Positions 1-52,801 of a stretch of 52,801 bases of DNA are shown one piece after another. Under the pieces are notes generated by a model. That model worked only from the letters and a program-made list of their open reading frames with translations, was not told where the DNA came from and made no database searches. The first letter of the stretch is position 1. Each line of letters opens with the position of its first letter. The DNA is from Bacteroidales bacterium. Lineage in GTDB: Bacteria; Bacteroidota; Bacteroidia; Bacteroidales; VadinHA17. The position numbers and the translations under genes were made by a program. The DNA is taken from contig PLMC01000116.1 of the NCBI GenBank assembly GCA_003141495.1, positions 22,145 to 74,945 on the forward strand, read 5' to 3'.

Positions 1-1
1 T

Positions 2-1591
2 TTAGTTACTTTTCTGAGCCGGAAAAATGAATGGAGCTTCCTTTTTAATATACCTTTTTCTATTCTTCTTATTCATTTCGGAGCTGTCACAATCCTGCTT
101 TTCCTTTTCAGGGTATTTGTAAAATTGTTTTATGAATTTGCCTCCTCCTCGTCACACGATGGCAAAAATGTTTTAATCTATGGTTCAGGCGAAATGGGAA
201 TTCTGGTAAAAAGACTAATTGAAGGAGATCCGAAGAATCTATACAGGCTTAAAGGTTTTATTGACGATGACAAAAAAATTCAGGGGAAAAATCTTGATGG
301 TTACCCGGTTTATTCACGACAGGTTCTCACACGAGATTTTATTGAGGATGAAGATGTAAAAGTTTTTATTATTGCTATAAATAACATTGCACCGGCTAAG
401 AAGAAGGAAGTAATTGAGTCTATGATCCAGTTTGGATGCGAAATTCTTGATACTCCATCATTTGATATCTGGATGAACGGTCATCTGGAAGTTAAAAACC
501 TTAAAAAAGTGAAATTCGAAGATATACTCGGAAGAGATCCTATAACTCTTGATCTTGATAAGATACAAAAGGGACTAATCGGGAAGACTATAATGGTTAC
601 CGGTGGCGCCGGATCAATAGGTTCAGAAATTGCGAGACAATTAATGAGGTTTAATACAAAGCAGTTAATTATTGTAGATCAGGCAGAAACCCCATCATTT
701 TACCTTGGAGAAGAGTTAAAAAGTAAATTACCGGATTGCAACTTCAGGATAGTGATTGGTGATGTGACACGACAGGAATATATGGAAGAAATCTTCAGAA
801 AATACAAACCTGATATTGTTTTTCATGCCGCCGCATATAAACATGTTCCAATGATGGAATTGCACCCACATGAAGCATTCAGAGTTAACGTTGGAGGTAC
901 AAAAATTATCTCGGATTTATCAATTAAATACAAGGCAGAAAAATTTGTAATGATATCTTCTGATAAAGCAGTAAATCCTACCAATGTGATGGGAGCCACC
1001 AAGAAGATTTGTGAATTACTGGTACATTCTCAGTCAAAACGTAAAGGCATAAAGACACAGTTTATCACTACACGTTTTGGTAATGTGCTTGGGTCAAATG
1101 GCTCTGTTATTCCACTTTTTAATAAGCAGATTGCCGATGGGGGACCTGTAACTATTACTCATCCCGATATAACCCGTTTCTTTATGACCATCCCTGAAGC
1201 ATGCCAGTTGGTTTTAGAAGCTGGATTTATGGGCAATGGCGGAGAGATATATGTTTTTGATATGGGTGAACCTGTCAAAGTTTTAGATGTAGCTATAAAC
1301 CTGATACGCCTCTCGGGTCTTGAACCTCATAAGGATATTAAAATAAAAGTGGTTGGATTGCGTCCTGGAGAAAAGCTGTATGAGGAACTCTTTTCGATGG
1401 ACGAACCAATGATACATACACATCATCCAAAGATAAGTATTGCACAGGTTGCATCGTTTGATTTTGAAACGCTCATTTCAAAGATAGATATGATACTCGG
1501 CTCTCTCAATAAAATGTCTGAAGCAAAGGTGATTGAAGAGATGTTGGAGATTGTTCCCGGGTATACTACTAACAAAGCATTGACTCTATAA
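2..1591 (+). CDS. WbpM/CapD-type UDP-GlcNAc 4,6-dehydratase, 5'-truncated by window edge
   Basis: Membrane-bound nucleotide-sugar dehydratase of the WbpM/FlaA1/CapD family, which converts UDP-GlcNAc to the 4-keto-6-deoxy sugar. The reading frame is open back to base 2. The 41 codons before the TTG at 125 encode a hydrophobic segment (IPFSILLIHFGAV and on), so that TTG is internal and the gene starts outside the window. Visible parts are a first Rossmann motif (YGSGEMG, from about 182), the catalytic-domain glycine motif TGGAGSIGSE (about 599-628) and SSDKAVNPTNVMGATKK-type active-site residues with Met in place of the SDR Tyr, as is usual here. The C-terminus is complete. It probably supplies the WbpV-like reductase and WbpL-like transferase 25 kb downstream. 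The family call is firm; the exact product is inferred. Confidence 0.9.
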   Translation, partial: LVTFLSRKNEWSFLFNIPFSILLIHFGAVTILLFLFRVFVKLFYEFASSSSHDGKNVLIYGSGEMGILVKRLIEGDPKNLYRLKGFIDDDKKIQGKNLDGYPVYSRQVLTRDFIEDEDVKVFIIAINNIAPAKKKEVIESMIQFGCEILDTPSFDIWMNGHLEVKNLKKVKFEDILGRDPITLDLDKIQKGLIGKTIMVTGGAGSIGSEIARQLMRFNTKQLIIVDQAETPSFYLGEELKSKLPDCNFRIVIGDVTRQEYMEEIFRKYKPDIVFHAAAYKHVPMMELHPHEAFRVNVGGTKIISDLSIKYKAEKFVMISSDKAVNPTNVMGATKKICELLVHSQSKRKGIKTQFITTRFGNVLGSNGSVIPLFNKQIADGGPVTITHPDITRFFMTIPEACQLVLEAGFMGNGGEIYVFDMGEPVKVLDVAINLIRLSGLEPHKDIKIKVVGLRPGEKLYEELFSMDEPMIHTHHPKISIAQVASFDFETLISKIDMILGSLNKMSEAKVIEEMLEIVPGYTTNKALTL

Positions 1592-1629
1592 AAATTCTTT
1601 TATTAATAAAATACCTGAAAAACCTGATC

Positions 1630-2793
1630 ATGACTGTTAATAAACGAAAGAAAGTTTTCGTAAGCGGTTGTTTTGACCTTCTCCATTCAGGACATATTGC
1701 TTTTTTAAGAGAGGCGTCTCAATACGGAGATTTGTATGTAGGATTGGGATCTGATAAAACAATATACGATCTCAAGGGACGAAGTACCGTTAACTCTGAA
1801 GAAGAACGATTATTTATGATTGAAGCTTTATCGTGTGTGCATAAAGTCAAAATTAATTTCGGAAGTGGAATTCTTGATTTTCTCGGAGATATGAAGTCTC
1901 TTGATCCGGATATTTTTATTGTAAATGAAGATGGCCATACACCCGACAAAGAACAAATATGTAAAGATCTGGGGATAGAATATAAAGTCTTAAAACGAAT
2001 CCCATACGCAAATTTGCCGGTTCGATCAACTACCTCGCTAAGAAAGGAAACCCCTATTCCCTATAGAATTGATCTTGCAGGTACCTGGATTGATCAGCCG
2101 TATGTATCAAAGTACTCCCCGGGTTGGGCAATAACTGCATCAATTGAACCTACAGTAGAATTCAACGAGCGTTCAGGGATGGCTACTTCAACAAGAAAGA
2201 AGGCCATTGAGTTATGGAATGATAACTTACCTATGGAGAATCCTGAAAAACTGGCAAAAATCCTTTTCAGATACGATAATGATCCAGGTACAAAAGATGT
2301 AAGCGGATCACAGGATTCTATTGGTATTACAATGCCAGGGATAAACAGGTTTTTTTATGAGAAGGAACAATACTGGCCATCAAAATTTGAAACTATAACT
2401 GATCTTTCAATCATCAAATGGCTCGAAGAGCGACTTTATATGATAACTTTGTGGCCAAGGCAAGCTGACTTTGTCGTTCTTGAAAATACAAATATTTCTG
2501 TTGATAATGTTAAACGACTTACCAATGCCGCTGAATTGGCCTGGGATGGTTTAATCAATAAGGACATAAATAATTTTGCAAAAGGATTCTCTGCCTCTTT
2601 TCGTTCTCAGGTAAAGATGTTCCCTAAAATGATGGATGATAAAATTGCCAGAGTCATTAATAGCCATAGAGATAAAGCTGTCTCATGGAAATTGTCAGGA
2701 GCAGGTGGAGGTGGTTATCTGGTACTGATTAGTGAAGAAGAAATAGCCAACGCAATTAAAGTAAAGATCAGGATAAAAGATTATTGGATTTAA
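1630..2793 (+). CDS. Cytidylyltransferase-like / GHMP-kinase-like fusion protein
   Basis: A 387-residue two-domain protein. Residues 1-138 form a cytidylyltransferase-type nucleotidyltransferase: GCFDLLHSGH at 13-22 is the HxGH motif and RSTTSLR at 132-138 is the RSTTxL-type motif. Residues 143-387 resemble GHMP sugar kinases: PYRIDLAGTWID at 144-155, a QD motif in SGSQDS at 225-230 (compare the QDQ of heptose and fucose kinases), and GAGGGG at 357-362. The Gly/Ser-rich ATP loop (PxxxGLGSS) expected between the first two motifs is not visible, and that interval is short. The second domain may therefore bind a sugar phosphate without being an active kinase. It sits just before gmd and fcl, so a role in nucleotide-sugar supply is likely, but the substrate is unknown. 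Confidence 0.75.
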   Translation: MTVNKRKKVFVSGCFDLLHSGHIAFLREASQYGDLYVGLGSDKTIYDLKGRSTVNSEEERLFMIEALSCVHKVKINFGSGILDFLGDMKSLDPDIFIVNEDGHTPDKEQICKDLGIEYKVLKRIPYANLPVRSTTSLRKETPIPYRIDLAGTWIDQPYVSKYSPGWAITASIEPTVEFNERSGMATSTRKKAIELWNDNLPMENPEKLAKILFRYDNDPGTKDVSGSQDSIGITMPGINRFFYEKEQYWPSKFETITDLSIIKWLEERLYMITLWPRQADFVVLENTNISVDNVKRLTNAAELAWDGLINKDINNFAKGFSASFRSQVKMFPKMMDDKIARVINSHRDKAVSWKLSGAGGGGYLVLISEEEIANAIKVKIRIKDYWI

Positions 2794-2825
2794 TCCTTGG
2801 AAGCATTTTTAAATTTTAAAATAAA

Positions 2826-3869
2826 ATGAAAAAAATTGCCTTAATATCAGGTATAACTGGACAGGATGGTTCCTATCTTACGGAATTATTATTGGAAAAA
2901 GGATATATTGTGCACGGGATCATAAGACGATCAAGTTCATTTAATACTTTTAGAATCGATCATATCTATAATAATCCTGAATACATAAACAAAAGTTTTT
3001 TTCTGCATTATGGAGATTTAACCGATTCCAGTAACCTAAACAGGTTAGTTGAAAAAATTCAACCGGCGGAAATATATAATCTTGGAGCACAGTCTCATGT
3101 GCAGGTTTCATTTGAGGTGCCCGAATATACTGCAGAAGTTGATGGTGTCGGAACTCTGCGTTTTCTTGATGCCATTAAAGAAACAGGCTTAAAAACACGC
3201 TTTTACCAGGCGTCAACTTCTGAACTTTACGGTAAAGTGCAGGAGATCCCCCAGACTGAAAAGACGCCGTTTTATCCCAGGAGTCCATATGCTGCAGCAA
3301 AATTATATGCTTACTGGATTGTAATTAATTATAGGGAAGCGTATAATGTATTTGCGTCAAATGGGATTCTGTTTAATCACGAAAGTGAAAGGAGAGGAAA
3401 AACTTTTGTCACTCGCAAGATAACCGTTGCTGCTTCTAAAATTATTCTGGGACAACAGGAAAAACTGTTTCTCGGCAACATTGATTCGAAAAGAGACTGG
3501 GGTTATGCACCTGAATATGTTGAAGGAATGTGGCGCATTCTTCAGGCTGATCAACCTGATGACTTTGTTTTGGCGACAAATGAGACTCATACAATTCGTG
3601 AATTTATTGAAGAAACTTTCAGGATTCTGGGGGAAGAAATTGTCTGGACCGGAAAAGGTTTAAATGAAACAGGCAAATTGAAATCTTCCGGTAAAGAAGT
3701 TATCTGTATTGATCCCCGCTATTTCAGACCTACAGAAGTAGAACTGCTTATTGGCAATCCCGCCAAAGCATATGAAAAACTCGGGTGGAAACCTAAGACT
3801 ACCTTCAAAGATTTAGTCAGAATTATGGTTAACTCAGATTTTGAGAAAGCCAAAAAACGTATTGAATAA
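2826..3869 (+). CDS. gmd: GDP-mannose 4,6-dehydratase
   Basis: Cytosolic SDR-type enzyme converting GDP-D-mannose to GDP-4-keto-6-deoxy-D-mannose, the first step to GDP-L-fucose. The N-terminus carries the family NADP motif ([11 protein letters not shown]) followed by [12 protein letters not shown]. The central STSELYGK and the YxxxK pair ([12 protein letters not shown]) supply the catalytic residues, and [16 protein letters not shown] is a typical Gmd stretch. Length (347) is normal. It lies 32 bases after the fusion gene and about 100 bases before GDP-L-fucose synthase, which uses its product. Confidence 0.96.
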
Positions 3870-3887
3870 GAAGCTCAGGACCCAAAT

Positions 3888-3923
3888 CTTTGTGACCTTT
3901 GTGGCTTCTTTGTGTACTTTGTG
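3888..3923 (+). repeat. CTTTGTG intergenic repeat (four units)
   Basis: Four CTTTGTG units start at 3888, 3897, 3908 and 3917 (spacing 9, 11, 9) in the roughly 100-base gap between gmd and fcl. Two inverted units of the same heptamer occur in another intergenic gap at 48084-48100. Similar CTTTGTG-rich spacers are, from memory, common between genes in some Bacteroidota. No coding potential is seen. Confidence 0.7.
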
Positions 3924-3967
3924 ATTAATGGATTTTATTCTAAGGGTATATACCAGAATTATTTAAT

Positions 3968-5089
3968 ATGGAAAAAAAATCGAAAATATACATAGCAGGT
4001 CATAATGGACTGGTTGGAAGTGCCATTCACAGGAATTTGATTGCGAAAGGTTATAAAAACTTTGTACTCACACCTTTTCCTCCTTATGATCTGACTGATC
4101 AGAAAACCGTAGCAGATTTTTTTAGTAAGGAGAAACCTGATTATGTTATTCTGGCAGCAGCAAAAGTGGGTGGAATATTGTCAAATAACAAATACAGGGC
4201 ACAATTCATATATGAAAATCTAATGATTGAGAACAACATAATCCACCAGAGTTATGTTAATGGCGTTAAGAAATTATTATTTCTCGGCAGTTCATGTATT
4301 TATCCCGCAAATTGCCCCCAACCGATAAAAGAAGAGTACTTATTAACGGGAGAGCTGGAGTATACAAATGAACCTTATGCTGTTGCTAAAATTTCGGGTA
4401 TTAAGATGTGTGAATCGTACAACATTCAGTACGGCACTAATTTTATTTCAGTGATGCCTACAAACCTTTATGGCCCGAATGACAACTATAACCTGGAAAC
4501 TTCTCATGTGCTTCCGGCTCTGATCAGAAAAATGCATCTTGGCAAATGTCTCGAAAATAACGATTGGGAATCGATAAGGAAAGATTTCAAAAAAAACCCG
4601 GTTGAAGGTCGGAATGAGAATTCAACTGATGCTGAAATCTTAGCAATTCTGGGAAAATATGGAATTCAACCAGCAACCAGCAACCAGCAACCAGTAACTA
4701 TTTCACTCTGGGGAACCGGAAACCCTTATCGTGAGTTTCTATACGTTGATGACCTTGCAGACGCTTGTGTCTATGTAATGAATCACGTTGATTTTAACAA
4801 TCTTAAGGCCCATAACCCTGAGCCCCATGCCCTGAGCTCTGTGACCTCCGCCCATATTAAGAACACCCATATTAATATCGGTACAGGAATGGATCTGACA
4901 ATTAAGGAACTGGCTCTGATAATAAAAGATACTGTAGGATTTAAAGGTCAGTTAGAGTGGGATAGTTCTAAACCGGACGGAACTTATCGAAAGCTGCTTG
5001 ATGTTTCAAAAATTAACAATTTGGGATGGACAGAAAAAGTCAGTCTGGAAGACGGGATAAAAATGATCTACAATATGTATAGAATATAA
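3968..5089 (+). CDS. fcl: GDP-L-fucose synthase with two repeat-derived insertions
   Basis: Epimerase-reductase that turns GDP-4-keto-6-deoxy-mannose into GDP-L-fucose. Motifs are GHNGLVGSAI near the N-terminus (NADP), SSCIYP with the catalytic Ser, and the YAVAKISG Tyr/Lys pair. ETSHVLPALIRKMH and the following region match the long Bacteroidota form of the enzyme. At 373 residues it is longer than the roughly 320 of E. coli. One extra stretch, around residues 234-243, is encoded by four perfect 7-bp repeats; another, around 278-302, is encoded by repeat-rich DNA just before the conserved INIGTG segment. Both keep the frame open. The function call is strong; whether the insertions affect activity is unknown. 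Confidence 0.93.
   Translation: MEKKSKIYIAGHNGLVGSAIHRNLIAKGYKNFVLTPFPPYDLTDQKTVADFFSKEKPDYVILAAAKVGGILSNNKYRAQFIYENLMIENNIIHQSYVNGVKKLLFLGSSCIYPANCPQPIKEEYLLTGELEYTNEPYAVAKISGIKMCESYNIQYGTNFISVMPTNLYGPNDNYNLETSHVLPALIRKMHLGKCLENNDWESIRKDFKKNPVEGRNENSTDAEILAILGKYGIQPATSNQQPVTISLWGTGNPYREFLYVDDLADACVYVMNHVDFNNLKAHNPEPHALSSVTSAHIKNTHINIGTGMDLTIKELALIIKDTVGFKGQLEWDSSKPDGTYRKLLDVSKINNLGWTEKVSLEDGIKMIYNMYRI
4667..4694 (+). repeat. Four perfect 7-bp tandem repeats (CAACCAG) inside fcl
   Basis: CAACCAG is repeated exactly four times (4667-4673, 4674-4680, 4681-4687, 4688-4694) within the GDP-L-fucose synthase gene. Gain or loss of one 7-bp unit would shift the frame. The encoded residues (about ATSNQQP) fall in a variable stretch before the conserved ISLWGTG segment. 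Confidence 0.9.
4816..4875 (+). repeat. Second repeat-rich insertion inside fcl
   Basis: Contains CCCTGAGC twice, 14 bases apart (4816-4823, 4830-4837), and CCCATATTAA twice, 15 bases apart (4851-4860, 4866-4875). It is richer in C than the flanking coding sequence. It encodes residues just before the conserved INIGTG segment, where related enzymes are shorter. Confidence 0.6.
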
Positions 5090-5200
5090 CTATCACCTCA
5101 ATTTTAATAAATAATTTTTATCTTTTGTTTTGGTAGCTTTGATAGAAATTCATAATGATCATTTGATATTTTTGGTAATTAAGTAATAATATGTTTTAAA

Positions 5201-5974
5201 ATGAAGGTAGTCATTTTAGCTGGCGGACTCGGGACACGAATTAGCGAAGAAACTGATTTAAGACCAAAACCTATGATTGAAATAGGAGGAAAGCCTATCC
5301 TGTGGCACATTATGAAAATTTACTCATCTTTTGGTTATAATGATTTTATAATCTGTTGCGGCTACAAGGGATATTTTATTAAAGAATATTTTGCTAACTA
5401 TTTTTTACATCAGGCCGATGTGACTCTTGATCTTCAGAAAAACTCTCTGGAAGTGCATCAATCCAAAGCCGAACCGTGGAAAATAACAATGGTGGATACT
5501 GGTATAAATACAATGACAGGGGGAAGGATTAAACAGATAAAGAAATATATTGATGGAACTTTTTTACTTACCTACGGGGATGGTGTAGGTAATGTCGACA
5601 TTAAAGCTTTGATTGATTTTCACAGAAAGAATAACAAAAAAGCTACTGTTACTGTTGTTCAGCCCTCTGGCCGATTCGGATCCATACAGTTCGATAATAA
5701 TGACGAAGTAAAAGTTTTTGCATTTCAGGAAAAACCCAAAGGTGACAGAGCCTGGATAAATGGAGGTTTTTTTGTGTGTGAACCTGAAGTTTTCGACGAA
5801 ATAGATGACGATAAGACCATTTGGGAGCGGAAACCCCTTGAGAATCTGGCTGCAAAAGGTGAACTTGTCGCATATCGTCATTATGGGTTCTGGAGGCCGA
5901 TGGACACTCTTCGTGACAAAACTGACCTTGAAGAAATGTGGAATTCAGGAGACGCAAAATGGAAACTATGGTAA
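5201..5974 (+). CDS. rfbF: Glucose-1-phosphate cytidylyltransferase
   Basis: Cytosolic enzyme making CDP-D-glucose from glucose-1-phosphate and CTP, the entry step to CDP-3,6-dideoxyhexoses. The N-terminus has the nucleotidyltransferase signature LAGGLGTR with PKPMIEIGGKPILWHIM, followed by the RfbF-typical CCGYKGYFIKEYF. LTYGDGVGNVDI carries the metal-binding Asp, and the C-terminus (GFWRPMDTLRDKTDLEEMW) is characteristic. Length (257) is normal. Its 3' end overlaps the next gene, so translation is probably coupled. It is the first gene of the CDP-sugar cassette. Confidence 0.96.
   Translation: MKVVILAGGLGTRISEETDLRPKPMIEIGGKPILWHIMKIYSSFGYNDFIICCGYKGYFIKEYFANYFLHQADVTLDLQKNSLEVHQSKAEPWKITMVDTGINTMTGGRIKQIKKYIDGTFLLTYGDGVGNVDIKALIDFHRKNNKKATVTVVQPSGRFGSIQFDNNDEVKVFAFQEKPKGDRAWINGGFFVCEPEVFDEIDDDKTIWERKPLENLAAKGELVAYRHYGFWRPMDTLRDKTDLEEMWNSGDAKWKLW
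5947..5952 (+). promoter_or_regulatory. Ribosome binding site deciding the rfbG start
   Basis: AGGAGA lies 6 bases before the ATG at 5959, inside the end of rfbF. It supports 5959 over the upstream GTG (5938) and over the ATG at 5968. Confidence 0.6.
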
Positions 5975-7044
5975 ATAAAGCATTCTGGAAGGGCAAGAAA
6001 GTTCTGATTACCGGACATACCGGTTTTAAAGGAAGCTGGCTCTCTATCCTGCTTAATTGGCTGGAAGCTGATGTGCATGGATATTCTTTAGATCCTCCGA
6101 CGAGTCCCAGTTTATATGATCTGGCTAAAGTTGATAAACTATTGGATTCTACAATAGGCGATATCAGGGATTTTAAATTACTTCAAAAAACAATAAAAAA
6201 AGTTAATCCTGAGGTTGTTATACATTTGGCTGCTCAGCCTCTTGTCAGGGAATCTTACAGAAACCCCCGGGAAACCTATGAAATAAATGTAATGGGTACC
6301 GTGAATCTGCTTGATGCAGTTAGACTGGAACATGGCATAAAGGCAATTCTTAATGTAACTTCAGATAAATGTTATGAAAACAAGGAGTGGGTTTGGGGAT
6401 ACCGGGAAAATGAACCGATGGGCGGATATGATCCGTATTCTAATAGCAAAGGATGTTCTGAGTTAGTAACATCTTCTTTTAGAACTTCATTTTTTAATCC
6501 CAATGATTATTCTAAACATGGAGTAGCCTTAGCTTCTGCCCGTGCCGGAAATGTCCTTGGAGGAGGGGATTGGGCTCAGGACAGGCTTGTTCCGGATTTT
6601 TTCAGAGCAATAATGTGTGGTGAGAAATTGAAAATAAGAAGCCCTTTTGCTATCAGACCATGGCAGCATGTAATTGAACCATTGTCAGGTTATCTTATGC
6701 TCTGTGAAAAACTCTGTTCTAATGGACCTGAGTTCACCGGGGGATGGAATTTTGGGGCTGATATCAATGATGCCAGAAATGTTGAATGGATTGTCAGCAG
6801 AATTTGTGAGTTATGGAGTAATGATGCTAAATATGAAGTAAATAATGCAATTCAGCCTCATGAGGCAAATTACCTGAAATTAGATTGTACCAAAGCAAGA
6901 ACTCTTTTGGGCTGGAATCCGAAATGGGATGTTGAAACCACATTAGAAATGATTGTCGATTGGTATAAGCTTTACCAGAATAATGCTGATATGAGAAATG
7001 CGTGTGTCCATCAGATTGAACAATATTTCATGAATAACAAGTAA
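5959..7044 (+). CDS. rfbG: CDP-glucose 4,6-dehydratase
   Basis: NAD-dependent SDR enzyme converting CDP-D-glucose to CDP-4-keto-6-deoxy-D-glucose. It shows the GHTGFKGSWLS cofactor motif near the N-terminus, HLAAQPLVRESY, NVTSDKCYEN in the catalytic region, and the Tyr/Lys pair in YDPYSNSKGCSEL. RPWQHVIEPLSGYL is a typical RfbG stretch. Length is normal for the family. I chose the ATG at 5959 because of a good ribosome binding site; this overlaps the rfbF stop by 16 bases. It receives the RfbF product and feeds RfbH. Confidence 0.95.
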   Translation: METMVNKAFWKGKKVLITGHTGFKGSWLSILLNWLEADVHGYSLDPPTSPSLYDLAKVDKLLDSTIGDIRDFKLLQKTIKKVNPEVVIHLAAQPLVRESYRNPRETYEINVMGTVNLLDAVRLEHGIKAILNVTSDKCYENKEWVWGYRENEPMGGYDPYSNSKGCSELVTSSFRTSFFNPNDYSKHGVALASARAGNVLGGGDWAQDRLVPDFFRAIMCGEKLKIRSPFAIRPWQHVIEPLSGYLMLCEKLCSNGPEFTGGWNFGADINDARNVEWIVSRICELWSNDAKYEVNNAIQPHEANYLKLDCTKARTLLGWNPKWDVETTLEMIVDWYKLYQNNADMRNACVHQIEQYFMNNK

Positions 7045-7067
7045 CAATATTTTACATAACTAATTTT

Positions 7068-8393
7068 ATGAGTGATTTTAAGTCAATTAGAAAAGATATT
7101 GTATTAAAAACAATCGAATATTATAAAGCAAGATTTATAAAAGCTGATTTTGTACCAGGTAAATCGAGGATTAATTATGCTGGAAGAGTATTTGATCAGG
7201 ACGAACTGGTAAATGCAGTTGAAGCTTCGCTCGATTTTTGGCTGACTGAAGGCAGGTTTTCCGAATCATTTGCCGAGAAAATAGCAGAGTTTTTAGGCAT
7301 TGAACATGTTCTTCTCACGAACTCAGGTTCTTCTGCAAATCTGCTTGCCCTCTCAGCTTTAACTTCAGAGAAACTTGGAGAAAAAAAATTAAAACCCGGT
7401 GATGAAGTAATTACTGTTGCTGCAGGCTTTCCATCCACAATTTCGCCTATCATTCAACTTGGCTTTATCCCCGTATTCATTGATGTAAAAATCCCGACCT
7501 ATAATATTGACATTGAAATGATGCGTAGGTCCATCAAATCTAAAACCAAATGCATTTTTATCGCCCATACACTTGGAAATCCTTTTGACATTTCAGCAGT
7601 TATGAAGTTGGCTAATGAACATAATCTATGGGTAATCGAAGATAATTGTGACGCTTTTGGAAGTGAATACAAAGGAAAGAAGACAGGCACTTTTGGTCAC
7701 CTTTCTACGATTTCTTTTTACCCTGCTCATCATATCACAACCGGGGAAGGAGGAGCAATATGCACCAATGATCTGACATTAGCCTCTATTGTCAGAGCAT
7801 TTCGCGACTGGGGACGGGATTGTTACTGCACCGGAGGTGAAAATAATACATGCGGTAAACGATTTTCTCAGCAGTTTGGAAATTTGCCTCTCGGATTTGA
7901 TCATAAATATGTCTATTCCGAAATAGGATATAATCTGAAGATGACAGATATTCAGGCTGCGATTGGCGCAGCCCAGATGGATAAACTTCCTGATTTCTGC
8001 GTTCGTAGAAAGGAAAACTTCAAAGAATGGTGTCGAATCTTTTCAAATTACCCTGCCTATTTTATTCTGCCCGAAGCGACTGTGGGATCTGATCCTGCAT
8101 GGTTTGCATTCATTATAACCTTAAGAGAAGGAATACCTTTTACAAGAGATGAGATCACAATGAATCTAAACATAAATTTAATCGAAACCCGTAATCTTTT
8201 TGCTGGCAATATTACAAAACAACCTGGTTACCTGAACCGGGAATGGCGAATTTCTGGTCACCTGGATAATACTGATTATATCATGAATAATACTTTCTTC
8301 CTCGGAACTTATCCAGGCCTTACAAAAGATATGTTCGAGTATGCGGAAAAAGTGATTGACTCGTTCATTAAAAGCAGAACTGGCAAAAATTAA
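7068..8393 (+). CDS. rfbH: CDP-4-keto-6-deoxyglucose 3-dehydratase (E1), PMP and [2Fe-2S] dependent
   Basis: Removes the C-3 hydroxyl from CDP-4-keto-6-deoxyglucose using PMP and an iron-sulfur cluster; this is the key 3-deoxygenation step. The fold is that of DegT aminotransferases, but the usual PLP-binding Lys is replaced by His in YPAHHITTGEGGA (residues 218-229), the hallmark of E1. Cys193 (EDNCDAFG), Cys252, Cys254 and Cys262 (DCYCTGGENNTC) match the known E1 cluster pattern to within one residue of spacing. Length (441) is normal. It lies 23 bases after rfbG and needs an electron donor, probably the following reductase. Confidence 0.95.
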   Translation: MSDFKSIRKDIVLKTIEYYKARFIKADFVPGKSRINYAGRVFDQDELVNAVEASLDFWLTEGRFSESFAEKIAEFLGIEHVLLTNSGSSANLLALSALTSEKLGEKKLKPGDEVITVAAGFPSTISPIIQLGFIPVFIDVKIPTYNIDIEMMRRSIKSKTKCIFIAHTLGNPFDISAVMKLANEHNLWVIEDNCDAFGSEYKGKKTGTFGHLSTISFYPAHHITTGEGGAICTNDLTLASIVRAFRDWGRDCYCTGGENNTCGKRFSQQFGNLPLGFDHKYVYSEIGYNLKMTDIQAAIGAAQMDKLPDFCVRRKENFKEWCRIFSNYPAYFILPEATVGSDPAWFAFIITLREGIPFTRDEITMNLNINLIETRNLFAGNITKQPGYLNREWRISGHLDNTDYIMNNTFFLGTYPGLTKDMFEYAEKVIDSFIKSRTGKN

Positions 8394-8454
8394 TACAAAA
8401 TATTATTTTCTCGTAACCGAATGAAAACATTTTGATCTTTTGAAGCTTAGATAA

Positions 8455-9129
8455 ATGCTTGTTAAAAAATATAAATCGAAACTTATTGCTCTAAGCAATC
8501 CATTCAAAGACATCTATACTCTGGAATTCAAGTCTTTAAGTAGATATAAATACTACCCCGGCCAGTTCCTTCACATCGCACTGGACCCTGATTACGATGG
8601 ATCAGGCCAATGGCCTGAATCACGGTGCTTTTCGATGCAGAGCAGTCCTGATGATGAATCTGTTAAAATTACTTATGCTGTTAAAGGCAGGTTTACTAAA
8701 CAAATGGAAGAACAACTCCATGTGGGTTCTGAAATATGGCTTAAATTGCCATACGGAGACCTATTCACAAAAGATCACAATAAAGTAAATACTGTATTTA
8801 TTGCGGGCGGAACAGGTATTACTCCTTTCCTTTCTCTGTTTAAACATAGTTCATTTACAGAATACTCTAATCCTCGTATTTACCTGGGATTCCGATCTGA
8901 ATCGTATAATATTTACTTAAAGGAATTGATTTCTGTAAAACTTTGTGATCCAAAATTTTACTATGAAGATATTGATGGTTTGCTTGATATTGATAAAATC
9001 TTCTCAGAAAATGGGATTAATAATGACTATTTTATATCGGGCCCACCAGTTATGATTAAATTTTTTAAAGAAAAATTGATTACCCAGGGAGTACCCGGAA
9101 TTCAAATTTTAACTGATGATTGGGAATAA
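8455..9129 (+). CDS. Stand-alone FAD/NAD(P)H reductase domain, E3-like
   Basis: A 224-residue flavoprotein reductase of the ferredoxin-NADP reductase superfamily. YPGQF (34-38) and RCFS (57-60) form the FAD site, GGTGITPF (118-125) the NAD(P)H site, and the ISGPPVM C-terminal motif with a final IxxDxW is typical. By position it should replace E3 (AscD/DdhD), which reduces the E1-bound intermediate. Known E3 proteins also carry an N-terminal plant-type [2Fe-2S] domain of about 90 residues. That domain is absent here, and no ferredoxin gene is adjacent. Electrons may reach E1 directly from FAD or through a ferredoxin encoded elsewhere. The family is certain; the role comes from context. Confidence 0.85.
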   Translation: MLVKKYKSKLIALSNPFKDIYTLEFKSLSRYKYYPGQFLHIALDPDYDGSGQWPESRCFSMQSSPDDESVKITYAVKGRFTKQMEEQLHVGSEIWLKLPYGDLFTKDHNKVNTVFIAGGTGITPFLSLFKHSSFTEYSNPRIYLGFRSESYNIYLKELISVKLCDPKFYYEDIDGLLDIDKIFSENGINNDYFISGPPVMIKFFKEKLITQGVPGIQILTDDWE

Positions 9130-9158
9130 TTCATCTCAATAACAGTAATACACTCTTT

Positions 9159-10079
9159 ATGAAGATATTACTTACGGGAGCTACAGGTTTTATTGGCTCA
9201 AATATTGCTAAGGGGTTGTTGGAACATGGTTTTGAAGTGTACGCGACTTACAGAAGCACCTCTTCATTTGATAAGTGCAGGCATTTCAAAAATAAGATCA
9301 ATTGGTTAAATACTGAACCCAGTAATTGGAAAGAACAAATTGCAGTTCTGAAACCTGATCAGCTAATACATGTTGCATGGGATGGAATTGACTCCGAAAA
9401 TCGAAATAACTGGGAAATTCAAGCTCATAATTTCTGGCATTCAAAGGAATATTTTGATCTGGCTAATGAGTATTGTATTAAAAAGGTGATATCTCTTGGT
9501 TCTCAGGCTGAATATGGTATTCACGATTTTCCTGTAAATGAAATGACTGCACCGGCTCCAAATGATGCCTATGGAGCGATAAAGACATTAACTGCTAACT
9601 ACCAGCGAAATTTGTTTGACAACTCGGAGACAGCCTGGTATTGGATAAGAGTTTTTTCAGTCTTTGGCGAGGGTGAAAACATGAAATGGCTGATACCTTT
9701 GGTTATCACCAGATTGTTAAGAAATGAGCCAGTCAAATTGACATCATGCGACCAGAAATATGATTATCTGTATATTGAAGATTTTGTCAGATATATCATT
9801 TCAATTGTTATATGTGAAGAAAACAAATCAGGGATTTATAATATATGTAATTCAGAATCAATGGTATTAAGAGATCTCCTGAAAATAATTGCTGAACTGA
9901 TGAATGTGTCTTCTGATTTACTAAGGTTTGGTGAAATTCATCAGAGACCGACTCAGAATATGATTATTGCCGGTGACAATAAAAAGTTTATAACCTCTTT
10001 TAATCTGAAAGGATATACCCCGATCGGATTAACAGAAGGTTTACGACGGACAATCAATTATTATAAAAAATTAGCATGA
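9159..10079 (+). CDS. SDR-family nucleotide-sugar reductase, possibly YerF- or RfbJ-like
   Basis: An extended SDR of about 306 residues. It has GATGFIGSNIAKG (cofactor), the SQAEYG catalytic Ser region, YGAIK (Tyr/Lys) and a substrate-region stretch FGEIHQRPTQNM that resembles abequose synthase. In this cassette it could reduce C-4 of CDP-3,6-dideoxy-4-ketoglucose (abequose or paratose type). It could instead reduce the two-carbon side chain added by the TPP enzyme (YerF role). I chose the ATG at 9159, which begins the Rossmann strand directly; a longer in-frame reading from 9120 would overlap the previous gene. It overlaps the next gene by 4 bases (ATGA). Confidence 0.8.
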   Translation: MKILLTGATGFIGSNIAKGLLEHGFEVYATYRSTSSFDKCRHFKNKINWLNTEPSNWKEQIAVLKPDQLIHVAWDGIDSENRNNWEIQAHNFWHSKEYFDLANEYCIKKVISLGSQAEYGIHDFPVNEMTAPAPNDAYGAIKTLTANYQRNLFDNSETAWYWIRVFSVFGEGENMKWLIPLVITRLLRNEPVKLTSCDQKYDYLYIEDFVRYIISIVICEENKSGIYNICNSESMVLRDLLKIIAELMNVSSDLLRFGEIHQRPTQNMIIAGDNKKFITSFNLKGYTPIGLTEGLRRTINYYKKLA

Positions 10080-11785
10080 AAGCTTCAGAGTATATTGCAG
10101 GATTTTTAAAAAATAAGGGAATAAATACTGTTTTTGAATTGCAAGGGGGAATGATCACCCGTTTGATAGACGCGATTCATCACGAAAAAGGTATAAAAAT
10201 AGTAAGTATGCATCACGAGCAGGCTGCAGCAATGGCTGCCGATGCATTTGGACGTATTACCAACAAACCGGGTATTGCATTGGCAACCAGTGGTCCGGGT
10301 GCAACAAACCTGTTAACAGGAATAGGAAATTGTTATTTTGACTCAGTACCGGCAATATTCATTACAGGTCAGGTAAATATAAATGAGCAAAAAGGTAAGC
10401 TTCCCACACGACAAATAGGTTTTCAGGAAACTGATATTGTGAAGATGGCAAAACCAATTACTAAAGGAGCCTTTGCCATTAAAAAAGTGAAAGACATTCC
10501 CTCAATTTTTGAAGAAGGCTTTCAATTAGCAACAACCGGACGACCTGGACCGGTTCTTATTGACATTCCAATGAATCTGCAGAATGAAGAAATTGATATA
10601 ATTGATCTTACAACTTCTGATACTCTTTCGAAAACTAACTCAAAGATTCATCAGGACTTTTTCCGGGATTTTCTCATTGCCCTGAAAAATTCCAAACGGC
10701 CATTAATTTTAGCGGGAAGAGGGATACGGGCATCAGGCTCTGTAGATCTGTTTCGCGAGTTTATCAATAAATATAAGATTCCTGTTGTTACTTCGCTTTT
10801 GGGATTCGATGCGTTACCTTATCAACATCCCGGACGAGTTGGTTTTATTGGAACCTATGGTAATCGCTGGGCAAATTATGGATTGGGTAGTTGCGATCTG
10901 CTTCTTGTACTAGGCAGTCGATTGGACCTTCGTCAAACCGGTTCAGATATACAATCATTTAAAAACGGGAAATTAATTTATCATGTTGACATTGATCAGT
11001 CTGAATTAAATAACCGCATAAAAGATTGTATCACATTAAAAGCCAATTTATCAGATTTCTTTGTGGAAATTGAAAAGCTTGGTTCATTATATATATCACC
11101 AGTAGCCTGGACAAAAGAAATAGAAGACAAAAAGCAAGCTCGGTTAGACACGAGAGAACTTGAAGATATTACGGGGATAAATCCTAATATATTTGTTCAT
11201 TTACTCTCTAAAGCTTCCAATAAAGCAAGAGTATTTACTGCAGATGTAGGTAATAACCAAATGTGGAGTTCACAGTCACTGGAGCTTTCCGAAAAACAAT
11301 TATTTCTGACTTCGGGTGGGATGGGAGCAATGGGCTATGCATTACCAGCTGCGATCGGAGCTTCAATAACAATGGGCATTGTCCCTGCAGTAGCCATTTC
11401 AGGTGATGGAGGTTTTCAGATTAATATTCAGGAATTACAAACTATCAGAAGGAATAATCTTCCAATAAAAATAGTAATTCTCAACAACCATTGTCTTGGC
11501 ATGATTCGTCAATTCCAGGATAGTTATTTCGATAGTTGTTACCAATCAACTGTTTGGGGTTATGACACTCCTGACTTTACGAAAGTGGCATCAGCTTACG
11601 ATATTGAATCATTTTCAATCAAATTACCTGAAGAAATTGAATCTGGTCTGGAAAAACTATGGAAAAACCCTTCTAAGCCATTCTTACTCGAAGTCTCAAT
11701 AGATGTTCATACCAACGTATTTCCAAAAATGATGTTTGGAAGTCCGATAACGATAATGGAACCATATACCAAAATCAAACATTAA
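10076..11785 (+). CDS. TPP-dependent acetolactate-synthase-like enzyme, YerE-like
   Basis: A 569-residue thiamine-diphosphate enzyme with the three-domain acetolactate synthase layout. Glu48 (HHEQAA) is the cofactor-activating Glu, RPGPVLIDIP closes the N-terminal domain, and GDG at 443-445 to NN at 470-471 is the TPP/metal motif. No valine-pathway neighbours are present. Instead it is translationally coupled (4-base overlap) to an SDR and follows rfbFGH and an E3-like gene. That matches Yersinia YerE, which transfers an acetyl unit from pyruvate to C-4 of CDP-3,6-dideoxy-4-ketoglucose on the way to yersiniose. The family is certain; the sugar-branching role is inferred from context. Confidence 0.85.
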   Translation: MKASEYIAGFLKNKGINTVFELQGGMITRLIDAIHHEKGIKIVSMHHEQAAAMAADAFGRITNKPGIALATSGPGATNLLTGIGNCYFDSVPAIFITGQVNINEQKGKLPTRQIGFQETDIVKMAKPITKGAFAIKKVKDIPSIFEEGFQLATTGRPGPVLIDIPMNLQNEEIDIIDLTTSDTLSKTNSKIHQDFFRDFLIALKNSKRPLILAGRGIRASGSVDLFREFINKYKIPVVTSLLGFDALPYQHPGRVGFIGTYGNRWANYGLGSCDLLLVLGSRLDLRQTGSDIQSFKNGKLIYHVDIDQSELNNRIKDCITLKANLSDFFVEIEKLGSLYISPVAWTKEIEDKKQARLDTRELEDITGINPNIFVHLLSKASNKARVFTADVGNNQMWSSQSLELSEKQLFLTSGGMGAMGYALPAAIGASITMGIVPAVAISGDGGFQINIQELQTIRRNNLPIKIVILNNHCLGMIRQFQDSYFDSCYQSTVWGYDTPDFTKVASAYDIESFSIKLPEEIESGLEKLWKNPSKPFLLEVSIDVHTNVFPKMMFGSPITIMEPYTKIKH

Positions 11786-11816
11786 ATTAAATACTAAAAG
11801 CACCTCAAAATAATTA

Positions 11817-12707
11817 ATGCCTGAAATACAATTATTTATTGCTACATATAATAGACCTCATCTGGTTTTAAATGCAATTCACTCTGCTTTAAATCAAAAT
11901 TGCAACTGCTTTGAAATCATTGTATCAGACAATTCAGTGAATGATGACACCGAAAAACTTGTTTCACAAATTGTGGATAAACGTTTATCTTATAAGAGGA
12001 GAAGACCTTCATTACCGGTAATAGATCATTTAAATGCTATTCTTCAGGATGTTACTTCTGAATATTTTTTGATTTTCCATGACGATGATCTTATGCATCC
12101 CGATATGCTCAATGAATTGTATAGAAATATTATTTCTGACAGGAGCCTTCTTGCAATCGGAGCAAATGCTAAAATTATTACTCAGGGTATTTTTCCCAAC
12201 AGAGTAATGCTTAAAAAAAAATACGGGGATTTATTAATACGAACCCGGGACCAGATGGTATATCAATATCTTGTAAAGAGGGGTATTGTACCTTTCTCTT
12301 CATACCTCTACAGAGCTGATGTTGCAAAAAAATTAAGATTCGATCCCGAAAACGGGGGTAAGCATTGCGATTTGGCATTCATGATAGATGTTGCATCTGT
12401 GGGGAATGTACTTATGTTAAGGAAACCTTTGATGGATTATTTTATTAGTTCGGCTCAGGATAGCAGCGTAAATGAATTTTTACACCGAATTAAGCTTATT
12501 AATTATATCACAAAAACATCAATTTATAAGAAAAATTGTTATCTGATTAGAAGATTCAGAATAGTGAATCTATATTATGAGATAATACAAGACAAGCGAA
12601 ACAATCATCTGATTTCTTACAAAAGGCGATTAAGAATTCTCAAATTAATCTTTAAGGTTTCTCCTTTTGATTTCTTTCCCCGTTCCGTACTTCATCTGAT
12701 TAAATAA
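11817..12707 (+). CDS. Family 2 glycosyltransferase
   Basis: A 296-residue GT-A fold transferase. It opens with QLFIATYNRPHLVLNAI, then EIIVSDNS, and carries the metal-binding DDD-type motif in FHDDDLMHPDM. No membrane segments are evident, so it acts on the cytoplasmic face on lipid-linked intermediates. It follows the CDP-sugar cassette by about 30 bases and may transfer that sugar, but donor and acceptor cannot be read from the sequence. The C-terminal part is basic. Confidence 0.88.
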   Translation: MPEIQLFIATYNRPHLVLNAIHSALNQNCNCFEIIVSDNSVNDDTEKLVSQIVDKRLSYKRRRPSLPVIDHLNAILQDVTSEYFLIFHDDDLMHPDMLNELYRNIISDRSLLAIGANAKIITQGIFPNRVMLKKKYGDLLIRTRDQMVYQYLVKRGIVPFSSYLYRADVAKKLRFDPENGGKHCDLAFMIDVASVGNVLMLRKPLMDYFISSAQDSSVNEFLHRIKLINYITKTSIYKKNCYLIRRFRIVNLYYEIIQDKRNNHLISYKRRLRILKLIFKVSPFDFFPRSVLHLIK

Positions 12708-12740
12708 GAAAAACTCCATTGATGATCTCATAAATTGATT

Positions 12741-13811
12741 ATGAAAGTAGTATTTGCAGCTTTGAAGTTTGATTATGGGATTGAAGCTCGGGGAGAATCT
12801 CTTGAGTATAAGGCTTTCTATCCGGCTCTGAAAAGCAATTTCGAAATTGTCGTCCCATTCTGGTTTGAGGATAATGGTTTTCCTAATGATAAACTTTTGC
12901 TCCAGGAAAGATTGCTTCAATTTGTTGAGTCTGAAAATCCTGATTATGTGCTCTTCATTCTTATGGAATATGAAATATTTCCAGAAACATTATTAAGTCT
13001 CAAAAACAAGTATTCAACAATTAACTGGTTTTGTGATGATGCCTGGCGATATGATAGTTATACAAAATTTGCAGCAGAATATTTTACCTATTGCATTACT
13101 GTAGATAAGTATAGTATATTAAGATACTATGAAGACGGTCATAAAAATGTAATTCTTTCACAATGGGCTGCTTTTGATTATATTAAAAATATTGATTTTA
13201 CTAAAATAAATTATAAATACGATATCTCATTTATAGGCTCTAAAAATCCAACCAGGGAGTGGATCATAAACTCTTTAAAAAGAAACAAGGTGAATGTAGA
13301 ATGCTTTGGAGCAGGATGGGAGAACGGCAAAGTCACCTATGAAAGAATCAAAGAGATTTTTCTGAATTCAAAAATTAATTTGAATCTCTCAAATAGTGTA
13401 TCAAATGACGTTCGCTTTTTGAAATATTTGATTTGCAGATTATTATTAACTATTCTAAAAATTCCGTTTCAAAAACCTAATAATTCTTTACATAGTTTAA
13501 AGTTTTACCTTAGCTCGTTAAAATATTTTTTCTTTGGGAAGAAACGTGTTGAAACTATAAAAGCCAGAAATTTTGAAATTCCCGGTTGCGGAGGTTTTCA
13601 GTTAAGCCAATATGCACTTGAACTTGAAGATTACTACCAGATAGGTAAGGAAATTTCTGTTTTTTCAAATATCGATGATCTAAAGAAACAAATTAATTAC
13701 TATTTGATATTCAATGAAGCACGGGAAGAAATTAGAAATAAGGGATATCAACAAACGAAAGAACAGACATATCATACCAGGATCAGCAAAATATTAAACT
13801 CTTTGATTTAG
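12741..13811 (+). CDS. Glycosyltransferase, CgeB-like (GT-B type)
   Basis: About 356 residues resembling CgeB-like transferases with a C-terminal Glyco_trans_1_2-type domain. NWFCDDAWRY, FIGSKNPTREW, the CFGAGWENG motif and KINLNLSNS are typical, as is EIPGCGGFQLSQY near the donor site. I chose the ATG at 12741; a TTG two codons earlier is possible. A second protein of the same type occurs at 30.0 kb. Sugar specificity is unknown. Confidence 0.78.
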   Translation: MKVVFAALKFDYGIEARGESLEYKAFYPALKSNFEIVVPFWFEDNGFPNDKLLLQERLLQFVESENPDYVLFILMEYEIFPETLLSLKNKYSTINWFCDDAWRYDSYTKFAAEYFTYCITVDKYSILRYYEDGHKNVILSQWAAFDYIKNIDFTKINYKYDISFIGSKNPTREWIINSLKRNKVNVECFGAGWENGKVTYERIKEIFLNSKINLNLSNSVSNDVRFLKYLICRLLLTILKIPFQKPNNSLHSLKFYLSSLKYFFFGKKRVETIKARNFEIPGCGGFQLSQYALELEDYYQIGKEISVFSNIDDLKKQINYYLIFNEAREEIRNKGYQQTKEQTYHTRISKILNSLI

Positions 13812-13850
13812 TTCATTTGTAAAAAATGTCCTTTTGGAAATATTAATTTT

Positions 13851-14852
13851 ATGATCAGAGTAAAACTGTCCACTCCTAATCCGGATTTTCCCTTAATAAG
13901 ACAAACTCCAAATTCAGGAGGAACCTGGGATAATTGTATTTATTATATAAATCAAAATATTGAAGAGTGTGATTATTGGATAGTTTATGATAGTATAAAT
14001 AATACTGAGAAAGTAAGATGTCCAAAGGAAAATGTGATTTTAATTACAGGTGAACCACCTTCTGTAAAAAAGTATAATAACAGTTTTATCCGGCAATTCC
14101 ACACAATAATTACGTGTCATAAGGATATTAAGCTTGGAAACGTTATTTACAGACAACAAGGACTCCCCTGGATGGCTGGAGCCAGGTATTTAAAAGAAGA
14201 AAAAAAATGGGATGATAAGAATTTTATGTGTTATAATGACTTTTTGAGTATGGATAGCTCAAAAAAGAATAAGGAAATTTCAATAATATTATCGAATAAG
14301 ACCTTTACTGAAGGACATGAACAGAGAATCAGGTTTCTAAATAAAATTCGGGATACTTATGGTGAGAAAATCGAAGTATTTGGCAGAGGATTCAATGAAA
14401 TTGAAGATAAGATTGATGGTTTAGCAAATTTTAAGTATTCTATTGTTTTAGAAAATAGCGTATATAGCGATTATTGGACAGAGAAACTTGCAGATGCATT
14501 TTTATGTGAGTCCTATCCGATTTATTATGGATGCCCTAATATTCATGATTATTTCCCTAAAGGTTCATTGGCTCAGATAGATATCTTTAATGTTGATGAG
14601 GCTGTTAATATAATTAAGTCGGTTATGGAATCGGATGAGTATGGAAAATCTTTGGGTTCAATAAAAAAATCAAAAGAGCTGGTTCTCGACCAATTTAATT
14701 TATTCTCCCTGATTGGTAATGTTATTGCAAATCTTGAGAAAACAAGAGTTATCCTTAATAAGCCGAAGTCCGTTAAAATTTATCCTGAAAAAAGATTCAG
14801 AAAAAAGCTTAGAAGAATTGTTAAACGATTATTAAGATACAAGTTAGATTAA
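13851..14852 (+). CDS. GT10 fucosyltransferase
   Basis: A 333-residue protein with the GT10 signature: FKYSIVLENS at 194-203, DYWTEKLADAFL at 207-218 and GCPNI at 227-231. This is the donor-binding region of alpha-1,3/1,4-fucosyltransferases. The N-terminal half holds the acceptor side. The C-terminus is strongly basic (from about residue 305), as in bacterial GT10 enzymes that attach to the membrane. It would use the GDP-L-fucose made by gmd and fcl at the start of the locus. The family call is strong; linkage and acceptor are unknown. Confidence 0.9.
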   Translation: MIRVKLSTPNPDFPLIRQTPNSGGTWDNCIYYINQNIEECDYWIVYDSINNTEKVRCPKENVILITGEPPSVKKYNNSFIRQFHTIITCHKDIKLGNVIYRQQGLPWMAGARYLKEEKKWDDKNFMCYNDFLSMDSSKKNKEISIILSNKTFTEGHEQRIRFLNKIRDTYGEKIEVFGRGFNEIEDKIDGLANFKYSIVLENSVYSDYWTEKLADAFLCESYPIYYGCPNIHDYFPKGSLAQIDIFNVDEAVNIIKSVMESDEYGKSLGSIKKSKELVLDQFNLFSLIGNVIANLEKTRVILNKPKSVKIYPEKRFRKKLRRIVKRLLRYKLD

Positions 14853-14980
14853 CATGGCAGGTTATTCGACTCTGCTTTTTATTAGTTGATTTTATGATGT
14901 AATTGCCTTGATTATTTTATAGCAAGATTCTTCAATTATTATTACAAACAGAATTAACAGGTACATAGACAAAATCTTAA

Positions 14981-16351
14981 ATGATAAATAAATTTAAGCA
15001 ATCCTTTCTGGTCTTTTTTAAAATTAAAGACGCGAGAACAAAGAGTGTTATGAAAGGTTCTTTTTCTATGTTACTCTCCTCTTTAATAGGAAATCTTACC
15101 AGATTAGGTTTAGTAATGATTTTATCGCGATATTATTCCAAGGAACAATTCGGAATATGGGCTACTGTTACTTCGACTGCTGCTGTTATCGCATATGGAG
15201 ATTTCGGAATAATTAATGCCCTGAGAAATAAACTGAGTCTGCTTATTGTGCTTGGAGATGAGGGACTGAAAGAAGCAAAGAAATATTTTTTCTCGGCGTT
15301 TATTTTTTTCATGGTTTTAAGCCTCATCTTGTCGGCTGCAGTAATTATTCTCAGTAAATTTCTTTCTTTTGACTTATTATTTAAAACAGATAACCAGCTT
15401 TTAAAAAATCAGGGAGTATATATTATTTTATGGATTCAATTTTTATTTTTTATTAATATTCCTCTCTCGATGGGAGTAGTATCCTTTTTCTCATTTCAAG
15501 AGTCAAAATTCAGTGCCCTATTTTCTACAATTCAGACTTTTGCCTCATTTTGCGTTGTCGCTATTTTTACTTTTTTCAATCTTTCTATTGTTGCAATTTC
15601 CATCGGATATTTTGTCTCAAGTACTCTTGTGAACGGAATTGGCACATTGTACTTTCTGAAACGCAGAAGATGGTTTAGTTACACTTTCATTTTTAAAGAA
15701 TTTTATAATCATTTAAAAGAGTTGATAGCGACTGGCGTAAAATTTATGGGTTTTCAATTGACAAACAGTTTTTTACAAAATGCGGGAACAATTCTGGCCA
15801 GCTCTTTTCTGGGATTAAGTGTCGCTGCAGAATTCAATATGGTTCAAAAATTATACGCTTTTTTTTCCGGAATGTACGTAAGTATGTTTAATCCTATTTG
15901 GGGAGGATATGCTGAAGCTGCTGCAAAAAAAGATTGGAGATGGTGTAAAAGGACTCTTAACATTTCACTAATCGGAACAATAATTATATTTACTTTGGCT
16001 ATTGTAGGACTTTATTTCTTTGGTAATTACCTTCTGGTATTCTTAGCAGGGAAAAGTTATATTTCTGAAAGGATACTATTTTTACTTCTTGGTTTGACGT
16101 CTTTATTTTATATTTTATTTTCAGCAGCTACAATTTTGCAGAATGCAACAAACAAAATCAATCTATTACTTATTTCGACTGTTGCTGCTTGTTTCTTAGT
16201 TTTTCCTATAAGCAAAATTTTTATTGCTAAGTTCCAGGTTGCAGGTATTGCGATCTCAACTAGTCTGCTATGGTTTACACTAACATGTTTATTAACCATG
16301 CAAACATATTATATCATAAATAAAAATCAAAAAAAATCAATTAATAACTGA
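14981..16351 (+). CDS. wzx: Wzx-type polysaccharide flippase (first of two)
   Basis: A 456-residue polytopic membrane protein of the MOP superfamily with about a dozen hydrophobic segments. The N-terminus (MKGSFSMLLSSLIGNLTRLG, then SRYYSKEQFGIWATV) is the usual O-antigen translocase opening. It should move undecaprenyl-linked repeat units across the inner membrane. A second MOP-type gene lies at 28.6 kb. The 128 bases before it hold no recognisable signal. Confidence 0.88.
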   Translation: MINKFKQSFLVFFKIKDARTKSVMKGSFSMLLSSLIGNLTRLGLVMILSRYYSKEQFGIWATVTSTAAVIAYGDFGIINALRNKLSLLIVLGDEGLKEAKKYFFSAFIFFMVLSLILSAAVIILSKFLSFDLLFKTDNQLLKNQGVYIILWIQFLFFINIPLSMGVVSFFSFQESKFSALFSTIQTFASFCVVAIFTFFNLSIVAISIGYFVSSTLVNGIGTLYFLKRRRWFSYTFIFKEFYNHLKELIATGVKFMGFQLTNSFLQNAGTILASSFLGLSVAAEFNMVQKLYAFFSGMYVSMFNPIWGGYAEAAAKKDWRWCKRTLNISLIGTIIIFTLAIVGLYFFGNYLLVFLAGKSYISERILFLLLGLTSLFYILFSAATILQNATNKINLLLISTVAACFLVFPISKIFIAKFQVAGIAISTSLLWFTLTCLLTMQTYYIINKNQKKSINN

Positions 16352-16510
16352 TAGTTGTCTATCAGGCAATTTGACGATTATTTATTACCTGATATTTTAA
16401 TGTGGTTTTAAGGGAAACTGGATATACGTATCAAAATCTGCAAGGGCTGGGTTGATTTATAAGATTTTTAGTGATTTAATTTCTATTCTATAATTTTAAT
16501 TGAAGTAATA

Positions 16511-17449
16511 ATGCAAAAAATTGGGAATTATGACAATGTTCTGAATGATAGTAATAGTCAGACTAAATTTGACAATCTAAATGAAAGGGAGTTTCTTCTT
16601 CATCTCTTTGAAGCTCTTTCGGGTGTATTAAAAGAGAAGTTTCAGAAATATGTTTTTTATGTTTTTTCCACAAATGACAGTTCTATTCTGCCTGGAGTCA
16701 TTAATCAGAATGTTGATGCTGATAAAGCCATCTTAATCTATGTATCTGAAGAAAGGGGTTTTATTCCAGATCAGCTGAGACCATATTTTAAAGCGATATT
16801 CAAATCATATATGCCTTACGAACCTGGCGGTAATATCTTCTCATTTACTCTGGGACATATTAATGATGTGGTTTTTCCCTCCGGCAATCTGCCAAAGATT
16901 AAAGATAGAAACATAAATATGTTCTTCTCCGGTAATTTGCATAAGAACCGAAGTGATCTGTACAGGCAATTTACAGTTTTGCGATTTGTTCCACTGGCTG
17001 TCTTGATTAAAATGGTTCGAGGTCCCTTACGGAACATATTTTTAAAATTGTTCGGGAGTAATTTTTCATCAGTAGAAAAAAAAATGGAAATTCATTTTAC
17101 AAATGGATTCATGAGAGGCTATTCAAAAGAAGAGTACAAAAGTTTTCTGCTACAGACAAAGATATTACTTTGCCCGAAAGGTTTTGTGAGTCCCGAAACA
17201 TTCCGGCTGTTTGAAGGATTAAACGCAGGCTGTATTGTGATTTCAGATAAATTGCCGGAATTAGATATTTATAAAAACGTACCGGTAATTCAAATCGACT
17301 CTTGGAAAGAAGGTTTGAAGAAGGCAAATGAATTACTGTCTGATCCAACACTGATGCAGGAAATTCAGGATGATGGAATCATGTGGTGGATGAACAATTG
17401 CTCCTACTATGTAGTCGCAAATAGAATCTCAAAAATTATTGAAGGATAA
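16511..17449 (+). CDS. Probable glycosyltransferase, exostosin-like C-terminus
   Basis: A 312-residue soluble protein. The C-terminal third (LLCPKGFVSPETFRLFEGL, then NAGCIVISDKLP) resembles the donor-binding region of exostosin-like and other GT-B transferases, where an acidic residue in an ETFRLFEG-type motif contacts the nucleotide sugar. The N-terminal half is not recognised beyond NMFFSGNLHKNR, which also occurs in exostosin-like proteins. It lies between a flippase and a polymerase, which fits a repeat-unit transferase. The preceding 159 bases show nothing recognisable. Confidence 0.65.
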   Translation: MQKIGNYDNVLNDSNSQTKFDNLNEREFLLHLFEALSGVLKEKFQKYVFYVFSTNDSSILPGVINQNVDADKAILIYVSEERGFIPDQLRPYFKAIFKSYMPYEPGGNIFSFTLGHINDVVFPSGNLPKIKDRNINMFFSGNLHKNRSDLYRQFTVLRFVPLAVLIKMVRGPLRNIFLKLFGSNFSSVEKKMEIHFTNGFMRGYSKEEYKSFLLQTKILLCPKGFVSPETFRLFEGLNAGCIVISDKLPELDIYKNVPVIQIDSWKEGLKKANELLSDPTLMQEIQDDGIMWWMNNCSYYVVANRISKIIEG

Positions 17450-17569
17450 AATTATTCAAGTAAAAATATTAATGATTCCTTTATCTGTGAATACATTTTC
17501 GTTGAAAGTTAATAAAAATTCATTGTTAGATCGATATGAGTATAATAGATAAAATTTGATGCAATTTAA

Positions 17570-18823
17570 ATGATGGATCAGAAACAGTACAGAGTATATT
17601 TTCCTATAATTTTCCTGCTTAGTTGGTTAGGGCTCACTATATTTATCTTTATTTTTGGGCCATACAAATATAAAATAACTCATTCCTTTGTTTTTTATTC
17701 TTACTTACTTGCAGTTCATATAGCACTTCTTCTGGGATATTTAAGAGGACAAAGATCCTATGGACGAGGCTTTCAGATTAAAATTGACTATTATCGATTC
17801 GTTAAAATATCAATTATAATTTCATTTTCTTATTTCATTCTGAAATTGATCCTGACTTTTGGCGGTGATCTCCGTCATTTTAGCGAAACCTTTAAAAATG
17901 CATCCAAAACATACCTGAGTAGTAGCGTTAGACATTCAAATATCTTTTCATATCTGGATATTATTTTTACTCCAATTTCATTGATTGCAATAACAAACGC
18001 GATATTTAGTTATAAGAATTTAGGCAGAAGGTACAGGTATAGTGTTTTTATTTTGATTTTGTTTTCAATTGCATCTGCTATTGGTTCAGCTACACGTAGT
18101 GGTATTGTACAGACTTTAATAATATCCATGGCAGCTTTTTCTCTGGGTGTTTATAAAAAGAATATTATCCTGAAATATTATCATAAAGTTCTGATATTCG
18201 TATTTGGTGCAACCTTAGTTATTGGATTTTTAATATATTCTTCATTATTGACTAATACACGAGGTGGAAGAATAGTAAACAACCCTTTGACAAAAGAACC
18301 ACCTCGCAAGGATTTTTTCTTAACCAGGGTCACTTCACCTGAATTACATCCACTAATAAACAATGTCTCCTTCTATATATCTCATTCTTATTACCGGCTA
18401 AATAAAGCGATGAACCTACCTTTTAAAGGCCTCGGTTTTGGACTTTCAAATTCCTATTTTATTATGGATAATATTGAGTCATTAACAGGTTGGTCGGGGC
18501 TTAAAAATATTTCATATGGAGTTCGGTTGGATAAAGGTATCGGAAGCGGGTATGGTTTATATTGGTCCACATTTTATACATGGATAGCTTCAGATTTTAC
18601 GTTCCCAGGTACAATAATTGTGGTATTCTTTATAGGTTATTTTTTTTCATTGGCATTGAAAGACACACTCTTTAGTCAAAACCCTCTCTCCGTGACAGTT
18701 TTTTGTTCGTTTTTTTATTTTATTTTTCATTTTGCATTTAATAATCCACTACAGGATGGTGCAGGCCTTACGACGTATTTATTTGTTCCGGTTATATGGT
18801 TTATCTTTAGAAAAAAGTTTTAA
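17570..18823 (+). CDS. wzy: O-antigen polymerase, Wzy-type
   Basis: A 417-residue integral membrane protein with about ten or more hydrophobic segments. It has a large hydrophilic loop after the middle helices (about residues 225-300) that contains TNTRGGR and a Pro/Lys-rich stretch. This topology, with little sequence conservation, is typical of Wzy, which joins repeat units in the periplasm. SATRSG in a membrane-proximal position is common in this family. It lies among glycosyltransferases. Two other polymerase/ligase-type proteins occur in the locus, so which is the true polymerase is not certain. Confidence 0.75.
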   Translation: MMDQKQYRVYFPIIFLLSWLGLTIFIFIFGPYKYKITHSFVFYSYLLAVHIALLLGYLRGQRSYGRGFQIKIDYYRFVKISIIISFSYFILKLILTFGGDLRHFSETFKNASKTYLSSSVRHSNIFSYLDIIFTPISLIAITNAIFSYKNLGRRYRYSVFILILFSIASAIGSATRSGIVQTLIISMAAFSLGVYKKNIILKYYHKVLIFVFGATLVIGFLIYSSLLTNTRGGRIVNNPLTKEPPRKDFFLTRVTSPELHPLINNVSFYISHSYYRLNKAMNLPFKGLGFGLSNSYFIMDNIESLTGWSGLKNISYGVRLDKGIGSGYGLYWSTFYTWIASDFTFPGTIIVVFFIGYFFSLALKDTLFSQNPLSVTVFCSFFYFIFHFAFNNPLQDGAGLTTYLFVPVIWFIFRKKF

Positions 18824-18847
18824 TAAATTGCCTGAAGATATTTTATC

Positions 18848-19858
18848 ATGAAAGTAATTGATTCTGTATATATTAATGATGGCGGTGGTTACATTATGCT
18901 TGAATATTTTATATCTCAGGCTAAAGCTCAGGGTTTGCATTTCTTCTATCTGATTGATATAAGGTTAAAATCGAAAATAGAAAAACTGGGATTACAGACT
19001 CAGGATTATTTAATACTAAATAATAGCGAAATATCCAGGTTGAAATTTTATCTCTTCAATCAAAGGAAAATTTCCTCAGTTCTGACATTTGGAAATGTGC
19101 CACCCCAAATCCGGTTGAGATGCTCTGTATATACAATATTTCATAATATTCTGATAATAAATAATAAGAATTTGCCATTTAAATGGCAAATGATGTATTT
19201 TTTTAAAAATTCTTACATAAGACTATTAAGCAAAAACACAGATTATTGGATAATTCAGTCAAAAGAGACACAAAATGAATTGTTGAATAAAAATTGGGCA
19301 AATCCAAATAAATTCATAATTGCTCCCTTTTGGAAAACGAGTCAGACAAATCATGAAACACCTCAAAAGCGTCAGGACTTAAGCTTTATCTATCCATGTT
19401 CTCCTGTGGAACATAAAAATATTAAAAGGCTAATAATGGCCTGGGAAAGTGCATTTCGTAAAAATCAAAATATTAAATTATACATAACATTGACGAGTTC
19501 ATGGTTTACTGAAAACAGAATTTTATTTGAAGAGATGAACGTCTACCCTTTAGGACCTTTAGAAAATGCAGAGCTAATTAAATGGTACCAGAAGTGCGAA
19601 TTTGTCATATTCCCTTCATACTGTGAAAGTTTTGGCTTGCCATTGATCGAAGGAATTGAAAATGGATGTAAAATTATTGCATCTGACTTGCCATTTACCC
19701 ATTCAATTATTGAACCATTTATGGTTTTTAATCCATATGTAACGGAATCAATTGAGGAGGCAATCCTACTCGTGGCAACAAAAAATCAACATAATAATTT
19801 TGGAAAAAATATTATCAGGATTGAAAATAAAATTAGTCAAATTTTAAGCATGATTTAA
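18848..19858 (+). CDS. Family 4 glycosyltransferase
   Basis: A 336-residue GT-B transferase. The C-terminal domain has IYPCSPVEHKNIKRLIMAW and the EX7E-type donor motif in FPSYCESFGLPLIEG, followed by ASDLPFTH. It begins 24 bases after the polymerase gene and ends 1 base before the FnlA-like gene, so it is in the same transcription unit. A perfect 22-base palindrome lies within it at 19170-19191. Donor sugar is unknown. Confidence 0.87.
   Translation: MKVIDSVYINDGGGYIMLEYFISQAKAQGLHFFYLIDIRLKSKIEKLGLQTQDYLILNNSEISRLKFYLFNQRKISSVLTFGNVPPQIRLRCSVYTIFHNILIINNKNLPFKWQMMYFFKNSYIRLLSKNTDYWIIQSKETQNELLNKNWANPNKFIIAPFWKTSQTNHETPQKRQDLSFIYPCSPVEHKNIKRLIMAWESAFRKNQNIKLYITLTSSWFTENRILFEEMNVYPLGPLENAELIKWYQKCEFVIFPSYCESFGLPLIEGIENGCKIIASDLPFTHSIIEPFMVFNPYVTESIEEAILLVATKNQHNNFGKNIIRIENKISQILSMI
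19170..19191. repeat. Perfect 22-bp palindrome within a glycosyltransferase gene
   Basis: ATTTGCCATTT is followed directly by its complement AAATGGCAAAT with no spacer. It is inside coding sequence and may be chance. Confidence 0.6.
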
Positions 19859-19859
19859 A

Positions 19860-20873
19860 ATGGGAAAGTATAACAAGAAGGTATTATTAATAACTGGTGG
19901 CACGGGTTCTTTCGGAAATGCTGTGCTACAGAAGTATATTTCGACAGATATTGCTGAAATAAGAATCTTCAGCCGTGATGAAAAGAAGCAGGATGATATG
20001 CGCAGGAAGTATAATAGTGATAAAGTAAAATACTATATAGGTGATGTCAGAAATTTTAATAGTGTCAATCAAGCCATGGTAGGAGTGGATTATGTTTTTC
20101 ATGCAGCCGCTTTAAAACAGGTTCCTTCATGCGAGTTTTATCCTATGGAAGCCATACAAACAAATGTTCTGGGTGCTGAAAATGTTCTTGAATCAGCTTT
20201 TCGGAATAAGGTGAAACGAGTAGTGGTTTTAAGTACTGATAAGGCTGTCTATCCTATTAATGTTATGGGTTTATCCAAAGCCATGATGGAAAAACTGATG
20301 GTCGCAAAATCCCGTCTGCTTAACCCTGACGAATTGGTTTTTTGTGGCACCAGGTATGGTAATGTAATGGCCTCCAGAGGATCCGTAATTCCATTGTTTG
20401 TCCAGCAGATAAAACAGGGATCCCCGTTAACAATTACTGATCCTAAAATGACAAGGTTTATGATGTCATTGCCTGAATCGATAGACCTGGTGGAATTTGC
20501 CTTTGCCAATGCAAAACCTGGAGATATTTTTGTGCAAAAAGCACCGGCATCAACTATTGAAGATATTGCTCTGGCAATTAAGGATATTTTCAACGCATCA
20601 AATGAGATAAAGATTATTGGTACCAGACATGGAGAAAAACTATATGAATCACTTTGCAACCGGGAAGAAATGGCAAAAGCAATTGATTTAGAATATTTTT
20701 ATAGGATTCCTGCAGATAACCGTGATCTGAATTATGGTAAATATTTTGAGAATGGTGATGTTAAAGCATCTGCATTGGATGATTATAATTCTCATAATAC
20801 CATACGGCTAACCTTTGAACAAGTTAAAGAAAAAATTCTTAGTCTTGATTATATTAAAGGTCAACTTGCATAA
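19860..20873 (+). CDS. UDP-GlcNAc 4,6-dehydratase (5-inverting), FnlA/WbjB/CapE/WbvB-like
   Basis: A 337-residue soluble SDR that starts the route from UDP-GlcNAc to UDP-L-6-deoxy-HexNAc sugars. The cofactor motif is TGGTGSFGNAV, the catalytic segment is LSTDKAVYPINVMGLSKAMMEK (Met in the SDR Tyr position, usual for this subfamily), and RYGNVMASRGSVIPLF is characteristic. It begins 1 base after the previous stop. It is followed by an RmlD-like reductase and a UDP-GlcNAc 2-epimerase, the standard three-gene cassette. It differs from the membrane-bound WbpM-like protein at the left edge, which keeps the D configuration. Confidence 0.93.
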   Translation: MGKYNKKVLLITGGTGSFGNAVLQKYISTDIAEIRIFSRDEKKQDDMRRKYNSDKVKYYIGDVRNFNSVNQAMVGVDYVFHAAALKQVPSCEFYPMEAIQTNVLGAENVLESAFRNKVKRVVVLSTDKAVYPINVMGLSKAMMEKLMVAKSRLLNPDELVFCGTRYGNVMASRGSVIPLFVQQIKQGSPLTITDPKMTRFMMSLPESIDLVEFAFANAKPGDIFVQKAPASTIEDIALAIKDIFNASNEIKIIGTRHGEKLYESLCNREEMAKAIDLEYFYRIPADNRDLNYGKYFENGDVKASALDDYNSHNTIRLTFEQVKEKILSLDYIKGQLA

Positions 20874-20905
20874 TTCATCTATTTTCATTAATTATTTATA
20901 AAGTC

Positions 20906-21784
20906 ATGAGAATTCTTATTTTAGGCGCTTCAGGACTAATTGGGCATAAATTATTACAGGAATTGTCCATGGATTTTGAAGTCTTTGGAACTCTTCATAA
21001 ATCGAAGGATTCTTACGGTAATATATCATTATTCTCTGGACACAATATCATTGATAATGTAAATGTTGCTGAATTTGAGGTACTAAAGGGCATATTGTAT
21101 GCCGTAAATCCCGATATCATACTTAATTGCGTTGGGATCACTAAACGAAAAGATGAAATCAATGACTCTTTTACAGCATTGACTATTAATTCAGTTTTTC
21201 CACATCAGCTGGCTAATTGGGCAAAGAACAAGGGGAAAAGAATAATTCATTTTAGTACCGATTGTGTTTTCGATGGAAAAGTTGGAAATTACGATGAAAC
21301 AAGTTTAACAACTGCTGAGGATATTTATGGCAGAACGAAGGCTTTGGGTGAAATCAGGTATGATCATACACTAACAATTCGTTCATCATTTATCGGACAG
21401 GAATTATTTGGAAAAACTGAATTTCTTGAATGGTTGATGTCTCAAAAAGGAAAACAAGTCAAAGGATTTAGAAATACCTTATATTCGGGCGTTTCCACAA
21501 TATTTATGGCGCGTGTGGTCAGGAATATTATCCTGAATTATTCAAACCTTTCCGGGTTATATCAATTGGCACCTGAAAAACCAATATCAAAATATGATCT
21601 TATTTGTATTGCTAAAGAAAAATATAATCTAAATGTTGATATTGTTCCAGATGATGAGCATGTTCATTTTCCGACTCTGAATGGATCTAAATTAAGAAGG
21701 GAAATCAATCTGATTGTGCCTTCATGGAAGGAAATGATGACTGAATTAAGTTCGGTTAAAGATTTCTATCTTGACCTTAAATAA
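20906..21784 (+). CDS. RmlD-like 4-ketoreductase, WbvR-like
   Basis: A 292-residue SDR of the RmlD family. It has GASGLIGHKL, STDCVFDGKVG, and YGRTKALGE with the Tyr/Lys pair. By position it reduces the 4-keto intermediate made by the preceding enzyme. CapF/FnlB, the FucNAc-pathway reductase, has an additional C-terminal cupin domain and is about 370 residues; this protein ends after the SDR fold. It is therefore closer in layout to WbvR, which gives UDP-L-RhaNAc and then UDP-L-QuiNAc. The family is firm; the L-QuiNAc choice is inferred. Confidence 0.82.
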   Translation: MRILILGASGLIGHKLLQELSMDFEVFGTLHKSKDSYGNISLFSGHNIIDNVNVAEFEVLKGILYAVNPDIILNCVGITKRKDEINDSFTALTINSVFPHQLANWAKNKGKRIIHFSTDCVFDGKVGNYDETSLTTAEDIYGRTKALGEIRYDHTLTIRSSFIGQELFGKTEFLEWLMSQKGKQVKGFRNTLYSGVSTIFMARVVRNIILNYSNLSGLYQLAPEKPISKYDLICIAKEKYNLNVDIVPDDEHVHFPTLNGSKLRREINLIVPSWKEMMTELSSVKDFYLDLK

Positions 21785-21822
21785 ATCAAAATATTTATAA
21801 AGAAAAATAAAATTACCACTTT

Positions 21823-22944
21823 ATGAAAATAATGACAATTGTTGGAACACGTCCGGAAATAATCAAAATGAGCAGGGTTATAGCAGAATTAAGTAAATAT
21901 GTTAATCATGTTTTAGTACATACCGGACAAAATTATGATTATGAGCTTAATGAGATTTTTTTCGAGAATCTGGGGGTAAAAAAACCTGATTATTTTCTTG
22001 ATGTTGCAGGAAAGAACGTAGCTTCTACAATTGCGAACGTTATTTCAAAATCAGACGAAGTATTTGAGCTTGAAAAGCCGGATGCTGTTTTACTTTATGG
22101 GGATACAAATAGTTGCCTTGCTGTAATTACAGCTAAGAGAAGAAAAATACCTGTATTCCATTTTGAAGCCGGAAACAGATGTTTTGATCAGAGAGTTCCT
22201 GAAGAATTGAACCGGAAAGTATTAGATCATCTGAGTGACATTAATTTCCCTCTTACAGAGCACGCAAGAAGATATTTACTGGCTGAAGGAATCAAACCTG
22301 ATACAATAATAAAACCGGGTTCTCCTATGAAAGAAATTCTTGATTTCCATTCAAAAAGTATTAATGCGTCTGATGTTTTGAAAAGACTCAATCTCGAAAA
22401 AAACAAATTTTTTATTGTCAGTGCACATAGGGAAGAAAATATAGACTCTGAAGAAAATTTTAATGACCTGCTTGATTCATTAAATGCAATTTCAGAAAAT
22501 TATCATTACCCGGTAATTGTATCGACACACCCAAGAACAAAAATTAAGCTTGAAAGCTTAAAAAGAAAAGATATGAATCCATTGATACAATTTTTAAAAC
22601 CTCTTGGATTTTTTGACTATAACAAATTACAGCAAAACGCTTATTGTGTTATTTCTGATAGCGGAACTATTTCAGAAGAATCTTCGATCTTGAATTTCCC
22701 CGCTATCACAATAAGACAGGCTCACGAACGACCGGAAGGAATGGACGAAGGGACACTTATAATGAGCGGGCTTAAAAAGGAAAGAATTTTGCAATCCATC
22801 GACATTATGGTATCTCAATTTTCGAAAGAAAAAAGAGTTACCAGAATTGTACCTGATTATGATGTAGATAATTTTTCAATAAAAGTCGTACGGGTTATAA
22901 TTAGTTATATTGATTATGTAAATAGGATAGTTTGGAGAAAATAG
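21823..22944 (+). CDS. UDP-GlcNAc 2-epimerase family enzyme, FnlC/WbvD/WbjD-like
   Basis: A 373-residue GT-B fold epimerase. GTRPEIIKMS opens the protein, then HTGQNYDYELNEIFFENL, FHFEAGNRCFDQRVPEELNRK with conserved acidic residues, SAHREENID and DSGTISEES. It probably carries out the C-2 inversion that ends the UDP-L-6-deoxy-HexNAc route (L-QuiNAc or L-FucNAc), as the third member of the three-gene cassette. The long FDQRVPEELNRK segment is shared with the WbjD branch rather than with WecB. Confidence 0.92.
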   Translation: MKIMTIVGTRPEIIKMSRVIAELSKYVNHVLVHTGQNYDYELNEIFFENLGVKKPDYFLDVAGKNVASTIANVISKSDEVFELEKPDAVLLYGDTNSCLAVITAKRRKIPVFHFEAGNRCFDQRVPEELNRKVLDHLSDINFPLTEHARRYLLAEGIKPDTIIKPGSPMKEILDFHSKSINASDVLKRLNLEKNKFFIVSAHREENIDSEENFNDLLDSLNAISENYHYPVIVSTHPRTKIKLESLKRKDMNPLIQFLKPLGFFDYNKLQQNAYCVISDSGTISEESSILNFPAITIRQAHERPEGMDEGTLIMSGLKKERILQSIDIMVSQFSKEKRVTRIVPDYDVDNFSIKVVRVIISYIDYVNRIVWRK

Positions 22945-23009
22945 GTGACAGATCAGGATAGTTTGATAGTATTTTTAGTTTTTGTTAACAAGAAATTTAT
23001 TGTTCTGTT

Positions 23010-24239
23010 GTGAAAATTCTTATTATCAGTCAGTATTTCTGGCCCGAGAACTTTAAAATTAATGATTTAGCGCTAGGATTGAAGGAAAGGGGAAACGAAG
23101 TTACAATACTTACCGGCAAACCTAATTATCCGGAAGGGAAATACTACCCAGGATATAATTTCACAAACAGAAAAATTGAGTATTACTATGGTGTTAAGGT
23201 AATACGTTCCCCTCTTATAAGCAGGGGAAGTTGTTCAGGTATTCGTCTCTTTATTAATTATGTCTCCTTCGCTTTATTTGCCTCATTCACTGCAGTTTTT
23301 AGAATAAGTAAAAAAAACGATGTAATTTTTGTATATGAACCATCTCCAATAACTGTTGGCATTCCTGCTTTAGTTTATAAATATTTTTCGAGAGCTCCTA
23401 TATATTTTTGGATTCAGGATCTATGGCCTGAAAGTTTGATAGCAGCAGGTGATGTTAAATCAAAATTTATTTTGAAATTAACTGACCGGCTGGTTAGATT
23501 GATTTATAGAAAATCAGATGTTATTTTCATCTCTTCAAAAAGTTTTAAACATTCAATAACTGAAAAAGGAGTTGAAAGTGAAAAAATATATTATTTACCA
23601 AATTGGGCTGAAGATATTTATAATGAACCTGTTGAAAGAGATAAAGATATTGCTGGTTTGCTACCGTCAAAAGGATTCAAAATAATGTTTGCTGGAAATA
23701 TTGGAGAGTCTCAGGATTTTGAATCAATAGTTAACGCTGCTGAGAAAACCAGAGGATATGACGATATTCATTGGATAATTGTTGGTGACGGGAGAAAAAA
23801 AAGTTGGATTGAACAAGAAATTAGGCTTAAAAAGATGAATAATATCCATCTGATAGGAAGGCATCCAATGAGAATGATGCCTTCTTTTTTCCGTGAAGCT
23901 GATGTGATGCTGGTTTCACTAAAAGATGAACCAATCTTTAGTTTAACCGTCCCTGCTAAAATTCAATCGTATCTTGCCTGTGGCAAACCAATTCTTGCAA
24001 TGATTAACGGCGAAGGAGCTGATGTAATAAGAGAGTCGAAATCGGGATTTGCCGTAAATGCAGGTGATTTCAATGCCTTGGCTGATAGAGTGATCGAAAT
24101 GTATAATATGCCAAAAACAAATCTGGATTTAATGGCGAAGGCATCAAAAGAATTCTATTTGAACAATTTTAACAGCAAAGACCTGATTGATAAGCTAATG
24201 TCTGTTTTTTACTCTTACACCATAAAAAAATTATATTAA
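23010..24239 (+). CDS. Family 4 glycosyltransferase, WbuB-like (L-deoxy-HexNAc transferase)
   Basis: A 409-residue GT-B transferase. The opening (ILIISQYFWPENFKINDLA, TILTGKPNYPEGKYYPGY) is typical of WbuB-like proteins, which in many loci directly follow the FucNAc/QuiNAc cassette, as here. WIQDLWPES and IMFAGNIGESQDFE are further family marks. The start codon is GTG. It probably adds the L-6-deoxy-HexNAc made by the three genes before it. Family assignment is strong; donor is inferred from neighbours. Confidence 0.88.
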   Translation: MKILIISQYFWPENFKINDLALGLKERGNEVTILTGKPNYPEGKYYPGYNFTNRKIEYYYGVKVIRSPLISRGSCSGIRLFINYVSFALFASFTAVFRISKKNDVIFVYEPSPITVGIPALVYKYFSRAPIYFWIQDLWPESLIAAGDVKSKFILKLTDRLVRLIYRKSDVIFISSKSFKHSITEKGVESEKIYYLPNWAEDIYNEPVERDKDIAGLLPSKGFKIMFAGNIGESQDFESIVNAAEKTRGYDDIHWIIVGDGRKKSWIEQEIRLKKMNNIHLIGRHPMRMMPSFFREADVMLVSLKDEPIFSLTVPAKIQSYLACGKPILAMINGEGADVIRESKSGFAVNAGDFNALADRVIEMYNMPKTNLDLMAKASKEFYLNNFNSKDLIDKLMSVFYSYTIKKLY

Positions 24240-24262
24240 TAAAGTACAGTAGAATATCCAAA

Positions 24263-26674
24263 ATGAAGATTTTTCCCGGTTCTATTAAAACAGAATGGAT
24301 ACTACCTCGTATCTTAATAAGTACAGTAATATTTTATTTCCTGAAGACCGCGTTTTGGCCTCTGACATTTCTTTTCATTGCAGCTTATGTTATAACCGTA
24401 TTGCTGCTTTTATTTAAAATTGACCGGGACTTTAAATTCTTGCAGTTTATTACTGAATTCAGGCTTCCTTTATTACTGGCAGGAATATTTGTTCTTGAAT
24501 ATTTAGTCAGGCATCAATTCTCAGTTAAAATTGTTCAAAAAGACATATTATTGATACTGGTCCTCTTTTCACTTTTTTATTTTCTCTACTGGAGACGATC
24601 TTTATTAACCGGGGAATCTGTCAGATCCTTTTTTCTTCAACTGACAATAGTTACTATCAGTCTCATTTCAATCTTAAACCTGTTTTATCAATTTTTTCAT
24701 GTCTTAATTCCATCCGATCTATTGTTGAAAATCAATATTTCAGATGGATTTTCTATTGCCAATGACTATAATTTTTTCTGTTTATTTTTGATTTTTGGCC
24801 TGTTAATCGTGAATAATAAGGACAAAAATGATTTTCTAAACTATAATTTGCCAAAAAACCAAATTGTTTTTCTCAGTTTAATCTTTGTTTTAAACATTAT
24901 CATTTCTGCATCGAGGCGAGCGATATTTGTATTGATTATTTTATTGATTTTTAAAGTTATTTCAAGTGTGTTGCGTGGTGGAAAACAGAATACAAATGCT
25001 CAATATTTAAAAAATCTAATCAGAATTCTAGGTCTGGGCATTCTCTCTTTAGCCACATTGATTTTTGTTATCCATTCTTTCCCAAAACAGAATCTAAAGA
25101 ATCTGGCAGCGAAATATTCTTCTGTAACCGGAGTGAATGAGAGCCGATTCACTGAAAAATTTTTATGGAATAGAGAATCAATGTTGCCTTTGGATAGAAG
25201 ATATATTATTGACAAAGCATCACTTGAAGGAGAGGAAAAATTTTGGAGATGTATATCTGCACCCGGAACATCTATCATGTACATTAACACTAAATATGGG
25301 AAAAGTATCAAGGTGACAAGAATTGGTGGTGGAAATGATGGATATTCCTTGCAATATGTTGGTCCTGAAATATTGTATTACGCTAACCATACTTACAGAA
25401 TCTCTTTTAAAATCAAATTCTTTGGAGGAGATTTTAATTCTTTTAATGTTGGATTGTGGGTGGATGATGGCAATAAAGGAATTGCATATTGCGGCGCCTT
25501 ACAAAAAAAATCAATTCCTGTTGGCGACGGATGGTATACCTGTACATCTGAATATACATTTATAGATAATCAATTTGGTCTTACCGGATTTATAAATTCT
25601 GTAGCAGATAAAACATCATTCGTTATTTCGGATTTTGAGTTGGTTGATTTGAATTTTGATCCTTCACTTCCCCGATATGTATTTGAAATAAAGGGGAATG
25701 AAAATATTGGTGACTGGTTGGGTAAACACAATATTCCATATTCCGGCAATAATCTAATAAACAATGGACGTTTTGAATCTGGAAAGAATTTCTGGCGATG
25801 TACATTAGATTCATCAATAAGCTTTAAAATCGAGAATATACAAAATGTTAAATGTGCATTTATTTCAAGGGGAGCAGGGAATGGTGGTGATTGGTCGCTG
25901 TTTAATATTGGACGACCAGTCAGATATTTCGCAAATAATGAATATCAGATTGCATTTAAAGTTTTACCGATAAAGCCCAGAACAATACCTTTTAAGGTTG
26001 GTTTTTGGGTCGATGAGGGAGAAGGAGTACAAAATAATTTAAAGTTAAGGATTGATACTCTCAAAAACGGATGGTTAGAAGCTAAAACAAGCTATATTTT
26101 TAAAAATAATCATTCTGATCTTTTGTTTCTGATAAATTCACAGGCAAGTTATTCACAGTTCTTCATCACAGACATAAGCTTAATTAATTTAACTCAAACT
26201 CAATATCAGACGGATATAACAGCAGATAAGCCTGACAACATAAAGAAAGAATCATTTTTTTCAGACAGATCATCCCGTTGGATCTATGCCATAGAGATCT
26301 GGAAAACCAAATTCAATACCATTGATAAAATATTTGGCCACGGTTTTGACTATCTTGAATGGTATGGAGAAAAGTTCATGGGGAATGCTAATAATTATGA
26401 TTGGCCACATAATCCGTTTATTTCCATTTTTCTGTACTCAGGGATAGTTGGATTGTTCCTCTATTCTGTATTACTTGCAAGGGTTTCTTTTCTCTATTTC
26501 AAGTACCGGCTTAATTATGGTGTTGCTGCTATCGGTTTTCTAATCACGCTCTTCTTCTCATTTTTCAGTGCAGGAAGTCCTTTTGACCCTCCGATAATGG
26601 GTTTTTTTATTCTTTTGCCATTTTTCATACACTCCATTCACAAAAATGTTAATGACACGAATCAAAAAATCTAA
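24263..26674 (+). CDS. O-antigen ligase/polymerase-like membrane protein with two internal jelly-roll-like modules
   Basis: An 803-residue protein, about twice the length of ordinary Wzy/WaaL proteins. Residues 1-270 form the N-terminal membrane helices (SASRRA at 215-220 is a common ligase-family position). About 700-790 form the last helices, with WPHNPFI at 714-720 matching the ligase HN motif. Between them lie two modules of about 145 residues, at 320-464 and 497-643, related to each other: FWRC at 327 and 510, YYANHTYRISFKI against YFANNEYQIAFKV, VGLWVDDG against VGFWVDEG, and INS followed by FVISDFELVDL against FFITDISLINL. They look like beta-sandwich carbohydrate-binding modules (CBM4/9-like) placed in the periplasmic loop. 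The membrane parts fit Wzy_C; the module identity is inferred. Confidence 0.8.
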   Translation: MKIFPGSIKTEWILPRILISTVIFYFLKTAFWPLTFLFIAAYVITVLLLLFKIDRDFKFLQFITEFRLPLLLAGIFVLEYLVRHQFSVKIVQKDILLILVLFSLFYFLYWRRSLLTGESVRSFFLQLTIVTISLISILNLFYQFFHVLIPSDLLLKINISDGFSIANDYNFFCLFLIFGLLIVNNKDKNDFLNYNLPKNQIVFLSLIFVLNIIISASRRAIFVLIILLIFKVISSVLRGGKQNTNAQYLKNLIRILGLGILSLATLIFVIHSFPKQNLKNLAAKYSSVTGVNESRFTEKFLWNRESMLPLDRRYIIDKASLEGEEKFWRCISAPGTSIMYINTKYGKSIKVTRIGGGNDGYSLQYVGPEILYYANHTYRISFKIKFFGGDFNSFNVGLWVDDGNKGIAYCGALQKKSIPVGDGWYTCTSEYTFIDNQFGLTGFINSVADKTSFVISDFELVDLNFDPSLPRYVFEIKGNENIGDWLGKHNIPYSGNNLINNGRFESGKNFWRCTLDSSISFKIENIQNVKCAFISRGAGNGGDWSLFNIGRPVRYFANNEYQIAFKVLPIKPRTIPFKVGFWVDEGEGVQNNLKLRIDTLKNGWLEAKTSYIFKNNHSDLLFLINSQASYSQFFITDISLINLTQTQYQTDITADKPDNIKKESFFSDRSSRWIYAIEIWKTKFNTIDKIFGHGFDYLEWYGEKFMGNANNYDWPHNPFISIFLYSGIVGLFLYSVLLARVSFLYFKYRLNYGVAAIGFLITLFFSFFSAGSPFDPPIMGFFILLPFFIHSIHKNVNDTNQKI

Positions 26675-26679
26675 TTATC

Positions 26680-27570
26680 ATGAAAATATTAATCACTGGA
26701 AAAAACAGTTTTGTCGGAAGAAATTTTATTAAATATTCAAGATTCAGGGATACTGATGAGATTTCACTTTTCGAAAATAAGCCTGAAGATATTGATTTTA
26801 GTAAGTATGATGTTGTAATTCATCTTGTTGCCATTGTTCATCAGAAAACAACAATCACTGAAAATCAATATTTTATTATAAATCGTGACCTTTGTCTTAA
26901 GGTAGCCGAACTGGCTAAACAGGCCGGAGTAAAGCAATTTATCTTCCTTAGCACTGTAAAAGTTTATGGAAAATTCATTGCCGGATCAGAGCCATGGAAC
27001 GAAAAATCATTGTGTTTACCTGATGATGCTTATGGGAAAAGTAAATATGAGGCAGAACTAGCTCTGAGGAAGCTGGAAGATAATAGTTTTACTGTTTCAA
27101 TTATCAGAACACCACTGGTATATGGTGAATATGTGAGAGCAAATATGTTAAGCATTATGAGGCTTGTAGACAGAACACATATTTTACCATTTAAAAATGT
27201 AAACAACAGGAGGAGTTTTACCGGCGCAGAAAACCTTGTCAGTTTTATTGACAGGATAATAGAAAAAAGAGCATCAGGCATCTTTATCGCAATGGACGAT
27301 AATGCAATCTCGACATCTGAACTTGTTAAAATGATAGCTGAAAACCTTGGAAAAAAAATCATCTTATTCAAAATTCCGGAATTTTTTATAAAAATTGGAA
27401 TGTCTGTATTGCCAAGTATTTTTGATCGCTTATATGGCTCTTTCGAAATGGATAATAGCAGAACGCTTGAAATCCTTGATTTCAGACCTCCTATACCAAC
27501 GAGCGAAGGCATAAAAAAAATGGTTAAATCATTTGAAAAGAAAAATATATCTCCGGAATCTTCAAGATGA
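26680..27570 (+). CDS. WbpV-like UDP-4-keto-6-deoxy-HexNAc reductase
   Basis: A 296-residue extended SDR with TGKNSFVGRNF (cofactor), HLVAIVHQ, FLSTVKVYGK and YGKSKYEAE (Tyr/Lys). These match WbpV/WreQ proteins, which reduce the product of a WbpM-type dehydratase to UDP-D-QuiNAc. It begins 5 bases after the 803-residue protein and is followed by a WbpL-like initiating transferase, the usual pairing. A UDP-sugar 4-epimerase role is the alternative. The likely upstream partner is the truncated gene at the left edge. Confidence 0.82.
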   Translation: MKILITGKNSFVGRNFIKYSRFRDTDEISLFENKPEDIDFSKYDVVIHLVAIVHQKTTITENQYFIINRDLCLKVAELAKQAGVKQFIFLSTVKVYGKFIAGSEPWNEKSLCLPDDAYGKSKYEAELALRKLEDNSFTVSIIRTPLVYGEYVRANMLSIMRLVDRTHILPFKNVNNRRSFTGAENLVSFIDRIIEKRASGIFIAMDDNAISTSELVKMIAENLGKKIILFKIPEFFIKIGMSVLPSIFDRLYGSFEMDNSRTLEILDFRPPIPTSEGIKKMVKSFEKKNISPESSR

Positions 27571-27607
27571 TATCTCCCGGAGAACCGATTGATTCATTAT
27601 TCAGCTT

Positions 27608-28594
27608 ATGAAGACAATATTATTTCTAATTGCATTCCTGGTAGTTGTCTCCTATCTCCTTACCTGGATTATTAAAAACTACTCCACTAAAAAAAATATT
27701 CTTGATATACCAAATGATAGAAGTTCCCATTCATTTCCGATACCAGTGGGTGGAGGATTGGCAATAGTTATCTCATGGTATATCGGGATTACTTTTTTGT
27801 TTTGTACAGGGACTTTAGACCATAGCTTGTATTTCGCATTACTAAGCGGAATACTGTTAGCAGGCATCGGACTCCTTGATGATATATTTGGTCTGCGGCC
27901 TTTAATAAGGCTAACAGCTCAGACAAGCACTGCCATTATCTCACTTATATTACTTCAAGGAATTCAACCTGTGCTTTTTTTTGGAAAAGATATATTCCCA
28001 ATGTTTGTAATTTATATACTTACAGTTATTGGAATGGTATGGTTTATAAATTTGTATAATTTTCTTGACGGAATTGACGGATACGCTTCATTTGAGGCAA
28101 TTGCATTAGGCTTAGCATTTTACCTATTTACAGGTCAGATTATCTCCCTTGTATTATGTGCTTCAGTTGTTGGTTTTCTGATATGGAACTGGCCTAAAGC
28201 CAGGATTTTTATGGGTGATGTCGGAAGCACACAATTAGGTTATATTATTGTCGTACTTGGTATTTATTTTCATAATCAACATAAGCTTTCATTTATATAC
28301 CTGTTAATTCTCTCAGCTCCATTCTGGTTCGATGCTACTCTGACATTGATCAGGCGATGGAGAAATAAAGAGAAACTAAGCCAGGCACATAAAAAGCATA
28401 TATATCAACGTCTTGTACAATCAGGTTTTTCGCATCTTAAAACTGATTTCTTATTAACTATTGTAAACCTGATTTTCATTCTTTTGGTATTTATTAGTAT
28501 CAAATTCAACATGTTACAAATACCATTTTTATTGTTATCAATACTGATACTATATCTTATTGCACTTTATACAGATAAAAGAAAGCCCTTTTAA
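27608..28594 (+). CDS. Undecaprenyl-phosphate HexNAc-1-phosphate transferase, WbpL/WecA-like
   Basis: A 328-residue polytopic membrane enzyme of the polyprenyl-phosphate glycosylphosphotransferase (Glycos_transf_4) family. Motifs are LLDDIFGLRP (Asp-rich, Mg binding), NFLDGIDGYA, FMGDVGSTQLGY and the cytoplasmic AHKKHIYQRL, all in order. SSHSFPIPVGGG near the N-terminus is typical of the WbpL branch. It should start repeat-unit synthesis by putting a HexNAc-1-phosphate, possibly D-QuiNAc given the WbpV-like neighbour, on undecaprenyl phosphate. Confidence 0.92.
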   Translation: MKTILFLIAFLVVVSYLLTWIIKNYSTKKNILDIPNDRSSHSFPIPVGGGLAIVISWYIGITFLFCTGTLDHSLYFALLSGILLAGIGLLDDIFGLRPLIRLTAQTSTAIISLILLQGIQPVLFFGKDIFPMFVIYILTVIGMVWFINLYNFLDGIDGYASFEAIALGLAFYLFTGQIISLVLCASVVGFLIWNWPKARIFMGDVGSTQLGYIIVVLGIYFHNQHKLSFIYLLILSAPFWFDATLTLIRRWRNKEKLSQAHKKHIYQRLVQSGFSHLKTDFLLTIVNLIFILLVFISIKFNMLQIPFLLLSILILYLIALYTDKRKPF

Positions 28595-28615
28595 AATTTT
28601 CCTTCGTTTCAACCA

Positions 28616-29935
28616 GTGTCGCCTACATCTTTTTCAAAAGTGAATATTAAAACTAAATACTTTCCTTTTCACCTTCTCAGATCAGAGCTGCTCAGGAGTG
28701 CATCAGTACTGATTTCAGGAACAATAGCTGCTCAACTTATATCCATTCTCCTTCAGCCTGTTTTGAGAAGGCTCTTTACACCTGAATCATTTGGTATCTA
28801 TTCAGTTTATCTGAGCCTTGTGGGTATGATTTTAATTCTGTGTTCTTTACGGTATGATGACACAATAGTTCTGCCAAAATCCGATAAAGAATCTACTAAC
28901 CTTTTGGCCCTCTCTTTGATTATAAACTTTTTTTTCAATCTGTCCATTCTCCTTATTGTAATAATACTAGGCAGAAGAATTATTTCTTTTCTTAATCTTC
29001 CAAAAAATTTTCCGGTAAGTATTCTTTATATTATTCCTTTAGGAGCTTTCCTTTTTAGCACCTGCCAGTCATTAAACTCATGGTTGATCAGGAGACGCAA
29101 GTATTTTTCTATTTCAGTAAATAAACTTGCACGTCGTAGTTCAGAAGGTGTTGCTCAGATAAGTTTTGCACTCATTAAATCTTTTAATGGGTTGATATAT
29201 AGTGACATTATTGGACAGACTGCTAATGTGTTAACTGTTGCATTCCAAACAAAAAAAAATGAATTAAATCTTAAGTTAGTCAGTATTATTAAATTAAAAT
29301 ATGTCTTTCGTAAATATGCTGAGTTTCCTAAATTCAACCTTATTCCTGCTTTTATGAGTTCTTGCAGTTATCTTCTGCCTCCAATTTTTATTAATAAATT
29401 TTATTCACCTGAAACTGCCGGATTTTTTGATCTTTCTAAATTATTGCTCTCCATACCATTAGCTTTTATTGCTTCTTCTATCTCAAGCGTCCTGCTTCAA
29501 AGGATATCTGAAAGATTCAATAAAAAAGAAAGCTTTCTGACTGAACTCAAACCCATCCTATATATTGTAGGTTTGATCGCAATAATTGAGATCTCAACAA
29601 TAATCCTATTTGGTGAAGATCTGTTTAAAATTGTATTTGGATCTCAATGGATAACCTCCGGGAAAATTTCAAAAATAATGGTATGGTCTTTTGCATTTAA
29701 TTTTATAGCTTCTTCCTTTACCAGTATTTTTGTTTCAATGCGAAGAATAAGAACTTATAGCATCTGGCAGTTTGTCTATTTTGTTTCCATTCTCTCACTT
29801 TTGTTATTCAGACATTTACCTTTTACTGATTTTATTAAAATATATGTCTCGATAGAGTTATTTTGTTACTTTCTGGTAACTCTTATTATGTTTCTTATGG
29901 TTTACCAGTATGAATCAGCCATGTTGAAAAGTTGA
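28616..29935 (+). CDS. Second MOP-family polysaccharide flippase
   Basis: A 439-residue polytopic membrane protein with about a dozen hydrophobic segments. LRSASVLISGTIAAQLISI then RLFTPESFGIYSVYLS is the usual opening of lipopolysaccharide-biosynthesis MOP proteins. The start codon is GTG; no in-frame ATG occurs before the first helix. It is only distantly similar to the flippase at 15.0 kb. It could export a second glycan or a modified unit, or be the flippase used with the WbpL-like transferase beside it. Confidence 0.85.
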   Translation: MSPTSFSKVNIKTKYFPFHLLRSELLRSASVLISGTIAAQLISILLQPVLRRLFTPESFGIYSVYLSLVGMILILCSLRYDDTIVLPKSDKESTNLLALSLIINFFFNLSILLIVIILGRRIISFLNLPKNFPVSILYIIPLGAFLFSTCQSLNSWLIRRRKYFSISVNKLARRSSEGVAQISFALIKSFNGLIYSDIIGQTANVLTVAFQTKKNELNLKLVSIIKLKYVFRKYAEFPKFNLIPAFMSSCSYLLPPIFINKFYSPETAGFFDLSKLLLSIPLAFIASSISSVLLQRISERFNKKESFLTELKPILYIVGLIAIIEISTIILFGEDLFKIVFGSQWITSGKISKIMVWSFAFNFIASSFTSIFVSMRRIRTYSIWQFVYFVSILSLLLFRHLPFTDFIKIYVSIELFCYFLVTLIMFLMVYQYESAMLKS

Positions 29936-30005
29936 AAGCTTAATATAGTTTACTTTTCTTTCAGTCTTTATTTTAAGAAGTCACTTTTAATTGCGATTTA
30001 AGTAA

Positions 30006-31223
30006 ATGAGTTTCAGATTATTTTCAATCAGTTCGATGTATCAGGGTTCCATCGATTCCTTCTATAATAAACATCCGGAAACAGACCGAATTCCTTATAA
30101 AGACCACCTTGCCTTATTATTGGAAGAGACAACAGAGTTTGCAGGCTCTTACGTCAGGAATTTCAGAAAACTTAAAATAGATGCAGATTGCCTGATTGCT
30201 AATGATAACAGGCTTCAATTAAAGTGGGCAAGGGAAAAAGGAATTGATGGTGAAAAGAAGGCGGAAATTTTATTTGATCAGGTAAAGTCGTTTGCACCAG
30301 ATATATTGCTGATTGAAAATCTCAGCGTTGTTTCTTCCGGCTTGCTTCAGCATTTTCGTCAGCATGTGAAGAGCATAAGATTAATAGCTGCCAATCACTG
30401 TGCCCCGTTTAATTCAAAAGTTCTGGACAGCCTCAAAGAAGTAGATTTTGTTTTTACCTGTACCCCCGGAATAAAAGCTAATATTGAAAGCAAAGGGAAG
30501 AAAGCATATCTGGTTTACCACGGGTTTGATGCTGATCTGCTTCAACGAATTGACTATGACAGCGTAAGCTCACCAAATGGCTTCATCTTTTCAGGATCCC
30601 TGATATCGGGAGGTGATTTCCACACTCAGAGGATCAAGTTAATAGAACAAATCTTAAAGGAAAATATTCCTATTGACCTGTATGTGAACCTGGAAAATAA
30701 ATTCAGGATAAGAGCAAAACAGGCTATATACTTATTTTCTACTTTCCTGAAGAAAACAAAAATGGAGGAACATTTCAACCGATATCAATTTTTACAGTAT
30801 GGAAAAACGTGGGTTGATTCATATTCTTATCTGCTATTGAAACATAAAAAGCAACCTGTTTTTGGAATAGATATGTTCAAACTTTTCAACCGTTCCAAAA
30901 TAGTTTTAAATTTTCATATAGGAGTAGCAGGTGACTATGCTGGCAACATGAGAATGTTTGAAGTTACAGGGGTGGGAAGCTGCCTGCTTACGGACAATAA
31001 AACGAACATGAACGATCTGTTTATTCCCGGCAGCGAGGTGGTTACATATGACAATCCCGATGATTGTATTGAAAAAGCAAAATGGTTGCTTAATCATGAG
31101 GATGAACGAAAAAAAATTGCATTAGCCGGTCATCAGAGAACCTTGAAATTTCATACGGTAGAGAGCCGGTGCAGAACTATTATTGATATTCTGGAAGAGG
31201 TATTGAATCATTCACCAAGATAA
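30006..31223 (+). CDS. Glycosyltransferase, CgeB-like (Glyco_trans_1_2 type)
   Basis: A 405-residue GT-B-like protein. The middle has FIFSGSLISGGDFHTQRIKL, followed by a C-terminal donor-side region (LFNRSKIVLNFHIGVAG, then MRMFEVTGVGSCLLTD) typical of Glyco_trans_1_2 domains. The N-terminal half (FAPDILLIENLS) resembles CgeB-like proteins. It is not closely similar to the protein at 12.7 kb but has the same layout. It ends 2 bases before the next gene. Donor is unknown. Confidence 0.78.
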   Translation: MSFRLFSISSMYQGSIDSFYNKHPETDRIPYKDHLALLLEETTEFAGSYVRNFRKLKIDADCLIANDNRLQLKWAREKGIDGEKKAEILFDQVKSFAPDILLIENLSVVSSGLLQHFRQHVKSIRLIAANHCAPFNSKVLDSLKEVDFVFTCTPGIKANIESKGKKAYLVYHGFDADLLQRIDYDSVSSPNGFIFSGSLISGGDFHTQRIKLIEQILKENIPIDLYVNLENKFRIRAKQAIYLFSTFLKKTKMEEHFNRYQFLQYGKTWVDSYSYLLLKHKKQPVFGIDMFKLFNRSKIVLNFHIGVAGDYAGNMRMFEVTGVGSCLLTDNKTNMNDLFIPGSEVVTYDNPDDCIEKAKWLLNHEDERKKIALAGHQRTLKFHTVESRCRTIIDILEEVLNHSPR

Positions 31224-31225
31224 AA

Positions 31226-32455
31226 ATGATCCAGATAAAACCTTACATGTTTACAAACTGTTCTTGCAGTTGCGGAGGAGATTTTTCTTTTTCTGAATTA
31301 ATATGGCAGGGTTTACACACTTGTGAAAAACTTATTTGTACAAATTGTGGAAAAGTTCGAATTAACTCTTTGGAGGTTAACCAGTCAGGTATAGAGCCTT
31401 ATATTTTTTATCCCAATTCAGAATTAATTTGTGATCACGAGGGGAATGTTGTACCTGATAACTGGTTTTCAAAAAAACTTAAATGTCTTGCGAATCCGGT
31501 TATTCGGGATGTTGATCTAGAAATAAAAATTATAAATAAATTTGATAGGGTTTTGATCCTTAATACGCTGGATTATATATATGGTCATTCTTTTTTGTAT
31601 TTATTGAATCTTCAACGAATAATCAAGTCTGAGAAAGAATTAGGAATTATTGTTATTATTCAGCCTATGCTTCGGTGGCTAATCCCTGAAAAGAACGTTG
31701 CTGAAATATGGACTGTGGACCTGGGATTCCGGGATTTTAATAATTTCTATCCCGATCTATCGGTAAAAATTAATTCCGAACTTACCAGATTTAAAAAGGT
31801 AATGCTGAGTAAGGCATATGTAATTCCTACAAATGAGAATATTAATATTCAAGCTTTTACAGGTATTAAGCCATATAATTTCCTGAATGAGCCTTCTTTT
31901 CCGTCGATAACCTTTATTTGGAGGGAAGATCCTGACCGTCTATGGATCAGAAATATTTATCTTCTCAAAGGTTTTAAAAAAGCCGGATTGGGAAAATTGT
32001 TAATTCCCTTCCAGTATTTACGTGTTATTTATCTATTTAGACTGTTAAGAAGAACGATTGTAACGAAATTCACATATTCAGTTGCAGGATTGGGAGATTT
32101 CGGAAAATTTCCATCATACATCAGGGACCTGAGAGTTAAAAGGTTTACTGAAGATGCTGAAAAGATGCTCTGTGAAATATACTCAGAAAGTACTCTGGTT
32201 ATAGGTATTCACGGTTCAGGTATGCTTCTTCCCTCAGCTCATGCAGGAATGACAGTAAGCCTTATGCCATCTAAGCGCTGGGGAAATTTTGCCGAGGATA
32301 TATTATTTACCGAAAAGGATGTCCGATTGGCTTCATTCCAGCGGCGAATAGTACCACTAAATCTCTCCATTTTTGAGATTCGCGATATAATTGCTGATAT
32401 GGTAACGGGAAGAAAACAATTTATACAAAAGTTCATTCATACCGAGGACCTTTAG
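31226..32455 (+). CDS. Unrecognised protein with Cys-rich N-terminus and glycosyltransferase-like C-terminus
   Basis: I do not recognise this 409-residue family. The N-terminus has Cys at 12, 14, 16, 33, 38 and 41 (CSCSCGG, then CTNCGK), which looks like a zinc ribbon. A long middle region follows with no clear motif. Near the C-terminus, LVIGIHGSGMLLPSAHAGM resembles the sugar-nucleotide-binding region of DUF563/GT61-like proteins. No clear membrane helix is seen. It lies between two glycosyltransferase genes with 2- and roughly 20-base gaps, so a role in glycan assembly is likely. Confidence 0.6.
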   Translation: MIQIKPYMFTNCSCSCGGDFSFSELIWQGLHTCEKLICTNCGKVRINSLEVNQSGIEPYIFYPNSELICDHEGNVVPDNWFSKKLKCLANPVIRDVDLEIKIINKFDRVLILNTLDYIYGHSFLYLLNLQRIIKSEKELGIIVIIQPMLRWLIPEKNVAEIWTVDLGFRDFNNFYPDLSVKINSELTRFKKVMLSKAYVIPTNENINIQAFTGIKPYNFLNEPSFPSITFIWREDPDRLWIRNIYLLKGFKKAGLGKLLIPFQYLRVIYLFRLLRRTIVTKFTYSVAGLGDFGKFPSYIRDLRVKRFTEDAEKMLCEIYSESTLVIGIHGSGMLLPSAHAGMTVSLMPSKRWGNFAEDILFTEKDVRLASFQRRIVPLNLSIFEIRDIIADMVTGRKQFIQKFIHTEDL

Positions 32456-32477
32456 TCTTTATGCTTATTTTATATAA

Positions 32478-33488
32478 TTGAAACCCCTCTCAAAATTGCA
32501 GACAAAACTAAATTTTTGTACCCTCTTTGATTCAGCATACCTTAGCAGGGGTTTGTTGCTTTACGATTCGCTTAAAAAGAATTCTACCGACTTTCATCTC
32601 TACATCTTTGCTTTCGACAACCTGACCTTTGAAGTTCTTGGAAAATCTAATTTAAGCAATACTACAATTATTCCCCTGAAAGCATTCGAAAATCAGGCTT
32701 TGCTCGATATCAAGCAAAGCAGGAGCAAAGCTGAGTATTACTGGACATGTACCTCCTCTGCAATATGTTATGTACTTGATTCATTTGATGTTCATTCTTG
32801 CACATACATCGATGCGGATATGTATTTTTTTGGTTCTCCTCAAATTTTATTGGATGAAATCCCTGAGAATAAATCAGTTCTAATTACAGAGCATCGATAC
32901 TCCAGATTCGCACAAATTTTTGAACAGAAGAGGGCTGGACTGTTCTGTGTCCAGTTTATAACTTTCTTCAATACACCAGAAAGCAGATCTATTCTTAAAA
33001 AATGGGTAGGACAATGTATTGACTGGTGTTTCAACCGTTATGAAGACGGTAAGTTCGGTGACCAGAAATACCTCGACAGCTGGCCTCTGGAATATCCTGA
33101 GGTTCACATACTTCATAATCTTGGAGGAGGCGTAGCTCCCTGGAATGCCATGCAATATGATTTTATTTTTAAAGAAGATAAAGTAGTTGGATACAATAAT
33201 AGAAGTAAAGAAGGTTTTGAAGTGATTTTTTTCCATTTTCATTTTGTTCGTATAATGGCAGAAGGTATTGCAGACCTCGGCTGGAATCGTCTTTCAAAAA
33301 AGGTAATATATGGTTTTTATAAACCCTATATAAAAGAAATAATAACCAAAGAACAATACCTTGAAAGCACATTTCCTGAATATAAGAGAATCTATAACTC
33401 ATACGGTCATGAGGGAGTACGGGAGACTTTGAAACTTATATTTAAAAGTATTTTTAAGTATAATTTAATTAAACTAAGAGAAATCTAG
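32478..33488 (+). CDS. DXD-type glycosyltransferase (nucleotide-diphospho-sugar transferase)
   Basis: About 330 residues. The start of the fold (LNFCTLFDSAYLSRGLLLYDSL) and TYIDADMYFF with a DxD metal motif are typical of a GT8-like group common in surface-glycan loci. HNLGGGVAPWN and FFHFHF further down are also typical. There is no ATG before the fold: candidate starts are TTG at 32478 and TTG at 32496, so the exact start is uncertain. The stop is immediately followed by the FdtA-like gene. Confidence 0.8.
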   Translation: MKPLSKLQTKLNFCTLFDSAYLSRGLLLYDSLKKNSTDFHLYIFAFDNLTFEVLGKSNLSNTTIIPLKAFENQALLDIKQSRSKAEYYWTCTSSAICYVLDSFDVHSCTYIDADMYFFGSPQILLDEIPENKSVLITEHRYSRFAQIFEQKRAGLFCVQFITFFNTPESRSILKKWVGQCIDWCFNRYEDGKFGDQKYLDSWPLEYPEVHILHNLGGGVAPWNAMQYDFIFKEDKVVGYNNRSKEGFEVIFFHFHFVRIMAEGIADLGWNRLSKKVIYGFYKPYIKEIITKEQYLESTFPEYKRIYNSYGHEGVRETLKLIFKSIFKYNLIKLREI

Positions 33489-33857
33489 ATGGCTTATTTA
33501 ATTGATCTAAAGACTTATACTGATAAAAGAGGCAATCTGACTGTAGTTGAAAATGTCCTTCCGTTTATAATAAAGCGTGTATTTTATATTTATGGTGTTG
33601 ATGGATCGGTGAGGGGAGGACATCGCCATCATAAAACTATACAGGCTGCAATTTGTATCAAAGGAAGATGCAAAATATTCAATAATGACGGAACTCAAAC
33701 AAATATCTATTCCTTAAGAACCCCATCTCAATGCCTTATACTCGAACAGAAAGACTGGCATAAAATGTTCGATTTTTCTAAAAACGCAATACTAATGGTT
33801 CTTGCTTCTAAGAATTTTGATGAAGGAGACTATATATTTGAAAAATATGAAGATTGA
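33489..33857 (+). CDS. Sugar 3,4-ketoisomerase, FdtA/QdtA-like cupin
   Basis: A 122-residue single-domain cupin. It matches the WxcM/FdtA family, which isomerises dTDP-4-keto-6-deoxyglucose to the 3-keto sugar. [10 protein letters not shown] and [12 protein letters not shown] (His45, 47, 48) hold the active-site region, though FdtA has HAH where this protein has HRHH. It overlaps the following aminotransferase by 11 bases, the usual FdtA-FdtB arrangement. No dTDP-glucose synthesis genes are in the window, so the precursor comes from elsewhere. Confidence 0.85.
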
Positions 33858-34932
33858 ATATGAAAACCTTTTTAAGGTAAACCGGCCTTATTTTGATAAG
33901 TACAGACAGAATTTTGAAGAAGTACTTCACTCAGGCTGGTTTATACTTGGCGACAAGGTAAAAAAATTTGAAACGGAGTTCTCATCCTACAACAATATAA
34001 AATATTGCTCAGGAGTAGCTTCAGGGCTTGATGCACTAACAATTTCTTTGTTGGCTTTGGAATTGGAAAAAGGCTCAGACATTATTGTACCATCCAACAC
34101 ATATATTGCGACTATTCTCTCCATAATCCTTGCAGGTCATAAACCGGTTCTTGTCGAACCTGATATAAGGACGTATAATATTAATCCGGCCATGATTGAG
34201 AAATCTGTTACTCCGCGAACCCGGGCAATAATGGTGGTTCATCTCTATGGGAAACCATGCAATATGGATCCGATTATGGAAATATGTAAAGAACATAATC
34301 TGTTACTGATTGAAGACTGTGCTCAGGCCCATGGAGCAGAATATAAGGGAAAAAAGGTTGGAGGTTTCGGTGATATAGCCGGATTCAGTTTTTATCCTAC
34401 TAAAAACCTTGGATGTATAGGTGATGGCGGTGCGATATTAACCAATAATGAGAACCTCCATCTGAAAACTGAAATGTTGAGGAATTATGGATCACGCAAA
34501 AAATATCAAAATGAATTCATTGGATTGAATTCAAGACTTGATGAGATTCAGGCAGCATTTCTTATTACTAAACTGGCGTATCTCGACAAGATCAACACGT
34601 ATAAAAGAGAATTGGCTTTGCTTTATATTTCTCATCTTAAGGACGATTTTATTAAACCTTCGGTTGATGAAAGTTCTTATGATGTATACCATATATTCAA
34701 TATACGTCATAAAAAACGTGACGCATTAAAAGATTATTTACTGAAGAATAATATACAGACAGAAATTCATTATCCTGTACCTCCTCACAAACAGAAAGCT
34801 TTATCCTTTTTATCTCATTTGAAGTTTCCAATTTCTGAAGAAATACATTCTACAACTCTCAGTCTTCCTATATCAACAATGCATTCAAAGGAGGAAATTA
34901 TGTGGGTAATTGAAACTATGAACAAATTCTGA
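33847..34932 (+). CDS. DegT/DnrJ/EryC1 aminotransferase, FdtB/QdtB-like
   Basis: A 361-residue PLP-dependent sugar aminotransferase. [10 protein letters not shown] binds phosphate, [11 protein letters not shown] includes the Asp that contacts the PLP ring nitrogen, and Lys186 in [15 protein letters not shown] is the Schiff-base Lys. Next to an FdtA-like isomerase it should make dTDP-3-amino-3,6-dideoxy-galactose or -glucose. I chose the ATG at 33847; an in-frame extension to 33802 lies inside the previous gene and adds no family residues. No sugar N-acetyltransferase is found nearby. Confidence 0.88.
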
Positions 34933-36140
34933 TGTCCAAAAAGTTCCTTTTAATCTCCCAGGTCTTTTATCCCGATCAGGTTTCAACTGCAAATCTTTTT
35001 ACGGGCCTTTGCGCCTTGCTGGCGGAAGAAAATATTGAAGTTGAAGTATGGTCAGCACATCCAAGTTATACTAATTTTATAAGGCAACCCAGAAGAGTAT
35101 TATATAAAGGGATTAATATTATTTATCTGCCTTCTACAAATATCGATAAAAACTCTCTTGCAGGCAAATCTATTAATATATTAACTTTTATGATCAGTGC
35201 ATCGTTAAAGTTATTATTTTCAAAAGAGAAGACTCCTGTATGGGCGCTAACAAATCCACCTTTTCTGGGCATATTACTTTCACATATTTGTTCATTAAAG
35301 AAAAGAAAATTCATATATGTCCTGCTGGATATATTCCCTGAAGGATTGGTCCGGTTAGGAAAAGTATCAGGGGAAAACATTTTTATAAAGCTATGGCAAC
35401 GTTTATTTATATTAGCTCTGAAAAAAAGTGAGATAATAATCGTAATCGGAAGAGATACCAAACAATTTGTCGTTAATTTATGTCCGGAATGTCAAGATAG
35501 AATTGAATACATTCCCCATTGGCAGGATGATGATCTGATTTTTCCGGTTGATTTTGATAAGAATAATTTCGTTATTGAAAGAGGGCTTAAAGAAAGTTTT
35601 GTTGTACAGTATTCAGGGAATATTGGAATCTGGAATGAGGTAAGAACAATGGGAAGGGCAGTAAAAAAAAATATTGAAAATGTATTTTTCATTTTTGTTG
35701 GAGAAGGAATAAGAAAACCAGAATTATTAAGTGAGTTTGAAATCAAAGATCAAAAAAATGTAATGATGCTTCCGTTCCAGAATAATATTGATTTTAATAA
35801 TATAATGGCTGCATCGCATGTGCATTTGGTCACTCTGAAACAAGGCCTTGAAGGGATGGCAGTTCCATGTAAAATATATGGAATCCTGGCAGCCGGCAGA
35901 CCGGTTATTGCACTGGTACCTGCTAATTCTGAAATTGCATATTTAGTCAGAGAGGAGAATTGCGGATTAGTTGTCAATCCTGATGATCTGGATGGATTGA
36001 TTAATGCAATTTCTTTTCTTAAAGATAATGATGACTTAAGAAGGCAGATGGGACAAAATGGCCGGAAGGCATTCGAGAAAAAGTACACAGCAAGAATTGC
36101 AGCTAAGGAGTATAAGAAAATCCTTGATAATGTTACATAG
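34932..36140 (+). CDS. Family 4 glycosyltransferase
   Basis: A 402-residue GT-B transferase of the WcaI/WbuB-like group. FLLISQVFYPDQVSTANLF, VYSGNIGIWNEV-type beta-strand and glycine motif (VVQYSGNIG), and a donor-side region MAVPCKIYGILAAGRPVIALV are typical. The start ATG overlaps the previous stop by one base (TGATG), so translation is coupled to the aminotransferase. It may transfer the amino-dideoxy sugar made by the two genes before it; that is inferred from order only. Confidence 0.87.
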   Translation: MSKKFLLISQVFYPDQVSTANLFTGLCALLAEENIEVEVWSAHPSYTNFIRQPRRVLYKGINIIYLPSTNIDKNSLAGKSINILTFMISASLKLLFSKEKTPVWALTNPPFLGILLSHICSLKKRKFIYVLLDIFPEGLVRLGKVSGENIFIKLWQRLFILALKKSEIIIVIGRDTKQFVVNLCPECQDRIEYIPHWQDDDLIFPVDFDKNNFVIERGLKESFVVQYSGNIGIWNEVRTMGRAVKKNIENVFFIFVGEGIRKPELLSEFEIKDQKNVMMLPFQNNIDFNNIMAASHVHLVTLKQGLEGMAVPCKIYGILAAGRPVIALVPANSEIAYLVREENCGLVVNPDDLDGLINAISFLKDNDDLRRQMGQNGRKAFEKKYTARIAAKEYKKILDNVT

Positions 36141-36219
36141 AGTCTGGTTTTCCTAAATGAAATATTACAAACCAGTTATTTTGCATATTTGATGAATTTA
36201 AGATACTTCATAAAAAGTC

Positions 36220-37239
36220 ATGAATAAATTGAAATTTGCAATTATAGGTTGCGGTAGAATTGCTGAAAGACATGCAGTGCAGATCTCCAGGTTAGGATAT
36301 CTGCAAGCAGTATGTGATAATGTAGGTTCCAGAGCATTTAGTCTTGGTCAAAAGTACAACTCAAAAATTTATACAGACTATGATGAGCTATTAAGAAATG
36401 AAAATGATCTGGATGTTATTGCTATCTGCACTCCAAACGGCTTACATGCCGAACATTCAATTAAAGCCTTCAAAAAGGGGGTACATGTATTATGTGAGAA
36501 GCCAATGGCCATTACAGTTTATGATTGTGGTGAGATGATAAAAGAGGCTGAAAAAGCTAATAAAAGACTTTTTGTTGTGAAACAAAACAGATATAATCCT
36601 CCGGTTAAGGCAATAAAAGAAGCTCTGGATGAGAACCGATTAGGAAAAATCTATAGTATTCAGCTTAACTGTTTCTGGAACAGAAATGCAGAATATTATA
36701 ACCAATCTGATTGGAAGGGAACTGTAAATCTTGACGGAGGTACACTTTTCACACAATTCAGCCATTTCATTGATTTATTATACTGGATGTTTGGAGATAT
36801 TAAAAGAACAGAGTCAATTACCAGAAATTTTAATCATAATAGAATAATTGAATTTGAGGACACAGGCGTTGTTATACTTGAATTCTATAATGGGGTTATC
36901 GGTACAATAAATTACACGGTGAACAGTTATTCAAGAAACATGGAAGGATCGCTGACAATTTTTGGCGAAAATGGGACAGTTAAAATAGGGGGCCAATACC
37001 TGAACGAATTAGAGTATCAGAATATTAAGGATTATAAAATAACTAATTTGCCTGAAGGAAATCCTCCTAACAATTACGGCCAGTATGTAGGTTCAATGTC
37101 GAACCATGACAAAGTTTATAAAAATGTCGTAGATGTTTTACAAAATAAAGGAACTATTGGTACCAATGGATTTGAAGGATTAAAAACCGTGGAAATTATT
37201 GATAAAATCTATACAGCTGCGAAATTATCCGTCATTTAG
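36220..37239 (+). CDS. Gfo/Idh/MocA oxidoreductase, WlbA- or GnnA-like
   Basis: A 339-residue NAD(P)-dependent sugar dehydrogenase. IIGCGRIAERH (8-18) binds the cofactor and EKP at 93-95 is the family catalytic Lys motif. The NAEYYNQSDWKGT segment followed by DGGTLFTQFSHFIDLLYW is typical of enzymes that oxidise C-3 of UDP-HexNAc or UDP-HexNAcA sugars. The next gene is a matching aminotransferase. The WlbA/WbpB role would need a UDP-GlcNAc 6-dehydrogenase, which is not in the window; a GnnA-like role (UDP-GlcNAc to UDP-GlcNAc3N) would not. Confidence 0.82.
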   Translation: MNKLKFAIIGCGRIAERHAVQISRLGYLQAVCDNVGSRAFSLGQKYNSKIYTDYDELLRNENDLDVIAICTPNGLHAEHSIKAFKKGVHVLCEKPMAITVYDCGEMIKEAEKANKRLFVVKQNRYNPPVKAIKEALDENRLGKIYSIQLNCFWNRNAEYYNQSDWKGTVNLDGGTLFTQFSHFIDLLYWMFGDIKRTESITRNFNHNRIIEFEDTGVVILEFYNGVIGTINYTVNSYSRNMEGSLTIFGENGTVKIGGQYLNELEYQNIKDYKITNLPEGNPPNNYGQYVGSMSNHDKVYKNVVDVLQNKGTIGTNGFEGLKTVEIIDKIYTAAKLSVI

Positions 37240-37314
37240 TTCAGTTTTGAATGTATTTAATGCCTTATAACTGTTTCATTGCAGGTTTAAACATTATGCT
37301 ATAATAACAGGTTT

Positions 37315-38415
37315 ATGATACCTTTTGTAGATTTACATGCACAATATCTAAGCATTAAAAGTGATATTGACAAAGCAATTGAAAGCTGTATAGCAGATTC
37401 AAATTTTATTAAAGGGAAAGCTGTTTCTGATTTTGAAATGGCTTTCGCGGATTGGCTTGGCGCAAAATACTGTTTAGGTTGCGGAAATGGGACCGATGCG
37501 CTGGAGATAATCATGAAATCACTGAATATAGGACCTGGTGATGAAGTCCTAGTTCCTGCATTATCATGGATTTCAACGGCCGAAGCAGTAAATAATATTG
37601 GCGCAGAGCCTGTTTTTGTAGATATCCGACACGATACTTATACAATAGATCCTGAAAAGATTGAAAATAAAATCACAGCCAGAACAAAAGCAATTATCCC
37701 GGTTCATTTATATGGTTTTCCGGCTGATATGATTGAGATAACTGTGATATCTGAAAAACACAAAATTCATATCATTGAAGATTGTGCCCAGGCTCATGGG
37801 GCGGAATATTATGGGAAAAAAGCAGGCATATTTGGCATAGCTTCTGTTTTTAGTTTCTTTCCCAGTAAGAACTTAGGAGCATATGGCGATGGAGGAGCTA
37901 TAATTACCAACGATCAAAAGTTGTACGAAATAGCCATGAAAATTTCAAATCATGGTCAGCTTAAAACTAAACATGAGCATACTGTTATAGGCAGAAATAG
38001 TCGTCTCGACAGTCTTCAGGCGTCAATACTTAACGCGAAATTGGGTTATCTTGACAAATGGAATTCGCAAAGAGAAATAATTGCTGAGCATTATATTAAG
38101 AGGCTGACTGTTAATGAAGAATTCTGTTTACCGTTAATTCAGCCAGATATTAAGCATGTATTTCACCTCTTTGTAATCAGATGCAAAAGAAGAGATGACA
38201 TGATAAAGCTCCTTAATGAAAAAAGCATATCCTGGGCAGTACATTATCCACATCCGTTGCCCTTTCTAGCAGCCTACAAATATAAAAAACATCTGCCCTC
38301 TGAATTTCCGGTTTCATGCCAGGTAACACGGGAAGTCATATCTCTTCCGATCTATCCTGAACTTACGGAATCGCAGGTAGATTTGATCTGTGATCAGATT
38401 CTTGAAAATTATTAG
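37315..38415 (+). CDS. DegT/DnrJ/EryC1 aminotransferase, WbpE/WlbC- or GnnB-like
   Basis: A 366-residue PLP-dependent aminotransferase. GCGNGTDALE binds phosphate, [13 protein letters not shown] includes the PLP-contacting Asp, and Lys185 (FFPSKNLGAYGDGGA) is the Schiff-base Lys. IPFVDLHAQY at the N-terminus is the usual start of this subgroup. It follows the C-3 oxidoreductase by 75 bases, so together they should introduce an amino group at C-3. It is only moderately similar to the other DegT protein at 33.8 kb. No acetyltransferase is adjacent. Confidence 0.88.
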   Translation: MIPFVDLHAQYLSIKSDIDKAIESCIADSNFIKGKAVSDFEMAFADWLGAKYCLGCGNGTDALEIIMKSLNIGPGDEVLVPALSWISTAEAVNNIGAEPVFVDIRHDTYTIDPEKIENKITARTKAIIPVHLYGFPADMIEITVISEKHKIHIIEDCAQAHGAEYYGKKAGIFGIASVFSFFPSKNLGAYGDGGAIITNDQKLYEIAMKISNHGQLKTKHEHTVIGRNSRLDSLQASILNAKLGYLDKWNSQREIIAEHYIKRLTVNEEFCLPLIQPDIKHVFHLFVIRCKRRDDMIKLLNEKSISWAVHYPHPLPFLAAYKYKKHLPSEFPVSCQVTREVISLPIYPELTESQVDLICDQILENY

Positions 38416-38422
38416 TTGAAAA

Positions 38423-39703
38423 ATGCTTAAGGAAGAAATAATACTACAACGTAGCAGGGGCGACTTCTCTTACCTTGCAGCTATTCTGATTATGGTAGTT
38501 TTACCTATCCATTACAAGTACATTCCCCCGCTTATGATCTTGCTTTGTTTGACATGGATAAGTGAAAACTATTTTAAATTTGGGGAAATATTCAGATACG
38601 ATTCAAAGTATAGAAATCTTCTGATTTCATTTATGTTGTTTTTTCTATGGCAAGTAATAAGCGTATTATATTCTTCTGATTTTTACATGGGATGGTCAAA
38701 TGTTTTTGGAAGATTGTCACTATTAATTTTCCCTTTAATTTTATTTAATCCGGGAGCACGGATCAAATCAAATACTTTGAATCTACTTAGGGTCTTTGCT
38801 ATTAGTACATTAGTTTATGTTATTTCATGTTTTGTATATGCACTTTACCGTTCCCTCTATTTCAGTAACGGAGGATTGTTTTTCAATCCACATCCCACGG
38901 ATGCTTATTGGATTAATTACTTTTTTGGTCCCGATCTGGTATATTCAATTCATCCTTCATATCTGGCTATGTATGTTTTGATCTCTGTCTTCATTTCTTT
39001 AGAATCGTGGTACGACAAATCAATGAAAAAGCGGTTTAGGATCTGGTGGTTGATTATCGGAAGTTTATTATTTATCTCAATATATTTTATTTCTTCCAGG
39101 GCAGGTATACTGGCTGCAATTGCTACGATATCGTTTTACGCGATTAACAAGATCATAAACCGTAAAAAATCAAGAATAATCTGGATGTCCATAATTATAA
39201 TTTTAGTACTTTCTTTGCCATTGATACGGAATAATGATCGTGTTAATTTATTGCTTCAGGGTTTTTCGAAAGAACAGGGATATGAACTAAGACGACAGGA
39301 TGAGAGATTAATAGTCTGGAAATCTGCAATGCAAATTATTAAAAATCATCCGATAATTGGAGTTGGTATTGGCGATGTCAGGACTGAATTAGTAAAGGAG
39401 TATATCAGAATCGGCGAAGATAAACTTGAAAAAGAGAGGTTAAATGCTCATAATCAGTTTCTTGAAGTGCTCCTTGAAGATGGTCTGGTTGGCTTTTCGT
39501 TTTTTTTACTGGTATTTGGATCTTTGATTTTTATAGCGATAAACGAAAAGAATTTAATGCTGGGATTGTTTATCATTATGATAATCATTTTTTTTATGTT
39601 TGAGACTGTACTGTACAGATTAGCAGGAGTCTCTTTCTTCTCCTTATTTTCTTTCCTGTTATTGCATAAAAATGGACCGGCGCATGAATTAGTACAAAAA
39701 TAA
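38423..39703 (+). CDS. O-antigen ligase/polymerase family protein (Wzy_C)
   Basis: A 426-residue polytopic membrane protein with clear Wzy_C features: HPSYLAMY at 177-184, SSRAG at 224-228, HPIIGVGIGD at 309-318 and HNQFLE at 343-348, which holds the conserved ligase His. This is the pattern of WaaL-like ligases that join finished glycan to a lipid or protein acceptor. It is the last forward gene of the locus, 7 bases after the aminotransferase, and is followed by a terminator. It is the best ligase candidate of the three polymerase/ligase proteins here. Confidence 0.85.
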   Translation: MLKEEIILQRSRGDFSYLAAILIMVVLPIHYKYIPPLMILLCLTWISENYFKFGEIFRYDSKYRNLLISFMLFFLWQVISVLYSSDFYMGWSNVFGRLSLLIFPLILFNPGARIKSNTLNLLRVFAISTLVYVISCFVYALYRSLYFSNGGLFFNPHPTDAYWINYFFGPDLVYSIHPSYLAMYVLISVFISLESWYDKSMKKRFRIWWLIIGSLLFISIYFISSRAGILAAIATISFYAINKIINRKKSRIIWMSIIIILVLSLPLIRNNDRVNLLLQGFSKEQGYELRRQDERLIVWKSAMQIIKNHPIIGVGIGDVRTELVKEYIRIGEDKLEKERLNAHNQFLEVLLEDGLVGFSFFLLVFGSLIFIAINEKNLMLGLFIIMIIIFFMFETVLYRLAGVSFFSLFSFLLLHKNGPAHELVQK

Positions 39704-39726
39704 ACAAAATGAATATTCTAAACCAT

Positions 39727-39755
39727 AAAAAAGGGAGTTTGAAGCTCCCTTTTTT
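39727..39755. terminator. Bidirectional intrinsic terminator
   Basis: AAAAAAGGGAG (39727-39737) pairs perfectly with CTCCCTTTTTT (39745-39755) across a 7-base loop. A-runs and T-runs on both sides make it work for both strands. It separates the forward ligase gene from the reverse Wzz-like gene, whose stop is at 39759. Confidence 0.9.
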
Positions 39756-39758
39756 ATT

Positions 39759-40781
39759 TCAGTATTTTTTGTATACTTCTTCAAGTTTCTTTCGGTTTGA
39801 AAGAATAATCAGAATAAGTAATGTTATTAGGAAAACTATAGGAATCACTTGTTTACCATAATACATGGCTCCATTGTCTCTTCTTGCAGGGAAGGGAAAA
39901 TCACTTAAAACGGTTACAACACCTTTATACAAATCGTGTTCAGATTCAAGTTTTTGTTTACGCTCGTATAATAGATAAATGTCACCATATACTAACTGGG
40001 TCTTCTGTTCCTGCATAAAAACAATCTGCCCTCCACTACTCGGTTTCATATTACGTGTTTCCTCAAAATATTTTACCTTCTGTAAACTGTCAAGTTGCAG
40101 AATGTCAAAGTTTAATCGTGTTAGTAAGTCAAGGTTTTGCCTTAACCGTAGCAGGTTTCTTTGCTGATAAAGTGAATCACTCTCAATAAACCTTATGATA
40201 CCATCACGTACTAAATTTAGATCTTGTGGAGAATTAATTTTCACCCTGATATCAAACCGATCCTGCATTCTGATATTAATAGTATCGTATGCACTGTGAT
40301 TGCCTTTGTAATCCACATAATCCGGAATTCCGTCTCTACTCAGATCAATTATCCAGTATGCACTTATATCAGAAATATTCTTAACTGATTCAGGTTTCAT
40401 CGTTAAAGCAATCGATAATGCTGCCTTGTTATTTTCGGAACAAAATGCATGAAGTTTGTTAATTTTAGAGATTATTTCAGAGGTAGTGCCTGAATTATCT
40501 CTTAATGTTTTTTTATCCATGAGAGCCAGATTATTTCTGAATACCAGATCGGAGGTATAGAACGATGCTGAAGACGTCTTTAATAAGTATGATATCCCTA
40601 TACCGGCTACGACACTTAATCCCAGAGGTAACCACCGTTTTAAAATAAAAACAATGGATATGAGAAAGGCTTTTCCCAGAGCCATGCCCCATCTGTTTAA
40701 TGTTCTGCCCATTCTTTTAAATAGATCAAGGAAATCTATTTCATCGTCTCTGACATTTTTATTGGTAGTGATTTCTGACAT
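39759..40781 (-). CDS. Wzz-like chain-length determinant / polysaccharide co-polymerase
   Basis: A 340-residue protein with one hydrophobic segment at about 48-66 and another at about 311-330, leaving a large periplasmic domain between them. This is the Wzz/PCP layout, and the end (residues 331-340) is short and basic. A coiled-coil-like stretch (YQQRNLLRLRQNLDLL and on) fits the family's long helices. It lies at the end of the glycan locus but on the other strand, with its own promoter. It probably controls glycan length. Sequence similarity to classic Wzz is weak, so the call rests on topology and context. Confidence 0.7.
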   Translation of the reverse strand: MSEITTNKNVRDDEIDFLDLFKRMGRTLNRWGMALGKAFLISIVFILKRWLPLGLSVVAGIGISYLLKTSSASFYTSDLVFRNNLALMDKKTLRDNSGTTSEIISKINKLHAFCSENNKAALSIALTMKPESVKNISDISAYWIIDLSRDGIPDYVDYKGNHSAYDTINIRMQDRFDIRVKINSPQDLNLVRDGIIRFIESDSLYQQRNLLRLRQNLDLLTRLNFDILQLDSLQKVKYFEETRNMKPSSGGQIVFMQEQKTQLVYGDIYLLYERKQKLESEHDLYKGVVTVLSDFPFPARRDNGAMYYGKQVIPIVFLITLLILIILSNRKKLEEVYKKY

Positions 40782-40808
40782 TTTCTAATAATTGACAGGT
40801 TAGTTATA

Positions 40809-40838
40809 CAAATATATTCAATTTTAGATTGTATACAA
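40809..40838 (-). promoter_or_regulatory. Bacteroidota-type promoter for the Wzz-like gene
   Basis: On the reverse strand, TTG (40838-40836), a 19-base spacer and TATATTTG (40816-40809) match the TTG-N19-TAnnTTTG pattern. It ends 28 bases before the ATG. Confidence 0.6.
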
Positions 40839-40854
40839 GCATCATTTTTGTAGT

Positions 40855-41718
40855 TCAGAGAAGGTTGAATACCTTAAGTGCCAGATCATTCATTAACGGT
40901 TTGTAATCCTGAACGAATTCTCCGGTCACGCGATTGCCAATAACCAGGCAGATTGTTAATGCTTTGTGCCCAAGCAACGCCGATAATCCATAAATGGCAG
41001 AGCTCTCCATCTCATAATTGCTAATGGTACGGCCTCTATAAGAAAATTCAGCCAGCTTGTTATTTATTTCATTATCAAATGTTTCAAGTCTTAGTCTTCT
41101 TCCCTGGGGGGCATAAAAACCTGGTGCAGATATTGTTATCCCTTTTTTGAAACCTTCATTCTGAAATATCTCCATAAGTTCTTTATTCGCATTTACTGCG
41201 TAAGGGTAGGAGAGCGTATCGGGCCATTCCAGATATTCAACAAGACTATCAGATAAACCTGTATCCAGAATCCAGTCATAACCTTCATAGAAATGCAGGA
41301 GGCCATCAAACCCGATGGCAGTCTCTGTGAGCAGGCATGAACCTGCCGGCACATCAGTCCTCAGGCCCCCCGATGTGCCAAGCCTGATAAATGTCAGGGA
41401 AACAGGCTCTTCCTTACATATACCGGTATTCAAGTCAATATTCACCAGAGCATCAAGTTCATTTAATAAAATATCTATATTATCAGTTCCGATTCCTGAC
41501 GAGATAATGGTTATCTCGCTGTTTTCAAAAGATCCTGTGACAGTATGGAACTCCCTGTTTTCTTTTTTTACTCTGATATCCTGCAACAATGATGCGAGCA
41601 TATCAACACGCCCCGGATCACCTACAATAATTATTTTATTAGCAATGTCGCCGGGCAGCAGATTAAGATGAAAGATACTTCCATCTTTATTTGTAATGAG
41701 TTCAGTCTTCTTTTGCAT
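40855..41718 (-). CDS. Nucleoside phosphorylase, uridine phosphorylase-like
   Basis: A 287-residue member of the PNP/UDP phosphorylase family, which splits a nucleoside with phosphate into base and (deoxy)ribose-1-phosphate. IIVGDPGRVD binds phosphate, SSGIGTDNIDILLNEL follows, then RLGTSGGL and YEMESSAIYGL with the ribose-contacting Met-Glu pair. Length is within range. It has its own promoter and is not obviously part of the glycan locus. Substrate base preference cannot be read. Confidence 0.88.
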   Translation of the reverse strand: MQKKTELITNKDGSIFHLNLLPGDIANKIIIVGDPGRVDMLASLLQDIRVKKENREFHTVTGSFENSEITIISSGIGTDNIDILLNELDALVNIDLNTGICKEEPVSLTFIRLGTSGGLRTDVPAGSCLLTETAIGFDGLLHFYEGYDWILDTGLSDSLVEYLEWPDTLSYPYAVNANKELMEIFQNEGFKKGITISAPGFYAPQGRRLRLETFDNEINNKLAEFSYRGRTISNYEMESSAIYGLSALLGHKALTICLVIGNRVTGEFVQDYKPLMNDLALKVFNLL

Positions 41719-41734
41719 ATAAAATGTTTAGGCT

Positions 41735-41765
41735 CAAATTTAATACAATCTGGTTTAATCGCAAA
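41735..41765 (-). promoter_or_regulatory. Bacteroidota-type promoter for the nucleoside phosphorylase gene
   Basis: On the reverse strand, TTTG (41765-41762), a 19-base spacer and TAAATTTG (41742-41735) match the Bacteroidota consensus on both boxes. It ends 17 bases before the start codon. Confidence 0.65.
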
Positions 41766-41866
41766 GAACAATCCGGGATCTATACCGGCTAAACCAATAC
41801 AGATAATAGAAGATTTTAAGTAATGTTCTTTAAATGAAACTGTGAGCGATAAAAGCTTTTATGATA

Positions 41867-43174
41867 TTATAATCTTGCTAGCAATTGCTTAAGTTTTGTT
41901 TCGGCAACTTTTAAGTTGTATTCAAAATTAATAAGCCGGGTTAATGAGTCGACAAAACTATTCTCAGCGAGACTGACCTCCAGAGAAGTGGTCTGTCCGT
42001 ACCTGAGACGCTGAATTGAAATTTCAAGATTCTCTTTTGCGAGTATTGCATTGTCCTTTTCGATTTTTAACAAGTTTAATTGATTTTCAAATTGCGTAAG
42101 AGCATTTTGCAATTGTTGATTTACCTTCAGTCTGATATTTTCAAAATTATATTGGTCAGATTGCAGTTGAATTTTTGCAACTTTTATCTGTCTTATAGCA
42201 TTTCCGCCCTGATAAATGGGAATGGAGACCGTACCGCCGACAGAAGGTCCGATAGTGCGGGTTACCAGCGGATTTCCATCAGGACTGTTGCTCTGGAATA
42301 AACCATAACCAGTATTGAAAAATATTTTTGGCAACAGCATGCTGTTCATCTCCTTAATGCTTAACTTATCAACATCAATCTGTTTCTGATATGCTAAAAT
42401 ACTTGTGTTACTTGAGTCGAGCTTCTGAGACAGCACTCTATTGTCGAGCGATTCACTGATGGGTATTGAATCGAGCACCTCAAATAGAACATCAGTGTTT
42501 CTACCCAATAACTGGTTGAGTGATCTTTTTGCTGCGAGTATAATAGATTGCTGATTTATAGCATTTTCCTGGTAAACATTCAAGTCAATTTTAGCCTGCA
42601 AAAGATTTGTCTTTGGGGAGAGTCCTGCGTCAAATGAAGTTTGAGAGATTTTTACACGATCGAGATTATAGGTAATTACCTCGTTAATAGAAGCTAATTC
42701 CTGTTTCTGTCGCACAACATCGTAATATGCCAGGATTACATCATATACGGTTTGGAGAACCCTGTCCCTGAATTGAATTTCACCTAATTCCTGAATTTCA
42801 CTTAGTTTTCTTTTTGTGACAAACATTTTACCCCCGTCAAATAAGGTCCAGCTGAGTCCTATATTGGCATTAAGCGAGTTGGATTGTGTATTTGATGATG
42901 ACACAGTAGATCCGTCAGGAAACTTCTGATGAAGTTTTGTAGCCATTGAATAGCTTTCAGTACTGCTAATGGTAATGTCAGGCAGCATACCTGCATTTCC
43001 CGGTGTATTGTTCACACTGTCAGTTGTTGCGCTATTCCTGGCAACCAAAATGTCATAATTATACTTCAACGCTATACTGATTGCATCTTCTGAAGTAAGT
43101 ACCTTCTGAGAATAAGTCAGAGGGATAAAAAATATAATTATGCTTAAATTCAGAATAAGTTTCTTCATTGACAT
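41867..43174 (-). CDS. TolC-family outer membrane efflux protein
   Basis: A 435-residue outer membrane channel subunit with a signal peptide (MKKLILNLSIIIFFIPLTYS). It has two similar halves of long helices, seen as repeats of SxxxAxxxxxLNVYQENAIN-type and LAKENLEISIQRLRYGQ segments. VDIL-type Asp/Ser contacts of TolC cannot be judged. It is the last gene of a three-gene efflux operon, 5 bases after the RND pump. It would complete a tripartite pump to the outside. Confidence 0.9.
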   Translation of the reverse strand: MSMKKLILNLSIIIFFIPLTYSQKVLTSEDAISIALKYNYDILVARNSATTDSVNNTPGNAGMLPDITISSTESYSMATKLHQKFPDGSTVSSSNTQSNSLNANIGLSWTLFDGGKMFVTKRKLSEIQELGEIQFRDRVLQTVYDVILAYYDVVRQKQELASINEVITYNLDRVKISQTSFDAGLSPKTNLLQAKIDLNVYQENAINQQSIILAAKRSLNQLLGRNTDVLFEVLDSIPISESLDNRVLSQKLDSSNTSILAYQKQIDVDKLSIKEMNSMLLPKIFFNTGYGLFQSNSPDGNPLVTRTIGPSVGGTVSIPIYQGGNAIRQIKVAKIQLQSDQYNFENIRLKVNQQLQNALTQFENQLNLLKIEKDNAILAKENLEISIQRLRYGQTTSLEVSLAENSFVDSLTRLINFEYNLKVAETKLKQLLARL

Positions 43175-43179
43175 TTAGT

Positions 43180-46100
43180 TTATTGTTCAGTCTCATTATT
43201 TTTTGGGGTCTCAATCACATGCTGTAGTTTTTTGTCAGCCATTAATATATACATCACCGGAATGACAAACAGGGTTAGTATAAGGGCAAAAAGCAGCCCG
43301 CCGACAACAACAATTCCCAGAGGAACACGGCTTTGCGCACCGGCACCGAGAGCCAGAGCTATTGGGAGCGCCCCAAACATAGTTGCCAATGAAGTCATTA
43401 ATATAGGACGGAGACGGGAGGCAGCAGCTTCAAAAGCAGCTTCGCCAATCCCAAGACCCGCTTTACGTTTCTGATTCGCAAATTCGACTATTAATATTCC
43501 GTTCTTGGTAACGATACCTACAAGCATGATCATTCCTATTTCAGAGAAGATATTTAATGTCTGTTTAAATACCCACAATGATAACAAAGCTCCTGCAAGC
43601 GCCAGTGGTACTGTGATCATAATTATAAAAGGATCGCGGAAACTCTCAAACTGAGCTGCCAGGATAAGATAGATCAATACAAGTGCAAAAAGGAGAGCAA
43701 AAGAAATATTCGAGCTACTTTCTGCAAAGTCGCGTGATGATCCATACAGATCGGTATGAAATGAAGTATCAAGAAGTTTTGCTTCAATCTTATGCATCTC
43801 AGCAATTCCCTCACCAAGTGTCCTTCCTGGTGCCAGAGATGCAGAAACTGTAGCAGATTTATAACGGTTGAAATGAAATAAAGTAGGAGGGCTGCTGCTT
43901 TCCTCAGTTTTTACAAGGTTATCAAGCTGTATCAGCCTTCCGGCTTTGCTTCTTACATACAACGCGGTAATATCTCCTGGCTGGCTGCGTTCAGCTCTCT
44001 CAACTTGTCCGATTATTTGATATTGCTTACCATTCCTTAGAAAATAGTCATATCTGCGGCCACTTAAAGCCAACTGTAAAGTAGATGATATATCAGATTC
44101 ATTCACTCCGAGATTAGTAGCTTTTAGACGATCAACTGTAAGATTGATTTCCGGTTTATTGAATTTTAAATTAACATCAACATTGCTGAATATAGAGTCT
44201 TTCCTGGCTGCATCAAGAAATTTCGGAAGTACATCCTGGATCTTTTTAAAATCCAGGTTTTGTATTACAAATTGAACTGGTAACTGTGATCCTGAACCCA
44301 TGGAAGTGGCTATAGTCTGTTCCTGATTTGGAATGATCCTGGCCTCTGAATAACGTCTATAGACCCTTATTAGCTTATCATAAACCTGTTGCTGTGTAAC
44401 TTTTCTTTGATTAGGTTCTGTCAGAAATAAATTAATACTTCCCAGATTAGTACTGGAAGCACCACCACCTCCACCACCCGTCCTTGCAAATGTTAGACGC
44501 GTTTCTGGAATACTGTCCAGCATTTGCTGAGAGATCCTGTCTACAAGTGAGTTTGTATAATCAAAATCTGCACCTTCAGGTAAAGTAATTGAAGCTCTTA
44601 AAACACTATGGTCTTCCAACGGCGCCAGTTCCGATTTCAATAATTTAGAAAAAATTAAAATCATTAATAGGCACACAAAAGGTATCGTTATAGGAATCCA
44701 TTTATGTTTAATGACATAGCTTAATAGTCTTCTGTAACCTTTATCAAGACCTGCATAAAACGGTTCGGTAACATTGTAAAATTTTGAATGTCCTATTCGT
44801 GATCCTCCCAACCTTATATTAAGCACCGGGGTAAGAGTAAGAGATACAAAGGCTGAAATTAATACGGCTCCTGCCAGGACTATACCAAATTCACGAAAAA
44901 GCCTGCCTGTGAATCCCGACAGGAAAATCACAGGGATAAAAACGACTGCAAGTGTAAGTGATGTAGAGATGACAGCAAAGAAAATTTCACGAGTGCCATG
45001 TAAAGCTGCGGTCCACTTGTCCATTCCCAGTTCTCTTTTTTTGAAGATATTCTCTGTAACGACAATTCCATCGTCAACCACAAGGCCTGTTGCTAGGACG
45101 ATGGCAAGAAGTGTCAGTACGTTTATGGAAAAACCGAATATGTACATTATAAAGAATGAACCAACAAGCGAAACTGGAATATCTATTAAAGGTCGCAATG
45201 CTATTACCCAATCCCTGAAAAAGAGGAAAATAATAATAACAACCAGCATAATAGCAACGATCAAAGTTTCTGTTACATCTTTTACAGATTGACGTACAAA
45301 CTTTGATCTGTCATATCCTACATATAATGTCAAACCGCTTGGAAGATTTTTTTGGATATCATCAAACCTTTTATAGAACTCATCGGCAATGTCAATAGTG
45401 TTGGCTCCTGGCAGGGGAATCACTGCCAGCATAATACCCTCTGCACCATTCAATTCAACTGCCGTTTCCTCATTCTCAGGGCCAAGGATTGCATTGCCGA
45501 TATCGCTAAGCTTAATTATCTGATCATTTGATTGCCTGATAATCAGGTTATTAAAATCATCCTCGCTAACCAGCAAGCCATGTGTTTTAACTAAAAGCTC
45601 CGTACCATTACCTCTGATTTTTCCTCCGGGCAAGTCAATGTTTTCATTATTTAAAGAAGAAAAGACGTCTTGAGCAGTTATATTGAATGCAGCCATTTTA
45701 TCAGGGTTCAGCCAAAGTCTCATGGCAGGACGTTTTTGTCCAAATAGTACAACAGAGCTTACACCGGGTATCGTCTGCAGTTTTTCCTGTAAAACATTCT
45801 CCGCATAATCACTCAGTTCAGTTGACGTCAATGTTAAACTTTGAACAGCCAGAGTAAGTATAGGATCACTGTTGGCATCAGCTTTGCTTACAATAGGAGG
45901 AGCATCAATATCCTGAGGTAAACTTCGGGCAGCCTGTGCAGTTTTATCACGCACATCATTTGCAGCTCTTTCAAGATCAGCACCAACATTAAATTCTACG
46001 GTGATGTTACTGCTCCCGACAGTAGATGACGAAGAAATGGATTTTACACCTTCAATACCATTTATTGCCTTCTCCAAAGGTTCAGTAATCTGAGATTCCA

Positions 46101-46275
46101 TAATTTCAGCATTTGCACCGGCATAAGAAGTCTGAACATTGATAGTCGGGGGGTCAATAGCAGGATATAAACGTACTCCTAAAAAATTGTATCCTACCAC
46201 ACCAAACAACACAATTATAAGGCTCATTACGATTGACGCTACCGGCCTTTTGACTGCAAAATCGGATAATGTCAT
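43180..46275 (-). CDS. RND-family (HAE1/AcrB-like) efflux pump
   Basis: A 1031-residue inner membrane proton-driven transporter. The N-terminus (FAVKRPVASIVMSLIIVLFG) is typical. The VVDDGIVVTENIF segment in the fourth helix contains the paired Asp residues for proton relay. The duplicated layout, with periplasmic porter domains between helices 1-2 and 7-8, is complete, and the C-terminus ends after the last helix. A Gly-rich run (TGGGGGGASS) lies in the second periplasmic domain. It overlaps the adaptor gene by 4 bases. Substrates are unknown; drug or lipid export is likely. Confidence 0.95.
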   Translation of the reverse strand: MTLSDFAVKRPVASIVMSLIIVLFGVVGYNFLGVRLYPAIDPPTINVQTSYAGANAEIMESQITEPLEKAINGIEGVKSISSSSTVGSSNITVEFNVGADLERAANDVRDKTAQAARSLPQDIDAPPIVSKADANSDPILTLAVQSLTLTSTELSDYAENVLQEKLQTIPGVSSVVLFGQKRPAMRLWLNPDKMAAFNITAQDVFSSLNNENIDLPGGKIRGNGTELLVKTHGLLVSEDDFNNLIIRQSNDQIIKLSDIGNAILGPENEETAVELNGAEGIMLAVIPLPGANTIDIADEFYKRFDDIQKNLPSGLTLYVGYDRSKFVRQSVKDVTETLIVAIMLVVIIIFLFFRDWVIALRPLIDIPVSLVGSFFIMYIFGFSINVLTLLAIVLATGLVVDDGIVVTENIFKKRELGMDKWTAALHGTREIFFAVISTSLTLAVVFIPVIFLSGFTGRLFREFGIVLAGAVLISAFVSLTLTPVLNIRLGGSRIGHSKFYNVTEPFYAGLDKGYRRLLSYVIKHKWIPITIPFVCLLMILIFSKLLKSELAPLEDHSVLRASITLPEGADFDYTNSLVDRISQQMLDSIPETRLTFARTGGGGGGASSTNLGSINLFLTEPNQRKVTQQQVYDKLIRVYRRYSEARIIPNQEQTIATSMGSGSQLPVQFVIQNLDFKKIQDVLPKFLDAARKDSIFSNVDVNLKFNKPEINLTVDRLKATNLGVNESDISSTLQLALSGRRYDYFLRNGKQYQIIGQVERAERSQPGDITALYVRSKAGRLIQLDNLVKTEESSSPPTLFHFNRYKSATVSASLAPGRTLGEGIAEMHKIEAKLLDTSFHTDLYGSSRDFAESSSNISFALLFALVLIYLILAAQFESFRDPFIIMITVPLALAGALLSLWVFKQTLNIFSEIGMIMLVGIVTKNGILIVEFANQKRKAGLGIGEAAFEAAASRLRPILMTSLATMFGALPIALALGAGAQSRVPLGIVVVGGLLFALILTLFVIPVMYILMADKKLQHVIETPKNNETEQ

Positions 46276-47345
46276 AATGGGTTACTTTTAACTTTTGAAA
46301 AATTAAGGACAGCATTCGGTTTAAGAAAAAGTATTCCGGTTGTAACTACTGTGTCGCCTGGGTTTATACCACTTAATATCTGTACAGATGATGCATTCCG
46401 TATACCAGTTGTTATTGTAACAAAGCTGGCCCTTCCTTTTTTTGCTACTATCAGTTGCTTTGTCCTAGCTTGTGGGATTACAGCTTCAGTAGGAACCATC
46501 AATGCATTTTTGTTCTCACTTAATCTTAAATCAACATCTGCAAATTCACCGGGTGTAAGCGATGAAACATCGCTCTGAACTATCGCCCGTAAAGTTAAGT
46601 TACGGGTATCTGATTCGATACCCTGTTCAGTTGCCATTACTGTTGCATCATATTTCTTGTCGTCACCTCGGACAGAGAATTGAACTTTAAAGCCTGGCTT
46701 TATCATACTGCTATATTTTCCCGGAACACTGAAATCCAGCTTCAAATGTCTTAAATCGCGTATTGTTGCCAAGGCAGTTGAAGTTGTAACCTGTGCGCCT
46801 ATGCTTATATTTCTTAACCCGATGGTTCCATCAAAAGGAGCCCTGACTTCCGTTTTATTTATCTGCACCTTCAACACTTCAATGTCAGCCTTGATAGAGT
46901 TTATCTGTAAAATTGTCTGGTCAAGGTCCAATTGACTTATTCCATTAACTTTCATTAATTCGCTTTGCCGGTTCTCAGTTTGCTGTTCCAGTTGCAGCTG
47001 TGCCTGTGATTTTTTAAGCTGCGCCTGTAAATCCCCATCAAAAAGTTTTACAAGTAAGGTTCCTTTTTTTGTAAACCCTCCTTCAGTTATATTAATTTCA
47101 ACTACGCGTCCCGGAACTTCAGGCATTAAAACAGTTTCTTCGAAAGGCTTCAATGTTCCGGAAATAGCAATAGTCTGGTCCAATACTGTCGGACTTACAA
47201 TAATTCCTTCAACTTTGAGACCAACAGATTGCCTGTTAGCTGTTTTATTATCAGACACTCCAGAATGGCAGGAACACAAAATCCCGGGAAATGCAATTAT
47301 TATAAACGAGTTAAAAATTCTTTTCTTTAACATAAAATGTGTCAT
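46272..47345 (-). CDS. RND periplasmic adaptor (membrane fusion) lipoprotein
   Basis: A 357-residue adaptor of the HlyD/AcrA type. The N-terminus is a lipoprotein signal ending in a LCSC lipobox, so it should be anchored by lipid to the inner membrane. It has a split barrel-sandwich/lipoyl domain (PEVPGRVVEINITEGGFTKKG and VRAPFDGTIGLRNI-type halves, with TEVRAPFDGTIG), a short helical hairpin between them and a C-terminal beta-barrel. The second Met (47333) is an equally good start. First gene of the efflux operon. Confidence 0.92.
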   Translation of the reverse strand: MTHFMLKKRIFNSFIIIAFPGILCSCHSGVSDNKTANRQSVGLKVEGIIVSPTVLDQTIAISGTLKPFEETVLMPEVPGRVVEINITEGGFTKKGTLLVKLFDGDLQAQLKKSQAQLQLEQQTENRQSELMKVNGISQLDLDQTILQINSIKADIEVLKVQINKTEVRAPFDGTIGLRNISIGAQVTTSTALATIRDLRHLKLDFSVPGKYSSMIKPGFKVQFSVRGDDKKYDATVMATEQGIESDTRNLTLRAIVQSDVSSLTPGEFADVDLRLSENKNALMVPTEAVIPQARTKQLIVAKKGRASFVTITTGIRNASSVQILSGINPGDTVVTTGILFLKPNAVLNFSKVKSNPL

Positions 47346-47441
47346 AGTTTAAGGCATGAAGTTTTCCTAAAAATTATAGCGCCAGATAGACTTGTAAATA
47401 GTATTACCAAATCTTATCTATTTCAAAAGTTAATAAACTGA

Positions 47442-47449
47442 CAAATGTA
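47442..47449 (-). promoter_or_regulatory. Candidate -7 box for the efflux operon
   Basis: TACATTTG on the reverse strand matches TAnnTTTG, about 97 bases before the adaptor start. No TTG lies 19-21 bases upstream of it, so support is weak. Confidence 0.3.
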
Positions 47450-47598
47450 GATGTTTTATTGTTGTCCTAAATAATGTGATTTATGAATAATATGTTAAAT
47501 TTCCATAAATAATTGATTGTTTCTATTTATTAGCGCAAGAATTATTCTGTAAGATAATTAATAAAAAGAGGTTATTTTTACACTCAAATTTGATGATT

Positions 47599-48066
47599 AT
47601 GATTCAGCGTATACAGTCCATATATTTTTCTCTTATGATCCTTTTATCATTAGTACTTATAAGCGGGAGTTTCATTAATTTTTCAGATAGTACAGGAGCC
47701 GCAATAAAAGTTACGTTAAATGGGATAGTTCGTGATAGGATAGGACAAAATCCGGAAATGATTGACAAGTTGTTACCATTATCTGTTTTAATTATTCTGA
47801 TTCCTGCAATCTCACTAATCACAATTTTTATTTTTAAAAATCGGAAACTTCAATTGTGGTTCTCATTATTCATAGTGATACTTGCAGTGGTGTTCCTGAT
47901 TGCTTCAATTTATGTTTCGTTCAGAATTGTTTCAAAGTTTGACGCAAGATTAATTCCAGGATTTAAGATGATCTTGCCCCTGGCAATCTTAATCTTTTCA
48001 ATTTTAGCTTCCAGGGGAATCAAAAAGGATGACCAGCTGGTGAAATCGTACGACAGGTTGAGATAG
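47599..48066 (+). CDS. DUF4293 family membrane protein
   Basis: A small protein of about 155 residues with four hydrophobic segments (about 4-24, 60-78, 86-108 and 121-138). The opening MIQRIQSIYF and the tail ASRGIKKDDQLVKSYDRLR are marks of DUF4293, a family of unknown function that is, to my knowledge, found in Bacteroidota. In-frame starts at 47590 and 47593 are possible; I chose 47599 because it gives the usual MIQRIQ start. It lies divergently from the efflux operon. Confidence 0.85.
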   Translation: MIQRIQSIYFSLMILLSLVLISGSFINFSDSTGAAIKVTLNGIVRDRIGQNPEMIDKLLPLSVLIILIPAISLITIFIFKNRKLQLWFSLFIVILAVVFLIASIYVSFRIVSKFDARLIPGFKMILPLAILIFSILASRGIKKDDQLVKSYDRLR

Positions 48067-48083
48067 GATTATATTAAGGTTCT

Positions 48084-48100
48084 CACAAAGGTTCACAAAG
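48084..48100 (-). repeat. CTTTGTG intergenic repeat, second site
   Basis: On the reverse strand, CTTTGTG occurs twice with starts 10 bases apart (48100-48094, 48090-48084). It sits in the 88-base gap between the convergent DUF4293 and pyrI genes and resembles the four-unit copy at 3888-3923. Confidence 0.55.
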
Positions 48101-48154
48101 TATTTTTTAAACGCCACCACATATATATCTAAAATCGTAGTAAGAGGTACAAAA

Positions 48155-48613
48155 TCAGATTATCTGCATGTTCTCCTGGGTGGTGATTTTTTCGCAATAA
48201 TGGCATTTCAATGATACATTCTTCTTTGATACCACTTTGAATCTTGTTGTTACTGATTCAAAGTTAGTTATACATTTCGGATTCATGCATTTAGCAATTC
48301 CAACTATATTATCCGGGACAACAACAACTTTTTTCTCAACAACTTCATAATCTTTAATTATATTTAATTTGGCATCTGGTGCAACAAGAGCAATCCTGTT
48401 TATATCTTCATCTTCGAAAAAAACGCCGGATATCTTAATAATCGCTTTTCTACCAAGCTTTTTACTTTCAAGGTTAGTTCCGAAAGTTATCTGGTTATCA
48501 ATACGGTCAAGACCCAATATTTGTATTACTTTAAAAAGATTACGGGCCGGGACATGGTCAATAACTGTTCCATCCTGGATGGCGCTGACGCTCATTTGTT
48601 TTGTTTCCTTCAT
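48155..48613 (-). CDS. pyrI: Aspartate carbamoyltransferase regulatory chain
   Basis: A 152-residue regulatory subunit that binds CTP and ATP and bridges catalytic trimers. The N-terminal nucleotide domain has [11 protein letters not shown], and the C-terminal zinc domain has Cys109, Cys114, Cys137 and Cys140 in the standard pattern. Its start overlaps the pyrB stop by 4 bases, so the chains are probably made together. It is presumably part of allosteric control of pyrimidine synthesis. Confidence 0.96.
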
Positions 48614-49536
48614 AGTTCTGTCCTTTCTTTAATAATTCCTAAAAGAGAACATAAAATAGCCTGACGAGTGTAGACCCCATTAAGAGCCTGTTCAAAATAA
48701 TAGGCCTTCGGATTATTGTCCACATCGGTGTGTATCTCATTTACGCGCGGCAGCGGATGCAGAATCCTCATGTTAGGCTTGGTGTTTTTAAGCATAGAAT
48801 TTCTCAGAACATAAACATTTTTTACCTTCTCATATTCTATGGGATCAGAGAATCTCTCCTTTTGGACCCTTGTCATATATATAATATCGGCTTTTGAAAT
48901 TATATCAGTAAAATCGTTATGCTCATAGTATTTGAGGCCAAGGTTTTCAAGATACAGCTTAAATTCGTCAGGCATTTTAAGTTCTTCAGGAGCGATAAAA
49001 TTGAAGGTTGTATTCCATCTCGACATAGCCATCATAAGAGAATGGACTGTCCTGCCGTATTTAAGGTCACCAACCATAAAGATATTCAGATTATCGAGAG
49101 TTCCCTGTGTTTTTCTGATTGAATAGAGATCAAGTAAGGTCTGCGTGGGGTGCTGATTTGCACCGTCTCCTGCATTAATAACAGGCACAGTGGAGATCTC
49201 GCTTGCATATCTGGCGCTTCCCTCAATGGGATGCCTCATTACAATCAGATCACAGTATTTGTCAACCATCCGGATTGTATCATTTAATGTTTCTCCTTTT
49301 GAAACGCTCGAGCTGGAAGAATCAGAAAATCCGATAATTTTACCTCCCAGCCTGCTGATCGCACTTTCAAAACTTAACCTTGTCCGGGTAGAAGGCTCAA
49401 AAAATAGCGTTGCTATAACTTTTCCTTCAAGTAACTTTTTAGTAGGTTCTCTTTCGAATTCTTCAGTCAGATCGAGTATCCTCAGGATCTCTTCTGTTGA
49501 AAAATCATCTATTGATACTAAGCTTCTGTTTTTCAT
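48610..49536 (-). CDS. pyrB: Aspartate carbamoyltransferase catalytic chain
   Basis: A 308-residue enzyme that condenses carbamoyl phosphate and aspartate, the committed step in pyrimidine synthesis. [15 protein letters not shown] holds the carbamoyl-phosphate-binding STRTR (49-53), SVSKGET gives the loop Ser/Lys from the neighbouring subunit, and HPTQTLLD and HPLPRVNEI are the remaining active-site motifs. Length is normal. It forms an operon with pyrI downstream. Confidence 0.97.
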
Positions 49537-49574
49537 TAAGATGGCACATTAAATGCACATGATTAATCCGGTAT

Positions 49575-49582
49575 CAAAATTA
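49575..49582 (-). promoter_or_regulatory. Candidate -7 box for pyrBI
   Basis: TAATTTTG on the reverse strand matches TAnnTTTG, 38 bases before pyrB. No TTG lies 19-21 bases upstream of it. Confidence 0.35.
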
Positions 49583-49648
49583 GTCAAGATTTGTTTCAAC
49601 TTCATTTAATGTTGATAATTAATTAAAAAATTTAACCAGCGTATTACC

Positions 49649-50260
49649 TTAGCGTGTTTCAATATATCTATAGTTCAGACCGTCAATCCGTGAAAGACGA
49701 TTAAGAACTTTTTCTTTCACCGATACTCTGAAATTTAGTAAGATATGGCACTCAATATCAAATGATTGTTCTGATTGTCCAATGTTTTCTTCCTTCAGTA
49801 TTTTCATAACATCATTCATGGAAATATATGGATAAGTGATTTTATAGTATTCATTTACTGTCTTTTCTGTCAGTTCTGCATTTCTTAATGCGGATTCTGC
49901 AGCAGATCTGTAGGCATTTATTAATCCACTTACTCCCAGTAATGTGCCTCCAAAATACCTGCTAACTACTATAATGATATTTGTCAACCCAAATGAATTT
50001 ATCTGACCAAGAATTGGCCTCCCTGCCGTGCCTGAAGGTTCTCCGTCATCATTCACCCGCCATATAATTCTTTCGTGTCCAATTATATAGGCGTAACAAT
50101 GATGCCTTGCCTCATGATGTTCCTTCCTGATTTTATCAATGATCGGTTTTATTTCTTCCTGACTTGAGATCGGAACGGCGAAAGAAACAAATCGGCTCCC
50201 TTTTTCTTTAAAAATACCCTGAGAGGTTGATGCTATTGTTTTGTAAATATCAGAATTCAT
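49649..50260 (-). CDS. YigZ/IMPACT family protein
   Basis: A 203-residue protein of the YigZ/IMPACT (UPF0029) family. The N-terminal domain has KGSRFVSFAVP, HHCYAYI and the signature DDGEPSGTAGRPIL, followed by VVSRYFGGTLLG. The C-terminal domain is the smaller DUF1949-type fold. The eukaryotic relative IMPACT modulates translation stress signalling; the bacterial role is not settled. It stands alone on the reverse strand. Confidence 0.92.
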   Translation of the reverse strand: MNSDIYKTIASTSQGIFKEKGSRFVSFAVPISSQEEIKPIIDKIRKEHHEARHHCYAYIIGHERIIWRVNDDGEPSGTAGRPILGQINSFGLTNIIIVVSRYFGGTLLGVSGLINAYRSAAESALRNAELTEKTVNEYYKITYPYISMNDVMKILKEENIGQSEQSFDIECHILLNFRVSVKEKVLNRLSRIDGLNYRYIETR

Positions 50261-50389
50261 TGCCGAAAATTAATACTTTTACCTGGATTCAATAATCTTA
50301 TTTACTGAACATTTCTTACTATATCAGTTATTTTTCACCTGAATTCGCCCAATTGGTTAATGAATTTTGCCTTTAAGTGCAAAGAAATT

Positions 50390-50458
50390 CCCTGCTGATT
50401 TCGCTGATCTTCGCAAATCTGATTGATATATCTGCGAAAATCTGCCTGATCAGCGGGG
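50390..50458. repeat. Large imperfect palindromic intergenic element
   Basis: CCCTGCTGAT (50390-50399) pairs with ATCAGCGGGG (50449-50458), one mismatch. Inside it TTCGCAAAT pairs with ATCTGCGAA with one mismatch. The whole is a 69-base element built of CTGAT/TCGC-like words. Similar ATCTGCG-rich palindromes are, from memory, dispersed in some Bacteroidota genomes. It lies between yigZ and the GroES-like gene. Confidence 0.65.
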
Positions 50459-50476
50459 AAAAGAATAAAAAAATAA

Positions 50477-50484
50477 TACTTTTG
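50477..50484 (+). promoter_or_regulatory. Candidate -7 box for the GroES-like gene
   Basis: TACTTTTG matches TAnnTTTG and ends 19 bases before the ATG at 50504. No TTG is found at the -33 position. Confidence 0.4.
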
Positions 50485-50503
50485 TCTGGAATTGAAGTCA
50501 TAT

Positions 50504-50887
50504 ATGAGTGTATTATTAGATGAAAAGGATCTGCATAAACTGATTGTAATTGGCGACAGAATTCTTATTAAACCCAGGATTCCTCAGGCAATGACGAAAA
50601 GTGGATTGCTTCTTCCGCCAGGTGTAAATGAAAATGAAAAGGTTCAGATAGGCTTCGTAGTTAAAGTTGGTCCGGGATACCCCATACCTTCAGTAAATGA
50701 TGTTGATGAACCATGGAAAAACAGGTCTGATGAACCAAAATATGTTCCACTTCAACCAAAAGAAGGAGATCAGGCTGTATATCTTCAGAATAGTGCAATA
50801 GAGATAGAATTCAACAAGGAAAAATATATAGTTGTACCACATTCAGCGATATTACTTCTCCTGAGGGATGACGGACTTTTTGAATAA
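50504..50887 (+). CDS. GroES-like (Cpn10 family) protein
   Basis: A 127-residue protein with the Cpn10 beta-barrel. IGDRILIKPR opens it, TKSGLLLPPG is the mobile-loop region, GFVVKVGPGYP closes the first half, and a C-terminal stretch ends IVVPHSAILLLL. It is about 30 residues longer than GroES because of an insertion after VGPG (about residues 59-85). No groEL is adjacent, so it is probably not the main co-chaperonin. I chose the ATG at 50504; upstream in-frame TTG adds nothing conserved. It is followed at 11 bases by a response regulator. Confidence 0.8.
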   Translation: MSVLLDEKDLHKLIVIGDRILIKPRIPQAMTKSGLLLPPGVNENEKVQIGFVVKVGPGYPIPSVNDVDEPWKNRSDEPKYVPLQPKEGDQAVYLQNSAIEIEFNKEKYIVVPHSAILLLLRDDGLFE

Positions 50888-50898
50888 TATTATTATAT

Positions 50899-51285
50899 AT
50901 GAAAAATGAGTTTTTAAAAGGAAAGAAAATTTTAATAGTCGAAGACGACCTGTCAAGCAGATTATATCTTAATAAAATACTTGAAAAGGCTGGAGTGATT
51001 ATATTGAATGCCGGCGATGGACAGGAGGCAGTGAATGTTGCATTAAATACTCCTGACTTGGACCTTATTTTGATGGACATTCAACTTCCGGTCATGGATG
51101 GTTACTCAGCTTTGAGTAAAATCAAGGAGGTCAGAAAGGATATTATCATTATTGCTCAGACAGCTTATGGTCTTTTAGGAGATAAAGAAAAAATACTTAA
51201 TTCGGGTTTTAACGATTACATTATTAAACCTATTCTCTCACAAAACCTTATAGATAAGTTAATTACAAATCTTAGTCAGAAATAG
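50899..51285 (+). CDS. Single-domain response regulator (CheY-like receiver)
   Basis: A 128-residue receiver domain without an output domain. Acidic residues in EDD (15-17), the phospho-accepting Asp60 (LILMDIQLPVMDG), Thr88 and Lys110 (IIKPI) are all present. It can therefore be phosphorylated by a histidine kinase encoded elsewhere, as none is in the window. It probably shares a transcript with the GroES-like gene 11 bases before it. Partner and output are unknown. Confidence 0.93.
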   Translation: MKNEFLKGKKILIVEDDLSSRLYLNKILEKAGVIILNAGDGQEAVNVALNTPDLDLILMDIQLPVMDGYSALSKIKEVRKDIIIIAQTAYGLLGDKEKILNSGFNDYIIKPILSQNLIDKLITNLSQK

Positions 51286-51313
51286 TCACACAAAAGGGTA
51301 ATTATAGTTCATA

Positions 51314-52489
51314 TTATTCAGGGTAAATTGCCAATTTCTGGAATTCTTTTCTGAACACTTCAATTTCGTACCCCCATCTTTCCTTCTCAACGCTGATATT
51401 TTTCCTGGAAATTAAGCATTCCCTCATGCCCGAATCGCCCGAGAGAATATCAAATGGCATAAGGTTGTATTCATATTCATATGGTGGCATCTTGAATTTA
51501 AGAGAATCACGCAAGGATGTTTCAATTATTGCATCGAAGATTTCCAAAGCGGTACCCACAGGCTTAAAACGATCTATGTCAGTAATATGTATCTGCAGAC
51601 CATAGCAAAGCTCTCCGTTGAATTTGTGGAATGTTGGAATGAAATCATGAGTTCTGAACACACATCCTTCAATATGCCTGTTTCCAAGATTCTTTTTTAG
51701 TTTTTCATGATCAATAAAAGGGGCACCAAATAGCTCAAATGGAATAGTTGTACCCCTTCCTTCAGAAAGATTAAGCGCTTCAAGAAGTACTGTACCGGGA
51801 TAAACTAGAGCAGTCTGAACCGTCGGAATATTTGGCGACGGCAAGACCCACGGCAGGCCAGTGTCACTGAATAGAAAAGATCTCCTCCAGTTTTTCATCC
51901 TGACAACATTCAGGTCGCAATCCCGGTAATATTTCTCTTTGATCCACAGCGCCATTTCACCTATTGTCATTCGATGGCATAAGGGTATTGAGGCGCCTCC
52001 TACAAATGTAAAATATTCCTTTTTCAGAACCGGACCATCAAAAGGGAGTCTTCCAATAGGGTTTGGCCTGTCAAGTATCCACACGGGAACAGATGCTTCT
52101 GCACATGCCTCCATGCATAACTTAACCGTCCATATATATGTATACATCCGGGCTCCAACATCCTGCAGATCAATTAATAAAACATCAATCCCATTCAGCA
52201 TTTCAGGAGTCGGTTTACGATGCTTCCCATAAAGACTGTAAAGAGGAATATTAAATACAGGATGTTTATGGCTTTGCCACTCAATCATGTTATCCTGCGT
52301 CTGACCATGAATGCCATGCTGTGGTCCGAAAAGAGCAGATAATTTGCAGTTTTTCATCTGATAAAAGATATCAGTAATATGATAGAAATCTTTTGTTATG
52401 CTAGCAGCATGACATAAGATCCCAATTCGCTTTCCTCTTAGCTTAGCAGGAAATTCATTTAAAATAGAATCCAGTCCCGTTATTACCAT
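51314..52489 (-). CDS. DUF1343 / NamZ-family protein (putative exo-beta-N-acetylmuramidase)
   Basis: A 391-residue protein of the DUF1343 family, in which NamZ removes terminal N-acetylmuramic acid from peptidoglycan fragments. FGPQHGIHGQTQDNM, SLYGKHRKPTPEML, DLQDVGARMYTYIWT and RPNPIGR are family motifs. The start gives MVITGLDSIL with no signal peptide, and no in-frame ATG is seen in the bases just upstream, so it may be cytoplasmic. Many homologues are exported. It stands alone on the reverse strand. Confidence 0.85.
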   Translation of the reverse strand: MVITGLDSILNEFPAKLRGKRIGILCHAASITKDFYHITDIFYQMKNCKLSALFGPQHGIHGQTQDNMIEWQSHKHPVFNIPLYSLYGKHRKPTPEMLNGIDVLLIDLQDVGARMYTYIWTVKLCMEACAEASVPVWILDRPNPIGRLPFDGPVLKKEYFTFVGGASIPLCHRMTIGEMALWIKEKYYRDCDLNVVRMKNWRRSFLFSDTGLPWVLPSPNIPTVQTALVYPGTVLLEALNLSEGRGTTIPFELFGAPFIDHEKLKKNLGNRHIEGCVFRTHDFIPTFHKFNGELCYGLQIHITDIDRFKPVGTALEIFDAIIETSLRDSLKFKMPPYEYEYNLMPFDILSGDSGMRECLISRKNISVEKERWGYEIEVFRKEFQKLAIYPE

Positions 52490-52506
52490 CTGCGAGTATT
52501 TGTGAA

Positions 52507-52538
52507 CAAATATATACTTATCAGAACTAAATGATCAA
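52507..52538 (-). promoter_or_regulatory. Bacteroidota-type promoter for the DUF1343 gene
   Basis: On the reverse strand, TTG (52538-52536), a 21-base spacer and TATATTTG (52514-52507) fit the consensus. It ends 17 bases before the ATG. Confidence 0.5.
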
Positions 52539-52577
52539 TAACATATATCATTATAATTAAAAATGATTATTCTTTTA

Positions 52578-52585
52578 TAAGTTTG
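52578..52585 (+). promoter_or_regulatory. Candidate -7 box for the 5'-nucleotidase-like gene
   Basis: TAAGTTTG matches TAnnTTTG and lies 21 bases before the ATG at 52607. No clear -33 box. Confidence 0.4.
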
Positions 52586-52606
52586 GCATCGGAAATATTT
52601 AAAAAA

Positions 52607-52801
52607 ATGAGGAAAAGATCGATTTTTTTTCTGACAATTAAATTACTCTTCTTAGTACTTCTGGTTTCGTGTTCAGGGAAAGGAAAAAAGAGTATAAGCA
52701 TATTTGAGACAACTGATGTGCATGGAGTTATTCTTCCTTATGATTTCATTGAAAAAGAGAAGCTGAACGCTTCCATGGCCTCATCATTTAACTATATTAA
52801 G
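52607..52801 (+). CDS. Lipoprotein metallophosphoesterase / 5'-nucleotidase, 3'-truncated by window edge
   Basis: Only the first 65 codons are in the window. The N-terminus is a lipoprotein signal peptide (basic start, hydrophobic core LFLVLLVSC with lipobox LVSC). It is followed after a short Lys-rich linker by IFETTDVHGVILPYDF, where DVHG is the first metal-binding motif of the 5'-nucleotidase/2',3'-cyclic phosphodiesterase family. It should be an exported lipoprotein that dephosphorylates nucleotides. The rest lies outside. Confidence 0.85.
   Translation, partial: MRKRSIFFLTIKLLFLVLLVSCSGKGKKSISIFETTDVHGVILPYDFIEKEKLNASMASSFNYIK

Follow-up and report, generated by a model that had tools for sequence, protein, structure and literature searches.

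How does a Wzy-type polymerase hold its chain, settle on a chain length, and pick its partner? The question is still open, and the usual approach to it has been through separate co-polymerases. The locus described here puts this question to a single polypeptide. In the window, that is, the whole 52,801-nucleotide stretch of Bacteroidales DNA that was analyzed, one gene encodes a polytopic protein in which two additional modules are placed within the long loop of a Wzy_C-type membrane core. What might such modules do there, and does the enzyme carrying them more probably polymerize glycan units or ligate a finished chain? The reading frame of 803 residues that the earlier note had placed at 24263–26674 on the plus strand was confirmed; it starts with ATG and is open across all 803 codons. 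Its parts are as follows.

24263..26674, + strand: 803-residue membrane protein assigned to the Wzy_C superfamily, with two predicted beta-sandwich modules in the periplasmic loop (open reading frame, Pfam, AlphaFold2)
24263..25087, + strand: N-terminal membrane part, residues 1–275, with predicted TM1–TM9 and the S217-R218-R219 motif of the Wzy_C core
25184..25657, + strand: module 1, residues 308–465, predicted type A beta-sandwich (profile, AlphaFold2)
25733..26197, + strand: module 2, residues 491–645, predicted type A beta-sandwich, Pfam CBM_4_9 at 496–627 (Pfam, AlphaFold2, Foldseek)
26255..26674, + strand: C-terminal Wzy_C half, residues 665–803, with R669, R672-W673, H716-N717, and predicted TM10–TM12

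Membership of the modular protein in the Wzy_C superfamily, with a strongly diverged core, is supported by comparison with its relatives. The window protein itself scores 16.3 bits against Pfam Wzy_C (PF04932) over residues 661–734, below the cut-off of 31.7, and matches at E up to 0.01 are found in 25 of the 34 aligned family members. Three homologues that contain no insert (432, 465, and 471 residues) pass the cut-off with 46.8, 44, and 53.7 bits, respectively, and their profile matches that of plain Wzy_C proteins with a probability of 98% (E 7.4e-14), bearing out the previously suggested relationship of the membrane parts to Wzy_C proteins. In the fourth insert-free member (L032:15724-17676), a sugar transferase is joined to the core, and Pfam recognizes that transferase family alone; this fused member is without the R669 position and stands outside the 34-member alignment. 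Within this alignment, S217, R219, R669, G692, G694, and P715-H716-N717-P718, among others, are invariant with or without the insert. When the three members without an insert were aligned jointly with six plain Wzy_C proteins and Escherichia coli WaaL, the WaaL residues R288, H338, N339, G349, and G352 fell in invariant columns, and it is by way of the insert-free homologues that R669 and H716-N717 of the window protein correspond to R288 and H338-N339 of WaaL. Within the SRR motif, WaaL R215 is aligned with the leading Arg (R218 in the window protein), the invariant Arg being its neighbor R219. Arg288 and His337 are named among the essential residues of WaaL in the accessible portion of PMC10269572, where the numbering of His337 may differ from that of the annotated H338.

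The predicted architecture is consistent with this assignment. In the AlphaFold2 model of the window protein (34-sequence alignment, mean pLDDT 78.9, pTM 0.62), 12 transmembrane helices were read, with a long loop (about 276–717) between TM9 (245–271) and TM10 (718–747); the model of a second family member (L045) gave the same helix count and the same placement of the long loop after TM9, the membrane orientation being inferred in both. Hydropathy also reveals the long gap, yet gives 10 hydrophobic stretches rather than 12. A solved ligase has 12 helices and a long loop after TM9, as described in the available text of PMC10920833. The modules were earlier said to lie between the N-terminal helices and the C-terminal helices bearing the His-Asn motif, and the TM9–TM10 loop of the model is where they are found; the insert immediately precedes the portion of the Wzy_C loop that bears Arg...His-Asn. 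The profiles of the modular family matched neither E. coli WaaL nor the solved WaaL (7tpg), and WaaL was absent among the best 50 of 718 (window model) and the best 50 of 1079 (L045 model) Foldseek matches.

The two modules are related to each other, as had been proposed (29% identity over 162 residues, BLASTP 8e-22). Their Smith–Waterman score of 192, compared with a mean of 32 (s.d. 5.3, maximum 58) in 1000 shuffles, rules out a chance repeat as the source of the similarity. Among the landmarks thought to recur about 183 residues apart, FWRC (327 and 510), YxANxxYxIxFK (372 and 555), and VGxWVDxG (396 and 579) are spaced by exactly 183 residues, whereas INS (444 and 624) is spaced by 180. 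The locations first given for the modules (320–464 and 497–643) also hold, with profile boundaries that are slightly wider, at 308–465 and 491–645. The gene is present as a single copy in its own genome. Nearly all family members come from draft assemblies and the Wzy_C score of the window protein is weak, so that the long protein might be taken for a degenerate or mis-assembled fusion without function; the 803 open codons, the 36 distinct family members described below, and the residues invariant in 34 aligned sequences speak against this, and we regard it as extremely improbable. An assembly artefact is, in addition, unlikely because another assembly holds a copy of the window protein that is 82% identical over 781 residues.

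In the AlphaFold2 model, the strands at 314–462 and 511–642 make up two beta-sandwiches, module 1 being modeled with lower confidence than module 2. The top PDB match in Foldseek is the CBM22-1/CBM22-2 tandem 4xup (E 8.7e-9, 369 columns), and single modules are matched by the CBM22 structure 4xuo (TMt 0.68) and the CBM4 structure 3p6b (TMt 0.62). Of 718 matches, 18 reach E 0.001, and these include the surface glycan-binding protein 7kwb together with an insecticidal Cry protein (rank 3) and other beta-rich proteins; CBM16 appears just above this value. Pfam assigns CBM_4_9 to module 2 (29 bits against a cut-off of 25.9, residues 496–627) and gives no match for module 1. Among the family members, CBM_4_9 is matched at E up to 0.01 in 6 of 34; in other type A members it is below the cut-off (L052, L040) or absent (L036, L030). 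Searched against PDB sequences, the type A profile gives weak matches, the best being a GH26 entry (E 0.0075), with CBM4 3p6b at E 0.24. Taken together, the modeled fold, the CBM22 and CBM4 matches, and the Pfam call on module 2 support a predicted CBM4/9/22-like jelly-roll fold for the window modules, in agreement with the CBM4/9-type beta-sandwiches first suspected, and glycan binding may be expected from this fold and family. The type A profile found no copies in the genome of origin beyond the two modules of this gene, and in 395 Bacteroidota genomes including that one it gave two further weak matches (E 1.0e-5 and 7.6e-5).

A search for other Wzy_C proteins with inserts in this loop, suggested in the earlier note, brought further members of the family to light. 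A protein search of 60 related genomes gave matches in 16 (its own, 12 among 35 further genomes of the genus, and 3 among 24 of the order), and a contig scan with the family alignment gave 34 loci, 33 of them titled as Bacteroidota metagenome-assembled genomes and one as a Bacillota isolate. From 42 distinct matches, seven were left out (the truncated fragments L060 and L063, a weak 525-residue match, L027, and four plain Wzy_C proteins), and addition of the window protein yields 36 distinct members. Inserts are carried by 32 of these 36, a share that is not an unbiased frequency because the members, nearly all from draft assemblies, stem from that one search of related genomes and one pattern-based scan. 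Besides type A, a second module type (B) occupies the same loop; type A occurs in one or two copies per protein and type B in one to four. The architectures are B (16 members), AA (5), none (4), BB (3), BBBB (3), BAB (2), A (2), and BBB (1), type B being carried by most relatives. The family is narrow within a phylum-wide sample of 395 Bacteroidota genomes: the profile of its C-terminal core (E up to 1e-8) has a strong match in the genome of origin only, with two weak matches elsewhere, in open frames of 446 and 407 residues. Type B modules matched none of these 395 genomes, a sample that holds no positive control for them.

No sequence relation between types A and B was found by HHalign (probability 0.1%). 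Type B is nevertheless also predicted to be a CBM-like beta-sandwich. In the model of the type B member L045 (pLDDT 82.8, pTM 0.80), the strands at 344–481 were read as such a fold; its Foldseek matches are weak, none reaching 0.001 or better, and among the best 50 of 1079 many belong to this fold class (MAM, CBM35, CBM16, CBM22, a porphyran-binding CBM, and BcsB), whereas others do not. The presence of MAM-type domains in this fold class, and among the best type B matches, leaves room for the view that the modules are beta-sandwich scaffolds for contact with another protein (a partner ligase, the flippase, or an export complex) and bind no glycan. We consider this quite unlikely, given that the top matches of the window modules are to CBM22, then CBM4 and CBM16, that Pfam calls module 2 CBM_4_9, and that two predicted beta-sandwich types, between which no sequence relation was found, have entered the same loop.

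The modules seem to have moved among these enzymes. On a tree of the core from which the loop was excluded, at least 5 changes are needed to account for module type and 10 for the full architecture, as counted on a tree built by a quick method, rooted on the Bacillota member, and with 12 of 33 inner branches open. The two members in which type A is nested within type B (BAB) form one clade (SH-aLRT 95). In one of them, L040, the nested type A module shares 74% protein identity with module 2 of L014 and 77.7% DNA identity over 498 bases (E 1e-113), whereas the cores of the two proteins are only 32% identical. With modules so much more alike than the cores that hold them, the similarity appears best explained by recombination of the module between enzymes. 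This suggests that bacteria may re-tune what their sugar-chain builders hold by means of swapped modules.

Whether the modular protein is the polymerase or the ligase of its pathway has to be judged from the surrounding genes, for which the labels WecA, Wzx, WbuB, and Fnl are presumptive, having been assigned largely from Pfam and NCBIfam matches. The relevant neighbors in the window are listed below.

14981..16351, + strand: second Wzx-type flippase, Wzx1, in the upstream cluster
17570..18823, + strand: 417-residue polytopic protein beside Wzx1, presumed (inferred) to be the Wzy-type polymerase of the upstream cluster; no Pfam match
26680..27570, + strand: NAD-dependent epimerase/dehydratase (SDR), the next gene and a recurrent neighbor
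27608..28594, + strand: WecA-like initiating phosphoglycosyltransferase (Pfam Glycos_transf_4), a recurrent neighbor
28616..29935, + strand: Wzx-type flippase, Wzx2, a recurrent neighbor
38423..39703, + strand: plain 426-residue Wzy_C protein, whose relatives' profile finds WaaL 7tpg

Downstream of the modular gene, the window runs through the SDR, the WecA-like transferase, Wzx2, glycosyltransferases, and the plain Wzy_C protein to genes on the opposite strand. The order SDR, WecA-like transferase, Wzx2 recurs in many relatives, in some with intervening genes, and the plain Wzy_C protein follows further downstream in those relatives whose contig reaches that far. The modular gene is accordingly placed at a junction between a variable upstream cluster and the more conserved WecA–Wzx2 cluster. 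Among the genus loci with at least 15 kb of upstream sequence, 9 of 11 contain at least two further polytopic proteins on that side (340 residues or more with at least seven stretches, counted by hydropathy), and the other two (G026 and G015) show one. Upstream Wzy_C proteins that remain below the cut-off of 31.7 bits were seen at L032 (29.6), L047 (31.3), and L048 (26.5), the last on the same contig as G062. Because a further Wzy-type protein is often present upstream, polymerization may fall to a protein other than the modular one. The modular protein may instead be of the ligase type, moving a finished chain to lipid A-core, to a protein, or to the glycan of the adjacent cluster, with the modules recognizing the acceptor or the chain. 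Its status as an additional polymerase- or ligase-type protein in 9 of 11 loci agrees with such a role, as do its position at the junction of the two clusters and the locus L036, where a Wzx and a protein matching Pfam O-ag_pol_Wzy (32 against a cut-off of 26.6 bits) lie upstream. On the other hand, it is the plain Wzy_C protein sharing the cluster of the modular gene that is related to the solved WaaL. In the clusters of two insert-free Flavobacteriales relatives (L058 and L059), two Wzy_C-type proteins accompany a single initiating transferase and a single Wzx, a gene set that fits a polymerase plus a ligase without indicating which of the two is which. We consider a ligase role possible but somewhat doubtful.

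The plain Wzy_C protein bears most directly on this choice. Its family's profile, and not that of the modular family, finds the solved WaaL 7tpg (E 3.9e-11), and the profile of the plain neighbors finds E. coli WaaL (E 6e-5, probability 65%), so that it is the plain protein that points to a ligase. A Wzy_C domain alone does not mean a ligase, since 82% of the Wzy proteins associated with beta-linked O-antigens are reported to have one (the accessible part of PMC12502699, citing others). Across 58 genomes of the genus, the modular protein is found in 18, a strong plain match in 16, and both in 14 (Fisher p 3e-8, a test that takes no account of relatedness or contig breaks); a strong plain match means E under 1e-80, a cut chosen after the gap to 1.5e-28 had been seen. 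In 9 of the 14, both genes are on one contig, about 9–15 kb apart. The six genomes with only one of the two cannot decide the matter, because contig ends lie nearby in all of them: in G010 and G073 the contig stops short of the expected site of the modular gene, and in G005, G006, G029, and G030 no more than about 7 kb of contig remains downstream of that gene. The missing partner was not found on another contig of these six, save for a plain-like fragment in G005. Nor is the pairing exclusive: 49 of the 58 genomes have Wzy_C matches of some kind, as many as 10 in a single genome. Matches to the co-polymerase family Wzz (PF02706, E up to 0.001) were found in 34 of the 58; at this threshold, none shares a contig with the modular gene in the 18 genomes that have it, which are fragmented assemblies searched for a divergent family, and none occurs anywhere in 4 of the 18 (G008, G029, G030, and G062); absences from draft genomes such as these count for little.

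Since the plain neighbor is the WaaL-like one, polymerase is the likelier assignment for the modular protein as judged from its neighborhood. We tentatively propose, at slightly less than even confidence, that it is a polymerase-type undecaprenyl-pyrophosphate-glycan transferase of the Wzy_C superfamily whose loop modules hold glycan in cis. In the predicted mechanism, the catalytic periplasmic loop of a Wzy_C transferase would have taken up two CBM4/9/22-like jelly-roll modules. The glycan would be started by the WecA-like neighbor and flipped by Wzx2, its repeat units would be polymerized by the modular protein, and the polymerized chain would be handed to the downstream plain WaaL-like Wzy_C protein as the ligase. 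Hanging in the periplasm beside the active site, the modules would grip glycan there, whether a flipped repeat unit, the chain being built, or the acceptor; in doing so they may load the substrate, retain the chain, or determine which acceptor is used. All of this would occur in cis, whereas other systems use a separate co-polymerase. A broader and rather improbable generalization is that the family as a whole represents polymerases or ligases with exchangeable, cargo-binding loops, made up of beta-sandwich modules of two sequence types, which have been inserted, multiplied, nested, and recombined, and which perform in cis the loading and length control of Wzz/Wzc or join the chain of the variable cluster to the glycan of the conserved one.

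The family offers, on one core, a series of none, one, two, three, or four modules, of two types and with one nested, and glycan length and composition compared across this series could test whether processivity or specificity depends on a beta-sandwich at the active site. Exchange of modules would allow surface polysaccharides to change fast, and is a possible handle for engineering polysaccharide synthesis.

The modular protein is worth comparing with known systems. An O-antigen ligase or polymerase with carbohydrate-binding modules was not found described in the open-licence PubMed Central literature searched, to the extent of its accessible text, which leaves uncontradicted the statement of the earlier note that it knew of no characterized example. 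With WaaL (7tpg) and the Wzy_C proteins, it shares the predicted 12-helix core, the long periplasmic loop after TM9, and the Arg and His-Asn columns; however, the modular family has diverged so far that WaaL escapes its own profiles, and plain Wzy_C proteins (about 407–436 residues in eight aligned) lack the two beta-sandwich modules and are shorter by about 370 residues. The CBM22, CBM4, and CBM4_9 modules of xylanases and cellulases have the same predicted fold, and module 2 shares their Pfam family, but the ones among the matches belong to degrading enzymes, whereas those described here are part of a biosynthetic membrane enzyme. The available text of PMC11379886 describes in BcsB, a component of cellulose synthase, periplasmic carbohydrate-binding-like regions coupled to a membrane enzyme that makes glycan, and BcsB chains are among the weak Foldseek matches of type B; in contrast, BcsB is a subunit in its own right, within a processive synthase, and not part of a Wzy_C enzyme. 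A close functional parallel for loop modules that hold glycan is provided, by its description in the accessible part of PMC12881504, by the jellyroll of Wzc, a reported CPS-binding module that is proposed to pass units to Wzy and whose deletion nearly abolished CPS. The Wzc jellyroll acts in trans, on a separate protein, whereas the modules of the present family would lie inside the transferase itself.

In two members of the family of Wzy_C-superfamily membrane proteins related to the modular protein of the window, encoded at 393-3314 (-) of locus L022 and at 5706-8549 (+) of locus L040, a type A module sits within a type B module (both predicted CBM-like beta-sandwiches of the periplasmic loop), and these nested-module proteins group as one clade. 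A third locus, L032, holds a one-module member and, at 15724-17676, a single 651-aa protein comprising the Wzy-like membrane part of the family and a Bac_transf sugar transferase of the initiating type.

The window also encodes the following:

125-1591, SDR-containing protein of 488 aa
14981-16351 (+), Wzx-type flippase (Wzx1)
17570-18823, polytopic 417-aa protein, adjoining Wzx1
19860-22944, three consecutive nucleotide-sugar genes (Pfam Polysacc_synt_2, RmlD_sub_bind and Epimerase_2)
28616-29935 (+), Wzx-type flippase (Wzx2)

Among the scanned subset of window ORFs, two Wzx-type flippases were recognised versus one initiating transferase. The 417-aa protein, without a Pfam match, is presumably a Wzy without an assigned family. 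In the 488-aa protein, the SDR part starts at residue 153 and is most similar to PseB and FnlA, both under the cut-off, the preceding N-terminal stretch showing weak similarity to NeuD and an EPS-transferase. The nucleotide-sugar trio resembles the UDP-FucNAc set FnlA/FnlB/FnlC, and we infer UDP-FucNAc as its sugar.
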